Source of the DNA: Prostheceraeus crozeri
Lineage: Eukaryota; Platyhelminthes; Polycladida; Euryleptidae
Length of the DNA: 64,000 nucleotides
Reading direction: 5' to 3'
Assembly (NCBI GenBank): GCA_907163375.1
Contig: CAJQUW010003043.1
Location: 1-64,000, forward strand
The translations under genes and the position numbers were made by a program. Below the pieces are notes generated by a model, which did not search any database, was not told the DNA's origin, and worked only from the letters and a program-made list of their open reading frames with translations. Within the stretch, counting starts at the first letter, position 1. Every line of letters starts with the position of its first letter. Positions 1 through 64,000 of this stretch are shown piece by piece.

Positions 1-9
1 CGCAAAAGA

Positions 10-72
10 TGTGACATCCGGTCGCAAGCGAAGCGAAGCAAAGCGAAGCGAAGCGTCGCGCCGGATGTCACA
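10..72. repeat. Short hairpin with AAGCG-type repeats at the truncated edge of Polinton copy A
   Basis: Perfect 12-bp inverted arms TGTGACATCCGG (10-21) and CCGGATGTCACA (61-72) enclose about 39 bp made largely of AAGCG/AAGCA pentamers. Homology to the other Polinton copy starts only at about position 89, so the hairpin sits just outside the break in copy A. It may be the end of another element or a rearrangement scar. The window edge hides the other side. Confidence 0.7.
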
Positions 73-75
73 CTA

Positions 76-510
76 TTAAAAAACTACTAGTATGACCAAC
101 CAGGGTGGAACATAGCCCTGACGGCGCTTTCTACGTGTCGCATACTGAATCAAGTCTTCATAACGTGAAGCATCAATCACTTTATTTTCATCTGTAATGA
201 TTTCTCCTCTATCATTTACATTGAGATGGGGCTCAATACTGTTGAAAAGAGATATGGCATGTGCGCGAGATGCTAAAGGTGTAGCAGTCGATACAGAGTC
301 ACGCATCTTATTCTTCAAGTTTTTCAATTGCTCAACAGTTTCCGATTGTAATAATACAGCACGATGTGGATCTTTGATGTGAACATTTTGCTGATAATCT
401 ATTTCTTTCCTATACATTTGATTTGCAAGAGGTTGCTTTACTTGCTGCATGGCAGTCAATTGTACATATTCATCCTGAGGAATAACAATCATGCGAGAAT
501 AAGAACTCAT
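76..510 (-). pseudogene. Truncated conserved Polinton protein (copy A)
   Basis: The first ~140 residues are nearly identical to the 230-residue gene at 36522-37214. After residue ~138 the reading frame leaves the homologous sequence at the element break near 89 and runs a few codons to a stop. The basic, proline-rich C-terminal half found in the other copy is therefore missing. An extra G in the tract at 104-106 (CAGGGTGG, versus CAGGTGG in the other copy) also disturbs the end. Function unknown. Its ATG overlaps the stop of the upstream ATPase gene by 4 bp (ATGA). Confidence 0.75.
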
Positions 511-1124
511 AGTTTGTAGATAATCATGGGAGTTTTCAAAATATCACTTCGAAATCTAAATTCTTCCGGACACTCTTGCGTAAAGTCAATGAATAAGTAA
601 CCGTATGGTTTTTCAGTAGCTGCTTGAAAAATTTCAATTAAGGCTTTTGATCCTCTGGGTGCAACTTGTCGCGCTAAAATTTCAAATTGACTTTTATCTC
701 GCGGATTCTTGAAAATAGCATAATAGTGTGTATTCAGGTTTCGTGTACGAGCTTCTTTTCCATCAGGAAACAAATTTTGTGTGATATAGATGATAAAACA
801 CCTTTTATGATGTGCTGCACGAGTGAACATATCTGTAACATCTTTTGAATTCTTACTTTCTTTTAATAAATCATCCAATACAACAACATCATTAGACTGA
901 AGTTTATCCACTGGAATAATTCCTTCATGTCGAATAAAGTTGCGACTTTGCAATTCCTGAAACAACGACGGTTGATAAATACCATAACACCAAATCACTC
1001 GATTGATAGGTTCCTTAAACAACTCCCTTCTTTTATCCAATAAATTCAGCGTGAAAACAGTTTTACCTGCATGAGATGGACCTGATACAGTCAGAACTTT
1101 ATCACATTGAAGTCTGAAATCCAT
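507..1124 (-). CDS. ATP: FtsK/HerA-type packaging ATPase (Polinton copy A)
   Basis: P-loop ATPase of the FtsK/HerA/A32 class, which in Polintons and related viruses is thought to pump the genome into capsids. Walker A is GPSHAGKT near the N-terminus and Walker B is VVVLDDL about 65 residues later, followed by a Gln-containing sensor stretch (YITQNLF). The open frame runs upstream to 1172, but there the extension starts on a non-ATG codon and overlaps the preceding gene. The ATG at 1122-1124 gives a start just ahead of the P-loop strand, as is usual for the family. Only one residue differs from the copy B protein over the shared length, so this gene looks recently functional. Confidence 0.85.
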   Translation of the reverse strand: MDFRLQCDKVLTVSGPSHAGKTVFTLNLLDKRRELFKEPINRVIWCYGIYQPSLFQELQSRNFIRHEGIIPVDKLQSNDVVVLDDLLKESKNSKDVTDMFTRAAHHKRCFIIYITQNLFPDGKEARTRNLNTHYYAIFKNPRDKSQFEILARQVAPRGSKALIEIFQAATEKPYGYLFIDFTQECPEEFRFRSDILKTPMIIYKL

Positions 1125-1162
1125 TTTATTACTTTGAGACTCAACATTTGCATAATTAACGC

Positions 1163-1511
1163 TTAGAGCCAAAGATATTTCCCAATAGGTTGCCCACGGC
1201 AGGAGCTATCATTGGAAGTATTGCTGAAAGGAAACCGCCCTTTTGTGTTAGAGTTTTCCTCTTCTTTGAAGGGTGACTTAGGATTGGAGATGAAACGCAA
1301 TTTCGTAGCATATCGCTTAAGTAACTTTCGTTGTTTTGGCGCTAATTTCTTCGTCCTCAACTTCCTCACATGAGAAAATAATTTCACAAATGAATTTATC
1401 GTTAGCATGTCGTATAGCATTGTATCGCTGATTTGCTTTCATTCGTCGGAGAGCTTGAATGGCTGAAGAAAACTTTTGACTTTTACGTTTCGTCATTTTA
1501 CGTTTCGCCAT
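1163..1511 (-). pseudogene. Frameshifted basic membrane-active-type virion protein (copy A)
   Basis: This is the counterpart of the intact 118-residue gene at 37860-38216. The first ~38 residues read in one frame from 1511. The middle part (HVRKLRTKKLAPKQ and onward) reads in another, and the hydrophobic Gly/Ala-rich tail is out of frame again. At least two small indels therefore separate it from the intact copy. The intact protein is very basic with an amphipathic C-terminal segment, like pVI/pX-type proteins of adenoviruses and adintoviruses (inference from composition and position). Confidence 0.7.
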
Positions 1512-1562
1512 TTTCCGTCTTAGTCTTTGCTAAAACCTATCTTTACCACATTTGCATAGGTA

Positions 1563-1886
1563 CTAACTATTGCGACATAAGTGACACTCGAAATGAGCAA
1601 TATCACAGTGGTTACATTTGCAAAGTTGAATGCAATTACGTATGAAACAGCGTTGACAAAAAGCATGCTTACATCTCTTGAAGATGCGCTTTTCATTTCC
1701 ATCCTTTCGCTTACATACATCGCAACACATAGTTTCACCGTTACTGATGTCTATAGCAAGTCTTTTTGAAGATATGAATTTGCTAGCCATTTCTAAATAA
1801 TAGACGCATGTACAGAAGGAATATACTTCGAGAGTGAGCAGACATAGCTCGAAAACCAGTTGTGCTACAATCAAGTACCACTGCAT
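1563..1886 (-). CDS. Membrane-anchored RING-like zinc-finger protein (copy A)
   Basis: About 107 residues. The N-terminal ~25 residues are hydrophobic and could span a membrane. The C-terminal half has Cys/His pairs in RING-like spacing: CDVC, then CKHAFCQRC, then CKCNHC and CHLC. RING-type fingers commonly act as E3 ubiquitin ligases; that role here is inference. The ATG at 1884-1886 is 2 bp after the stop of the preceding gene (TGA-AA-ATG). The other copy (38268-38591) differs at only a few residues, two of them in the linker between helix and finger. Confidence 0.6.
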   Translation of the reverse strand: MQWYLIVAQLVFELCLLTLEVYSFCTCVYYLEMASKFISSKRLAIDISNGETMCCDVCKRKDGNEKRIFKRCKHAFCQRCFIRNCIQLCKCNHCDIAHFECHLCRNS

Positions 1887-1888
1887 TT

Positions 1889-2299
1889 TCAATTTTTCTT
1901 TATGGAAAGTTGAATGTGAATATCTGAAATCGCTTCAATCACTAGACTGCTACCATGATGGTTAAATGCGTTAAGACGTTCAGCAATTTTTATCATATGT
2001 CTTTTAAAAAATTCTTGGGGGTGATCTACCACTTCCATTGAATAAGAAGCAAAATGGAAAGAGCGACTTTCCACCTCTTCCTTTCCAAAATGACTAAACT
2101 TAATTTTCGCAACTAATCGCGCCATGATAATGCTATCAGAGAATGTATTCATTAACTCTAGAAATAGAGTGCTAGCATCATCAACCACTGCTTCGATGTC
2201 GGTCTCATCTTTATGAAATTTTATCACATAATCTTGAACAGCTCCTTTTAAACTTTGCCTATGAAAACGTAATGTTCCGCAGTCGTTTGAGAAAGACAT
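1889..2299 (-). CDS. Conserved Polinton protein, ~136 aa (copy A)
   Basis: The ATG at 2297-2299 starts MSFSNDCG. The product is mixed alpha/beta and ends in a block (FFKRHMIKIAERLNAFNHHGSSLVIEAI) that recurs, as I recall, at the start of larger proteins in animal Polinton-like elements. No catalytic motif is visible. It differs from copy B at about three residues. I do not assign a function. Confidence 0.55.
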   Translation of the reverse strand: MSFSNDCGTLRFHRQSLKGAVQDYVIKFHKDETDIEAVVDDASTLFLELMNTFSDSIIMARLVAKIKFSHFGKEEVESRSFHFASYSMEVVDHPQEFFKRHMIKIAERLNAFNHHGSSLVIEAISDIHIQLSIKKN

Positions 2300-2386
2300 G
2301 ATCGCCCTTTATCTAACCCATCCATTGCATGAAAACAACAACTCTTCTCATAGTAACATTTATTGAATAACGGTAACAAGCATGCA

Positions 2387-2935
2387 TTATAAATCAATGG
2401 TTTGAAAGAGATAAAATAGATACAGCTGGTAACTATCATACAGCGAGCAATGATAACCATACAGGACTTTGGCAGTGTTGAGGTAAGGAGGAAAGAAGCA
2501 TTGGTTATGAACGTAGCTACTACAACGAACAGACAAAATAGGAACACACAAATCCTTAAAACGTTTCGTGACTTCATGATAATGTTGATTCACTCTAGTA
2601 TCCCAAGGCGGGAGCAAAATATCATCAATGATTAGATTGGGAAATACTTTCCTCTCCTTACCAGGATTATTACAAAAGATGCGTATAACATTGAAAGCAG
2701 CTAACCATCGTTTAAAGTCAATAAGAAGAGCACTCTCACAAGAAAAGCCATAGTCTTGCAAATATTTCAGATTAAGTCCATGAATGTGTTTTCTCGCCCA
2801 TTGATCAACATTGGGATCGCAGTTGGCATGTTGATGATAGACACTAACAATCTGATATGTCCAATTGTTCATAGCAATAGCACTGAGCTCCTGTACAGGT
2901 TCACCCTCACAATCCATAAAAATGATGATAGAAGC
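2387..2935 (-). CDS. DEDDh-like 3'-5' exonuclease candidate (copy A)
   Basis: The frame holds a D-x-E motif (MDCEGEP) near its N-terminus and a HIHGLN block ~40 residues later, as in DnaQ/DEDDh exonucleases. The first ATG is at 2917, but in-frame codons upstream encode a hydrophobic strand (IIIF) that normally precedes motif I. They begin immediately after a good splice acceptor (...CCGTTTTAG) at 2936-2937. I therefore start the exon at 2935, spliced from the ATG leader exon at 3902-3904 (inference). Four residues differ from the other copy. A proofreading or end-processing role would suit an element with its own polymerase. Confidence 0.5.
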   Translation of the reverse strand, partial: ASIIIFMDCEGEPVQELSAIAMNNWTYQIVSVYHQHANCDPNVDQWARKHIHGLNLKYLQDYGFSCESALLIDFKRWLAAFNVIRIFCNNPGKERKVFPNLIIDDILLPPWDTRVNQHYHEVTKRFKDLCVPILSVRCSSYVHNQCFFPPYLNTAKVLYGYHCSLYDSYQLYLFYLFQTIDL

Positions 2936-2968
2936 CTAAAACGGAAATTACACATCTAAGGAAGCGTT

Positions 2969-3217
2969 CTATAACATATTACAAAATGAAGAATTACATC
3001 GATGCTTTTCACGACAAAATACACAAATGATATGATGGCAACGAAGAAGTAAAATGTATCTAATAAGACCACGTCTACGACACTCAAAGCACATAAGCGA
3101 ATTGTCATAGGGTAGAGTTAGGAAAGGGCTAGTAATTCTCCTTCTTTGATTTGCGTTTTGATGTAGCATTCTTCTCCGACTTGCGCTTCGTACCACTGCT
3201 GTTAAGGATTTGATCAA
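2969..3217 (-). CDS. Small RING-like zinc-binding protein (copy A)
   Basis: The conserved part is the C-terminal ~45 residues, with CFEC, a CHHIIC block and CREKHRC, which looks like a compact treble-clef or RING-type finger. The open frame overlaps the basic tail of the preceding gene in another frame. The real start may be the ATG just before CFEC or a spliced exon. Only one residue differs from copy B. Function unknown. Confidence 0.45.
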   Translation of the reverse strand: MIKSLTAVVRSASRRRMLHQNANQRRRITSPFLTLPYDNSLMCFECRRRGLIRYILLLRCHHIICVFCREKHRCNSSFCNML

Positions 3218-3904
3218 TTATGTCGTCCACGTTGGGTGGTTTTGGAATATATAGGATGGATTCCATATGCATGGAGAGAGAGGCTATTTTATTATCCTTG
3301 TGTCGACCATAATATAGCCCATTCACTTTGAAAAGGATATCCCAAGTACCTTCTCCGAGCTCATCACATCTGATGGCTATTGATTGATCTCCCTCCTTCT
3401 TATAGTAAGTACACCAATGTGATACCGGTAGGCAAATGTGATTACCATCCCAAATCTTTCTATAGGGAGTATCCTTGTCATCTCTAGCCTTCCACTCTTG
3501 AGCAAGAGGAGTAGGAATGTCCATATTTAATGTCACATACTCCTCAATAATATCAAGTTGGTGGCGAATGTACGGACTCACGGGGATCAGTATGTAGTCC
3601 CCATACTGATTGTGCATTATCTTGACATCCGTGGAAGGGAGCATTCCCGTTTGGAGTACTACGCTATGATCGTCATAACGCAAGACCTGTTTAAATTTAC
3701 GCTGTAGCGCTGTAGGATTATGTACCTTGGTTGTTTCTTCCACTGGCCTCAGTTGTAGATGATCTGACCGTAGCGAACCTTGTAACGTTTGACCGCCATT
3801 TTGTCCTACTAGTGCAGCAGATGGAGTAGATGCCTGAAAATGAAAAAAGATTGTATTAAGTTTACGTTCAAGGGAGGAGAGGGAGGAAAGTAGCGACTTA
3901 CCAT
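3129..3904 (-). CDS. Spliced gene for a 235-residue Polinton protein (copy A)
   Basis: The ATG at 3902-3904 is directly followed by a GTAAGT donor (3901 downward). The acceptor CAG ends at 3834, and exon 2 (3833-3129) continues in frame, giving M-A-S-T-P. The first coding exon is thus one codon. The protein has a central block GEGTWDILFKVNG followed by YYGRHKDNKIASL, reminiscent of a beta-barrel, and a Lys-rich nuclear-localisation-like tail. A single-stranded DNA-binding role is a guess. The promoter with TATA and two CCAAT boxes lies just upstream (4001-4050). Confidence 0.65.
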
Positions 3905-4000
3905 TTTAGTTGGATAATAGAACAGGGAACTAGAGAGAGAAAATGTGCGTCCGTCACTCGTATGATTCAACGATGGAATGATTCTCACTGTGGAAGGATC

Positions 4001-4050
4001 GCTATTTATACAGAAATGCTTGATTCTCATTGGATGATGATCCTCATTGG
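4001..4050 (-). promoter_or_regulatory. TATA plus double CCAAT promoter (copy A, minus strand)
   Basis: On the minus strand, two CCAAT boxes (ATTGG on plus at 4029-4033 and 4046-4050, 17 bp apart) precede a TATA motif (TATAAATAG, plus positions about 4003-4011). The first exon of the minus-strand gene cluster lies ~100 bp downstream. The same spacing occurs in the other Polinton copy and in the polymerase promoter. Confidence 0.7.
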
Positions 4051-4080
4051 ACAATAACATCAAGCTTAATCCGAATCTGG

Positions 4081-4990
4081 CCTCCGTTTTCTCATCCGAT
4101 GCTTCGTTTGGGCGCTACACACCAAAACGTCCCAAATTCTAACTCTGTCGTTTTTTGCCAATGTCCCAAAATCTTAAATGGCGTCTCACATCTAAACGAA
4201 GACAGATAGGAACAAGCCGATTCTTTCAGTGAATTTGTCTCACTCTTAGCTTTCAAACGAGCTATGGCACGACAAAATCCGTCCACTGGAAGCCAAGATC
4301 GAAGCGAGCTGTCCAGAGGGGGGGGACGTCAGCGAAACTTTTTCTCGCCGATTGACTTGAAACTCACCATACAGATAGAGAATTTCACGCTGATTCCAAA
4401 TCTGAAATCCGTTTTCTCATCCGATGCTTCGTTTTGGCGCTACACACCAAAACGTCCCAAATTCTAACTCTGTCGTTTTTCGCCAATGTCCCAAAATCTT
4501 AAATGGCGTCTCACATCTAAACGAAGACAGATAGGAACAAGCCGATTCTTTCAGTGAATTTGTCTCACTCTTAGCTTTCAAACGAGCTATGGCACGACAA
4601 AATCCGTCCACTGGAAGCCAAGATCGAAGCAAGCTGTCCAGGGGGGGGTCAGCGAAAATTTTTCTCTCCGATGGCGTTCAAATTCACCATACCGATGCAG
4701 AATTTCACGCTGAATCCGAATCTGGCCTCCGTTTTCTCATCCGATGCTTCGTTTGGGCGCTACACACCAAAACGTGCCAAATTTTAACTCTGCCAAAATT
4801 TTGAAGAAACATTTTTTCTCGCCGATTGACTTCAAATTCACCATACCGATGCGGAATTTTACGCTGATCACGAATCTAAAGTCCGTTTCACCATTCCACC
4901 ACGCCATCCTAGACGGTCGCCCACGTCAACCTAGACGGTCGCCCACGTCAACCTAGGCGGTCGGCCACGTCAACCCATACGAGACCAACA
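4081..4990. repeat. Subterminal tandem repeats of Polinton copy A
   Basis: A unit beginning CTCATCCGATGCTTCG recurs at about 4091, 4417 and 4736, a period of 326 then 319 bp; the third unit is partial. Each unit contains a long G tract. Related sequence occurs in the subterminal regions of the complete copy (about 40790-41030 and, inverted, 20500-20640), so these repeats belong to the element. Open frames inside the repeats are not genes. Three short copies of a CCTAGACGGTCGCCCACGTC-like unit follow at 4909-4975. Confidence 0.8.
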
Positions 4991-5019
4991 CATCCGAGTC
5001 TCACACTCTGTCGTTTTCG

Positions 5020-5174
5020 AGGGGGGGGGAGGGGAGGGGGGGGAGTCAGCGAACATGTTGTGAACGTGAACCCACCTGGCCGGCACACCACGACAGACCA
5101 CAACCTCTGTCGTTCCAGAGGGGGGGAGGGGGAGGGGGGCGCGCCGGTCGGGTGTTTTTTACTTTCTTACTACT
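5020..5174. repeat. Right terminal inverted-repeat end of Polinton copy A
   Basis: Long G tracts and a CTGGCCGGCACACCACG segment match the terminal region of the complete Polinton, ending in ACTTTCTTACTACT at 5174. The left partner is outside the window. Confidence 0.7.
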
Positions 5175-5498
5175 AATGTGTGACAATTTGCTATGCTATT
5201 CTCTCAGGCAGTGTCGGTTTTAAGTTCAAAATTCGGGCCCAAAGTTGACACTCCGCGTCGAGTGCCACCGGTCCCGAATCCGTGCGAGGTCGGGAACATG
5301 GTCAAGATCACTTTATGTTTATGATGATATTAATGATGAGTTTATTTCTTTAAATGAAAATCTTCCATTACAACATGCATTTCGTATGAAGTATCATAAT
5401 AAGTTGCAAAAAAAGAATAATAAATCAATACTTTAAGATAACCGGTTAGAGCTTTCATTGCAAAGTTTGCTACACAACGGAAAAAAGCAGAAGACCTT
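5175..5498. other. No recognisable feature
   Basis: Flank of Polinton copy A. I see only short open frames with no family resemblance. Confidence 0.5.
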
Positions 5499-5798
5499 CT
5501 AAACACTTTTGTTTTTGCTTTTAATTTTGTTGCGAAATTCTCTGCAACTGAAATCAATATTAAATTTGCATATTAACAAATTCTTCAGTGTCTTTGCACA
5601 TTTATGAATCTGTTCATCGGAACAAATATTTGTCATCATCCAGAACAACCCCTTTACTCGGGCTGAAGTTCCAGGTAGACAGGATGCGTATACCCCGAAT
5701 CGTTCAAGATTCGATACAGCCACCGCTCCTTCGCTCAAATACTTAAAGAGAGTGACCCATTTTTCTTCCAATGATGTACAATTCATTTTCCACCTCAT
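5499..5798 (-). pseudogene. hAT-family transposase C-terminal dimerisation fragment
   Basis: The minus-strand frame contains EEKWVTLF, NLERFGVYASCLPGTSA and, ~25 residues later, TLKNLLICKFNIDFSC. This matches the C-terminal dimerisation block of hAT-like transposases, where a CLPGTSA stretch is followed by a V-E-R-V-F-S-like helix; here that helix reads VKGLFWMM and looks mutated. No catalytic region is found upstream, so this is an isolated 3' fragment. Confidence 0.6.
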
Positions 5799-6534
5799 TA
5801 AATTAATTAGATTCAGATGAAAAAAATCAAAATTTGAAGTATTATAATTTTATTCCATCAAAAATGACCGGGACAAAAATGACAACCGGCCTGGACGCAG
5901 GGACATACAAGTAAAAAACCGGGACATCTGGTAAGCCTATCTTTCCCCGTCTAAATCAGATTTGAGATGAAGGATTTGGATCCAACAGGTCATATGAGTC
6001 ACACCTCATCGAATGGGACTGGTTCCGAATCCGTAGGAGGGAACATTGCAAAATTGACTTATATCGGTTTTATCACATCTAAAGTCAGGGGATGTCATCG
6101 AGTGTAGGTCATGACAACCGTGCTTGCAATAATGCACTTTTGTGCTACTTTCATAAGAGGCAAAAAATCTCCTTGGTTCTTCTCAAGCACAAAATGATAT
6201 TTTCTCCTTTTATATGTACTGCGTGACATAAAAAACTTGACACTTATCATTAATGATAAGTGGCAGCTATTAAATTTCTAAGTCCATCTTACTCTCAGAT
6301 AATTTTCTATGTACCCTTTTTGCATGATGAGGATATCGTTCATCCATTTACACAGGATCAACGCTTGGACAAGTTTAAACATCGCATAATTTTTAAACTT
6401 TGTTGTCTTTTTGACATAAGTCGTAGCTGTGAAGAAGCAACAAGGATGAATTATGAAATGCATGCAGAATGATTCGCTGTGGACGTATAGCATGCGAAAT
6501 GCTGGCAAAAATTGAATGTATTGCATGTAGGTTA
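5799..6534. other. No recognisable gene
   Basis: AT-rich sequence with short overlapping open frames on both strands. None resembles a known family. It probably contains transposon flank or decayed sequence. Confidence 0.4.
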
Positions 6535-7425
6535 GCTGTTAGGAATTGGTGGATGCGTTGATGTGAAGAAGGAAATATTGCAAGACAGGAAGGATTTGGA
6601 AGACCAAAGAAAACAAGCAGAGTCACAGATTGAATGCTGATCATTGCGGCGAGGAGAAATCTGCTTCAGAGCATTTCCCGTCCAGCAATAGACTGGAAAT
6701 CTACTGCTGTAATCAACTGTTGCGCTAGAGCTGCATATCGACGCTTGTCAGAAGCGGGATCTAAATCTTGCAGACATGCTGTACGCAAACCTCTCAATAA
6801 CCTTTTGAATTTTAATGAATTTCTGCGAACCCTCTCCCCAGGGAATTCCCTGCCTCTCCCTTAAGATGGCTTGAGCGACATTCTAATTGAAGTACGGATG
6901 AGTGGCATCGCGTGATGTGGACGGAGTAACCACGGCTCACCCTCGATTTCCACGACGGAGGAGTTCGTGCTCACAGAATGCGTTGGAAGGGATACAGTAT
7001 GCTGCATTTCAGAGCATGATCGATCCGGCGAAGGTACCGTCAGGATTTTTGCCGGCATTCGGCACGATGGACGAAACGATTGCTATTGTCATCAAAACAC
7101 ATTGGATGGCAAATGTTATCTCTCGGAGGTTGTAACTGCTTATGCTATTCCAACACGTAAAGGGACACCATCTCATCATCCAAGATGAAAATGCGCGCCC
7201 GCAAAGAGCACACCAGCCAGGTGACAATAGCTCAGCAGAGGAGTAGGCCTGAATACCATAGTCTTTGCGCTCTCCTGATCTCTCAACGAACGAGATTGAG
7301 CGGGATGAGCTTGGGAAAAGGGTGAAAGACTTGCATCCACGTTCTCCTACCAATTTCGAAACACTGTCTGAAAGATTGATTTAAGAGCAATGGGGATGCT
7401 TTGAGCAAGAGAGATCAGGTGGACT
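6535..7425 (+). pseudogene. Decayed Tc1-like transposase
   Basis: Pieces in several plus frames line up in the order of a Tc1-like transposase. The HTH part has GNIARQEGFGRPKKT near 6560-6610, then ARRNLLQSISRPA, then AAYRRLSEAGSKSCR near 6730-6775. The catalytic region has a DGVTTAHPRFPRR-like stretch near 6915. The C-terminal block has IIQDENARPQRAH near 7180, then RSPDLSTNEIERDELGKRV near 7270-7330 and HPRSPTNFETLSERLI. Several stops and frameshifts make it non-functional. The DENARPQRAH and SPDLSTNEIE motifs correspond to QDNARPH and SPDLNPIE of the family. Confidence 0.75.
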
Positions 7426-7439
7426 CCATGAACTTCAGA

Positions 7440-8080
7440 GAATTAGTATAAGTTTCTATTTATGTCAAGGGCGGTCATACAAGTTGCTAAAGATGTTTGA
7501 AACAAATTTTCATCATTTGAAGAAATTTTCGAAGACCAAAGTATTCTCTCCCGAAGTATTTATGCCACAATAATTACAAATTACATAAAGTAGATACAAC
7601 GTTGCCAACGTTTCATTTTTTTTCATTTGACCCTTTCTCAAGGCAGTTGACTATAAAATCAGATGCTGCGATATGTGAATTGTTGAACCTCCAGATGTCT
7701 CGTGACGTCTGTTCAATGAAGGTTTATGAAAATCAATGAAACGAGATTCCACCAAACTTGTTTCTACAGGATCACGCAAACACCTCAGCAAATCAATGGT
7801 AAAATCATCTATTGTACGCATTATTCATACCGCAAATTTTATTGTGCTCTGACAACGCGCTGATATTATTTTTGTTCTTGATGCTGTTTTATGTTCATTA
7901 TATCTGTTATAAAAAAAGAGCGTGTTGTTTTTCCTATGCATTTGGAAATACATATCTTGCAGGTAAATTGATATACGACACAGGAGATATCACAGTTACA
8001 TTTTTCTGGAAGTCTATGGCAAACAACGCAATGTTCATGCTTATTTACTGAGTCTCTATTTTTCAGAGCGTGTCTCAACT
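7440..8080 (-). mobile_element. Penelope-like element 3' fragment with GIY-YIG-type zinc region
   Basis: The minus-strand frame 7866-8078 encodes HCVVCHRLPEKCNCDI and YQFTCKICISKCIGKTTRSF, the Cys-rich linker and start of the GIY-YIG endonuclease of Penelope-like elements. Sequence through about 7500-8060 is a near-identical inverted copy of 43655-44190. The reverse-transcriptase part is absent here. It ends close to the start of the large inverted-repeat element. Confidence 0.65.
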
Positions 8081-8153
8081 TCTTGTTACCGAAACTAACG
8101 AAGCGTATAGTTTATATTTTCGAATGAAATAATCAATTTTGCGAGTATAGCTA

Positions 8154-8848
8154 ATGTCGTTGAAGTTAGCACCAACTTCAACAACAGCTTTTTGAATAGA
8201 GTCTGTACAGAATAAGAAACCACATGTTTAGGTACTACTGATGACGCAGAGTTTGTACAGCCAAAAATTTTTCCAAAATTCGAACTCCTTCACCATCAAA
8301 ATTCAAATTTAAATTCGAAAAATTGGTGCAAGTATTGGTGCTACCTGGTTAGCGAGTTTGTACAGCATTCCGATGGAAAAATTTAGATACAAGAGCAAAA
8401 ACCTGAGTTTGTACAGCAACTTCCAGCACTTTCCTTACACGAACAACCGGAAAAAACCGCCAAAAACCGATTTTTTCAAAAAATGATAAGATTTTCCAGA
8501 AAAGTTCTTGGTGCTACATGGAAAATGAGTTTGTACAGTGCTCTAACCGGTGGAAGAGTGTTCTACTAATCCAGTCTGAGTTTGAACACATACTTCTCCG
8601 ACACTCCAGCACTCCTACGATCGGTAAATACCGGTTATTGTACAGTAACTACAAGAATACTGCCCATTCATGAACAAATCAATTGGTGCTACATGGAAAA
8701 TGAGTTTGTACAGTGCTCTGACCGGTGGAAGAGTGTTCTACTAATCCAGTCTGAGTTTGAACACACACTTCTCCGACACTCCAGCATTCCTACGACCGGT
8801 AAATACCGGTTATTGTACAGTAACTACAAGAATACTGCCCATTTATGA
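8154..8848 (+). repeat. Left terminal inverted repeat with two 175-bp tandem units
   Basis: The unit boundary GTACAGTGCTCT occurs at 8533 and 8708, a period of 175 bp. Each unit ends near CCGGTTATTGTACAG. Short GAGTTTGTACAG motifs also recur closer to the tip (about 8249, 8350, 8404 and 8527). The open frame at 8582-8848 is an accident of this repeat and is not a gene. Confidence 0.85.
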
Positions 8849-9935
8849 TCATGGAATGATAAGTTTCTCTTAGTTGGATGTCAGAGTAAGTGACTTCAAA
8901 GTCTCTTTTACCTCATGATTGGGGAAATACGACATGGTCTGGGTGTTTTTGCATCTGAGTACGTTTTCATATAGTGTTGCGAATTAAACTCCGATGATGT
9001 GTTGGGAATGTAGTATGAAATGACGGTGATGTGTTTCGCTCCTATCTTGGTAATAGAGCAACTGATCTTTAGAAGAAAATCCTAAGTGTTACCTTATCGC
9101 TACCTAGAATAGACATTTTCACATATAGAAGTGGATCTTGGTTTATTTGTGATTGCAGAATTGATTTAGCTCATTATTTCGATACACTAGGTGACATGCC
9201 ACGCTCAATCACGCGTAATTACACATGACCCCAAACATCCGTGGCTATGCGGGATATTGCTGCAATATAAGTTATATAAGTAAGTATAGTTGGCTGTCCT
9301 GTTATATAGACTTTGCGTCTCATGTGTCTGCCTGTATCAGAGGCTAAACAATGTGATAGGACCTCAATTTCATGCTCAGGGAAGGAAGATAGAACATGCT
9401 TAGCGGTTCATCTTAGTGGTTCAAGCGGCAGCGCAGACAACCGTGGACGACGCGCAAACTATAAACCAGTGGCGGGGCAACTGCCCCCCAAGAAATATCA
9501 TGGGGGGCAAGAGTATCTTCTTGCCCCCCCCCCAAATGTTCTAGGTGTATTAGGCCAGAAATATGTGGCGGATAGATGTCACTGAAAGTTGAAACTATCA
9601 TCTTCCTGTCAAATATTGCGTTTATTTCATTTCCTGTCTGTCCTAATTACGTTTCAGCTATTTATTCCTTAAATTAACTTGTTGGTGTCTATGACAGTCG
9701 TCTCTAATTTCTCCTCTCCTTGATGCAATGGTCTTCCCCAAAACGATGAATGAAAGTGCTAGCCAGCGTTCATAATCAGATATTGCCTCATCAGTTGACA
9801 CCTGAGGAGTGACCGCGCCTGGCGGGGAATTGACCAAGAACGGGTAATGATGTAAACACTGATTTCTGGCTGGGCGCGGCCCCTACATGTCCCTCTGGTC
9901 AATTTTTTTACAGTGAAATGTTCTTATGAATTTTT

Positions 9936-10232
9936 ATGAATATCATCGAAGCACTGAGAGAAGCTGGACCGACAGTCAGGAATATCGGAGTGTGTCAAAC
10001 TATGCAAACTAGTGATGGCTGCTCCAACGTCGGTTGCAACTGCCGAGAGGTCATTTTCGCACCTATAAAAAACTATCTCAGGTCGACTATGGGACAAGCT
10101 CGCCTAACACATTTAATGATTATTCATTTGTTCCGTGCACAGTCGCGGAATCTGAATAAGGAGGAAATACTCAAGGAGTTTGTGAGCAGATGCCTAAAGA
10201 GGAAATCTGTATTTGGCAATTGTCTAAAATAA
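9936..10232 (+). pseudogene. hAT (ZMYM1-like) transposase C-terminal fragment
   Basis: The block KNYLRSTMGQARLTHLMIIHLFR matches the dimerisation helix of hAT transposases of the ZMYM1-like type, where Y-LRSTM-Q-RL is the signature. It is preceded by VCQTMQTSDGCSNVGCNCRE. The N-terminal BED finger and catalytic domain are absent, so only the 3' end of the gene survives. The frame is open for 98 codons and stops at 10230. Confidence 0.65.
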
Positions 10233-10273
10233 AGACAAACATCAAGTCATTATGAAGATCATTTTAATTGAAT

Positions 10274-11642
10274 CAATGGGTGAGCAGAAAGTCTCTCCCT
10301 GATTTCGAAAACCTGTAGTTTCAAAGCAAATATATTTTTAAGTCTAATTCTTCGTCTCATAATTAAGAATGTACCAAAGTTTTATATCAAAACAAGCATT
10401 TTGATCTACTACAATCTATTCAATCGCTCAAGGGTGAGAGATGCTTTCGTACAAAATTGAGCAAATGAAATACGAAAATATAAATGATGAGCTAAAAACT
10501 TGCAAACACTGTCTAAGTTTATGCTGAAGTGAATGTCCTTTTGGATTCTATTTCTTGGGAGCAACCAGGTGTTGTAAGGTTTTGATGATTCTAATGTGTC
10601 AATGCGATAGAGAACATAGCTGACCGGCTTAGAAGCGACCAGATTGAAATGCATGTGCCTAGACTAACGACACCAATGCCGTCCAGATATCTATGCTTTT
10701 AACTGCTTCTGTGCTACGTGCGTATTTGTAAAACCATCGTGATCAAATATCTATTGTCAAAATAAATCGAATAGTTGGATTCATATTGTCTGCTTTTGAT
10801 TAATACGATTCACTCAGATGTGTGTTAGTGCTGAAAAATATGATATGACATCAAGAGAACAGAAGTTTATTTTCATTTCACTTCGCGATGCTATCAACCG
10901 AAGAACGCATCTCCATTGTCCTGCTAATGGCAGAATTGAAATCTGTGACATCTGTCCAGAGGAAGTGGCATTCTCTGCATGATAGCAAGCCACCAGCAGA
11001 AAAGACCATTCGAGAGTGCTTCAAAAAAATTTAAAGAGACTGGATCTGTTCACGACCGTGACAGAAGCGGTCGACCATCTCTAAATGATAGTGATGATAT
11101 GATCGAGCAGCTGTTCAGTGATCATCCATCAACGTCACTTCGCTCAGCATCTAATCAATTGAGCATGCATTACTGAACTATCCGAGATCACTTGAAGAGG
11201 GATATAGGAATGAAGCCCTTTCACAGTACAACGGTTCAAACCCTGTACCCATCTGACAAACCTGCCAGACTTGAAATGTGCACCGAGTTTCCTACCAGAA
11301 CTTTTATTTTTGGAGTCACGTTAAATCTTTGGTTCAAAAACAAACGCCTACCAGCATCACGGGTCTCAAGTGTGCGATTCGAGATGCTTTTAATCAACTT
11401 TTGCCATCGCATCTTGGCTTTGCTTTTCAGTCGATCGAGAAAAGACTTAATTTTTGTGTCAGTTGATAGAGGTCATTTTGAGCAATTGCTGTGACTAAAT
11501 GGATTGTAGTGGATCAAAATGCTTGTTTTGGCATAAAACTTTGGTGCATTCTTAATTATGAGACGAAAAATTAGACTTAAAAATATATTTGCCTTGAAAC
11601 TACAGGCTTTTGAAATCAGGGAGAGACTTTCCGCTCACCCTG
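10274..11642 (+). mobile_element. mariner-like element with ~135-bp inverted repeats
   Basis: About 135 bp at the left (GGGTGAGCAGAAAGTCTC, from 10278) is repeated in inverse at the right (...GAGACTTTCCGCTCACCCTG, ending 11642). The right tip reads CAGGGTGAGCGG on the reverse strand and is followed by TA (11643-11644), as expected for Tc1/mariner. The left tip is slightly altered. The interior holds a broken transposase. Confidence 0.75.
10888..11494 (+). pseudogene. mariner-type transposase, frameshifted and internally deleted
   Basis: The frame starts at the ATG at 10888 (MLSTEERISIVLLM) and gives the N-terminal HTH. After TIRECFKK an indel in an A tract (about 11022-11031) moves the continuation (KFKETGSVHDRDRSGRPS) to another frame, where a stop occurs at 11174-11176. 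It resumes as KRDIGMKPFHSTTVQTL. The central catalytic D-D region is missing: after a short tail of that block (ARLEMCTEF) the sequence jumps to a typical C-terminus (FQSIEKRLNFCVS and DRGHFEQLL). It is not functional. Confidence 0.7.
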
Positions 11643-12224
11643 TACAATGTTCTTTCAATTCAAATTTCAACAATAGTACGTTTGCATTAGCCTATAGTAG
11701 CCTAAACAGCTGTAAGCAACTGTGTGTGTATGATATACGGGTAAAATACATGGAAACTGCGATAGTAGAGTTTGAATTTACCGGGAAAAGCGTGCCTTAA
11801 CCATGATATAAATACCCATAAACAGTTTAAACTGAAAAATATTTGCTGATATATGATGCTTAACAAGATGTTCTTAAGAAGTTTGAAAGGATTATTTGTA
11901 AACAGCCCTTTGAGGTACCGTATACACATGAGCATACACGTCCAAATAAATAATTGAACAAACAACAAAACACGTTCAAGTGAAATTCTCATTAACAACC
12001 GCTGCCCCCCCCCCCAACAGAAAAAGCGCTCCGCCGCCCTTGCTATAAACGCTCGCCCGCGCGTATTCTTAAACATCTCCCATGTTTTAACAGCATCAGA
12101 TCAAGTGATTTCTGACTCTTAGTGCAGCGCATATACGCAGGTAGAAGAATAGAATGTCCTTAACCACGGATGTTTGGGGTGTTCCGTAATTACGCCTGAA
12201 TCACGCGTGGCATGTCACCTAGTG

Positions 12225-15024
12225 TCGATTTATGTTTATGTGAGATAAAAATGGGCAGTGTTTATAGTATGTAAGCGTATTTTGAAGCTGAATAGGCCTA
12301 TTTTTAAATAGGATACATACATGAACTGCTACAACTGATATACGTTCAAAAACAGAATTATCCTATTTTAGAAATACGAGCGCATTAGAGAAAAGAATAT
12401 CAGAATTAGGCCTAAATGTCGTAAAGGTTTCTCGTTCTTTCTGGACGTAGATCCCTTCGTTTGATTGACTTGAAACGGCATCTGGCTGTTATTAATCGAT
12501 CGAAATCCATGAACTCGAAACAAACTTGGATCTTGAGCATTGCACCCTATTGTCGTTTGAGACATCTATGATTTCAAAATATGTTGGTGACGATTTTATT
12601 GACACATGCAGGAGTGTATCAAAAACTTAAGCGACAAAAATCAAAATTTTGCACGTTGTCGCACCTATCTCGATGGGCCTTGTCGCATTTACCCCGGACC
12701 TGCTTTTCACTACCAAAATCGATCGGGCTACGTAAATAATGAAGAGGTATTCGATCGAATCCGCTATTTCGTGTGGATGAACTTGACATCTTACTGTGAT
12801 GTAAAAGGTCGCCCATATTTAATTCCAGCTTACTTCTCTTGACAGCAAACAAAATTTGTTGCAGAGTAAAGCAAATAAGGCCCAATTTTCAAAAACTGCC
12901 AAATCGTTCACCAAGTGCCAGGGTGGTATGCAATACTTTTGCGAAATAAAATGCCTTAGAGATTGGCTATCGATGCAGGCACATATGGATGCAAACTGAA
13001 AGGTTTCTTGGCTATGAGCTATTGGTTTTGGCTACAACCTAGTCGCATTTACCTAATGTTGCATTTCCCCAAGCCAGCCTATCGTAATTATAATCCTGCA
13101 ATATTTTTATACACTGCATGTTCAATATTTTCATCTACAATCAACGATCAAGGTCACTTAACTATCACATGTTGATTTAAAAATTTGGCGGATGACTGAA
13201 GGTCGAAATTCCATCTTTTGCAGCGAATTGCGTGTATTTGTATTTCTTAATCTATTCGCGGCTGTTTATGTTTAAATGGCACATAGAATTACAAACTTTC
13301 ACATAGGAAAATGAAGTAATTTGTAAGTTTGCTAGGTTTACGCTCATTTATACAGCATAATTTAATTAGTATTAGCACATGAGAAGATCCAATTGTTCAA
13401 ATATTTGACGATGAACAAATCAACAAAAATGAGATTAGCAATGAATATATCCCGTAAGTTTTATATGTCAACATTTTATGGCTACTGAACTGAGAGCCTA
13501 ACTAGCCTGTCTGACTGTGATACAATTTTTGATGCATCCGGTGATTAACATCATCAGTTAAGGTTCAGAAAATCAAGTTCCTATTTCTATCAGTTGGGTT
13601 GAACCTACATACAAGGTTTATAACCTACATTGCGGTTATTGCAATATAACGCATATTTCATTTGAAGGAGCTATACTTCGGGTTGTACGACATAACTTGA
13701 AAATCAGTAGGTTGCCTTCTACACTGCTCGTTAAGACATCTGGTGATCACATTCTTTCATTTGAAATTATTCACATTATCAACTTAGTGAGCATGTAGTG
13801 TATCTGAACATGCGTAACTGATTACAGAGAGTGTCTGTTCAACAACTACGATTATGACTCCCCTGCTCTCATGTTTGACCGATAAGTCTTCAACATTTTT
13901 TGAGTGTGAACACGAAATTGAAATATTTTGACCACTACTTTATTCCGCTTGTCATGAGCATTCATGAAATTTGTTGTAATTGATCTTATCCCGACCATTT
14001 CCTTTTGTATTTTAAAAACTTTATCGCTTGGTCACATTTTTGGTCATTTAAGGTTCATCGTATAGGCTATACGCAAGCCTGTACAATTCTTACTTTTATA
14101 CCAGTGACGTGAGATTTCCATGACACTTGAGATTCACTGTGTTTCAGCTATGCACATGATCACGGCCTGCTGTTCAGACCTTTGTGTGCTGAGTGATGGT
14201 CTCGATTTTAACGTAATGCTGTGTTAATGAAATATACGACATTATGTCTGCAATCGGTCTTCTTAACAATACCTTTGATTGTTTTCCGGATTTTACTAAT
14301 ACCTAACCGGTACCTTAAATTCACATATGCAGACAAACCTTTTCCCTTTGTATTCTACGGTTTCCATTGTTTCGTCCTATCAGCTAGACTATGGTCAAGT
14401 ATATGCAGTTGTTACATTTATTATACCTTTGATTGTTTTCCAGATATTAGTGATGAATTACAAGCAACACTTATTATCAAGATTGTTGTTTTTCGCGGTG
14501 ATTTTTAAGTGCATTTGTAATTGCTTTGACTACAATTGGTTGACACAACTTAGTACAGGCATCTTCAGCGATGTTCCTCTTTTCTATACCTTGTAGTTGT
14601 TTTTCTATATGCGTTTCGGACTGTCCGATCATTATCGTATCTAAGATATTCGGTCTTCATTGCATAAATGTTGCAAGTCATTTTTATCCTATCTGACCTT
14701 TCTATGCTGTGCTTCCCACTGTAATAGAGTATGTAAAAATTGAGAACTCGATATTCATCTGTCGTCCTTCTCCCATGTCAGCATTTGAATTTGGTGCAGC
14801 TATTGATTTTTGGAGTACCGCCTACATCAAGCTTTCCACCCGTGACCTTCATGACGTACTCGGGCTGTTTCCAGAGTTTTGTGCACCATTCTCAGCAGAG
14901 TTCATATTTTGATGGACAATAACATTTCTTGAAACAAAATATTGTTTCAACTCGTTTCACTGGTGGAAGATAGCGATTCAACCGACAATTGAATTTTGAA
15001 ACAAAACCATCGCATCGCTGATGT
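12225..15024. other. Interior of the large inverted-repeat element; no recognisable gene
   Basis: AT-rich, with only short open frames. A phrase CCTTTGATTGTTTTCC recurs at about 14270 and 14427 in a short local duplication. I could not connect any frame to a transposase or host protein family. Confidence 0.5.
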
Positions 15025-15871
15025 AGTTACTGTACAATAACCGGTATTTACCGATCGTAGGAGTGCTGGAGTGTCGGAGAAGTGTGTGTTCAAACTCAGA
15101 CTGGATTAGTAGAACACTCTTCCACCGGTCAGAGCACTGTACAAACTCATTTTCCATGTAGAACCAATTGATTTGTTCATGAATGGGCAGTATTCTTGTA
15201 GTTACTGTACAATAACCGGTATTTACCGGTCGTAGGAGTGCTGGAGTGTCGGAGAAGTGTGTGTTCAAACTCAGACTGGATTAGTAGAACACTCTTCCAC
15301 CGGTCAGAGCACTGTACAAACTCATTTTCCATGTAGCACCAATTGATTTGTTCATGAATGGGCAGTATTCTTGTAGTTACTGTACAATAACCGGTATTTA
15401 CCGATCGTAGGAGTGCTGGAGTGTCGGAGAAGTATGTGTTCAAACTCAGACTGGATTAGTAGAACACTCTTCCACCGGTTAGAGCACTGTACAAACTCAT
15501 TTTCCATGTAGCACCAAGAACTTTTCTGGAAAATCTTATCATTTTTTGAAAAAATCGGTTTTTGGCGGTTTTTTCCGGTTGTTCGTGTAAGGAAAGTGCT
15601 GGAAGTTGCTGTACAAACTCAGGTTTTTGCTCTTGTATCTAAATTTTTCCATCGGAATGCTGTGCAAACTCGCTAACCAGGTAGCACCAATACTTGCACC
15701 AATTTTTCGAATTTAAATTTGAATTTTGATGGTGAAGGAGTTCGAATTTTGGAAAAATTTTTGGCTGTACAAACTCTGCGTCATCAGTAGTACCTAAATA
15801 TGTGGTTTCTTATTCTGTACAGACTCTATTCAAAAAGCTGTTGTTGAAGTTGGTGCTAACTTCAACGACAT
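15025..15871 (-). repeat. Right terminal inverted repeat with three 175-bp tandem units
   Basis: The inverted counterpart of 8154-8848, with one more tandem unit. AGAGCACTGTACAAACTC occurs at 15131, 15306 and 15481, exactly 175 bp apart. Units differ by single bases, so the array expanded recently or is being homogenised. Confidence 0.85.
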
Positions 15872-16353
15872 GTCAAGCTATCACTAATGAAGAGCAACTT
15901 AAGTGTGCATTACTTTTACTGTTGATTTTATAGCTTTTATTTTTATTGGATTTTATCTCTGCTTTTTTGTGTCAATATTAGAATAACCATTCAGCTCAAG
16001 ATTATTCACGCATTTATTTTCAGATTGCGTTTTAAGATGTTCCGGTAAATTAGGACTACATCTTTTTCGTACTTCATCAATACTTTGTTTAACAAAATTA
16101 TCTTTTATATGTTTAGGTAACCAGCTGTCTTTTTTCAAAGGGTTACCCGAAGCTAACGGCCTTGTATATTTTTGGTACATAATGTTTTTATGTTCTATCA
16201 ATATAGTTAAGTCCAGAAAGTTGATTTTTTTTCTTTTGGGATCTCCAACGTGGATTGAATATTTTCTTCGACGGAGTTAAATGTATCCAAACATTCTTTG
16301 TAAGTATTTTCATATGCCTGCGTTAAAGCTGTGCCTTCCTGGCTAATTCACGC

Positions 16354-16496
16354 TCTCAACAGATGGTCCGGTGACCTTGTGGTTAGAGGGTATACTTGCA
16401 CGTCATCTAGCTCCAACGTCGCTGGTTCAAACCTACCCACGACTGATGAGGCCCAACACGCCGAAACATGTCTCGTGTTGGTTACATCTGTTGAGA
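16354..16496 (+). ncRNA. tRNA-like plus hammerhead ribozyme unit bounded by 12-bp inverted ends
   Basis: Perfect inverted ends TCTCAACAGATG (16354-16365) and CATCTGTTGAGA (16485-16496) bound the unit. Inside are an A-box-like TGGTTAGAGGG (about 16380-16390), a B-box-like GGTTCAAACCT (16424-16434) and, directly after, a complete hammerhead core. The layout resembles tRNA-promoter SINEs and retrozymes that carry hammerheads, as known for Schistosoma SINEs and Penelope-like elements. It lies opposite to the RT fragment around it. Confidence 0.6.
16430..16483 (+). ncRNA. Type I hammerhead ribozyme
   Basis: The core CTGATGA (16443-16449) is followed by stem II GGC/GCC with a 7-nt loop (16450-16462), then GAAA (16463-16466). 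Next comes a minimal stem III ending in the GTC cleavage triplet (16470-16472). Stem I pairs CACGA (16438-16442) with TCGTG (16473-16477) and, beyond an internal loop, AACC (16430-16433) with GGTT (16480-16483). All conserved core bases are present. The very short stem III suggests cleavage as a dimer, as reported for Penelope-type hammerheads. Confidence 0.8.
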
Positions 16497-16729
16497 TTTG
16501 ATAAATCTATCAATTGCCAGGTTACTTGTCTTAACATATTTTCATCATGTTCTATAGGTCCAATGATGCAATCATCTATGTATCTTTTATACATGATATT
16601 CGTAAACTTATGTTTAGTTTTCAACTTACTTATTGCTTTTTGTTCCATGTTATTCGCAAAGATAATCGAAAGGGGATCAGATAATAAATCAAGTAGTTGA
16701 TGAAGCCAGACAGTGGGCGGATAGTGCAA

Positions 16730-17474
16730 ATAATGACAATTCTAATCAAGACACTGCATATCTTTCAACTGTACCAAATGCTACGCATGCGTACACTAAC
16801 AACAAAGATTTTTTTCCAAAATATAATGAATAATAAATCTCCTATTATCTCCTATAAATCTCCTAAATATTTCTAATTTTAAAAACCAACAGCTTAAAAA
16901 AATAGCGAACAGCAAAGCCAAAAATAGCGAACAGCGCTAGTCTCTACACAGTTGTACTTGCATGTACCTATTGATTTGAAAGTGCTGCACTCTTAATCAG
17001 GGTTCCACAAACTCGGCTTTCCAGCCGGCATGCGGCTGGCAGGGGCGATCCAAATGCATCGGCTTTGTGGCTGGAGCGAAATATATTTGCTTTCATGTGT
17101 ACGCAAAATATGCCCAGAAATTATTCTTACATATTTGTAGACATTGAAAGAAATAATCCCCAAAATTTACTTGCTCCATCAAGGCACGTGCTCGATGTGC
17201 ATACTTTTGCAACAGTGAGGTGCATGCCCCCTGGAACGCGCCGCAACACTTTTGAAAGATTTTGGGTCTTATTAACTGATATCCTGGAATATTCTAAAAA
17301 TAGTCTCGGAAAGTCCTAAAACAAGACTAGCGGGAGCAATGTTGATTTCTAAATGGCGTCACATATAAAGCTGAAAGATTAGCCTATGCATTGAAATAAA
17401 ACTTATGACAAAAAGCATCAGACACGAACGGAAAATTTGATGATTCTTGTTTTGACTCTGGATGAATTGTAGGT
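16730..17474. other. No recognisable gene
   Basis: AT-rich sequence with a short direct repeat of AAAAATAGCGAACAGC near 16900-16930. There is no coding similarity. A likely splice acceptor (CATTTTCAG at about 17491) belongs to the following gene fragment. Confidence 0.4.
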
Positions 17475-17945
17475 ATGTCATGCATTTTCAGGACAATTTC
17501 AAATACCATTGTGGACGAAGACGCAGGCATTAGCGAAGTACTCGAAAGTCCGCATCCAAGCGAAAATCGGATCGAGAATGAAAAGGAGCCATTGGGAGAC
17601 CAATCACAAGTCAATGACAAAATGGAGGACACACCGGATAAAAATTCGGACAAAGAGAATAATGACTTGAAGCTTAAGTCAAGAAAACAGAGATATTCAA
17701 GTCGAAATAGTGCTGACAAGATAATAGAACTTTTTAAGAAAAATTCAATGGAAAGAAAGGAGTTTTTATTGAGAGCATTTGAAAAGGATGAAGAAAATCA
17801 TCCAGTTGATGTCTTTTTTAAAAGCATGTCATTGTCAGTAAAAAAGATGGCGGAAGAGCGTCAAATTCTTGCTAAAATGAAGATATCCGAAATTGTAGGA
17901 AAGCTAGAGCTTGAAGAACTTTCAAGCCAAAAAGCGCTCTCTTGA
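17475..17945 (+). pseudogene. MADF/BESS-type DNA-binding protein fragment (PIF/Harbinger accessory gene)
   Basis: The open frame ends in HPVDVFFKSMSLSVKKM followed by an ILAKMKISEIVGKLEL helix, a good match to the BESS interaction motif. The N-terminal MADF/Myb-like DNA-binding part is not in this exon. The coding part probably starts just after an acceptor at about 17491, so the first residues shown by the open frame are intronic. PIF/Harbinger elements carry such a second gene beside the transposase, and a Harbinger-like fragment lies 190 bp further on the opposite strand. A host BESS gene remains possible. Confidence 0.55.
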
Positions 17946-18134
17946 AACCCAGTGAAAATGAAACATCATCTGTCAACAGTGAATTCAATTTTCTACAAAA
18001 CACGTATGGTTCTGGATTTTCTTAGACTGGCCTTTTGAAAGTGTACTATGCTATCCGAGTGAAATATAGTAGTTGACTGACATTTTCTAAGTGCCTGTCT
18101 TGAGTGAAATGAATTAATGCAAAGCCCGACTGAC

Positions 18135-18623
18135 TTATTCTAAGTGTCCCATGTTTTCTGAGTGATATATTGTGATGTAACTCCTGACTGACTTTTTTTG
18201 TAGACTACTACTGTACATATGTTTTCTGAGAGAAGTAAAGTAAATACTACTGCTACTTTGTACAACTAGTTGTAATACATGCAAAGTGAAAATAGTCGGC
18301 AACTTACTGAAGTGCCAGGCCCAATTTTTCGGCGGGACGTAGCCTATCGGGATTTTGACATGGCCACAAGATTGACCGGCAATGTCGTCTTCAATCATCG
18401 AAAGGATCAGATTGAATTGCTCAATATTCAGTCTAAAACATTTTCTAAATATAGTGTCGTCTTTCATCAAGTGTCTTTCAACCAAAATTCTTTGAAATCC
18501 TTCATCTTCCCTTTTAGTATATAGTTCATTGATTTCACATCTTGTAATTTTCGATAAAACAGTCATTGCTTCTTCTTCTTCTTCCTCTAAAAGAGCTATC
18601 ACCAACACATTCTTCGCCATCAT
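18135..18623 (-). pseudogene. PIF/Harbinger transposase N-terminal fragment
   Basis: The minus-strand frame reads an acidic run (EEEEEEAM), RCEINELYTKREDEG, a RHLMKDDTIFRKCFRLNIEQFNLILSMIEDDI block, and then loses similarity. FR-(N/S)-x-E-x-F-x-x-I-L-x-x-I is the conserved N-terminal block of Harbinger transposases. The DDE catalytic domain is missing. It is convergent with the BESS-type fragment, consistent with the remains of one element. Confidence 0.6.
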
Positions 18624-18774
18624 TCACTCAAACACATACAGTGGCAAAACGAAGTGGAAACTGCTGATGGTGTGACTCATTACAGTCGCGTATTCGAAAT
18701 CGATCACGCGACTCCAGCCGAACGGCTCCAGTCGCGCAGTTGGAGTCGCGTCATTCGAATTCGACCTAAAGACT

Positions 18775-19849
18775 GCTCGTCCAATTTTGGCCGATGTTTT
18801 TGCTTCAATTCTAGACAAGATCATCGATACATCAATGAATATAAGTGCCTGGGAGAAGCTGTTCACTTTTACATATAAATGCATATGTTCCCCGAAAAGA
18901 GGTGGCAAGAAACACAAGAAGTCTTTGACATCGTATGTAAAAGTACTGATTTATAATTTCAAGGAAGGTTCAGATGAACCTTGTTCAAATCAGTACAAGT
19001 CAATGAAGAATCGAAAGCAAGCTAAGTCTTCAAAAAGTCTTTCAGAATTTTCTCGTCTATCGGTCTTGGTGTATGAGAAGCCGTCTGATGGTGACCTTGG
19101 CTTAGAGGTGCAATTATAATTGCTTCCACAACCGATACCATGGCCCCTGACAACGATGTGACTTACACCGGTCTTCAAGAGAAACACCCAACAAGACCAG
19201 TTGACTATTGCAAACCACAGGAGCCCTCCCTAAGTAACATTCATCGTTCAATCTCCGTCGAAGAAGTAAAAACAGCAATACAATCTTTTCCAAACGGATC
19301 CGCAAGTGGGCCTGATGGTATAAGACCTCAATTGTTGAAAGAACTAACATTTCCAACAGTTGGTGAGAGTGGTCATCGCCTACTGAAAAGTCTTTGCGAT
19401 TTTGCGATAAAGATTTTGATATAGATGGGAAGACACCCTCTTCTGTAGCACCAGCATTTTTTGGTGCCAATTTGTTTGCTTTTTCCAAGAAGCTAGGTGG
19501 CATCCGCCCGATTGCTGTTGGCAACACGTTGCGCCGCCTTTGCGCTGAATTAGTCGCGCGATTGGTGTTCTCAAACAGAAAATCATATGGCAACATTCAA
19601 CTTGGTGTTGGGACTGAAAGGTGTGAAGCTGGTGCCCACGCGATTCTTAATTTCTTGAGGGATCGTGACGATAATGACGTTCTATTCAAAATTGATTTCA
19701 AGAATGCATTCAATTCTATTCGCAGGGACAGAATGTTAAACATTATACACACTAGATATTCCGACATCTACAATTACACTTGGTCGGCGTATAATCAAGC
19801 AAGTTGCCTTGCTTACAATGCTCGGATTATCTTATCCCAGGAAGGCGCT
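18775..19849 (+). pseudogene. Non-LTR retrotransposon RT, 5' part, interrupted by the Polinton
   Basis: In order: ADVFASILDKIIDT (about 18787), GSASGPDGIRPQLLKEL (about 19300), LGGIRPIAVGNTLRRL (about 19493) and IDFKNAFNSIRRDRML, the RT palm with its first aspartate (about 19690). The pieces lie in three frames, so several indels preceded or followed the Polinton insertion. The reading ends exactly at the 6-bp target duplication, where Glu-Gly-Ala continues as Gln-Gln-Gly-Asp-Pro at 41371. The family has a C-terminal endonuclease-like domain (see 41365-42862). Confidence 0.8.
19844..19849. repeat. Target-site duplication, left copy (GGCGCT)
   Basis: Identical to 41365-41370. Removing the Polinton and one copy restores continuous RT coding across the site. 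Confidence 0.95.
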
Positions 19850-20215
19850 AGTAGTAAGTAAAACTCCACTTCTGGATAGCGCAAGATGGCTGCCGTCGCT
19901 GATGTCCCCCCCCTCTGGACCGGCAGAGTGTCGTGGTCGGCCGCCGTGGTGCTTCGGGTCTGACGTCCCCCCCCTCTGGCCGACCGTCGTATAGCGCGCG
20001 GTGATGTGGTGTCTAGGTTGGCGTGGTGTGCCGGCCAGGTTGGCGTGGTGTGCCGGCCAGGTTGGGAGGGTGGACTGTCGTAGCTCACCTGAAAAAATCC
20101 TTAGTGTCAGAGTGGCTTTGTATGGGTAAAATTTTGAAAATTTTCCAAAGTGTGGAATTTCGACCTGGGACCGTCACCAAAACATTTTTCATCAAATTTC
20201 ACTGACCCCCCCCCC
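19850..20215 (+). repeat. Polinton left terminal inverted repeat
   Basis: Inverse of 41020-41364 apart from point differences and one extra copy of GGTTGGCGTGGTGTGCCGGC. It contains two C tracts (19906-19914 and 19968-19976) that correspond to G tracts at the other end. Confidence 0.9.
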
Positions 20216-20870
20216 CCCGACAGCAATCTTCTAACTTTGGTTCTAGTGAACGGATTTTGTTCGTTCGAGTTGCATTCGAAAGAGGAGAAAAAACTGCTCG
20301 ACAACATTTTTTGTTGCGAGTCAATCGGACCAGCCGTTCAAAAGTTAGAGCGGTTACAAGATTTTAGGTCGGAGCTCGCTCACCTGAAAAAATCCTAAGT
20401 GTCAGAGTGGCTTTGTATGGGTAAAATTTTGAAAATTTTCCAAAGTGTGGAATTTCGACCTGGGACCTTCACCAAAACATTTTTCATCAAATTTCACTGA
20501 CCTCCCCCCTCTTGACAGCTCGCTTCGATCTTGGCTTCTAGTGGACGGATTTTGTCGTGCAATAGCTCGTTTGAAAGCTAAGAGTGAGACAAATTCAGTG
20601 AAAGAAACGGCTTGTTCATATCTGTCTTCGTTCAAAAGTTAGAGCGGTTACAAGATTTTAGGTCGGAGCTCGCTCACCTGAAAAAATCCTAAGTGTCAGA
20701 GTGGCTTTGTATGGGTAAAATTTTGAAAATTTTCCAAAGTGTGGAATTTCGACCTGGGACCGTCACCAAAACATTTTTCATCAAATTTCTCTGAAGGAGG
20801 GGGGGAGGGGGGGTCAGTGAAATTTGATGAAAAATGTTTTGGTAAAGGTCCCAGGTCGAAATTCGGAAGT
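20084..20870. repeat. Left subterminal ~295-bp tandem repeats ending in an inverted segment
   Basis: CTCACCTGAAAAAATCC occurs at 20084, 20379 and 20673 (spacing 295 and 294). After the third unit a G-rich spacer (20795-20814) is followed by the same repeat sequence inverted (20815-20890), making a palindrome around the G tract. The second unit contains the sequence found tandemly in copy A, and the first a related variant. Confidence 0.85.
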
Positions 20871-21098
20871 TTTAAATTTTTCAAAATTTTCACTACACTG
20901 GAGCTCTCACACTTAGGATTTTTTCACTTGTGGCATGTTACATGGACATGTGCTGACGGACCAACTTCCCGTGGTCATATCAGAATGGTTCAGGTGTCAT
21001 ATGATAGAGAATGATGAGACGAATCGTTTGCAACAAACCGCATGTCGCTACGATGAATACTTTCGGAGATAGAGCCATTTTAACTTTTCTTCCGAGCA

Positions 21099-21106
21099 TA
21101 TATAAA
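21099..21106 (+). promoter_or_regulatory. TATA box of the coiled-coil gene
   Basis: TATATAAA lies about 40 bp before a GTAAGC splice donor (21148). No CCAAT pair is visible upstream, unlike the two other promoters of this element. Confidence 0.65.
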
Positions 21107-21147
21107 CCCCCGACAACGTAAGTCTGATCACTTCATCGAAAGACGAG

Positions 21148-21710
21148 GTAAGCGACGGTCGTCGCTCTGAGCTCCCGATATCGGGTGTTTCAAAGGACTC
21201 TATCTTTTGAAGTAGGCAGGCTATCTTCTTACTTCAAAGTTTGTATGATAGAGTTTGATAGTGTCTTTACTACTGATAAAATTTTTTAAAAGTAGTATGA
21301 GTAGTAAAATGCGGAATTTTTTAAAAATTCTTAATTTTCATTTTTTTCAAAGTTTTAACATATAGACTAAGGTTTTCAAGTATCCTGAGTTCAAATATGC
21401 TATCAGATTTGAAATTTGACTAAGTCTAAGGCAGCTTTGAGGGGTTAGATCCCAGCTACTGATCACTACCTTTGACTCGGCGTTCCTGTTACCACTTCGG
21501 GGCAGTGACAATGATGTCTTCAGCTGTAAAGAGCGGGTATCGGGGAAGATCTCTCACTTCCCTAGTGATCAGTACAAGGCCTTCGGGCTGTCGACGGGAT
21601 CGAGTGCCACTCACTACACTCAAATCTATCATTCCTGACTAAGTGTAATACTTTAGGAATATGACTGTACTACATGATTCCAAACTTATACAAATTTCAT
21701 TATCTTACAG
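21148..21710 (+). other. Leader intron of the coiled-coil gene
   Basis: The donor GAG/GTAAGC at 21148 and the acceptor TTATCTTACAG ending at 21710 frame a 563-bp intron in the 5' untranslated region. The initiator ATG follows 18 bp into the next exon. The intron contains a GC-richer block with strong self-complementarity (21458-21573). Confidence 0.6.
21458..21615 (+). ncRNA. Possible structured RNA inside the leader intron
   Basis: ACTGATCACTA (21458-21468) pairs perfectly with TAGTGATCAGT (21563-21573). Inside is a GGGAAG/CTTCCC hairpin (21543-21562), and just outside is a GGCC-TTCG-GGCT tetraloop hairpin (about 21578-21589). The block is GC-richer than the flanking AT-rich intron and has no open frame. 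I do not recognise a family. Confidence 0.35.
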
Positions 21711-21727
21711 TTAACAATAAATCAGGC

Positions 21728-22894
21728 ATGGAAAACGATAAGAATCGTAAATATCACATCAAAATGTGCGCATGTGGGCGAATTAATCGCAGTGCGGACG
21801 CCAAGGCGCATGTGAAGAAGGCGGGCACCGGCCACATGATTATCTTGAATAGGGTTGCGTGTGTGAAGTGCAGAGTGCTGAAGGGTGGTGAGGATGAGGC
21901 GCGTTTTTACAGAGTGCATGCTGACTGTAGTGGTGGTTTAGTGACTGATTTGAGATTTACGCAGTTGATTGTGGAAGAGAGGGAGCGAATGTTGGCGATC
22001 GAGCGAGAGGGTAAGGCTAAGAATGTTGTTGAGAATGATGAGTTGGCGAGAGCGGTTGCGTCGTTGGAGGGTGAGATTGAGCGAAAGAGAGTGCTTGAGA
22101 GTGATGATGAGGATGATGTGGATTTAGATAGGGAGCGTGTGAGGAAGCGTGTGAGGAAGTTGAGCTCTTCGTCGTCGGAGGTGTCAAACATTGTCATCAC
22201 CGACCCCCCGAAGAGCTCATCTTCCCCAAAAGTGAAGAGTGGTGGGATTCGTGTGCAGTCGGCGAGGTGGTTGAAGGATGAAGAGAAGAGGCATGTTTCG
22301 CAGCAGATGGCGCATGATTTGTTGGTTAATAAGTATGAGAGTTTGAAGAAAGTGAAGGATGAAGTTGTGAAGGAGTTGGATGAGTTGAAAAAGAAGAAAC
22401 TGAAGTCGAAGGAGGTAGCGGATGAAAATATTAGAATGAGGTGTAGTGTGACTGATTTGAAGAATAAGACGCGAGAGTTGGAAGAGAAGAATGATGAGTG
22501 TGAGAAGAGGGCGAGTGCTGCGGAGAGAAGAATGAGAGATGCAGAAGCGAAGTTTGAGGAGATGATGAAGGAGATGAGTGTGTTGAGAGCGAGGAATGTT
22601 GAGTTGGAGAGGACTTTGCCTCGGCGGGGTGATGAGAGGCAGGCGTATGAGAAGTTGGAGCGCATGAGGGATGAGTGGGAACGTGTGAATGAGGATCGTT
22701 TGTTTGAGTTTCACATCCCTATTCGGGATAATCATTTGGCCGGCGAAGTATTAGTAAATCAAAGCCTCGACGAAAGTATAATATGCTATAACGGCCATCC
22801 AACGAAAAAATGTTTGCATGCCAGCCTACGAATGCGCGGTCACTTGCACAAATTCCCGATTCGGAAGCGCGCGAGACTGCCAAAGGATGGCTAA
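21728..22894 (+). CDS. Cys-rich N-terminus plus long coiled-coil protein, unknown function
   Basis: I start at the ATG at 21728, 18 bp after the splice acceptor. Residues upstream in the same frame are intronic. The N-terminal ~65 residues carry CAC, CVKC and a later Cys with His residues, a likely zinc-binding fold. From about residue 90 the protein is highly charged, with an acidic/Ser patch (SDDEDDVDLD, then RKLSSSSS), then ~130 residues of predicted coiled coil rich in Glu, Lys and Leu. Third codon positions are G-rich in the coil, unlike its neighbours. The frame ends 4 bp before a GTAAGT donor (22899; acceptor at 22959), and codon use changes after about 22712. The last ~60 codons may therefore be frame-shifted or replaced by splicing. 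Not recognised. Confidence 0.55.
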   Translation: MENDKNRKYHIKMCACGRINRSADAKAHVKKAGTGHMIILNRVACVKCRVLKGGEDEARFYRVHADCSGGLVTDLRFTQLIVEERERMLAIEREGKAKNVVENDELARAVASLEGEIERKRVLESDDEDDVDLDRERVRKRVRKLSSSSSEVSNIVITDPPKSSSSPKVKSGGIRVQSARWLKDEEKRHVSQQMAHDLLVNKYESLKKVKDEVVKELDELKKKKLKSKEVADENIRMRCSVTDLKNKTRELEEKNDECEKRASAAERRMRDAEAKFEEMMKEMSVLRARNVELERTLPRRGDERQAYEKLERMRDEWERVNEDRLFEFHIPIRDNHLAGEVLVNQSLDESIICYNGHPTKKCLHASLRMRGHLHKFPIRKRARLPKDG

Positions 22895-23029
22895 CTTGGT
22901 AAGTGAAAAAGTAAATAAGATAGTATATCCTATTCTAATACATATCATTTTCATTGCAGATCTTTGCCCGCCTTCACCACCCCATCAATTCACTCCCGAG
23001 AACGAACCATCGGCTCTCTTAAGGGCCAC

Positions 23030-23362
23030 CTAGGGGCAAGACATGATAGAACCTCCTCGCGGTTTGCCCTGGGCAGTCTTCGGACTGGCGAATACTATCA
23101 TTAAGTTGAATCTGCTATCAGTCAACTTGAACGTTGCAAATGAAGTTCGGTGTAATACTTCCTTTCGACGGGCGTTCCTGTAAAGGGCGGCGGTGAATCC
23201 CGTAGCTATGTATACCGCAAGGGACATTCGGCAATGGTCAATCTTGTTTAACCTCTGTGCGTCATGTTTGCAAGTGATTGCCTCTGTCTCAACGTAGTAT
23301 GCATTCGCGCCAGGGCGACATTTAGCCAACTGTCGAAGGTTGCCTAAAACTTTCCATTGCAT
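23030..23362 (-). CDS. Hypothetical 110-residue protein
   Basis: Open on the minus strand from MQWKVLGNLRQLAKC to the stop at 23030. Five cysteines are scattered without clear pairing. No promoter or splice context supports it strongly, and it lies in the GC-richer stretch between the coiled-coil gene and the tandem duplication. It may be a real small Polinton gene or chance. Confidence 0.25.
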   Translation of the reverse strand: MQWKVLGNLRQLAKCRPGANAYYVETEAITCKHDAQRLNKIDHCRMSLAVYIATGFTAALYRNARRKEVLHRTSFATFKLTDSRFNLMIVFASPKTAQGKPRGGSIMSCP

Positions 23363-23479
23363 ACGTTATGAGAACCATGAGTTCTACCTGTCTCTATCAA
23401 TGAGACGAATTGATGAATGGAATGAAATGGGAGGACACTCACGCGCCACACGCAACATAACACACTTCTCTCTTCCGTT

Positions 23480-23890
23480 GTCTAACAAGCTCTTTACACA
23501 TGGATCGCAGTCGATTGCTATCCCTGTATCAGAAGTGTAAGCTATCTTAATTTTATTTGACACTATTTCATCTATCATCATCATCGTCCATATGAAATGT
23601 TTTAAGATTTACAAGTTAGACTAAGCGTGCTACTATTTCCAAATGAAAAAGTATACATGGTTAAATCATCCACTTAAGCCCATCCGTAGTCTAACAGGCT
23701 CTTTACACATGGATCGCAGTCGATTGCTATCCCTGTATCAGAAGTGTAAGCTATCTTAATTTATTTGACACTATTTCATCTACCATCATCGTCCATATGA
23801 AATGTTTTAAGATTTACAAGTTAGACTAAGCGTGCTACTATTTCCAAATGAAAATGTATACATGGTTAAATCATCCACTGAAGCCCCATT
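23480..23890. repeat. ~209-bp tandem duplication
   Basis: Sequence beginning GTCTAACA(A/G)GCTCTTTACAC at 23480 repeats from 23689 with a handful of differences (one A of a T/A tract, one ATC triplet fewer). Both copies end near ATCATCCACT. It is non-coding on both strands as far as I can tell. Confidence 0.8.
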
Positions 23891-23936
23891 CAAGTAAGTC
23901 AGTATGAAAGCAAAGATAATACGAAATAAAAATTTA

Positions 23937-24332
23937 TTATGGCATGTATTTCAAAAGGTCTTCATCGTCAATATCGTCCCAGAGTCTGGCTTCACATAGA
24001 TAACAAAAACAGTTCAGTTGCTTTAATCGTTCTTCCACTGCGAGCCTCACTTTGTCAATATACTCCCACTCCTCCATAGTTCGTGGCTGGGAGTTAGGGG
24101 TGTACCACTCTCATAATTGGTGGAGGAATTTCGTGCTGGTGATCTCCATCACATCGTCAGTATCGTACTGGAGATACTTCCACCTCACGCCTGTTAAGTC
24201 GGGACACTCCTTCTCACATACACTCTCTTCGTTGTCCGCTGGTAATAACACCTTCTCTACCTTCGTTGGAGCGTTTGGTGTTGAGGATGGAGAAGAGAAT
24301 TTTGTGTTTGGTGTTGTCGGAGGGCTTGTCAT
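23937..24332 (-). pseudogene. Small acidic Polinton gene with an in-frame TGA
   Basis: ATG at 24332. The first 73 codons (Ser/Thr/Pro-rich start, then ESVCEKECPDLTGVRWKYL) end at TGA (24111-24113). The same frame continues without another stop for 57 more codons, including a CFCYLC-type motif and an acidic DDIDDEDLL tail, to TAA at 23937-23939 inside an AATAAA signal. A single nonsense change is the simplest reading. The gene is divergent from POLB and shares its upstream region. No known family. Confidence 0.5.
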
Positions 24333-24389
24333 GTTGACTGTGAATAATGACTTTGAAATGTTTTCTAATTCTTAAGTATCAACAAGCAA

Positions 24390-24437
24390 CCAATCAGAAT
24401 GAACAGCCAATGAATGATGAATATGAAAGTATATATG
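24390..24437 (+). promoter_or_regulatory. POLB promoter: two CCAAT boxes and TATA
   Basis: CCAAT at 24390-24394 and 24407-24411 (17 bp apart) is followed 23 bp later by TATATATG (24430-24437). The ATG exon of POLB is 173 bp further on. The minus-strand promoter at the other end of the element has the same 17-bp CCAAT spacing and a TATA motif 21 bp on. Confidence 0.7.
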
Positions 24438-24609
24438 TAAAGTGACATTCGTGTCATTTCACTCTGTCTTTGAGACGCATAAGTGAACTGTTGTCCAGCA
24501 AATTCTGTTATTATTTGAGGCGTACAAGTGAATTCCAAATTTGAGACGTATTATTTGAGTGAAGTCTCTATCTTGTTGAAGTATCAAGCTTAAACATAAT
24601 TTCGTTGAA

Positions 24610-27600
24610 ATGGTAAGTTGAAAATTTCTTCACTCATCTCCCTCAAACGTGTGGCTAATAGCATCTTCCTCAATTTCAGGCATCAACTTCATCACCAACA
24701 CCCTCCCTTCTCGAGGAAAGTTTAGAGTTGTTGAGTCAAGGTAGGTTGTAACAATACACTGAGACTTGAACAGAGATGAAAGAATGATTTCTCTTTCAGG
24801 TGATGTGAGTTCCAGCTCAGGACTCTCGCGACAAGGCGACGAGTGGGAATGTTTCGACTGCGGACATATGTTTACAAGGAAGCACAGTCTCCTTCGACAC
24901 ATCAAACAACGTGTGTGTCAACGCAAAGCGGCGTCAATCTCCGGAGGTGAAGTTGATTCTGACGATGATATCTCCTTTCCTTGCGATTTGTGCCCTCTTT
25001 CTTTTGATAGTCACTTTCAGCGATCTTCGCACAGACTTCAACACACGCATGCAAATGATCACTACACCAACGGTACCTCTACCATCTCCCTCATTAATGT
25101 TTCACGTAATAATTTAGTACGCGACTACTGCATGGAGTCCAATACTCAAATAGTAGATTTTCCTGAGTGGCTCCTTCAAAATTCAAACATTATCGAAGCG
25201 CTCTTCAACAATTTAGACAATTTTAGAATGAAGGCGCTCATCTACCTTAAACTAAAATATATTAAGATAGATTTTCAAACGGGTCAAGTGACGGAGAGAA
25301 TACAGTTTCATGTTCCTTCCTCTTCCGCAACCGAAGTTGTAGACTGCGAGTCTTGGCTAAATTTTCACATTCAATGTTTAAAATCAAATGTAGATAAATT
25401 CAATCAACGCGACAGCGCTCTCATTTTTGATGGTGTGGACTCAGCCATATTCAAAATTTCACTATTAGAAAGTCATGCAGCTCGAGGTACATTTAAACTA
25501 CCAAAAACGTTGTATAATAAGAAAGCTGTCATCAATGTCGATTGTAAATCACAGTGTTTCAAATATGCAGTCCTATCCATCCTTCACTATAATGATATCA
25601 ACGCGCATCGAGATCGCACCTATAGCTATAGACAGTGGGAGGATGAACTAGACTTTGAAGGTTGTGATAGTGACAACATGAAAATCAAAGATGTAGAAAC
25701 GTTCGAAAAACATAATCAGATTAAAATTGTCGTTCACGTGTGGGAGAAGGGGTTGAAGGGTGCCCGCTATAATTCACGTTCAACTTGTTATGAACGTGTA
25801 GTCAACCTCTTATTAGTAAAACAAGATGATAGCGAGGAATGGCACTACTGTGGTATTCCCAAAATCTCTCGCTTGTACACTCACTTGGGGCACTCTAAAA
25901 GAGGTGAACATTTTGTATGCGACCGCTGCATCCGCTCCTTTTGGAGTAAAGATAAATTTGAAACTCACTATGAATGGTGCAAGCCAGGTAAATTACAAAT
26001 GGAACGCATGCCCAAAGATAAAATATTTTCACATAGGGATAATGGTGACGAATTAAGTCCCCTGCGTGTCATTTACGCAGACATAGAATGCTACATTGAT
26101 GATATCATCCACAAGCCAGCAGCCATATCCTGCTATGAAGTATGGCATGACCACTTTAGGAATAGACAAAACAAAATGCATACTTGGCAAGGTGAAGATT
26201 GCATTTCAAAATTTCTAGCATTTCTCGATAAAGCTGCTAAATTTCAACAATCATATGATTCCCAATTGCAGCGTAAGTCACTACATATGTCAGATGAAGA
26301 CAAACAAAAATTTGAAAGTTGCACATCCTGTCCTAAATGTCATAAAACGTTTGATGACGATAAAATTAAGAAAGTGCGTGATCATGATCACATCACTGGT
26401 AAATTTAGAAACGCACTCTGCTCCAAATGTAACTTTTCACTTAGGTTGAGACGTCGTGTACTACCCGTCATTTTTCATAACTTTAAGGGCTATGACAGTC
26501 ATATGCTCATAAAAGGAGGGTTGAGCCAGATGAAATCGTGGCAGTTTAATGTAATAGCACAAACGAGAGAAAAATTCATGGCAATGACAGCAAAAGTACC
26601 AGTAGATAAAACTAAAGAAAATAAGACAGTCTTCTTCGAAATAAAATTTTTAGATTCATTTCAATTCATGTCAGCGTCACTAGCTTCTCTCGTTCGAAAT
26701 CTCAAGTTTCTTCCCCATAGTCAAACTTTGAAGAAACACTATCCAAACTTAACGGATGAAATAATCACTCGCAAAGGAGTCTTTCCTTATGCGTATTTTA
26801 TCTCAATGTCTAACTAAATGAAACAACCCTTCCTTCCATTGACAAATTCAAAAACGATTTGACGGGTGAAGATTGTCCAGTAGAGGACTATGAACATGCT
26901 CAAGAGGCATGGTTAAAATTTGAATGTAAAACGTTTGGCGATTATATGATCGCTTACTTAGAATTAGATGCCATTTTGCTGGCTGATGTCTTTCAGGAAT
27001 TTCGACGAGTGGCATTAGAAGAAGACAAATTAGATCCTGTCCACTTTGTCAGTCTACCAGCCATGTCCTTTAAATCAGCCTTTAAAATGACTGGTGAGAC
27101 CATTCATCTCTTACAAGACCCGGAGATGTATAATATATTTGAGCGCGGAATACGCGGTGGTCTCACATTTGTAAATAAACATCATATAAAATCTGAAACA
27201 GTAGGTGATGATCATATCCACCTAAAGTACTATGACCAAAATAATTTATATGGCAGTTCACTGTCTAAACCACTACCTCATTCCGAGTTTAGTTGGTTAA
27301 ATCAAGATGAGCTTGAGTATTACTCCAACCCTTCAAACATACTGAAGATTCCAGATGAAGGTGATTGGGGATATTATTTTGAAGTGGATTTGATTTATCC
27401 AAATAGCATTAAAAATAAAACTGCTGATTTCCCACTCGCACCTGAATCTGGTGAAGTGACTGAAGATATGTTTTCACCATTCATGTCACAATTTCATAAT
27501 AACTTAACAGAGTGTGGACAGCCAAGGTACAAACCATGCCGCAAACTTTTACTCACCCAATATGATAAGAAAAATTATCTCGTACACTTCTGCATACTAA

Positions 27601-28583
27601 AATTCTATTTAGAAATGGGCATGCTTCTAAAGTCAGTTCACCGCATTATCAAATTTAGACAGAAAGCCTTCCTCAAACCCTATATAGATAGTAACAGTCA
27701 AAAACGTGCACTCGCCCAAAATAATTTTGAAAAGGATTTTTATAAATATAAGAATAACAGTCTTTTCGGAAAGACCATGGAGGATGTTAGAAAACGTATG
27801 AACTACAAACTAGTCGTTGATGAACAAAAATATCACAAATTGACCTCATCACCTCTTTTCATTGATAGAGACATCATCGATGAGGATCTTGTAGGTGTTA
27901 AAATGATAAAATCAGAAGTTGAGTTGTGCAAGCCCATCTATATTGGGCAAGCCGTTTTAGATTATTCCAAGCTTGAAATGTATCAACTCTTCTATAAAAT
28001 ATTAAAACCATGCCCTCTCGTAAAAGAGGTTCGCTTGCTGGGTGGTGATACAGATAGTTTCTTTTTAGGAATTACCACTCAAAAAGATTTAAATTTTAAT
28101 GAAGTAGGCAAGTCATTAGAAAAATATTTCGACACATCTAACTACAATCCCACTCATCCACTCTATTCCATACAGAATAAAGCCAAACTTGGTTGTTTTA
28201 AGGATGAAACAGCAGGAAAGGAAATAGGTGAAATGATTCTCCTCCGTCCTAAAATGTATTCCATGAAATTAAAAGAATGTGCAGATAGTATTAAGCGTGG
28301 TAAAGGTATATCAAAATCCATTGTTCATAAAATGAAACATCGCTCCTATAAGAAGGCCTATAAAAATAAAAATATAACGTTTGTCAATATGACAATCTTA
28401 AAATCTCAAGTTCATACTGTGAAAACGTACACGTTCAAGAAACGAGCACTTTCAGCATGGGAGGATAAGAGGTGTTGGATAGGACATAACACATCTCTTC
28501 CACATGGACATCCTGACACAAACATACCACCACTCAAAAGAATAATACTCACGCTACCACATTCAGGAGATGTATTGACATAA
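24610..28583 (+). pseudogene. POLB: Protein-primed family B DNA polymerase with two short introns; frameshifted
   Basis: This enzyme replicates Polinton DNA. Exon 1 is the ATG (24610-24612), intron 1 is 24613-24679, exon 2 is 24680-24740, intron 2 is 24741-24799, and exon 3 starts at 24800; all are GT-AG. Two C2H2-like fingers lie near 24850 and 24980. Exo I (YADIECY) is near 26075. A Cys/His endonuclease VII-like block (CPKCHKTF ... RDHDHITG) is near 26330-26435, and Exo II (HNFKGYDSHML) is near 26478. Polymerase motifs are A (YDQNNLYGSSL, about 27230), B (KNNSLFGKT, about 27755) and C (GGDTDS, about 28042). The first frame stops at 26815-26817. The continuation is open in another frame from at least 26813, so a one-base indel near 26808-26813 breaks it. 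Otherwise it is full length. Confidence 0.9.
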
Positions 28584-28733
28584 TCAACTTTAACTTAGTA
28601 TTTTGATGTTGCTTTTTGTAGATATACATGGTTGTTTTATGTATCGCATGAGATCGTTTCTTCCTTGTGAATATATGCCTACAGTTAGCTCATTCCCCCT
28701 ATATCTGTGAAAAGACTTTTTCATATACATATT

Positions 28734-28747
28734 TTTATTTCAATAAA
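28734..28747. terminator. Overlapping bidirectional polyadenylation signals
   Basis: AATAAA on the plus strand (28742-28747) serves POLB. TTTATT (28734-28739) gives AATAAA on the minus strand for the convergent gene ending at 28763. Confidence 0.6.
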
Positions 28748-28762
28748 CATATCACAATGACT

Positions 28763-30283
28763 TCACTTTGTTTTCCGAAACACTAAAGTTACGAGGGATT
28801 TAGTATCTTTCACATGGATGCACTCTTGTAAACCATTGGTAATTTTGATAGCAATAGAGGGTATAGTTTGTTTGACGACGGGATGATAGAAAATAGATTC
28901 AAACATCTTCTCGACTATTCCATATGAAGCGTCTTTATCATGAATGAAATCACGTAAAATGTATTCTTTTTTCTCACCAACAGAAATAGGTAGAATCAAA
29001 TCACTTTGAATGTAAAGGTGCTGTTCATGTTTATCAAGTGTCATTGGTGTTTCTATACCAATCGTATGCGCAGCAGCAAACACAGTTTGTAGCATTGAAA
29101 AACCAAAGAGTTTTTTCAAATTTTTACTCAATTGACATTGAATGTCATCACCCAGTCTCAGAACAACGCGTTGATTTTCAATTGAAAACGAAATGTGGTG
29201 TGTCTTTACATCATATTTACTTTTCATCACATGCTTCAACTTCTGTTGTATATAAGGATTTACTATATGAATGAAGCTTTCAACTGTATGATATAGACGC
29301 GGCATTATATTGATAGCAACTTTAGATTCTTCATAAGACTGGTAAATTTTCTTGATGCGATCACCATAGATGTCCACCCACCATTCATCATTAACTGAAT
29401 CAGCTTTAGTGTGATATTCATGAGAAGCATACACCACACCGCTTCCAATAATAGGTGTATAATGTCTTACAAAATGACGCAAGGTTGGAGAGAAATAAAC
29501 TGTAAGTTTCTCATTATATTTCTGAATAACCAACTTATTTTTGTTCGCCATAATTTTCTCTCCATACTTCTTACCCACAGTCTCATTCCATCGTTTTACT
29601 AACTCAATAAGTGATAAAGGTTGAACACCACGCTTTTTCAAAATGATGCGTTCTTCGCATTCTACAACATCTTCATCAAATATTTTAAATCTATAATGAA
29701 ATTTGTTGATTCGATTTGAATAAACTTTTTTAACATTTGCAGTAGCAATTGATGTTAGATGTAGTCCATGACCAAAACCAGGATGTGGATAGAATTCATT
29801 ATCCAACCTCAGCGTAAGACCTTTAGTAAAAGAATGAAAGCGGAGGAACTGTCTCCCACTCCAATGATAGATAGTAAATTCATAAGCTTTCTGATTTTTA
29901 TTCTTCATGATGGAAGTATTACCACTGTTGAATGCCTTAATAATTTTCTCATTCCCAAATGGTTCATAAGAATCTGATTTTATCTGAATCCATTCATAGT
30001 TCCACTTTCCATCTGATGTTAAATTGTATGGGAACTGAAATGCATTATTCATCGTTATTCCATCATGGGTGCGAGGAGTCAATATCATTTCTTCCAAATC
30101 ATTCACATTCTGAATATTGCTATCATAGCAAATACTAGAAACGCCAACCTCCCATGCACCTTCTAAATGCAGTGGCCGATTTAATTCTACTCGATAGTCT
30201 GATGGTTTATTTTTGGGAAATTTATTCATAGAAGCATTACTGGGCAAGTAGATTAGAAACGAGTCCTTATTTTCACTTTCCAT
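28763..30283 (-). CDS. Conserved Polinton protein, ~506 aa, paralogue of the next gene
   Basis: I take the ATG at 30283 (MESENKDSFLIYLPSNASM) because the codons before it lie in the tight gap to the preceding stop (30323). Near the N-terminus it has LNRPLHLEGAWEVGVSSI, a signature also present in the neighbouring gene (AQQLNGNWEVGVTQL). In animal Polintons I recall proteins with an N-terminal LPSN...WEVGL block whose role is undefined; a minor structural or penton/fibre role is possible but unproven. It has no transmembrane segment or enzyme motif. The frame is fully open. Confidence 0.65.
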   Translation of the reverse strand: MESENKDSFLIYLPSNASMNKFPKNKPSDYRVELNRPLHLEGAWEVGVSSICYDSNIQNVNDLEEMILTPRTHDGITMNNAFQFPYNLTSDGKWNYEWIQIKSDSYEPFGNEKIIKAFNSGNTSIMKNKNQKAYEFTIYHWSGRQFLRFHSFTKGLTLRLDNEFYPHPGFGHGLHLTSIATANVKKVYSNRINKFHYRFKIFDEDVVECEERIILKKRGVQPLSLIELVKRWNETVGKKYGEKIMANKNKLVIQKYNEKLTVYFSPTLRHFVRHYTPIIGSGVVYASHEYHTKADSVNDEWWVDIYGDRIKKIYQSYEESKVAINIMPRLYHTVESFIHIVNPYIQQKLKHVMKSKYDVKTHHISFSIENQRVVLRLGDDIQCQLSKNLKKLFGFSMLQTVFAAAHTIGIETPMTLDKHEQHLYIQSDLILPISVGEKKEYILRDFIHDKDASYGIVEKMFESIFYHPVVKQTIPSIAIKITNGLQECIHVKDTKSLVTLVFRKTK

Positions 30284-30322
30284 ATTATTCACATTGGAAA
30301 AATATATTAGCATACGTTTGCA

Positions 30323-31720
30323 TTAACTCTTCATTCGGAAATGGAGTGTGATACTTGTCACAGCATCTTTATGAAAAGGAATCAACGCACCAGCATCGTC
30401 ATAAATGGCAATATCAATTTGTGGGATGTAGTTTGATTTCAGCTTTGTATAATGCACTTTCTTGAAAGTATGCTCAGATAAAATACTGCAGCTTTTTGGC
30501 TGGTATGGTATCATTGCTAGCAATGGAGCTTCAACAACTCCCACACGTACATCTTCACCAATATTGGAATATATCTGAAAATAGTTAATACGACGCGATA
30601 GCGACATGTCTGCGCTAGCTTTGGTTACAGTACCACTTTTAAAGATATTTTGGTCAAAACCCAAAATGTCCATTAGAGTTTTATCCATAATTAGTTCAAT
30701 ACCTTTTCCACTTATAGTGAGAGACAAAGTACCTTCTTTTTCAGAAAATGAAATATGTTGCTCATTAATCACTTCATTTAAATAATCTACAACCAATTTA
30801 ACCGGAGTAATAATGCGAGGCATCAACACTCTTGTTTCATGTAAGATACCACCAAAAGGCTCTACACACTTTCTGTATAAAGATACGCTCCATTCTGTAT
30901 CAAATTGATTTGACCTTTCACATGGTAAATGTTGCATATCAGATTTTCCATGAACAGCTGCAGAACGATGTCGTAAGAACTGATGAAAATCTTTTGAACA
31001 AACTAATACTAGATCATCATCATTTAATTTGCTTATTGCAATATGATTAGATGATTTAATATAAGTCAATGTTGCCACTTGTTTGCCATCAACTCGAAGG
31101 AGATAATTAAATTTCTTCAATAATGTTTCAGGAGTCATGTTTGTCTTTCTTGGCTTAATCACAATCTTCTTCACCAACGTCTTCTCATTTCTTGGAATAA
31201 GATCTACATAATAAGCTTCCTCTCGATATATTAACTGTTTATGACCATTTATGTGGTAATTAACGTTAAAATTATCATAGCTTGTTAAGGCGCTAGCGAG
31301 GTAACCTAAATCATTTCTTAAACTTGGACTTAAACCAACAATCCAATCTTTCTCAACTACATGATGTACATAATTATAATCATCATTGTGCGGAGTAAAT
31401 TGGACAATATGTTTACTCGCTTTATTCAAGAAATCATATATAAACTTTTTACATGATAAGAGATCTTTCTTTGGCCACTGTGGAATGTATACTCGGCACC
31501 CCTTTTCACATTGATAAGCAGCTGTACGCCTCATATTAATAGTCATCACCTCATGATCAAAAGTATAGACACAGTTGCTATAAACAAGTTGAGTGACACC
31601 CACTTCCCAATTTCCATTTAGCTGTTGTGCATGATCAATGGGAGTAGAAAAGAGTGCGGCTCGATTACTAGCAAATCTCTTTGTAGCCACATTGCTAAGC
31701 AAAATATGATAAAACGACAT
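30323..31720 (-). CDS. Conserved Polinton protein, ~465 aa, paralogue of the previous gene
   Basis: The ATG at 31720 (MSFYHILLSNVATKRF) fits better than the longer frame starting on a non-ATG codon at 31741. Shared features with the gene at 28763-30283 are the N-terminal NWEVGV block and similar length, plus related blocks such as LMPRIITPVKLVVDYLNEV here and IMPRLYHTVESFIHIV there. Tandem duplication followed by strong divergence is likely. It is head-to-head with the PC4-like gene at 31756, leaving only 35 bp between the two ATGs, so promoters must lie inside coding sequence or far away. Confidence 0.65.
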   Translation of the reverse strand: MSFYHILLSNVATKRFASNRAALFSTPIDHAQQLNGNWEVGVTQLVYSNCVYTFDHEVMTINMRRTAAYQCEKGCRVYIPQWPKKDLLSCKKFIYDFLNKASKHIVQFTPHNDDYNYVHHVVEKDWIVGLSPSLRNDLGYLASALTSYDNFNVNYHINGHKQLIYREEAYYVDLIPRNEKTLVKKIVIKPRKTNMTPETLLKKFNYLLRVDGKQVATLTYIKSSNHIAISKLNDDDLVLVCSKDFHQFLRHRSAAVHGKSDMQHLPCERSNQFDTEWSVSLYRKCVEPFGGILHETRVLMPRIITPVKLVVDYLNEVINEQHISFSEKEGTLSLTISGKGIELIMDKTLMDILGFDQNIFKSGTVTKASADMSLSRRINYFQIYSNIGEDVRVGVVEAPLLAMIPYQPKSCSILSEHTFKKVHYTKLKSNYIPQIDIAIYDDAGALIPFHKDAVTSITLHFRMKS

Positions 31721-31755
31721 TTTTATATTGCTGATCTGCAACTTTGCATAACATC

Positions 31756-32112
31756 ATGAAGACTTGGATTTTGGACTCTCTACAATATATCAGAGTTGAT
31801 CGTGATGGAAACGTACATTTCAAAAATTCTCATGGTCATACATCAAGAGGAATTTCATTAACATGGCGACAATTTGTCAACCTCAATGATATCATGACGG
31901 ATTTGGAATATTTTGAAACATTAAGATTCATCTCCTTGGATGATCAAGTTTGGCTTCAACATTACAGAAATGAAATTCAAATCTACCATTCTCATTCCGC
32001 AAACTGTTTCTCATTTCGCAAATACAATTGGGAGAAGTATAGAAGATATATACATCGCTCCATCATGACATTTATTCGTCATGAGTTCATCGCCCTACTA
32101 TGCAAATCTTAA
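31756..32112 (+). CDS. PC4/SUB1-like putative transcription coactivator, first copy
   Basis: 118 residues from the ATG at 31756; the frame opens 12 bp earlier on a non-ATG codon. DRDGNVHFKN, then RGISLTWRQFVNLNDIM, follows the PC4 pattern of a beta strand, a KGISL-type turn and a helix (x-L-x-x-x-Q-W/F-x-x-L). PC4 proteins bind single-stranded DNA and aid RNA polymerase II initiation. A second conserved half, WLQHYRNEIQIYH then FSFRKYNWEKYRRYIHRSI, is unique to this family. Assignment is from pattern recognition and is not certain. It is followed after 22 bp by a paralogue and then by the TBP-like gene. Confidence 0.5.
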   Translation: MKTWILDSLQYIRVDRDGNVHFKNSHGHTSRGISLTWRQFVNLNDIMTDLEYFETLRFISLDDQVWLQHYRNEIQIYHSHSANCFSFRKYNWEKYRRYIHRSIMTFIRHEFIALLCKS

Positions 32113-32134
32113 TCAGACATGACTACCACACATC

Positions 32135-32785
32135 ATGAGTTGGAAATTAGATTCCCTACAACGTATTGAAACGGATCATGATCGAAACGTCTATTTCAAA
32201 GATTCAACTGGAAATGTGAGAAGAGAGTTTGCTTTATCTTATCGTCATTTTCAATCTCTACATCATATCATGAAGGACTTGAAATACTTCTATATGAAAA
32301 GACATTCACGTATTGGAAATCGCATCTGGCTGCGCGTCAACAATCGGCGAATTCAACTCTATCATTCCCAACTTCATACTAACTTCACATTTCATCAAGG
32401 TAGTTGGGAAAAGTATAAAAGGAAGGTACATCGCTCAATTTACTCATTCTTTCATCATGAAGCGCCATCGCTACACCATCGTCAACATTCTCCGTCGCTT
32501 CAGACTCTACACCAAAATCGATCTCACAACATTACACCAACACCTTCCAAACAGCAAGTATTACCCGGGCCGACCTCAAATGTTAGTGGTGAAGATGAAC
32601 AATTCACGGAATCTTCAACTCTTCCCAAATGGGACTGTACAGATTCTCGGCGCCCTTTCTCATTCATCGGCGCAGTCAATGCGCTTAGAGGTACAGAGAC
32701 TACTACGTCGGATATGGAAGAGGGAGAGGTGTGTGATGTCGAATCTGACTGTGGACAATATGGTGATCTCTACTCAATTGAGTGA
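32135..32785 (+). CDS. PC4/SUB1-like putative transcription coactivator, second copy with acidic tail
   Basis: Residues 1-108 parallel the preceding gene: LDSLQRIETDHDRNVYFKDS, then REFALSYRHFQSLHHIM, then GSWEKYKRKVHRSIYSF. After this the frame stays open for another ~108 codons with a Ser/Pro/His-rich stretch and an acidic end (SDMEEGEVCDVESD). That tail lies over the TBP-like gene in a different frame. It may be a real dual-coding tail, an activation-type region, or the result of a lost stop, since the first copy ends soon after the conserved part. Confidence 0.5.
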   Translation: MSWKLDSLQRIETDHDRNVYFKDSTGNVRREFALSYRHFQSLHHIMKDLKYFYMKRHSRIGNRIWLRVNNRRIQLYHSQLHTNFTFHQGSWEKYKRKVHRSIYSFFHHEAPSLHHRQHSPSLQTLHQNRSHNITPTPSKQQVLPGPTSNVSGEDEQFTESSTLPKWDCTDSRRPFSFIGAVNALRGTETTTSDMEEGEVCDVESDCGQYGDLYSIE

Positions 32786-33002
32786 CAGTCTATCATTTTT
32801 GAAGATTCGTACCAGCAGTTACAATTTGTGTTATGAACCCGAACTTTTTCCTGCAGCTCTCATTAGTTGTTGGTTACCTGTGCATGTGGCAATCTTTCAT
32901 AATAGTAAAGTGATCATTACTGGACTAAAATCTCATGTACAAGCAAATGTGATCCTATACTATCTCATTGAGTATGTACGTACCCAGCGGATTGTAAAAT
33001 AA
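32457..33002 (+). CDS. TATA-binding-protein (TBP)-like protein
   Basis: 181 residues from the ATG at 32457, the length of the TBP core; the frame is open from 32313, but that part overlaps the PC4-like domain. Repeat 1 (about residues 7-85) has KIDLTTLHQHLPNSKYYPGR, then FPNGTVQILGALS. Repeat 2 (about 98-175) has NMVIST, the exact heptapeptide YEPELFP (126-132), and IFHNSKVIITGLKS. These match the two saddle halves of eukaryotic TBP. Of the four DNA-kinking phenylalanines, three positions are Phe (56, 131, 147) and the repeat 1 position after Y-x-P-x-R is Pro (40). TBP binds TATA DNA to nucleate transcription; here it may recognise the element's own promoters (inference). There is no intron, and AATAAA overlaps the stop. 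Confidence 0.85.
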   Translation: MKRHRYTIVNILRRFRLYTKIDLTTLHQHLPNSKYYPGRPQMLVVKMNNSRNLQLFPNGTVQILGALSHSSAQSMRLEVQRLLRRIWKRERCVMSNLTVDNMVISTQLSDSLSFLKIRTSSYNLCYEPELFPAALISCWLPVHVAIFHNSKVIITGLKSHVQANVILYYLIEYVRTQRIVK

Positions 33003-33003
33003 A
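32998..33003 (+). terminator. Polyadenylation signal of the PC4/TBP-like block
   Basis: AATAAA overlaps the TAA stop of the TBP-like gene. An opposite-strand signal for the protease transcript overlaps 33027-33032. Confidence 0.6.
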
Positions 33004-33028
33004 AAACTATTTTTCCAACATGGTGTTT

Positions 33029-33477
33029 TTATTTCAAATCATGATAGAACTTACAAATCATTTTTTCATTAGAGGATGGATTACATGAAAAGTTTTGAAT
33101 AATAGATGCAAATCGAGATACATGTAAACGTTTTAAGATGAAGCACCACACGTTGATGAAAGTGGATGTTGTAGTATGCGTTCATTTCGCTGATATTGAC
33201 GCGTATGTTTTCTCAACCACTGCTGTGTTTGTATATTTGGAGGTTGAGCAAGAGAGTCAAATAGTTCACCACGTCGGTCTTCTCCAATAAAGATCGCTTT
33301 CCAATGCTCACCGCCTAAATTCTGCGAATGAGTGTTTAGCACAATAAAGATGGGATAGTGATTTACTGCAGGTGGTAAGGTATCGAGTGAATAGACATTA
33401 TCGAAAGCTTTCAACGTCGCTTCGTCTGCATTACGCTGCACTTTAGTCTTAATATCGTCAGCAGTCAACCAACTCAT
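33029..33477 (-). pseudogene. PRO: Adenovirus-type cysteine protease, frameshifted just after the catalytic Cys
   Basis: This protease matures virion proteins in adenoviruses and is standard in Polintons. Visible are GGEHWKAIFI (catalytic His), ELFDSLAQPP (acidic residue) and STCG (catalytic Cys). The frame stops at 33133-33135 only four residues past that Cys-Gly. A different frame on the same strand stays open from there to TAA at 33029-33031, ending inside an AATAAA signal, and has the composition of the missing C-terminal helix. A small indel near 33137-33142 is the likely cause. The start ATG shares one base with the capsid gene stop (TAATG at 33475-33479). Confidence 0.8.
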
Positions 33478-34754
33478 TAACGATTATACTGAAGAATCAC
33501 GTCACGATACTTTGTAATTTCAATGTTTGAATCGAAGACTGCATAAATTAATACATTGATCGTCTCAGGTAGTGTTCTTTTGAACGTCAAATCCAAACGA
33601 ATATTATGAGGCACGTTCGCTTGACGATAGGGTGCACTAATATCGCTGTCAGCAGTCAAATCAAATGCATAAATAGTATATCCACTCTTAAACTCTTTCA
33701 TAGTCAGTCCGTTGGTGTCATCCGTATTGTAAAAGCCAAAGACATCCATAAAATCAACATAACTGCGCATAAATTGATCCGCAGCAAAATCTGGTTTGTA
33801 GGGTGGACCAGGATGACTCACACCATTTACACGTAAAGCAATTTCACTTAACTGATTGTGTTTAAAATTGAAAGGATTCTTCTTTATATTACCATTAAAT
33901 GCGTCATTTTCAACCATTGCCACCATGAGGAGCTTCGGTGCTTCCGATGGAAAGAGGCCATCTTTCATGAAACTCTTTTGATCTTTCGGAATTGTAAAGG
34001 TGAGAAGCTTTGTATGCTGAACGGGGTAAATGGCATTTTGACGGTTAAGACCTTCAGCATGTCCTCTAATGACACTTGGATTCGGTACTACTCGACGAAT
34101 GTAAAGTGCAATATCTTCCACATGAATTCTAAAATTGTCAACTTTAGCAAATGCATTCAGCGCAAATTCAGGCTTATTCAATGTCAGCTTGAGTCGCATG
34201 CTGGTATTACAGAGTAAAAACTTTGACTGTCTAAAGAAGTCTAAATTCAGCGGACCATATAGCTGACATACTCTACTATCTTTAATCATAGCAGATCGCT
34301 TTACAAAGCCACTGTTTGTTTCAACATCAAATTTTCCTGCTTCATCTCTGTACCATCCCATGGCTTCCATATGACTTTTTTGTGCTGCTGGATGAAACTG
34401 TGATACATGATTGAAATATGATTTATAGGGATAATCGCTTTGACCACCTTCCACCTGCTGCTCTCCAATCGTTAGAGAAACATCGCGAAGTAATGTAGTC
34501 AATGGTAAATTGTTCAGTCCAACTTTATGTGTATCGTCAATAGCAGTTCCATCTGCTTGCTGAATTCTAAACCTCAAATCAACCATCGCATAACTCAAAT
34601 CTATGTAGTCATCACTACCACCAGGAATAACAAATTCAATGGGGCCAGCATTCTCAGCTGTTCGAGGATGATAATCTACAATACTTGAACTAAGAATATC
34701 TGTCTGTATGGCTTGTTGATCGAACAAACAAAAACCGGAAGTTTTACACTCCAT
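33477..34754 (-). CDS. Major capsid protein, double-jelly-roll type
   Basis: 425 residues, fully open. Recognisable blocks include ENAGPIEFVIPGGSDDYIDL, DVSLTIGEQQVEGGQSDYPYKSYF, QLYGPLNLDFFRQSKFLL and YTIYAFDLTADSDISAPY. These match the Polinton hexon-like major capsid protein, often found in invertebrate annotations as an F54H12.2-like protein. Double-jelly-roll capsomers would form icosahedral shells. Its ATG is 2 bp after the stop of the upstream basic protein and its stop shares a base with the protease ATG, so three virion genes form one tight block. Confidence 0.85.
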   Translation of the reverse strand: MECKTSGFCLFDQQAIQTDILSSSIVDYHPRTAENAGPIEFVIPGGSDDYIDLSYAMVDLRFRIQQADGTAIDDTHKVGLNNLPLTTLLRDVSLTIGEQQVEGGQSDYPYKSYFNHVSQFHPAAQKSHMEAMGWYRDEAGKFDVETNSGFVKRSAMIKDSRVCQLYGPLNLDFFRQSKFLLCNTSMRLKLTLNKPEFALNAFAKVDNFRIHVEDIALYIRRVVPNPSVIRGHAEGLNRQNAIYPVQHTKLLTFTIPKDQKSFMKDGLFPSEAPKLLMVAMVENDAFNGNIKKNPFNFKHNQLSEIALRVNGVSHPGPPYKPDFAADQFMRSYVDFMDVFGFYNTDDTNGLTMKEFKSGYTIYAFDLTADSDISAPYRQANVPHNIRLDLTFKRTLPETINVLIYAVFDSNIEITKYRDVILQYNR

Positions 34755-34756
34755 GA

Positions 34757-35212
34757 TTAGAAGTTATAGCAGCGTCGTCGTTTAGCGCCTGATGAATGAT
34801 TAGAGCCTCTACGACGTTTGCGTGAATGCCTTTTGACTGAAGATCGCACCTTACCAGCTCCGCGATGTTTCCTCCTTCCTTTATTTATTCGTTTAGGTGA
34901 TTTCTTTCCTTGAGTAACACCAGCAAAGGTCTGCTTCAATTTTTTTAAACCGCGTTCCTTCCCACGATTCAACAAACTGTTCTTAAAACTTCTACCTCTG
35001 GAAAGATCACTAGCAACATCACCAGCAAAGCCAACGGCATTACTTAAAACATTTCGTTTTAAAGATCTACCGACATTGGATATGAGAGGTGCTACAACAG
35101 ATTTCAGTGCACCAAGTATGCTACCTCCACGTTGGCGGCGAGCGCCGATGTAAATTTGTCCTCCACCACTTACATAGGAGGGTCGTGAATAAAATGAGGC
35201 AGTTGGATTCAT
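34757..35212 (-). CDS. Basic, Gly/Arg-rich minor virion protein (pVI/pX-like)
   Basis: 151 residues. The N-terminal third has a RGGSILGALKSVVAPLI stretch that could form an amphipathic membrane-active helix. The rest is very rich in Lys and Arg with several clusters (KRHSRKRRRG, KRRRC). Such proteins in adenoviruses and adintoviruses condense DNA or lyse membranes during entry. Assignment rests on composition, position directly before the capsid gene, and the SILG-type helix. A second protein of this kind is at 37860-38216. Confidence 0.6.
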   Translation of the reverse strand: MNPTASFYSRPSYVSGGGQIYIGARRQRGGSILGALKSVVAPLISNVGRSLKRNVLSNAVGFAGDVASDLSRGRSFKNSLLNRGKERGLKKLKQTFAGVTQGKKSPKRINKGRRKHRGAGKVRSSVKRHSRKRRRGSNHSSGAKRRRCYNF

Positions 35213-35253
35213 AGCTCAAATCCTAAACATTGTTAGTTACAACTTTGCATGAA

Positions 35254-36474
35254 TCACTGTCGATCACTTAGATGAAAGATGTCAGCACGACGCATCCAAG
35301 AGTTCATACTTGAAGGATAACCAGTCCATTTAACAAGACACCATTCTTCACCTTGCCGTTTTTTACATCGAATGATTTTCTCTACCAAATATGTTTCACT
35401 TTCAGTGACTACCTCAATCTCATCGCGGTAAAAGCTACCCTCAATTTCTTCATTATCGTAATCTTTCAACTTGTAGGTGGTCGGAGAGTCTTTTTGATTA
35501 ATCCTTGATACTGTAAATACCTCCTCTGTCCAATTCGGAAGGTACCCTTTAGCAAAAACACTTTTCACTTTTGAGATACGAACTTTATCGCCAATTTTCA
35601 CATCACTTTTCACATGAGTGCGTTTACGTTATAATGATTCGCGCACTTTATCTACATTGTCAGCATTTACATCTACTGGTCTGAGTCCAATAGAACGATG
35701 GATAGAGTGATTGTAGGCATGGAGTGTATCTTGTAGAACCTTTGTCCAATTTTGTGTCAAGTTGGCAGTAAAATATCGCCACAAGCGATTTTTTAATGTG
35801 CGATTAAAACGTTCAACGAGTGCAGCTTTATAAGCACTCTTTACACTAAACAACTCAATGTCATGCCTCTCAAATAATCTTGTCACATGCTGATTTTCAA
35901 ACTCTTTTCCTTGATCACTCTGAATTCTTTTTGGAATGCGACCTTCTCGAAAAATTGTTTGGAATGCTTTTGCTACTCCTTTCCCTTCTTTAGTTTTTAA
36001 AGGTTGAGCCCACGCATAACGCGAGAAAATATCAATGACGGTTGAAATAAAATTATTGCCCGAGTTATGTTTTGAAATGGAGGCAACATCACACAAATCT
36101 GCTTGCCACTGTTCATCGATGTCATGAACAATATAATGGCGGGTGCGGTACTTCTTTTTCGCTTGTTTGTGGAGTGTATAGGTAGCCTGACCCTTTAACC
36201 ATCGTTTCACTTGTGATTGTGGAAGACCACTCGCTTTTGATAATTTCTTGATAGATGCAAATCCTGCCGGATGTTTTACATCATAATAGATTGACTTCAA
36301 ACGTTCAGTCGATGACGACTGACTCTTTTTTCTCCTTCTCATCCTTTTGTTTTCTTGCCTTTCTACATTTACAACAACTGCAGCATTTAGCTTTAGCGGT
36401 TTTGCAATCGTGTTCACATTGCTTAGGGGTTTCATTGTGAGAGCTGGCGCAGCAAGTGCAAGTGACAACGACAT
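35254..36474 (-). pseudogene. INT: Retroviral-like integrase with chromodomain; one in-frame stop
   Basis: DDE integrase that inserts Polintons. The core has ADLCD (first Asp, about 36090), QSDQGKEF (second Asp, about 35920) and ALVERFNRTLK (Glu, about 35815). An SH3-like part follows, then a chromodomain (YLVEKIIRCKKRQGEEWCLVKWTGYPSS) near the C-terminus. The frame runs unbroken except for TAA at 35629-35631, located between the catalytic core and the SH3-like part. Both halves are in the same frame, so a single nonsense change explains it. The first ~60 codons overlap a Cys-rich frame; the true start may be one of several Met codons there. Confidence 0.85.
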
Positions 36475-36520
36475 TCACCTCTGGCGGCTCATTACATGGC
36501 AAGCAACACATCTGCTTCAT
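36305..36520 (-). CDS. Small cysteine-rich protein overlapping the integrase start
   Basis: 71 residues with 14 Cys in CC, CxxC and CxC clusters, then a Lys/Glu-rich end. Likely metal-binding. It overlaps the integrase N-terminus in another frame for 170 bp. A Cys-rich N-terminal domain joined to the integrase by splicing or an ancestral frameshift is as plausible as a separate gene. Stop at 36305. Confidence 0.45.
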   Translation of the reverse strand: MKQMCCLPCNEPPEVNVVVTCTCCASSHNETPKQCEHDCKTAKAKCCSCCKCRKARKQKDEKEKKESVVID

Positions 36521-36521
36521 A

Positions 36522-37214
36522 TTAATAGTCTGAGAACATGTATTTCCTAGGAGGAGCTGTTTTACGTTTTCCTTTTACTAGTTTTAGTGATGATGTAGAT
36601 CTACGTCGAGTTCTTCCTCTTGTTTGCTTAGTGAGTGTGGGAGGGGATGTAGCAGGTGACGTCTTAAACCAATTTGTTGGCATTTTCATCGTCTGAAGCA
36701 TTGGAGCAGTAGCCACTGTTGAATCAAGTTCTTTCAATGTCTCATTATTCAAAGCAAATTTTGGTACATTATGCTTTTTCAATAGTTTAAGAAAGTATGA
36801 CCAACCAGGTGGAACATAGCCCTGACGGCGCTTTCTACGTGTCGCATACTGAATCAAGTCTTCATAACGTGAAGCATCAATCACTTTATTTTCATCTGTA
36901 ATGATTTCTCCTCTATCATTTACATTGAGATGGGGTTCAATACTGTTGAAAAGAGATATGGCATGTGCGCGAGATGCTAAAGGTGTAGCAGTCGATACAG
37001 AGTCACGCATCTTATTCTTCAAGTTTTTCAATTGCTCAACAGTTTCCGATTGTAATAATACAGCACGATGTGGATCTTTGATGTGAACATTTTGCTGATA
37101 ATCTATTTCTTTCCTATACATTTGATTTGCAAGAGGTTGCTTTACTTGCTGCATGGCAGTCAATTGTACATATTCATCCTGAGGAATAACAATCATGCGA
37201 GAATAAGAACTCAT
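36522..37214 (-). CDS. Conserved Polinton protein, 230 aa, unknown function
   Basis: Starts MSSYSRMIVIPQDEYVQL with an ATG overlapping the ATPase stop (ATGA, 37211-37214). The N-terminal half is helical and contains KEIDYQQNVHIKDP. The C-terminal third is Pro/Thr/Lys/Arg-rich and ends near an RKYMFSDY tail. I recall related proteins next to the packaging ATPase in other animal Polintons; a virion role is inferred. The copy at 76-510 is truncated. Confidence 0.6.
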   Translation of the reverse strand: MSSYSRMIVIPQDEYVQLTAMQQVKQPLANQMYRKEIDYQQNVHIKDPHRAVLLQSETVEQLKNLKNKMRDSVSTATPLASRAHAISLFNSIEPHLNVNDRGEIITDENKVIDASRYEDLIQYATRRKRRQGYVPPGWSYFLKLLKKHNVPKFALNNETLKELDSTVATAPMLQTMKMPTNWFKTSPATSPPTLTKQTRGRTRRRSTSSLKLVKGKRKTAPPRKYMFSDY

Positions 37215-37828
37215 AGTTTGTAGATAATCATGGGAGTTTTCAAAATATCACTTCGAAATCTAAATTCTTCCGGACACTCTTGCGTAAAGTCAATGAATAA
37301 GTAACCGTATGGTTTTTCAGTAGCTGCTTGAAAAATTTCAATTAAGGCTTTTGATCCTTTGGGTGCAACTTGTCGCGCTAAAATTTCAAATTGACTTTTA
37401 TCTCGCGGATTCTTGAAAATAGCATAATAGTGTGTATTCAGGTTTCGTGTACGAGCTTCTTTTCCATCAGGAAACAAATTTTGTGTGATATAGATGATAA
37501 AACACCTTTTATGATGTGCTGCACGAGTGAACATATCTGTAACATCTTTTGAATTCTTACTTTCTTTTAATAAATCATCCAATACAACAACATCATTAGA
37601 CTGAAGTTTATCCACTGGAATAATTCCTTCATGTCGAATAAAGTTGCGGCTTTGCAATTCCTGAAACAACGACGGTTGATAAATACCATAACACCAAATC
37701 ACTCGATTGATAGGTTCCTTAAACAACTCCCTTCTTTTATCCAATAAATTCAGCGTGAAAACAGTTTTACCTGCATGAGATGGACCTGATACAGTCAGAA
37801 CTTTATCACATTGAAGTCTGAAATCCAT
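37211..37828 (-). CDS. ATP: FtsK/HerA-type genome-packaging ATPase (copy B)
   Basis: Starting at the ATG at 37828 (MDFRLQCDKVLTVSG) gives 205 residues; the upstream extension to 37876 has no ATG. The P-loop GPSHAGKT begins about residue 16, and Walker B DVVVLDDL follows. A Q in a YITQN strand fits the family's sensor position. The C-terminus KTPMIIYKL ends on the TGA that overlaps the next ATG. All motifs are intact and the frame is undamaged. Confidence 0.9.
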   Translation of the reverse strand: MDFRLQCDKVLTVSGPSHAGKTVFTLNLLDKRRELFKEPINRVIWCYGIYQPSLFQELQSRNFIRHEGIIPVDKLQSNDVVVLDDLLKESKNSKDVTDMFTRAAHHKRCFIIYITQNLFPDGKEARTRNLNTHYYAIFKNPRDKSQFEILARQVAPKGSKALIEIFQAATEKPYGYLFIDFTQECPEEFRFRSDILKTPMIIYKL

Positions 37829-37859
37829 TTTATTACTTTGAGACTCAACATTTGCATAA

Positions 37860-38216
37860 TTAACGCTTAGAGCCAAAGATATTTCCCAATAGGTTGCCCA
37901 CGGCAGCAGCTATCATTGGAAGTATTGCTGAAAGGAAACCGCCCTTTTGTGTTAGAGTTTTCCTCTTTCTTTGAAGGGTGACTTTAGGATTGGAGATGAA
38001 ACGCAATTTCGTAGCATATCGCTTAAGTAACTTTCGTTGTTTTGGTGCTAATTTCTTCGTCCTCAACTTTCTCACATGAGAAATAGTTTCATGAATGAAT
38101 TTATCGTTGGTATCTCGTATAGCATTGTATCGCTGATTTGCTTTCATTCGTCGGAGAGCTTGTATGGCTGAAGAAAACTTTTGACTTTTACGTTTCGCCA
38201 TTTTACGTTTCGCCAT
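37860..38216 (-). CDS. Basic protein with C-terminal membrane-active segment (pX/pVI-like)
   Basis: 118 residues. The first 90 are strongly basic (KRKMAKRKSQK, RKLRTKKLAPKQRKLLKR). The last 25 include GGFLSAILPMIAAAVGNLLG, a glycine/alanine-rich hydrophobic segment. This two-part build is typical of the small virion proteins of Polintons and adintoviruses that are thought to bind DNA and disturb membranes (family knowledge; role here inferred). It directly precedes the ATPase. The copy A version is frameshifted. Confidence 0.65.
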   Translation of the reverse strand: MAKRKMAKRKSQKFSSAIQALRRMKANQRYNAIRDTNDKFIHETISHVRKLRTKKLAPKQRKLLKRYATKLRFISNPKVTLQRKRKTLTQKGGFLSAILPMIAAAVGNLLGNIFGSKR

Positions 38217-38267
38217 TTTCCGTGTTAGTCTTCGCTAAAACCTATCTTTACCACATTTGCATAGGTA

Positions 38268-38591
38268 CTAACTATTGCGACATAAGTGACACTCGAAATG
38301 AGCAATGTCACAGTGGTTACATTTGCAAAGTTGAATGCAATTACGTATGAAACAGCGTTGACAAAAAGCATGCTTACATCTCTTGAAGATGCGCTTTTCA
38401 TTTCCATCCTTTCGCTTACATACATCACAACACATAGTTTCACCGTTACTGATGTCTATAGCAAGTCCTTTTGAAGATATGAATTTGCTAGCCTTTTCTA
38501 AATAATAGACACATGTACAGAAGGAATATACTTCGAGAGTGAGCAGACATAGCTCGAAAACCAGTTGTGCTACAATCAAGTACCACTGCAT
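38268..38591 (-). CDS. Membrane-anchored RING-like zinc-finger protein (copy B)
   Basis: 107 residues with an N-terminal hydrophobic segment (WYLIVAQLVFELCLL) and a C-terminal RING-like cluster: CCDVC, CKHAFCQRC, CKCNHC, CHLC. The start ATG is 2 bp past the stop of the upstream gene. If it is an E3 ligase, its substrate could be a host restriction factor, but nothing in the sequence shows this. Confidence 0.6.
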   Translation of the reverse strand: MQWYLIVAQLVFELCLLTLEVYSFCTCVYYLEKASKFISSKGLAIDISNGETMCCDVCKRKDGNEKRIFKRCKHAFCQRCFIRNCIQLCKCNHCDIAHFECHLCRNS

Positions 38592-38593
38592 TT

Positions 38594-39004
38594 TCAATTT
38601 TTCTTTATGGAAAGTTGAATGTGAATATCTGAAATCGCTTCAATCACTAGACTGCTACCATGATGGTTAAATGCGTTAAGACGTTCAGCAATTTTTATCA
38701 TATGTCTTTTAAAAAATTCTTGGGGGTGATCTACCACTTCCATTGAATAAGAAGCAAAATGGAAAGAGCGACTTTCCACCTCTTCCTTTCCAAAATGACT
38801 AAACTTAATTTTCGCAACTAATCGCGCCATGACAATGCTATCAGAGAATGTATTCATTAACTCTAGAAATAGAGTGCTAGCATCATCGACCACTGCTTCG
38901 ATGTCGGTCTCATCTTTATGAAAATTTATCACATAATCTTGAACAGCTCCTTTTAAACTTTGCCTATGAAAATGTAATGTTCCGCAGTCGTTTGAGAAAG
39001 ACAT
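38594..39004 (-). CDS. Conserved Polinton protein, ~136 aa (copy B)
   Basis: Uses the ATG at 39004 (MSFSNDCG); the frame opens 6 bp earlier on GTG. Contains DHPQEFFKRHMIKI and NHHGSSLVIEAI near the C-terminus. A short upstream frame (39007-39279) ends 2 bp before this ATG but is mostly a shadow of the exonuclease. Function unassigned. Confidence 0.55.
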   Translation of the reverse strand: MSFSNDCGTLHFHRQSLKGAVQDYVINFHKDETDIEAVVDDASTLFLELMNTFSDSIVMARLVAKIKFSHFGKEEVESRSFHFASYSMEVVDHPQEFFKRHMIKIAERLNAFNHHGSSLVIEAISDIHIQLSIKKN

Positions 39005-39088
39005 GATCACCCTTTATCTAACCCATCCATTGCATGAAAACAACTCTTCTCATAGTAACATTTATTGAATAACGGTAACAAGCATGCA

Positions 39089-39637
39089 TTATAAATCAAT
39101 GGTTTGAAAGAGATAAAATAGATACAGCTGGTAACTATCATACAGCGAGCAATGATAACCATACAGGACTTTGGCAGTGCTGAGGTAAGGAGGAAAGAAG
39201 CATTGGTTATGAACGTAGCTACTACAACGAACAGACAAAATAGGAACACACAAATCCTTAAAACGTTTCGTGACTTCATGATAATGTTGATTCACTCTAC
39301 TATCCCAAGGTGGGAGCAAAATATCATCAATGATTAAATTAGGAAATACTTTCCTCTCCTTACCAGGATTATTACAAAAGATGCGTATAACATTGAAAGC
39401 AGCTAACCATCGTTTAAAGTCAATAAGAAGAGCACTCTCACAAGAAAAGCCATAGTCTTGCAAATATTTCAGATTAAGTCCATGAATGTGTTTTCTCGCC
39501 CATTGATCAACATTGGGATTGCAGTTGGCATGTTGATGATAGACACTGACAATCTGATATGTCCAATTGTTCATAGCAATAGCACTGAGCTCCTGTACAG
39601 GTTCACCCTCACAATCCATAAAAATGATGATAGAAGC
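39089..39637 (-). CDS. DEDDh-like exonuclease candidate, spliced to the ATG leader exon (copy B)
   Basis: The exon begins at 39637 after the acceptor TTTCCGTTTTAG. Six codons (A-S-I-I-I-F) lead into MDCEGEP, giving the hydrophobic strand plus D-x-E of exonuclease motif I. HIHGLN follows ~40 residues on, then LIDFKRWL. Joining to the one-codon exon at 40599-40601 keeps the frame (phase 0). The C-terminal ~70 residues contain paired His and Cys of unknown role. If correct, this leader exon serves at least two genes by alternative splicing. An exonuclease could trim or proofread the element's linear DNA. Confidence 0.5.
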   Translation of the reverse strand, partial: ASIIIFMDCEGEPVQELSAIAMNNWTYQIVSVYHQHANCNPNVDQWARKHIHGLNLKYLQDYGFSCESALLIDFKRWLAAFNVIRIFCNNPGKERKVFPNLIIDDILLPPWDSRVNQHYHEVTKRFKDLCVPILSVRCSSYVHNQCFFPPYLSTAKVLYGYHCSLYDSYQLYLFYLFQTIDL

Positions 39638-39671
39638 CTAAAACGGAAATTTACACATCTAAGGAAACGTT

Positions 39672-39920
39672 CTATAACATATTACAAAATGAAGAATTAC
39701 ATCGATGCTTTTCACGACAAAATGCACAAATGATATGATGGCAACGAAGAAGTAAAATGTATCTAATAAGACCACGTCTACGACACTCAAAGCACATAAG
39801 CGAATTGTCATAGGGTAGAGTTAGGAAAGGACTAGTAATTCTCCTTCTTTGATTTGCGTTTTGATGTAGCATTCTTCTCCGACTTGCGCTTCGTACCACT
39901 GCTGTTAAGGATTTGATCAA
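39672..39920 (-). CDS. Small RING-like zinc-binding protein (copy B)
   Basis: The only well-formed part is MCFECRRRG followed by a CHHIICAFC block and CREKHRC, a compact zinc-finger pattern. Upstream codons overlap the basic tail of the 235-residue protein in another frame. The stop at 39672 is 35 bp before the exonuclease exon. Conserved between copies (one residue change), which argues for real coding. Confidence 0.45.
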   Translation of the reverse strand: MIKSLTAVVRSASRRRMLHQNANQRRRITSPFLTLPYDNSLMCFECRRRGLIRYILLLRCHHIICAFCREKHRCNSSFCNML

Positions 39921-40601
39921 TTATGTCGTCCACGTTGGGTGGTTTTGGAATATATAGGATGGATTCCATATGCATGGAGAGAGAGGCTATTTTATTATCC
40001 TTATGCCGACCATAATATAGCCCATTCACTTTGAAAAGGATATCCCAAGTACCTTCTCCGAGCTCGTCGCATGTGATGGGTGTTGAATGATCTCCCTCCT
40101 TCTTATAGTAAGTGCACCAATGTGATACCGGTAGGCAAATGTGATTACCATCCCAAATCTTTCTATAGGGAGTATCCTTGTCATCTCTCGCCTTCCACTC
40201 TTGAGCAAGAGGAGTAGGAATGTCCATATTTAATGTCACGTACTCCTCAATAATATCAAGTTGGTGGCGAATGTACGGACTCACGGGGATCAGTATGTAG
40301 TCCCCATACTGATTGTGCATTATCTTGACATCCGTGGAAGGGAGCATTCCCGTTTGGAGTACTACGCCATGATCGTCATAACGCAAGACTTGTTTAAATT
40401 TACGCTGTAGCGGTGTAGGATTATGTACCTTGGTTGTTTCTTCCACTGGCCTCAGTTGTAGATGATCTGATCGTAGAGAACCTTGTAACGTTTGACCACC
40501 ATTTTGTCCTACTAGTGCAGCAGATGGAGTAGATGCCTGAAAATGGAAAAGATTGTATTAAGTTTACGTTCAAGGGAGGGAGGAAAGTAGCGACTTACCA
40601 T
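39832..40601 (-). CDS. 235-residue Polinton protein with one-codon first exon (copy B)
   Basis: Exon 1 is the ATG at 40599-40601. The intron 40598-40537 (62 bp) is GTAAGT...TTTTCAG. Exon 2 is 40536-39832, continuing M-A-S-T-P. Central blocks are GDYILIPVSPYIRHQLDII and GEGTWDILFKVNGLYYG. The C-terminal 25 residues are Lys/Ser-rich (KRKSEKNATSKRKSKKEN). It is the first gene from the right-end promoter, the mirror position of POLB. A replication-associated DNA-binding role is possible; no motif proves it. Confidence 0.65.
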
Positions 40602-40705
40602 TTTAGTTGGATAATAGAACAGGGAACTAGAGAGAGAGAGAAAATGTGCGTCCGTCACTCGTGCGATTCAACGATGGAATGATTCTCACTGTGGAAGGCT
40701 CGCTA

Positions 40706-40751
40706 TTTATATAGAAATGCTTGATTCTCATTGGATGATGATCCTCATTGG
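40706..40751 (-). promoter_or_regulatory. Right-end Polinton promoter: two CCAAT boxes and TATA (minus strand)
   Basis: Read on the minus strand, CCAAT occurs at 40751-40747 and 40734-40730 (17 bp apart). TATATAAA follows at 40713-40706, about 110 bp before the ATG exon. A short CT-rich tract (about 40641-40628) follows the TATA box. Confidence 0.75.
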
Positions 40752-41019
40752 ACAATAACATCAAGCTGATTCCAAATCTGGCCTCCGTTTACCAATCCGA
40801 GCCTTCATTCGCCCGCTGGAGCTGTTTCTTGGGAAATTCTAACTCTGTCGTTTTTCGTCAATCTCCCAAAATCTTAAATGGCGTCTCACATCTAAACGAA
40901 GACAGATAGGAACAAGCCGTTCCTTTCACTGAATTTGTCTCACTCTTAGCTTTCAAACGAGCTATGGCACGACAAAATCCGTCCACTAGAAGCCAAGATC
41001 GAAGCTAGCTGTCCAGAGG

Positions 41020-41364
41020 GGGGGGGAGGTCAGTGAAATTTGATGAAAAATGTTTTGGTGACGGTCCCAGGTCGAAATTCCACACTTTGGAAAATTTTCA
41101 AAATTTTAACCATACAAAGCCACTCTGACACTTAGGATTTTTTCAGGTGAGCTACGACAGTCCACCCTCCCAACCTGGCCGGCACACCACGCCAACCTAG
41201 ACACCACATCACCGCGCGCTATACGACGGTCGGCCAGAGGGGGGGGGACGTCAGACCCGAAGCACCACGGCGGCCGACCACGACACTCTGCCGGTCCAGA
41301 GGGGGGGGACGTCAGCGACGGCGGCCATCTTGCGCTATCCAGAAGTGGAGTTTTACTTACTACT
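41020..41364 (-). repeat. Polinton right terminal inverted repeat
   Basis: Inverse of 19850-20215, ending ...TTACTTACTACT. The adjoining 40790-41015 stretch carries the variant of the subterminal repeat also seen in copy A. Confidence 0.9.
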
Positions 41365-42862
41365 GGCGCTCAACAAGGAGATCCCGAAGGACCAGCTCTT
41401 TTTAGTGATCTGATTAATGAAATGATCCATCAACTATCCAGTCCACTCAATTTTTGGTACTTAGATGATGGTAATATCGGTGGTCCTATTGATGCAGTGG
41501 CATCTGACTTCCTTTATATTATAAAAACAGCAAGTGATCGAAATCGAAATCGACTCGAAATCTATTCTGCGAAATGTGAACTGGTTTTCCTTGGTAACCC
41601 TGATCATAGTTAACAAGAAAAAAGACATTTCATCTCTCTTTAACTCCATCTACCCTGGAATAAAGTTTACCTCGAAGAATGATCTATGTATTTTGGGAGC
41701 TCCTATTGGACATTCTGCTATCATCACATGCCTAACATCTAAGATTGAGACTCTAAAAATTTTTGCAGGAAGACTGGAGCATCAAGACGCACATGATGCT
41801 CTTTTCCTACTAAAGAATTCGTTTTCTATTCCAAGATTAACATACTTTTTGCGCACTGCACCTTGTTATAAAGAGCCTCAACTTCTTCAGAAGTACGATC
41901 AGATAATTTATGAATCATTGGAATCGCTGCTGAACATCAATCTCAGCGAAGATGCCAGGACTCAAGTGAATCTTCCGGCACGGATTGGTGGTCTCGGAAT
42001 TTACTTTGCCCAAACGCTCGCACTTTCTGCTTTTTTAGCCTCTGCGGCCGGTAGCCTTTCCTTGACTGTCAAACTTTTGAATGAAAATTCAAGCTTCCAG
42101 GATGTTGAAGTTACAAACGCCACTGTTCAGTGAAAAGCAATCACTGATGAGAACTTGCCTTCAAATAAGACCAGTCAGCGAGAATGGATGAACCCATTTC
42201 ACTTACGAGCACTATCCTCACTGTTGCCTTCTGCCAACCAACGTTCGAAGGCGCGTTTGACATCCCTTCAAAGCAGCACTGCCGGTACATGGCTATCCGC
42301 TTTCCCGATTTCTGGTTTCGGCACGAAGTTGACTGATGACCAGCTCCGGATAAACTTAGCCTTACGACTAGGATGCAAAATTGTGGAACCTCATGTATGC
42401 GTCTGTGGAGTGGAAGTTTCTGGAGATGGTCATCATGGACTTCCGTGTCAAAGAAGTGCGGGTCGACTCCCTCGACATGCCATGCTCAACGAAACAATCC
42501 AACGCGCTTTAAAGTCAATTAACATTCCTGCCATCTTTGAGCCAACGGGCCTAACAAGATCTGATGGTAAGCGCGTTAATGGAATGTCATTGACTCATTG
42601 GTCACATGGCCGAATACTTAGCACAGTTGCGGATTCCTTAGCACCCAGCCATCTTCATTTAAGTGCTAATTGTTTAGGGCGTGTCGCAGAAGAAGCGGAA
42701 AAGAAACGTAGTAAATATGAGACTTTTCTGCGACAAGGATATCAATTCACGCCCATAGCTTTTGAAACTCTTGGTGCTCCTGGGCCTGCAACGCTCGAGT
42801 TCTTGAAGGAGCTTGGAGCCAGAATCACAACAGCAACTTCGGACACTAGGTCGTTCTCCTAA
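41365..42862 (+). pseudogene. Non-LTR retrotransposon RT, 3' part, with C-terminal zinc and endonuclease-like region
   Basis: Continues the RT from 19849 across the target site. GDPEGPALFSDL and FWYLDDGNIGG (YLDD catalytic motif, about 41456) follow, then KCELVFLG. After a frameshift near 41595 comes ARIGGLGIYFAQTLALSAFL. An in-frame TGA lies at 42131-42133. The last part has CVCG ... GHHGLPC (CCHC-type cluster), then EPTGLTRSDGKRVNG and SHLHLSA. From memory of the family, this region normally reads R-P-D-G and W-D-x-T, as in a PD-(D/E)XK-type nuclease. Here Asp is Asn and WD is lost, so the nuclease looks dead. Confidence 0.75.
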
Positions 42863-43251
42863 CTAATCCAACGGATTCAATTCATTATTCTTGTGGGCAA
42901 CGCCGCCGCTGCTATAAAAGGCTGGCTGGCTGGCTGGTTTACCCGACCCCGTCCCGCGGATAGGGCTATAAAAGGCACGTTGCCGGTGTAGGAGCTTCGC
43001 CTAATTTTTTTAAAAAAATCATTATCCTGCATTTATTTTCTTTTGTTTTTTACTTACTTACTTACCTTTAAGGATTTTTATATTTAGTGAGCTTGTTGAG
43101 TTTCTGTCTTTTGTAGTTTGATATGACTCTTCAATTAACTAATATAGAATGCTTGCAACATAAAAAAAATCGAAAAGTGTGGTGCGTAATGCGACCCATT
43201 GGACAGCCCTTTATTTGTAAATATTTGTTACCATTATACTGTATTTCATAA
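42863..43251. other. 3' flank of the RT element; two TATAAAAGGC motifs
   Basis: GCTATAAAAGGC occurs at about 42911 and 42966, separated by a short (CTGG)n run. No gene is seen. The sequence becomes T-rich after 43005. Confidence 0.5.
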
Positions 43252-43840
43252 TTGTATGAATTGAAGCTCAGCATTTTCATGAAGTCGTGTATAATGACAT
43301 TGAAATTGTCAATTTCAGTCCGGTCTATATTAGCGAAATCAGACATTACTTTTAGCGCCTTATCTAAAGGCACGCTAGTACACAGGTACAAGAAAATCAA
43401 AAATAGCAAAACTTTTCTGAATGACAACAATCTTACTTTTGTAACCACAGACAAAACCAATAGATTATGCGTTACTAAAAATGAACACATTGTAGATAGA
43501 ACGGAAAGAATCTTGCGGGATGAAACAACATATAAACCTATTGAGAAAAGCAATCATAAAGCTTTAGAAAAGCAAGTCAATAAAATTGTTAACATTGTAT
43601 TTAAAGATAAATTATCGAAGTCGGAGCGTGAACCACGCTCTGAAAAATAGAGACTCAGTAAATAAGCATGAACATTGCGTTGTTTGCCATAAACTTCCAG
43701 AAAAATGTAACTGTGATATCTCCTGTGTCGTATATCAATTTACCTGCAAGATATGTATTTCCAAATGCATAGGAAAAACAACACGCTCTTTTTTTATAAC
43801 AGATATAATGAACATAAAACAGCATCAAGAACAAAAATAA
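43252..43840 (+). pseudogene. Penelope-like element with internal deletion
   Basis: Codes for NDNNLTFVTTDKTNRLCV and RDETTYKPIEKSN, the N-terminal block of Penelope-like RTs. Shortly afterwards, in another frame, it continues HCVVCHKLPEKCNCD and CKICISKCIGKTTRSF, the Cys linker and GIY-YIG start. The RT palm that should lie between is absent, and the last part of the GIY-YIG domain ends early. Bases 43655-44190 match 7500-8060 in inverse orientation. Confidence 0.65.
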
Positions 43841-44210
43841 TATCAGCGCGTTGTCAGAGCACAATAAAATTTGCGGTATGAATAATGCGTACAATAGATG
43901 ATTTTACCATTGATTTGCTGAGGTGTTTGCGTGATCCTGTAGAAACAAGTTTGGTGGAATCTCGTTTCATTGATTTTCATAAACCTTCATTGAACAGACG
44001 TCACGAGACATCTGGAGGTTCAACAATTCACATATCGCAGCATCTGATTTTATAGTCAACTGCCTTGAGAAAGGGTCAAATGAAAAAAAATGAAACGTTG
44101 GCAACGTTGTATCTACTTTATGTAATTTGTATTGTGGCATAAATACTTCGGGAGAGAATACTTTGGTCTTTGAAAATTTCTTGGTTGTGGTCCTCCCGCC
44201 CACTGCCATT

Positions 44211-44652
44211 ACTTATTTATCATCACTTAATGTTTTAGTTTTCATGTTACTTCATTAATGAAAATAATGATTCCCGTTAAGATTTTTTTGTCGCGCAGTT
44301 TATATTATATGATTATCATTCCAGTATAGCTGATCAAAAATCCTGGACAAAACATTAATTGCATTTTGATTCTCGAGCAACTTTATTCTTTATGCATGTG
44401 TAAGTCCAAAGTAGATAATTGCGACAGATTATATGACACAGGTCATGCTTGAAACGTATAATAGAGAATCAGATAGCAGACAGACGGAGCAGATTTCTGA
44501 TGTCTCAGCTTATTGGACACCACTTCGGTTAAAGAATCGTGAAATTTGTCTTTAAAACGAGCTTGCTAATTCATCACAACATGACATTAATCAGCAACAA
44601 TATTGTCGATAAAAATGTCTCTAACATTATGACACGTGATTCTGCTAATTTT
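44211..44652. other. No recognisable feature
   Basis: AT-rich, no long open frame, no repeat structure noticed. Confidence 0.4.
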
Positions 44653-44994
44653 TCACAGCATTGTTCCTTCATCTGCCACCTTTGGGAGCTGTCCAGCTAT
44701 CAGCTTGTAATTCTTCATGAGACACGCAATCATGACCAATAGAACAACAATTAATACATACACCGAAGCAAGCATAATATTGAAATAGAGAAACTTTGAA
44801 AATACGTTGCTGATCGTCTCAAGATAAAAAGTGAATCCTACCACTGATATCAAAGTTATGGCTGCAATAAAAGACACGAAGCACAGATAATGAGCGATCG
44901 TTGGACGTTTATCCCGCGTCGATGAATTCTTTTCTTTTCGATTGTCAATATTATCATTATCCAAAATAAAAGCTGTAACAGTGTCACTTGCCAT
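44653..44994 (-). CDS. Hypothetical protein with two predicted membrane helices
   Basis: The ATG at 44994 (MASDTVTAFIL) gives 113 residues. A polar N-terminus is followed by a hydrophobic segment (YLCFVSFIAAITLISVVGFTF), a short polar loop, and a second one (MLASVYVLIVVLLVMIACLM) with a short tail. The hairpin-like layout suggests a small integral membrane protein or one exon of a larger one. No relatives recognised. It is one of few frames here without transposon resemblance. Confidence 0.35.
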   Translation of the reverse strand: MASDTVTAFILDNDNIDNRKEKNSSTRDKRPTIAHYLCFVSFIAAITLISVVGFTFYLETISNVFSKFLYFNIMLASVYVLIVVLLVMIACLMKNYKLIAGQLPKVADEGTML

Positions 44995-45292
44995 GCCTCT
45001 ACAACACAAGACAAGAAGCTGTCAAGTCTGACAACAGCCTGACCGATGAAAATGCCTAAAGAGAAACTATGTGATGACCGAATGATGTAACACATGAATA
45101 TTCAGTCATTGATGACTGGACTGGCACGTGATGCTCATGGTGATGCCTGCTCCTATAAAACAGCGATCTGGGACAAATGCAAATCTCGATGACGCTAGGA
45201 ATCTGAGGTAGACGTCTCCTTCCAGGGGCATTGGAAAAATGCCCCTCTCAAATCTTGAAGACCAGCTGGCCGGTTTTAATAACGCCGGCCGG

Positions 45293-48200
45293 CAGTGTTG
45301 TATGACCGCGGCCATGAACGCGATCATTTTCAAAATTTATGACCGTGAACACGACCGTGAACGCAAATCTTCTGTGGTCATTTTAGCGGTCATGTGAAAA
45401 AATGATCAATTCAGGTAAACAATATGCGAAAATGAATAAGCTTACATTTTGATGCCGATGGTGGTTATGAAATGAATGCACAAAAAAGCATTTAACAACA
45501 ATGAAATTAAATAAAAGATAGATCAAATTGCCATGCAAAAGATGTGCGGCTGGTAGGATTCCTTACATAGGATTCCATTACATTCCTGGTCCGTATAGAT
45601 GCTCTTGTATTTACATAGTACTCGTACTAGGAAAATTATACCAGAAAATGGACGCGGGTCGCTGTAGATTCCGTTAGGACTGTCCGATTTCATTAATACT
45701 TGTTGCATTCAGATTTTCTGCTACAATTCATCTCGATCATGTTTGGTTTCTTGATCAAAATTGTAGAAGTTTGTAGCCGAGCGAAAGTAAGAACCGTATT
45801 CTCTATTATTATTAAATGATTCATGGGGGCTTGTATTAAAGAGGGGCGTTTATTAGAGAGGTAGCTTCTATGACATTGTAATATTTCATACAATGACAAA
45901 TTAAAAGCTTTTATTAATAGCAATTAATATCAATTAAAAATTACCGATCTTCCGTCTATAGATATATTTTATGCATAACTATATTATATCAAAACCGTTA
46001 ACACAAAATTAACAGTTATAGCAAAATATTACTCACTCTCAGTGTCACTGTCATCGTTGCCAGAAAGGCTGGTAATTGAAGAGTCACTTGAAGTTTCGAC
46101 GTCTTGTTCAATGTCAGTTGGACGGCTTTTCACACGTCTCTCTTGAAGCTTCGACAAAATGTCAAGCTGCTTTACAGCAAAGATATTACCGTCGTCTGAT
46201 CCACTCAATCCACACACTTGAAAGGATTTTCTGATGATATCAGTTGAAATACTGCTCCATGCCTGGATGACCCACTGGCACATCAGCAGTTTTGTTGGTG
46301 GTCGAAGATTACCTGCTTCCGTTCGATTTTGTACTAATGAACCCGTTGATGACATCCAATCGTCATAGCATTGAGAATAAGCTGCTTTAAATGGCTTGTT
46401 CCAACTTACGTCAGGAGGCTGGAGCAAACCTGTACATCCACCTGGAATCATGGCTGAGTCGGTATTGAATTTGTTTAATTTCTTCTTCACCACTTTTGTC
46501 TGATGGCATCCAAATGAGTCCCAAACAAGGAGACGACGTCCGAATGCAAAATGTCCCCAAACTTCTTCAATCCATTGCATCGTTGAGGCCTCATTCATCC
46601 ATCCATTTTCGGTAAATTTGACGATGGCTCGACCTTTCAAATTTTGTAGATCAGATGGAAATCGCTTTCCTTTGAAAACTAAAAAAGGTTTCAATTTCGT
46701 ACCGTGTGTAAGAGCAGCAAGCATAACTGTAAATTTGGTTTTGTGATTACTAGTTGAACAAATAGGAATCGATTTCACACCCGTTTCAGTCACTGTTGTT
46801 TGCTGGATCGCATCGACCCAAATCGCCGTTTCATCTGCGGCTCCAACTGAGCGATCGGGATAGCAACAATTTCTTCTGAGACCATCGACGTAAATCAAGA
46901 AACTTATAACTTTGTCCTCTACATCTTCCGGAAGTTTTTGAGCTATAGTAGTTCGACGTCGGAGGCTTAAGTTATTTCTAACAAGAAATTTACTTAGCCA
47001 GCCTTCACTGGCACTGAATGAATCATTCTCGCTTTCTTTTGTTTCATGAAATATACTTTTGGCTTTTCTCTGAATCATTTTTCTGCTGACACGAAGGTTG
47101 TCTCTTCTTCTATCTTGAATCCATTTTATCAACTGTTCGTCCAGTTGGTCGCATTTTAGTGGTCTTCCACCTCCACTCAATCGTTTAACTTTCTTTGAAT
47201 TGGATATCGAAGTAAGTAGAACTTCTTGCTTACACCATTCTCTGATGCGTTTGACAGCAGCTTGAAATTCACGAGCAGCTTTCTTATGTCCGTTTAGCGA
47301 AGTGTATAGCTGATAATTTCTCGGCCACAGAATATGATTTTCTTCACTGCTTCGCATCCATTCTACCACAACTACACCATTAAAATGACGAGAATTTTAA
47401 CCTTCATGAGCTGATGTTATTTCAGACATCAGGTTTTCCCACTGGGATAAAAATAGCATCGAACGAGAGAACAAGTCTTTGCAGGTACGGTATTTCAATT
47501 CACAAAGACCTGTTATTGTAGAGACTAGAGGGGGCCTCTATTGGAAAGGGGCGTTTATCAAAGTTTCTATTTTCATGGGGGCTTTTATTAGAGAGGGGCG
47601 TATATTAGAGAGTAGGCTTATGATAGAGAGAGTACGGTACATATCCAATTTTTCACACAATAAATTACCCTTCCATGATCTGTTATTTTGTGAGCGCGCT
47701 AACGAACACCTTGACTGCAGATGCGTCTGACGGTTGCCATTGATAACAAAAAACAATACAATAGCTTGGAATGTCTCCGGATATCAGAGGAACGCACACA
47801 TTCAGCTGTATGAAGCTATTCGATTTTTCTGACTCCAAGTCGACATGACGAGGTGTCTGCGTCACATTCTCTGCTAGTGAAACCCGGGAAGTGGGAACTC
47901 ACCTTACTACGTCAGATCATGTGCACTTTCTGTTATAAATTCTGTCTATAAATCAGTCTAAAATGTTTCTCTTGTTCACTCATACCATTAAAATCATGTA
48001 CAGGTACGGTCTTTCTATGCAGCCTAGATGTGGATATGCAAGAGCGGAAGTAGAGTTTTCACTGTAAATATAGCCTATAGCTGCGTGAACAATTACTTGA
48101 TTTTTACTAGTTTTGTAACTTCTATCGGCTAACTATGAAAATTTTATTGCATTTTAGCCCGTAATGATGTTACTCTCATCCTCTAGGCCTATTTATTCAC

Positions 48201-48415
48201 TTTACGGTTTCACTAAATGAACTGGTTATTAGCAGATTAAAGAAGGTCAGATACAAATAACCTGTCGAATCTCCAAAACTTTTCGCTTTCGGCTGACCGG
48301 TTAATTCATGTGTTTATTTTATAATGACCTTGACCGTGATCGCGTTCATTTTTGAAAAATTCTGTGTTCATGATCGTGATCGCGGTCAAAAAAATCGTGA
48401 CCACATACAACACTG
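45293..48415. mobile_element. Inverted-repeat-bounded element containing a pogo/Tigger transposase
   Basis: CAGTGTTGTATG at 45293 and its inverse CATACAACACTG at 48404-48415 begin imperfect inverted stretches rich in GACCGYGAYCRCG-type words (to about 45400 and from about 48330). Flanking GC-rich GGCCGGC sequence is also inverted. Pogo-type termini usually start CAG, but I see no TA target duplication. The link between these ends and the transposase is therefore tentative; the ends could be an older separate element. Confidence 0.45.
46029..47357 (-). CDS. pogo/Tigger-type transposase (Tc1/mariner superfamily), open frame
   Basis: The ATG at 47357 gives ~442 residues; a few codons upstream have no ATG. 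The N-terminal HTH region contains GGGRPLKCDQLDEQLIKWI. The CENP-B-like part has ASEGWLSKFLVRNNLSLRRRT. The catalytic triad is AADETAIWVD, LLVWDSFGCHQT and LQPPDVSWNKPFK, giving D, D and D as in pogo elements. The C-terminus is acidic and Ser-rich (SSDSSITSLSGNDDSD). No stop or frameshift is seen, so it is either young or domesticated. Confidence 0.85.
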   Translation of the reverse strand: MRSSEENHILWPRNYQLYTSLNGHKKAAREFQAAVKRIREWCKQEVLLTSISNSKKVKRLSGGGRPLKCDQLDEQLIKWIQDRRRDNLRVSRKMIQRKAKSIFHETKESENDSFSASEGWLSKFLVRNNLSLRRRTTIAQKLPEDVEDKVISFLIYVDGLRRNCCYPDRSVGAADETAIWVDAIQQTTVTETGVKSIPICSTSNHKTKFTVMLAALTHGTKLKPFLVFKGKRFPSDLQNLKGRAIVKFTENGWMNEASTMQWIEEVWGHFAFGRRLLVWDSFGCHQTKVVKKKLNKFNTDSAMIPGGCTGLLQPPDVSWNKPFKAAYSQCYDDWMSSTGSLVQNRTEAGNLRPPTKLLMCQWVIQAWSSISTDIIRKSFQVCGLSGSDDGNIFAVKQLDILSKLQERRVKSRPTDIEQDVETSSDSSITSLSGNDDSDTESE

Positions 48416-49159
48416 CGGCGGCCGGCCGGTTAATTTCATTAGACCCATGTCGACCGTTGACTTCAGGCATCACCTAGTCAATCATTGCAATATTAAGAGC
48501 ATGCAAATGCAACATAATCTAAGGATATATCTACACGTATGTTTCGTGACACAAATATTGCGAACTGTTCTTTTTTTAGTCATAAACGTTTATTCTGTGC
48601 CATGTATCAAAGAAAATGCAAAGTAATGGCTGAAAGGGCACTTACAAGGAAGCGTTGATAACACGTACGCAACATGTGCTTGCGCAAACTTTACCATCAT
48701 AATATACAAAATACATGAGACATAGGCATGAGACATGAGACATATTTACAAATTTTCCGAGTGATCATGATATACATCACATATTGTCACATACCATCAT
48801 ATACAAAATACATGAGACCTATATATTTACACATTTTCAGAGTGATCACGACATGTTAAAAGTTCACTGGGTGGCAGTCTTCACCATGGAACAAAAGAAT
48901 GTAAATGCTTACTATATGATATAAAAATAAATGTTGCATAATCATTTATACAAAATATACACTTTGATGATCATTCTCACAATGTGTACAGATTCACTCG
49001 GATCAATGGAAATGAGTCTCTTCTTGATCTTCATTATGATGAGAGTGTTCACTATATAACAAAAGTATGTATCTAAATAAGAATTTGCCATCAAGTATAA
49101 AATACAAGTCAAATAATTTTTTACGAAGATTTTAATTTTAACAATCGTAATCTATGAGA
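47370..49159. other. Non-coding; short repeats only
   Basis: GGGGGCTTTTATTAGAGAGG (about 47577) resembles a segment at about 45822 in the same orientation. CAGGTACGGT occurs at 47484 and 48000. A CATACAAAATACATGAGAC-like segment of about 70 bp is duplicated at 48700-48771 and 48790-48850. I see no gene. Confidence 0.4.
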
Positions 49160-49930
49160 GTACTTATTAATGCCGGAGCGTTACAAACGATGCGGGGAAA
49201 GAATCTCTGAACACGCTCAATACGTGAAATGTCGTGCTTGAGGAACGGTGAAAAGATGACATTTCCATGCTCCAAAAGAGGACGAACAAAGACAACAGAG
49301 GCTTTCACTAAGATTCGGGAGTTGTGGCAAACGATAAATATTAGGATGCAATATGCTCTGACATAGGCAGAGTTTCAACAGTTAAATTAACAAACGATTG
49401 CCGGCAACATATACATGTACATGTAGTTCAAACCCTACTTTGCCAGTGATGTAGTTCCAGAATCCTATATTCTAGCCTGCATGAATTTTGGAGGCATTGT
49501 GCATTCCTCAGCCTATCTATTGCAAAATTATTCCAGATCTTGAATAGTTTCACTACATGAAATACGTGGAGCTTAGAACTGCGAAGAATAATGGATTTCA
49601 ATGCAACCTGGGGCCTACCTAGCAGAACATCTGACTGGGGATGGTGGAAAATAAGATAAGTCAACGGCAAGCGATAAATTTTGATTGACGTTGTACAGGG
49701 ACACTCACTGAAATGAAAAATTGATGACAAGTTTGGCGAGATAATTGTTCTAGACTCTTACATGTCAGCTCGCGGTCATCAATGTAAACACAAAAGATCT
49801 GAAATTAGACTGTATGGAGAGAGTTCGCAATTGACGTCGCAAATCACTGGAATTCCCTCACAAGTGAAGAAGTAAATCTCAATCCAGTGAATCACTTTAA
49901 ATCAAGTTTGCACGTCGCACACAAAACATT
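49160..49930. pseudogene. Scrambled LINE reverse-transcriptase tails
   Basis: On the minus strand, 49320-49180 reads ILVKASVVFVRPLLEHG, then SRIERVQRFFPRI, the post-palm region of CR1/Jockey-type RTs. Also on the minus strand, 49730-49428 ends in FHVVKLFKIWNNFA, a typical C-terminal tail, but in the wrong order. On the plus strand, 49815-49930 reads REFAIDVANHWNSL, then NHFKSSLHVA, another RT tail. These are remnants of at least two elements. Confidence 0.5.
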
Positions 49931-51329
49931 TCGCAATATCAGAGCTCAGTCAGTGATATAACATAATTATAGTCCTCCACAACATAATTCATATTTCTCC
50001 CAGTGATCAAATTGTTCATCACAGAACTTATGTCGTTAGAAAATATTTTATTATATTCGAACTTAAGAATTTGTTGACCGCTTATTAAAGCTTTCTTGTG
50101 GAGGCGAGATACAGAAACAAGCATTTATTACTATTGTATCAATGTTATCATTATTTCAATGCCCGCTTGGGTCATTGTGGTCATACAAACCGCGTCTACC
50201 GTCATAGTGCGCGCCGGTCGTATTTGATCACTTCTCGTGTCTCTGATTGTTTCCGGCGATATTGCAGCTTTATGACCACTTATATTGAATATTTTTGCAT
50301 GCTGGTGTAATTTCTTGCCTGGATATCATTCTGGTTGCATTTCATTCCTTAACTGTTAAGCCTACTGTACACTGGCAGTCGCTGCAGTTGCAGCAGACGA
50401 GAAACACGTCCGTCACGTGATTGAAACGAGGTATGACATAGCTATGAAACATAACTGCATGTGAAGCACTTAATTTACATTGCGAACAGCAAGACAACAA
50501 GTCACTAATGCACTGTCCAACCCATAGAAATTGACAACAGTAAAACCTCTAGAATGGAAATTAAGCTTCATGCAATGCACAATAACGGCACATAAATCGC
50601 ACGCATTTTCACTTAGATGCACCTGCCAACGTCTGTATCATTGGGTTAGAATCAGTCACATGAGTAAATCGAAGCTTTTAATTGGTTCTTCATGCCCCAA
50701 CTTAGTTCCCTCGGATGTGCCACGACCTTGAGTCAATTTCCATTCTAGCGAACTTCAGATAAAGTATATTTCTATGGTCCAACCAAACTGAGTCACTGAA
50801 CAAAAAAATAGAGAAAGTTAACCAATCAGATGACACCATCATTGCAGCAGGCTGCAAAGAAATAGACTTCGTTCTAATCGCTGAACTGCACCTCAACTGC
50901 CACTGCAGAACTGACGTCATGTTCTGTGTCAGAAGAAATTACGATAAACGTCATAACGAGGTCATCTTCGTCATCTGCTGCACAGCACATGAACTGCCAG
51001 TGTAAAGCAGGCCTTAGAGGTTGCTTGGGAATTAGCCACTTTATGTTTGAGGTTGCTAATTGGCTGTTCTCGGTATTTTGTTGTGACGAATTTCTCTCGA
51101 ATTCTGCTTGTCATAATTTCTTGGTCTGTCTGATCAAATACGTCATCAGTTATTTGTCAAGGTTAATCACGTGATCAATTTCAGCTGTTTTGTGGCATTC
51201 TAAAGTCTGTCCCTGTTCCGCGGTTATCGGTGAACGATATTCACATACTTAGAGTTCTGTTGAAGCTCTACATTTGCGTGGTGTCCAACTTTGTATTGAT
51301 TTCCATTTCTCTATATTCTAATAGCAAAA
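49931..51329. other. No recognisable gene
   Basis: Contains short open frames only. The stretch before 51330 is probably the 5' untranslated region of the LINE that follows. Confidence 0.35.
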
Positions 51330-52023
51330 TGTCTGGAGTTACGGACAAAAGAATGACAGTCAAGCGCAACTTCAGCTTCGATTGTCATCAATAGCTAATA
51401 ATGACGAAGCAAAGTGTGACCTCAAACAACTTATCGTTGCACTGGAAGAGAAAATCGTTGGTAGACTGAATGTCATTGACACTAAAATCGATGCAATATC
51501 GAGTAGAGTAGACAGCATTCAAACTGAACAAGTTCGAATCAGCAATGAAGTTGAAGTTATTAAATCTGTCATTAGGCTACTAATCAGCAGCGAATAATAG
51601 AATCAATAATAGAGAAAAACGCAAAAAGAGCGCATATTTCCGGCATACCTGAGACTCGTCGAAAATGATGCGTTAGAAGTTAGAATAGATGATGATCAAG
51701 ATAAAGCCTTTCGTGTGTTTAGTTTGATATGCGATCATTTCGATTCTGACATAGTTAAATGGCAACGGATAGGCAAAAAAAATCAGCAATACATACGACC
51801 ATTGAAAGTTGATTTCGAGGAGATAACTAAACGAAACGAAATACTTTGTAATCAGCGACAAATGAGACTGAATTACCGTCAGACTTTTGGGAATGCGCAT
51901 ATAAACCCGGATCAATCAGTCATCATGCGCAAAGAGAGCAAGCGTCTACGTGACAATTTGAAAACTTTGAAGAAGTCTGCAGCGCCAACAGACGTATTTT
52001 ATATAGAAGCAAGGCAATCTTGA
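51330..52023 (+). pseudogene. LINE ORF1-type protein, frameshifted
   Basis: A coiled-coil stretch (VALEEKIVGRLNVIDTKIDA, then ISSRVDSIQTEQVRI) at 51430-51590 is followed, after stops and in another frame, by WQRIGKKNQQYIRPLKVDF and SVIMRKESKRLRDNLKTLKK. Coiled coil plus RRM-like block is the usual build of ORF1 nucleic-acid chaperones of L1/CR1-type LINEs. An ATG at 51329 (MSGVTDKRMTVKRNF) may be the original start. Confidence 0.6.
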
Positions 52024-52232
52024 CCATAATTCAACAATAACCGATGCTGTGGATAGTTATTCTTCTTATGATGTAGCGATAAGAACTCTGATCTCGAGCC
52101 TATCACACTGCAAAACATTTTGAATGAATACTTATCATTTGTATCACTTCACTATCCTACATGCCTTTACAAAATACGTCCCTTGTTTTTTACATACTCG
52201 AATTTTTTTATGTCGACTCCTCAACGTTGTCC

Positions 52233-54627
52233 AATTGCAGTAAACTGTCTCATGAAACTAAGTGTTTAACAGAAATGTCTTGTTTGTATGCAAATGTCCG
52301 GTCACTAGTCCCTAAAATGGATGTGCTTCGTATCCATGCTATTGATAACAACCCTGCTGTCATTTTTATTACTGAGACATGGGCTCATGCCCAACTACCA
52401 GATAGTTTTTTTCCATTTCTGGTTACGGTCTTTACCGGTGCGATCGGTCTGAGCGCAAAAGTGGTGGAGTCATGATATACATTAAAGAGGACATCTCTTT
52501 TGGTTGCTGTAAACTTTTGTCTTGCGCAGAATTTGATGCCATTTCATGTTACTTTACAGACAACTCTAATCCAAAAATTGGACTCGCATGTGTCTATCGA
52601 CCTCCTAACATTTGTGATAAAAATGAAAGGCTATTTGACTTTCTGAATTTTTGTTTCGGACATGATATATCTGAATACTGTGTTGTTGGTGACTTTAACT
52701 TTCTGAGTGTAAACTGGTCGACGCCTTTGGATAGTATTGACTTGCCTATTGTAGAATGGTATCAGACTAATAATTTGACGCAAGTTATCAATATGCCGAC
52801 TCGCCCAGCATCAAGCAATGTTCTCGACTAAATATTTGCAACTTTGAATTTATCTGCCGTTGATGTTCATGTATTAGAACAATTTCATAACTCAGATCAT
52901 TCCATGCTTGCCTGGAGATTAGATGCATCATTTCAAAATCGCAAATCACATGGAACGATCATCAATTTCTATTCCAAAGCACAATGGAGGTAACTGAGCA
53001 AAATGTTGCAAAATCATGATTGGAGTACCTTTCATAATATCAATGATGTGAACGAGCCTTGTACAAGTTTTCTTTATGCATTTGCAGATATGATAGACGT
53101 GTGTGTTCCCGAAGAAAACCAAAAGAAATTGGTGTCCAAGTTTTCGCAGCTAGGTAAGAACTGCTTATCGACGGAAGAGGTGCTGTTTTGCTCAAATCAG
53201 ACTCAATCCTGATTACCACAATCAAATTGATTTTGTCATCGCAAAATTGAACCTTAATCAAAAGATACATTTGGCAAAGTTAGAGTACGAACAAAAAGTG
53301 GAAAAATGAAAAACTGGAATCCATTGGTCTTCCAAATACTTTCCATGATTCGAACAGCACTTTCAGAAACAATTGGTGAGAAATTCAATGATTATTTTGC
53401 TTCCTCTTTTGTTCCCTCGATGCTCATTTACTTTTATCTGATACATGTGCGAAACTGATGAGTTGTGATAGTGACATGATAAATCCTGTCTTCTAGCTTG
53501 ATGCTATATTTGATGTGATTTCCATGCTCCCTAATTCAACCAACATGGATGCAGACGGATTATCTTACTTAATTATAAAGAAATGTGTCTTTCAACTATC
53601 ACCATTATTATCAAGAATTTTAAAAGTGTCGCATGAGTCTGGAGCTTTTCCCAATGGGTGTAGAACTGTCGTGATCACTCCTGTCTTTAAATTAGGTGCA
53701 AAGAATTGTATTCAGAATTACAAACCCACTAGAATTTCAAGTGTTTGCTGCCGCATTATGGAAAGAATCCTTAGTCAAGATATTACTGACTATAGTTTCG
53801 CCAACAACATACTGTCTTCTTCACAACTCGGCTTCGTATCTAAAAGATCAACCGAAACAGCAAATCTTGACTTTTTTGTGTTCTAATGATTCAATGCCTC
53901 CGGCTTTCACGAGGTCGAAATGATATTTCAATGCGCCTTGCTCCTGGCACCACCATGAAAAATGGCTTGCCGGCTGGGAATCGAACACAGTCTTCGAATT
54001 GCTAACGCGGCATGAAGATCACCAAAACCAGCGAAGCACACCCTCCATGATCGTGTCAAGAGCAAGTAAAGCTTTCAGCGCGCATTATGAAGTTACCTTC
54101 CTGGTTTGTTTATATAACAATAGCAACCGCTTCCAGGCGACCTCGGACAATCGGAAGCATATAACAGCGTATGGCAATGCATTATGGAATTCCTACCAAG
54201 AAAAAAACATCAAACTTAAATCGAGAGTGTACAAAGGTGCATGTCTAAGAGTTTCTGTCATACGAAGCATTTTGTCATATCGTGAGAGACTCAGAACTTT
54301 GAATCACTTGAGTTAGGTTATCACGTAAGGCTCGAAGATCGCGTTATCATCTCATTTTTCTTTATAAAATTGTTCATAATCGCATTAATTTAAATGTTCA
54401 TGACTTCTTTGAAATTTCAAATGAACCCAGAACTCGAGGCAACAGTCTTCGCAGATATCCAAAGCGTCATTGTCATCAATATAGACACTTTTTCGTCAGT
54501 GTTCATCTCCAAATACTGGAATCAAAGTGACTGGAATATGCTGACTGACACTGAAATTAATTCTACGTCAGTAAATGTTTTTAAGAGAGATGTCCATGAA
54601 ATGTTTCAGAAGCTTGATATCTGGTAA
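52233..54627 (+). pseudogene. LINE ORF2 (endonuclease plus reverse transcriptase), CR1/Jockey-like, damaged
   Basis: AP-endonuclease motifs are LYANVRSLVPKMDVLRI, FITETWAH (about 52363) and VVGDFNFLSVNWS (about 52683). RT N-terminal blocks are MDADGLSYLIIKKC and NYKPTRISSVCCRIMERIL, then SSSQLGFVSKRSTETA (about 53817). The RT palm with its YxDD box is missing: a tRNA-like sequence lies at 53890-54060 and a C-terminal tail resumes at 54166 (YGNALWNSYQEKNI) and 54394-54627. Multiple frames and stops show it is dead. Confidence 0.7.
53900..54065 (-). repeat. Possible tRNA-derived SINE fragment
   Basis: On the minus strand a B-box-like TGTTCGATTCCC (about 53983-53972) follows GCGTTAGCAATTCGAAG, and the flanking TCCCAGCCGGC resembles a tRNA T-arm and acceptor. 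It sits exactly where the LINE loses its RT palm. No poly(A) or target duplication was identified. Confidence 0.35.
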
Positions 54628-54711
54628 TTCTTTTGGTACATGTATATCCATGATTGTGAAATTTACTGAACGGTTGAGTACAACTGTACTACAAGCATAA
54701 TGCAAACTTTG

Positions 54712-55699
54712 TTAAAACAGTTTTGTCACTGTCTTGCCCTCCATTTGGGCCTTGTATTTTCTTTGATGAATTGCAGATATTGTCATTCTTACAATTTTGG
54801 TTATCTTTTTTAAAAAATTGGCCGGTGCATTACACCATACAGGAAACGCGCGCAATAAAACCGATCTTATCAAAGACGAGTAAGAATCAATGATGAGTTT
54901 CTGAGGACAGCCGGCTCTCCTCAAAATTATCAAAATGTAAAGTCTCTTACAATCTTTTTTTACAACGTTATCAATATGAAATGTCCATTTCATATTTTCA
55001 CACAAGGTAACGCCAAGAAAAGAAAGACTATCCACTTCCTCTACCATAATATGGCGATCAGGTAGATAAATATCTGGTGAGGTCATATCCCTCCTTGTGA
55101 CAATGTTCAAGACTTTACATTTGCTGATGTTAATCGGCAAGATAGCGATGTCAGACCAGCAAAAGATGTGATCAAGCTCAGTTCTTATTTGATCATCACC
55201 AATATTGCGAACAAAATGGAGGACAGACACATCATCAACATACTTGATATAAATCGAATTGCAGTAAATGGGAGACAAGCTATCCAAAGCGAGACAGAAT
55301 AGAATGGGGCCAATTACACTGCAATGAGAAGCGCCACTAGAAACAATAGACCAATTAAGCAGACGCTTGATCACCAGTACAAACTCTTTGCTTTCTATCA
55401 GAAAGAAAATTTGCTATCACGTTTATCGAAAATGTAGGAAAATCAAAACGAACGCAAGCCGACAGAATATTATGGCGACTTAATTTATCGAAAGCTTTGG
55501 AAAAATCTATGGATAGGCTACGTAGCGAACAGCACCCGAGTTAGAATCCAGAAATTCTTAAATTCTATTGTATGCCAGAACGAGCGCACAGGTTGTACCC
55601 GCTCCGGGTTGAGGGATGTACGGAAACTGGTTGACATCAATCCTCTCTTTAATGATAGGAATAATAAACATTTTTGATAGGACAGGTACAAGAGATATA
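54712..55699 (-). pseudogene. Minus-strand LINE reverse transcriptase, 3' part
   Basis: From about 55699 downward the frame reads ISLVPVLSK, QPGAGTTCALVLAYNR, SVIGPILFCLALDSLSP and YIKYVDDVSVLHFVR (YVDD, about 55235), then SFLGVTLCENMKWTFH and a normal RT C-terminus. A few stops interrupt the first part. Its 5' continuation is at 58835-59161. The piece joins precisely across the inserted LINE: SDFRPI ends at the right flank and the next residues resume here. Confidence 0.75.
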
Positions 55700-58600
55700 G
55701 TCTTGAAACAACAAACAGTCTTGACGCCGTAGCGAACGGACGTATCTCATGCGCTCCTCGTTTAGTCATCCTATGCAGTGGTACAATATCTTGTTTATCA
55801 TCGTTAATTTCTGGCATTTACCATCACAAATTACATCAATCGATTCGTCTTTACTGCCACAATCTGATTCCGAGACTATTGAATTCACAACTCAAATACC
55901 AGCATCGCAAACTCAAACTTTCGAATTTCCGAGTCATTCTCCCTTTGTTCTACCCATCGACTGCCTTCAACAGCATGTGTGTATGACGTCATCTTCTCGC
56001 ATTCATTACTCACGTTCCGATCTACTACAGCTTCGCCAGGATTATCATCTCCCTCGCAAACAAAGACGTGCACTTTGGTTCCACAAACTTCTGCAGCCCA
56101 AGCGTCCTACTTTATCATGTGTCTCCCAATCAACCCTCTCTCAACAGGCGATTGCATCATCCCAAGTGAAATGTCCCAACACCGGTCTGAAATTACGCAA
56201 CCCAAAACGCTCTACAATTCCTGCCCCACCGTCTATTCTACAGTTCAACGCCAGATCTCTTTTTAACAAACTCGATGACCTAACCATTAGAGTGTCTCAA
56301 TTTGACCCTGAATCGTTGTGATTACTGAAACTTGGCTTAGCTCATCCATCGACGATCGCGCTGTATCACTCCCAGGCTACAAATTGGTAAGACAAGACCG
56401 TGACTATAATGGAGGCGGCGCAGCTCTATTTTTTAAATCCCATCTGAACTTTTCTGTCTTTACGTACGGTGAATTTCCTGATATCAATTCAAATGTGCTA
56501 TGTTGTAGAGCTGTCGACATTAATGTTACTATTTGCGTAATCTACCACCCCTACTGGGGTAAATTACCGGCGCATTCTATCATACTAGACTATGTTCAAA
56601 CCTTGATTGATAACTGTGAAACTCAACATTTTATCACTTCTGGTGATGTAAACGACTTGAGATTGCACATCAGTGAGTTTTTCTCTGTAAATGACATTCA
56701 ACAACTTGTTACTACCTCAACGAGAGGCAAGAATGTCCTTGATATTATCGCTTCCAATATGCCTGTTATGTTTGATGAGCCAAAATGTGTTGCCCCTTAG
56801 GTCGCTCGGACCACAAGGGTATTTTCATTCTACCTTCAAAAGCTAATCCTGTTACGACCACCAAGATTAAAGTGCGCTCTTTTACTCCGTCTTCCTTTGC
56901 TTCTTGCAAGCAGTATCTCTCTTCGGTCAACTGACATATTCGTTGTCTGTATCTTGACGATGTTAACCACGCAATAGAAGATTTCCAAATGTTTTTGCAA
57001 TTTGTGTTTATGACGTATTCCAAAGAAAAGACAGTTCGTATGAAGAGTACCGATTCCCCATGGATGACTTCAGTTTTGAAGTCTCTCTCGGACTCACGAG
57101 ACAGGGCTTTGAAAAGCGGGAATTTTGGCAAATATCAGGCACTTAGAGAAAAATTTCTTCTTGCTCTTTCAAAAGCCAAACATGAATATTATTCTAACTC
57201 AAATTCATCATCTCAATCTGATATGTGGAAATCCATAAATTCACAAATTTCCAATCACAGCTCGAAAGTGAACATAGATTATCCAACTGCTCACGATCTG
57301 AATGATAAGTTTTTTCGACTTTCACTCCCCCCGACCTACCTGAATCTTACGACGATCATAGAATTTGTCCTCATTTCACACCTACCACCGAGGAAGAAGT
57401 AGTGTCTATGATAAGGCAACGTAAATCCAATTCGATTGGCGCTGTCGGTATTCCAGGCTACTTCATTAGATCCTTTGTTGACGAATTGGCAGCTCCTCTT
57501 ACGATAATTTATAATCGCTGTCTTCAGTCTGGTGTATTTCCTGATTTCTGGAAGTGTGCCAACATTTTGCCTCATCCAAAAGGCAAAACTGATTATCGCC
57601 CAATCTCTATCCTCCCGTTCCTTAGTAAAGTCTTGGAAAGGCTCATAAAAGATCGTATTCTCCTCCCTTCCATGAACCATAGCCTTAATCTCCAACAATT
57701 CGGTTTTATCCCTGGTAGGAATGGTGGTTGCACGAATGCTGTGATTGCCATCAGACTGTCAATTCTTCAACACATTTCTAAAAGTTCTTCACATTATGCT
57801 AGAGTCCTTGCCGTTGATTTTCGTAAGGCCTTTGACACCGTGAGCAGCTACTCTTTTGAAGGTTCTCAGCGATAACTTTGGTTGTAATACATTTGTCCTT
57901 AAAGTTATTCGTGATTTTTTAGCTAATCGTTTTCAACGTGTCATCACTAGGAATGTTGTTACTCCATGGAAGCGTGTCACCAGTGGTGTCCCGCAAGGCT
58001 CAATCTTGGGACCACTGCTCTTTGTTACCTTGATAGATGACCTTCCACAACTACGTGGAACGAAAATCATTGCATATGCGGATGATATGACTCTGATCTA
58101 TCTCAATGAGCTGAAGTGTTCTGATTGCTTTCAGAGTGATGTCGATGTTTTCACAAAGTGGGTGTTTGATAGAAAGCTTGTAGTAAATGTTGATAAAACG
58201 AAGTGTATGACTATTTCTCGAACAAACTGTAATCCCAGTGTCTCTCCTATTTATATCAATAACGCATGTATTGAAGAGGTTGAAAATTTGACAATATTGG
58301 GAGTATTTTTTTCATTTGATGCGAAATGGGATAAACAGTTTAGCGAACTGTATAATAGGTGCTGTCCGGCAATGTCAATAGTAAAACGCCTGAAATGTAA
58401 TTCTAACCGCGGCAGTGTTGTTTGGCAGGCTTATACGTCTCTTGTGTATTGTCACATGTCTTTTTGCTGGCCAGCCATTTGTGATGTTTCAAAGACAAAC
58501 TTGAAAAAACTTGCTCAGCTAGATCGTGTTGCCCAAAGATGGGCAAAAGTCAATGACATTCCCAGTCTGCAAAGCAGACTTGACAAGACTTGTATTCGGA

Positions 58601-58830
58601 TTATAAAAAAGATTTCATGTGCGTAAGAAAATCATCCCTTATCGGAATTTTTTGTATTGAGAAAAAACCAAAGTGGTGTGAGACATTCACGGGTTTTACG
58701 ACCTTTGAATAGGCGACTTGCTTTGTATAATAAGAGTTTTGTGAAATTTTCGATGTACTCATGATATTGTCACCCCGCCTCTGTCATTACCGCCCTTTGT
58801 AACTGACGAATAAAGTATTATTATTGTTAT
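55700..58830 (+). mobile_element. Plus-strand LINE inserted into the minus-strand LINE
   Basis: The element starts GTCTTGAAAC at 55700 and ends in a TTATTATTG-type microsatellite tail at 58830. TATA at 55696-55699 and 58831-58834 is a possible 4-bp target duplication, ambiguous because the tail is AT-rich. Removing it restores an uninterrupted RT frame on the minus strand. At 3.13 kb it is short for a full LINE and contains one ORF with endonuclease and RT. Confidence 0.75.
55749..58626 (+). pseudogene. LINE endonuclease/reverse transcriptase, frameshifted
   Basis: Endonuclease motifs are LQFNARSLFNKLDDL (about 56241), VITETWLSSS (about 56316, next frame) and a SGDVN block. RT motifs are GIPGYFIRSFVDEL, KTDYRPISILPFLSKVLERL (about 57590), VDFRKAFDTV (about 57822, first Asp), then after another shift GVPQGSILGPLLF (about 57984) and IIAYADDMTLIY (YADD, about 58068). 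The N-terminal ~160 residues are Ser/Pro/Gln-rich without a recognised domain. At least three frameshifts. Confidence 0.7.
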
Positions 58831-58834
58831 TATA

Positions 58835-59161
58835 GGCCTAAAATCGGACAAAAGCTGAGGTCTATTACATTTAGGAACAGGAATAATATTGGCTTGCTTG
58901 AAGCACATAGGAAAGTGGCTCTCAGATAAACAGCGATGGAGAAAAAATAATAGCTGGACACAGATACACAAAGCAATTACAAAAAACCCACGGAGGAATT
59001 CCATCCGGTCCACATGATTTTTTAGAAACATTACGTTGGGAAGACATTACATCATTAAGAGACAGAATCGGAGCAAGCACATACCTAAGTGAGAGGAACT
59101 CAGACAAGTCAGATAACTGATTAAAATTGGAGGAGAAAGTGAATAAGGCGAGAAGGTTCAC
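58835..59161 (-). pseudogene. Minus-strand LINE reverse transcriptase, 5' part
   Basis: SKKSCGPDGIPPWVFCNC, then a stop, then ESHFPMCFKQANIIPVPKC and LLSDFRPI: the N-terminal RT blocks of a CR1/Jockey-like element, ending at the insertion point of the plus-strand LINE. Partner of 54712-55699. Confidence 0.7.
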
Positions 59162-59326
59162 ACTGTATGCTACACACAGGGAAATTTGTCACCCACCATT
59201 CATCCTTGAGCACTCGCAAGTCTGCTGGCGAAATCAGTTTGTGCGTGCGCGCTTTAACAGGTGTTAGATAGGAATTTCTGACTGAGTTGGCAGTTGAGTT
59301 GTCATTTATTGCGCTATTTCTTTGTT

Positions 59327-59460
59327 ATGCGGTTGAACAACAAGAAAAGTGGTGGACGGCTTTGTGCTGCATGGGGCTGCAACAACAACGAGAGAGACAA
59401 GATCTCAAGAAGTACTGGAGAACCCCTTAGATTTCACAGCTTTCCAGCTGATTCCGAAAT
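59327..59460 (+). CDS. THAP-domain first exon
   Basis: The ATG at 59327 encodes MRLNNKKSGG, then RLCAAWGCNNNERDK and LRFHSFPADSE, ending at a GTAAGT donor (59461). C-x4-C with downstream F-H-x-F-P is the opening half of a THAP zinc finger (C2CH); the later Cys-His would be in the next exon. THAP domains occur in host DNA-binding proteins and in P-element transposases. I could not find the matching second exon, so it may be an orphan exon or transposon remnant. Confidence 0.55.
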
Positions 59461-59917
59461 GTAAGTATACGCATTATATTTCATTTCTAAAGATGTAGCC
59501 TATCCATCAAAATATTATAAGACAAATAAGAACTATTTTTATGTATTTCAAGAAAAACTTCATTTTGCCAGACATTAACCCATAACTTCGATACATATCT
59601 AGTCAAAAAAATGTGTATGTTGAATAAATAATGACAATTATAAATAAATTGATTTAAAACATCTTCAATAAATCTTAATTCAACAAAGAACTCGAGAAGA
59701 AGATGCGTGTGAACTTAAAAACTTAGCTGTTAGCTTATTTTAAAGCCAATGAGCACAGGGCGCAATTGTGAAGGTGATGATGGACATAATTTAATAACGA
59801 TTTCCTCAACCACTTCCGACCACTTTGCTTCCGGCATTGAGAATTCGCCGAGACCATGTGATGATGTTGTGCCACCTACATGTACTACGACTGCCATTTC
59901 TGAAACATTTCTCGTAG
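59461..59917. other. AT-rich stretch without a confirmed gene
   Basis: A Ser/Thr-rich open frame at 59749-59943 follows an acceptor-like TTTTAAAG, but its phase does not fit the THAP exon donor. Confidence 0.35.
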
Positions 59918-60071
59918 TAGTAGCTAGAGCTAGAGCAATTTGATAGCTTTGATCTGACTGACATAGAACAATCGAAACGTTGTTAATAATATAATATAAT
60001 AATAATAATTTTAATATAATTTCTATATCAGTCAGATCAAAGATCAAAGCTATCAAATTGCTCTAGCTACT
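59918..60071. repeat. Fold-back (MITE-like) inverted repeat
   Basis: Arms of about 47 bp (GCTAGAGCAATTTGATAGC...CTGACTGACATA and its inverse) surround about 60 bp of AT-rich sequence. The right arm has a 7-bp direct duplication of TTTGATC. No internal coding. Confidence 0.8.
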
Positions 60072-60350
60072 GGTACAAGGTAACCCAGTACTATCTGTCG
60101 CCTATAGCTTTCATTTCTATGTTTATACATTATTATGTTTGACAATTTTTTGAGTTACTTTGAATGATTCACTTGCCTGAAGATGATCAGCAGGTGGTAC
60201 TGATCGAAATATATCGCAAATTTTAAAGAGAACATATTATTAAAACAAATTATATTTTGAATATCGAACAAAACTTGGTTCTTCCCAACTCAACATAACT
60301 ATGTCAAACCAAGGCATTTTCGCTTATGCGTTGGCTATGATAAAAGTTTC

Positions 60351-61085
60351 ATGTCACGGTCTAGATATAATGGCTATACAACCTTTACGAAAGACAAATT
60401 CAAATCAGCAATTAAGTTTATTTTAGAAAATGTTTTTATAACATTTGGTGGTCAAGTTTTCCAACAGACTCGTGGCATTCCTATGGGAGGGAATTGTAGT
60501 CCTCTCTTAGCTGATCTGTTTTTACTACACTGCGAATTTGTTTATATGCAAAACTTACTGAAAAATAAGAAGATGGGACTGGCTAAACTGTTATCTAATA
60601 CTTCTAGATACATCGACGACATTTGTATAATTAATCATAAACATTTTAACCAGATTATAAAGCATATTTACCCCGGTAGCTTGGAAGTGAGCAGAAGCGG
60701 TAGTAATAACAAAGAGGTTGAATACCTAGATGTTAAATTGAGCATTACTAATGATGGTTTACGAACTTCTGTGTATCATAAAGCAGACGATTTTAACTTT
60801 GCTGTTACACTCCTAACATTCCCAGAAAATACAATTCCGTACAAAGTGGGTAGCCAAGTATTTAACGGACAACTTATAAGATATGGTCGAATTTGTTCAT
60901 CCCTTGATGATTTCGTGAAAAAAGCTTCTTCGACCTTCAGATTATCAGTTGCTAGAGGCTATAATCAAGATTCTTTAATCAATAATGCAGAAAGATGTTT
61001 ACACAGGCATAAAGAACTACTTTTGAAATTTGGGTTGTATTCAGCTAGACAATTTTCTAAGTTCAGTTTTCTGCTAACCGAATAA
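60351..61085 (+). pseudogene. Penelope-like reverse transcriptase, open but 5'-truncated
   Basis: A 244-codon open frame with FQQTRGIPMGGNCSPLLADLFL, SRYIDDICIINHKHF (YIDD), VEYLDVKLSI and LIRYGRICSSLDDFVKKA, all Penelope-like RT motifs. Coding probably begins upstream (a LAYDKSF-like phrase before the first ATG), but the N-terminal part is missing. The endonuclease domain does not follow. A GGGGCCGAAACACGAATCCTACC phrase at 61200-61230 lies in its 3' region. Called a pseudogene because of truncation; the RT core itself is undamaged. Confidence 0.7.
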
Positions 61086-64000
61086 TCAGATTTTCTTTTT
61101 TTGCCGATTTTGACTTACACCGATTGTGACTAACCCGACTTTTGACTTTGTGGAAGCTGTACAGTTTTACTGTGCAGGGCCCCGCTCAGGTGGGTTTGAG
61201 TGTTCAGGAATAGGGGCCGAAACACGAATCCTACCTGAGTTCCTGCTGATGGCTTCCTAGCTGGTACAGGGAACGCAAAACCAGTCCTTTTATGGACTAA
61301 TTTCATTATATTTTCAGTATTACATTATTCGTTTGCACTAATTTTTTTGTTGCAGTCTACTCATTTATTTTACACTAGTTTCTTGTGACTATCAATTTTA
61401 TTTATTTATTCAGATTTTGATTTTTTTACCTAATAATTTTCATTTGTGCTGCTTATTTCCTTCCTTTTTCTAATTTATTTATTTATTCAATTTTTTCCTT
61501 ATTATTATTTCTTTTGTTACAATTTCAATATTCCATTACAGTCGTACTTCATTAATCAATTTCAGCAGTTAATCTTTCAGAATTTATTACCCATCACTTT
61601 CCTTTTTTTCTGTATTTTAATTGTTAGCACGATCTACACTTTGATGATTTCTTGGTTAGCTTATTTTCTATATTAAGTTAGGTAACAACGTGAATAATTA
61701 TCTCCTTTCCTATCTGCAGTGAAATAGGTGATTGATAGCATCTTCCGTCGTATGCAGATTACGCTTGTCATAATTGTTTGCGGATTAAGGCTAGATATGA
61801 TGGGACACAGACCGGTCCTCTTGAGAGATAGATTAAATTTCATGAATAGTTAGACACCAATTGGTCCATTTATAACAAGTCTAGTTCCTTATTTCATTTT
61901 CTTCATGGAGTAGTTCCAGGTGAGACGTTATAGGTCGATTCTAGCAAGTTCAGTACCCATACTGTAGTTTCACATGCATCTTATTTTCTTTTTTCTTTTC
62001 TTCAAAATTCATTACAAATTTATTCATTACAGTTATATTTTGTACAGTAGGCTTAATCTTAGTTTATTTTATGTAGTTGTGACTGAGATTCCTAGAGGAT
62101 GATGATTTTCATTTAAATACAAGGCATTTTCACAACTTTATCATTATTGTTTACTGTCTCATAAAATATCGTCTTCACAAGATTTGAATGTATCCCTATA
62201 TGAATTATTAGGTCTAATTCAGACCATGCGTCTCTTCTTACTCGATTCCATTTCTCCATCGATTTAATTTCTGATTTTAGGTGAATAGGGAGGTGTGCAT
62301 TCTGTAATGATATTCGCATAGTATCGACACATCGCACGGCGACATCGACAGTTACCTAAAAAACCGTCAAAAAAGACGAGTAGGATAAACTGTAGACACT
62401 ATGTATCATATGAAACGACATTTTACACATCTGTTCTCTCTTTGATTGTCTGAAAATGTGAAACTTCATCACTCTCCGCTGCGTACCATGCATGAAAAAT
62501 GTGCGGAGTTCTTCTTTTTCTTTGACGAAGATGAACTCGCCTATCTAGACTGCTCTCAGTCATGAAATTCCATCTTCTCGGACTGTCAAAGAAACAACAA
62601 ATATCTTAAGTTTCGCTTAATACAATATATTATGTCTTTAGTCTACTATAACTAGCAAATTTTTACTCTTCTTTTTGGGACTGTCGATATTACCCGACAA
62701 AGTTTCGATAATACGAACATCATTATAGTCTACACACCATAGTTTCACCTAGAACCATCGATAAACTAACAAATTCGAGTAAGAAGAGATTAGTTGGGTA
62801 TCACAGTTCATATCAAAACCTAGAAATACAGCCATGAGAGCCCGAAAACCGCTTTACTGTCGATAATGCACGATTTTACCCCAGTACTTTCCGCTTAATT
62901 AGCGAAAACATAGAAAATTGAAAACTGCAATCTGCGTCCCATTGGATTAACATGCGTTTTCTTTTATCGTGTCTGACAGACGCGTAGATTCGTAGAGGGT
63001 GTACATCATTCTGTGAAAGTTTCATTTTCGGCCTCATTGCCGCAGAAACTTGGTCTGGCTGTCGGACTATATTGCATACATAAGACCATCAATGCAACGG
63101 GAGAAATTGAAAAGGGAAGTATTAAGTCGCTTGTCTATGATCTCTGGCCCTCTTCTTTGCGTCACATCGCAATCACATTGGCAAAAATAGCGATTTTCAG
63201 CATGAAAATAATGTAGCACTTTTTATAAACTCTTGACCCATGGTCACTGCGAAATTGTCAAAAGTGTAATGAGCTCAGACTTCTGTTATAATTGTTATAA
63301 TTGATATTGCAACTACAATTATTTAATTGGAATTGCAGCTATTGTTACAATTGTAATCAGTTACATTCTCTGATGAGAAATCAGTAATTGTAATCGGATC
63401 GCTTTTAGCCATGCAATTGATAAATCAATTGCAATTACGTTGCGGTAAACTTTATCTATTAAACTTTCATTTAGCACGCAATTGAAATTACTTTACTCTC
63501 CTCGTTGATACTGCGTTACATGCTTAGATGTGCATCGGTATACTACCGGCAATTTTTTTTCAAGGAACTTTACGACAAAACTTATTTCCAAAATCTAAAT
63601 TAGTGCTGTTGTTCTAATATTCCCTACTCACAACCTTAATTGCTGATCAGAAATTAAATATCAGATGACTGCTATTCTTTAATTTCCCCAATCGGAAAAA
63701 AGAGAGGCAGATGAATTCTTCCAGACGCTGCAGTTCAAATAATTTAAATCAATTTAAATCTTAGCGGAAAATAGTGATGCAATTGCAGGCATAATGAAGT
63801 CTCCTAGAAGCCACGTTTCGATATCACAACTCTGCATCTTCTATTTGAATCGCAGTAGAGATGTAAGATAGAAGCACTTGGGTAAGTCTGCAATGCGCTG
63901 TAAACCGACTGTACGAGCCAATAATAAGTACGGCAATTTTTATGACCTATAAATTTGAAATATGACTTTAAACATACGAAAATATGCTCTTATATGACCG
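61086..64000. other. No recognisable gene or element
   Basis: T-rich then AT-rich sequence. Short frames include a run of hydrophobic codons at 61446-61676 caused by T-richness. Near 63280-63440 are many copies of short AATTG/CAATT words without regular period. I find nothing I can name. Confidence 0.45.

Follow-up and report, generated by a model that had tools for sequence, protein, structure and literature searches.

A Polinton-type element of Prostheceraeus crozeri encodes a member of a divergent, conserved family of TATA-binding proteins

A Polinton-type element of the polyclad flatworm Prostheceraeus crozeri encodes a TATA-binding protein (TBP)-family saddle, and this saddle is a member of a divergent and conserved protein family. 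The element lies within a 64,000-nucleotide stretch of contig DNA, referred to here at its full length as the window, and carriage of the gene by a Polinton is seen directly for the window copy only. The reading that we favour is that the element encodes its own long-established TBP, which probably serves as an initiation factor specific to the element. With a conserved TBP gene, Polintons would take an active part in their own transcription, and virus-like mobile elements of the Polinton type may direct their own gene expression. The family also amounts to a natural collection of tens of TBP variants with one repeat altered in the same manner, allowing direct tests of the two phenylalanine pairs, the TFIIA contact, and the box sequence, and the gene would serve as a marker for a group of Polintons.

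The gene and the element that carries it

The TBP gene occupies positions 32457-33002 of the plus strand, where translation gives an unbroken frame of 181 residues followed by a stop, in agreement with the intronless frame of 181 codons described in a first-pass annotation of the sequence. The profile search and structure prediction that the annotation had proposed both identify the product as a TBP-family protein. It matches the Pfam TBP profile PF00352 in two stretches at E 1.4e-20, scoring 73.4 bits where the cut-off is 22.9, with TBP repeats at residues ~6-85 and ~97-176, and its predicted structure has the TBP fold with a pseudo-symmetric saddle. Both repeats and the motifs previously quoted from them are in place, namely KIDLTT at residues 20-25, N32..Y35.P37.R39, and YEPELFP at residues 126-132. 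Alignment with the human TBP core, a reference identical to the PDB human TBP sequence over 181/181 residues, likewise confirms that three of the four intercalating phenylalanines are present (F56, F131, and F147) and that a proline, P40, takes the fourth position. None of the NCBIfam TATA-box-binding protein models (subfamily and equivalog) reached its curated cut-off with the product; ten match at E <= 1, the best at 5.6e-18 and 65 bits against a cut-off of 181. The product is a TBP-superfamily protein and not a canonical TBP, a class denied to it because only three of the four intercalating phenylalanines are kept, F197 (human numbering) being replaced by proline.

The carrier had been described as a terminally intact Polinton, and the description holds for its ends. 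The element (19850-41364) has inverted ends that read 5'-AGTAGTAAGT and is bounded by the target-site duplication GGCGCT on the left (19844-19849) and on the right (41365-41370); inverted ends opening with 5'-AG and a 6-bp target duplication are those of Polinton/Maverick elements. The inverted ends match over ~415 nt at 91% (gapped), with extra repeated blocks at 96% and 98%, and removal of the element with one GGCGCT restores an empty site at which an open reverse-transcriptase frame spans the junction. The interior is less well preserved, the polymerase-like gene and the integrase both being broken in the window copy, whereas the TBP frame is intact. The reverse-transcriptase frame into which the element is inserted (19394-19849 joined to 41371 onward, plus strand) reads QEGAQQGDPEGPALF, then YLDD.

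The integrase gene (35254-36474, minus strand) encodes the rve core of Polinton/Maverick integrases (PF00665, 2.5e-10) and a chromodomain (1.1e-07), though it contains one in-frame stop (TAA, 35629-35631). The polymerase-like gene (24610-28583, plus strand) has a GDTDS motif in frame, and its 5' end holds a candidate exon with the ATG and a candidate intron; it appears to be frame-broken between 26817 and 26859 because its two ORFs occupy different frames. From this motif we take it to be a candidate for the protein-primed DNA polymerase B of Polinton/Maverick elements; no polymerase match was found in Pfam, the PDB, or PHROGs. Its ORF at 24766-26817 (plus strand) weakly matches a C2H2 finger and, at residues ~498-557, includes an endonuclease VII-like domain (PF02945, 1.9e-06). 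The polymerase-like gene (24610-24679, plus strand) and a 204-aa ORF (40601-40537, minus strand) have a common 5' design, in which the ATG is directly followed by GTAAGT, then by 67 and 62 nt, respectively, to CAG, and then by GCATC (Met-Ala-Ser-Thr); after CAG, the sequence is in frame for the 204-aa ORF and out of the ORF frame for the polymerase-like gene. If both genes are spliced, nuclear expression would follow.

The packaging-ATPase-like gene (37211-37828, minus strand), a candidate for the FtsK/A32-like ATPase of Polinton/Maverick elements, matches Pox_A32 at E 0.025, below the cut-off, and a PHROG ATPase at 0.005. The major-capsid candidate (33477-34754, minus strand) has no Pfam match and is presumed to be such by analogy with Polinton annotation; a PHROG match to a late promoter transcriptional regulator (0.0047) spans 37 residues only and was taken as chance. 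The candidates for an adenain-like protease and for jelly-roll capsid proteins, assigned by position and by analogy, matched no protease or capsid profile, and an Adeno_PX match in the 118-aa ORF (8.9e-05) falls below its cut-off. Gene names are given from position, motif, or the usual Polinton gene content because the profiles are weak or absent. Two other ORFs were described by eye: a 109-aa ORF (38268-38597, minus strand) has a Cys-rich, RING-like C-terminal half and no significant Pfam match, and a 406-aa ORF near the left end (21674-22894, plus strand) is coiled-coil-rich and has long antisense ORFs over it. Outside the element, long inverted repeats at 99% (7575-8077 with 43629-44131, and 8154-8851 with 15174-15871) are possibly other mobile elements. 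Five of the ten flank ORFs scanned have a Pfam match at E <= 0.01, four of these to transposon-type domains and one to ALKBH8_N, with a score just at the cut-off. The window yielded neither RNA families at gathering score nor tRNAs.

Homologues and the two halves of the saddle

A search of ~5.8 billion proteins yielded 94 candidates, 61 of which are homologues of the element TBP at a threshold of E <= 1e-3 (best 5.1e-88), far more than chance would give. A precomputed TBP domain is present in all 61, which share 34-80% identity with the query across 70-100% of its length. The window protein and 53 of these homologues make up the 54-row alignment A1, from which P0005, P0011, P0037, P0046, P0047, P0053, P0055, and P0062 are absent; every aligned row matches PF00352 at E <= 0.001, and 18 columns are invariant.

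Residues are numbered here after the 339-aa human TBP, and their contact roles (with bases; with TFIIB for E284, E286, and L287; with TFIIA for E191) are presumed from TBP structures. We likewise take repeat 2 to serve the first half of the box, on the TFIIB side. This repeat keeps F288 (53/54 rows) and F305 (54/54), N257, V259, and T313 (each in all 54), and the TFIIB-contact residues E284, E286, and, mostly, L287 (53, 54, and 48 rows, with all three in the window protein). Repeat 1 has been changed. F197 is proline in 53 of the 54 rows, so that the proline already remarked upon in the first-pass annotation is not a quirk of a single copy; V220 is glutamine throughout (54/54), T222 is leucine in 48 rows, and E191 is lysine in 42, the window protein among them. 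F214 is kept in all 54 rows, and N167 is present in all 47 that reach its position. At the position of L303, alanine (40/54), threonine (11/54), or serine (3/54) is found.

F197P, V220Q, and T222L are common to an 11-row subclade and to the 43 other rows, and are therefore old and fixed rather than products of decay. The pairing of a conserved repeat 2 with a uniformly remade repeat 1 is read from the alignment as pointing to selection for a changed function, not decay, and the near-invariance of the DNA-contact residues of repeat 2 and of the three phenylalanines argues for real use of DNA. An intronless frame is also what would be expected of a recent retrocopy of host TBP or TRF caught by a single element. 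Such an event is scarcely credible against the ~21% identity between the product and human TBP in structural alignment, the 61 homologues with derived residues nearly fixed in the 53 that were aligned, and the long branch (3.78 changes per column, SH-aLRT 100) that separates the family from cellular TBPs in a quick tree. This tree held the family and four cellular TBPs, and is silent on origin beyond that separation; the retrocopy is ruled out as a recent event, though the gene may have an ancient origin in host TBP or TRF. The family profile has archaeal proteins as its two best PDB matches, and this, together with the long branch, indicates no special closeness to animal TBP.

Upstream genes, promoter words, and a proposed function

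Two small ORFs and the TBP gene lie together on the plus strand amid minus-strand genes; this group has a divergent 472-aa ORF to its left and the convergent protease candidate to its right. Upstream ORF 1 (31756-32112, plus strand; 118 aa) and upstream ORF 2 (32135-32785, plus strand) are tandem paralogues with 42-43% identity, and the 3' part of the latter overlaps the TBP start in another frame. Six homologues of the pair were found (P0063-P0068), one of which, P0067, spans the end of ORF 1 into ORF 2. The longest contig is 1771 nt both for P0064, a homologue of the small ORFs, and for P0002, a TBP homologue, which suggests that the two may lie on one contig. In a predicted model of ORF 1 (pLDDT 78, 8 rows), four strands and a helix occur twice, and a PC4/PUR-like fold is suspected from it as a lead only. 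The PC4 likeness is good by eye, but a PC4 identity is not supported, the fold matches and the PC4 comparison not being significant (10, 65, 38, 33, 247, 509, 125, and 310 of 1000 shuffles scored equally high).

Within upstream ORF 2, TATAAAA (32414-32420, plus strand), 43 nt before the ATG, is a candidate TATA box for the TBP gene, and TCATTC (32444-32449, plus strand), at -13 to -8 from the ATG with its A at ATG-11, is a candidate initiator, the initiator consensus being TCAKTY. The first T of TATAAAA lies 32 nt upstream of the A in TCATTC. In the window, for which alone the codons were read, these two words encode I-K and His in the out-of-frame leader. Leaders are long enough for comparison in 13 of the 54 rows, including the window frame extended upstream, and in the same 10 of these 13, the Met is preceded by I-K at a distance of 14 codons (once 13) and by His at 4 (once 3); P0028, P0049, and P0056 lack the pattern. 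The recurring leader is also the out-of-frame tail of the upstream gene, and the TATA may therefore be kept for coding. These neighbours bear on whether the family could belong to the host, caught by or domesticated from Polintons and doing a host job, as might be supposed while the 61 homologues are known from protein sequence alone and the Polinton context from the window copy. A host family of this kind is very unlikely: the TBP gene belongs to a small group on the plus strand whose element neighbours are on the minus strand, the small upstream ORF seems to travel along with it (P0064 and P0002), and the out-of-frame leader recurs in nine further rows.

The first-pass annotation had proposed that the element brings its own initiation factor, perhaps tuned to its own TATA promoters. 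The first part of this proposal is supported as probable; the second is only partly favoured. In the 160 nt ahead of 18 gene starts, TATA-like words are not clearly commoner than in the whole element (TATAA, 1.39/kb against 1.12/kb; TATAAA, 0.35/kb against 0.40/kb), which leaves a plain TATA regulon unsupported, and the enriched upstream word is ATGCAAA. When 7-letter words were counted in the 60 nt upstream of the first ATG of each of the 18 gene ORFs, ATGCAAA was the most widely shared, occurring in sense before 6 of the 18 starts; within the same distance, the shorter ATGCAA precedes seven starts and TATGCAAA four. A 7-letter word, whichever it might be, was common to at least six members in 3 of 3000 sets of random positions and in 1 of 3000 sets of random ATGs, a control that covers 7-letter words in one element only, ATGCAAA having been noticed earlier in a looser 160-nt listing. 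In that listing, it is found for 5 of the 18 starts, and TATCATT is equally frequent.

The element contains ATGCAAA 10 times against 6.8 expected, an ordinary number, and it is therefore the place of the word, not its number, that is unusual. Once 16 starts had been adjusted by eye, six of the 10 copies were in the sense orientation ahead of a start, at -29 to -46. They precede upstream ORF 2 (32100-32106, plus strand; -35) and, on the minus strand, a 516-aa ORF (30317-30323; -40 from the second ATG, -10 from the first), the 472-aa ORF (31743-31749; -29 from the first ATG, at 31720), a 151-aa ORF (35244-35250; -38), the ATPase-like ORF (37851-37857; -29 from the first ATG, at 37828), and the 118-aa ORF (38256-38262; -46). 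The word is missing within 60 nt of 12 of the 18 starts, the major-capsid candidate included; for two of the 18, the polymerase-like gene and the 204-aa ORF, the candidate introns make it probable that the true start lies elsewhere. ATGCAAA resembles what we take to be the octamer of POU factors, and a host factor is therefore a fair alternative as its reader.

As an element-specific initiation factor, the role that we favour, the element TBP would serve the element's own promoters, and its bending of DNA may be altered. The TATA/initiator promoter of its gene would be readable by host TBP. The product would bind a non-canonical box, bend the DNA asymmetrically with one phenylalanine pair intact and one lost, and recruit host TFIIB and RNA polymerase II without the normal dependence on TFIIA, and a set of the element's own genes would be switched on by this recruitment. 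By analogy with the vTBP of beta/gamma-herpesviruses, the TBP gene would be an early gene that activates later ones. Such a switch would fit an early TATA/initiator promoter together with another word ahead of several genes of structural type; we attach rather little confidence to this hypothesis. Its fuller form is equally doubtful: a class of Polintons would pass from early to late expression in the host nucleus by a switch of its own, host TBP reading the TATA/initiator to give the element TBP, whose half-changed saddle would recognise TATGCAAA instead of TATAWAWR, with structural and packaging genes started by means of host TFIIB and Pol II. If this is true, a virus-like element would have a minimal system for switching promoters, and the half-changed saddle would be a natural experiment in TBP specificity change.

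The same residues could be viewed as those of a dominant-interfering TBP, one that engages host TFIIB or promoters and dampens or diverts host transcription. In favour are the changed repeat 1 beside retained TFIIB-contact residues, and the general argument that TFIIB could be titrated by an altered TBP whose contacts with it are intact. Interference of this sort is unlikely, given the near-invariance of the repeat 2 DNA-contact residues and the three phenylalanines, and given the placement of ATGCAAA and the TATA/initiator leader, which suggest promoters of the element's own.

Viral relatives and comparison with known systems

A structure search with the predicted TBP model returned 35 viral models at E <= 0.001, giant-virus TBPs among them, and also reached ranid herpesvirus 2 ORF75 (rank 16) and elephant herpesvirus U58 (rank 38, E 1.6e-03). 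TBP is, moreover, a common gene of mirusviruses according to two reports (PMC10132985, PMC12768974). The gene may on these grounds be shared with, or have been captured from, large DNA viruses of the giant-virus or mirusvirus type, the family being a branch of viral TBPs; this is possible, short of probable, the identity being <=20% in the best 50 of 461 structure-search rows. Such an ancestry concerns the origin of the gene and is compatible with its acting as an element-specific initiation factor. Scans by exact short patterns found no TBP relatives in viral contigs (with the element protein or the family alignment as query), genome contigs, or phage records, and no viral-contig relatives of the capsid candidate, the ATPase, the polymerase piece, or the small ORFs; a yeast TBP query and a YEPELFP DNA pattern found no viral TBP. 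Because these scans need exact short patterns, the absence of relatives from them is weak. PHROGs held no match for the element TBP.

Capsid genes were a later addition to the conserved Polinton set, which is not known to include a transcription factor. The conserved genes named in one account are those for a protein-primed polymerase, an integrase, an ATPase, a protease, and uncharacterised proteins (PMC4028283). Among the matches listed from the open-licence literature, none concerned a Polinton TBP by its title or the start of its abstract, and no relevant mention of TATA or TBP occurs in the text of PMC11071308, PMC7805220, PMC11071296, PMC4028283, PMC8547959, PMC10120064, PMC12220804, PMC4642659, or PMC8097293. 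In the passages of PMC10675990 that name TBPs, the carriers are algal elements of putative mirusvirus origin rather than Polintons. The presence of TBPs in giant viruses, mirusviruses, and herpesviruses is already known. What is new, provisionally because the literature negative rests on the open-licence matches listed, is the finding of a TBP of viral type in a kind of element new for such a gene, and a saddle that is distinct and nearly fixed.

With cellular TBPs (eukaryotic and archaeal; PF00352), the element TBP shares the two-repeat saddle, three of the four intercalating phenylalanines, both asparagines, the threonine of repeat 2, and the TFIIB stirrup YEPELFP. TRF2/TBPL1 is a TBP paralogue with altered phenylalanine positions and altered promoter choice; set beside the element TBP by description only, it differs in which of these positions are altered. 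Giant viruses and mirusviruses offer a parallel in that a DNA virus carries a TBP gene, but they are large, whereas the carrier here is a 21.5-kb element. The nearest published mechanism found, and one that could apply to the element TBP by analogy, is that of the herpesvirus vTBPs at TATT late promoters, as set out in PMC4893493. The same paper records binding of TATT at late promoters by BcRF1 of EBV and its relatives, and equal binding of TATA and TATT by BcRF1 in vitro, so that the choice of box by a TBP alone is not assured (PMC4893493). It also places these vTBPs within a six-protein complex (PMC4893493), of which no like partners were identified in the element. The element TBP resembles the vTBPs of beta/gamma-herpesviruses (BcRF1, ORF24, UL87, and U58) as a virus-encoded TBP-like protein, and differs in build, the herpesvirus U58 model having 1005 residues, whereas the element TBP is a bare core of 181 aa.
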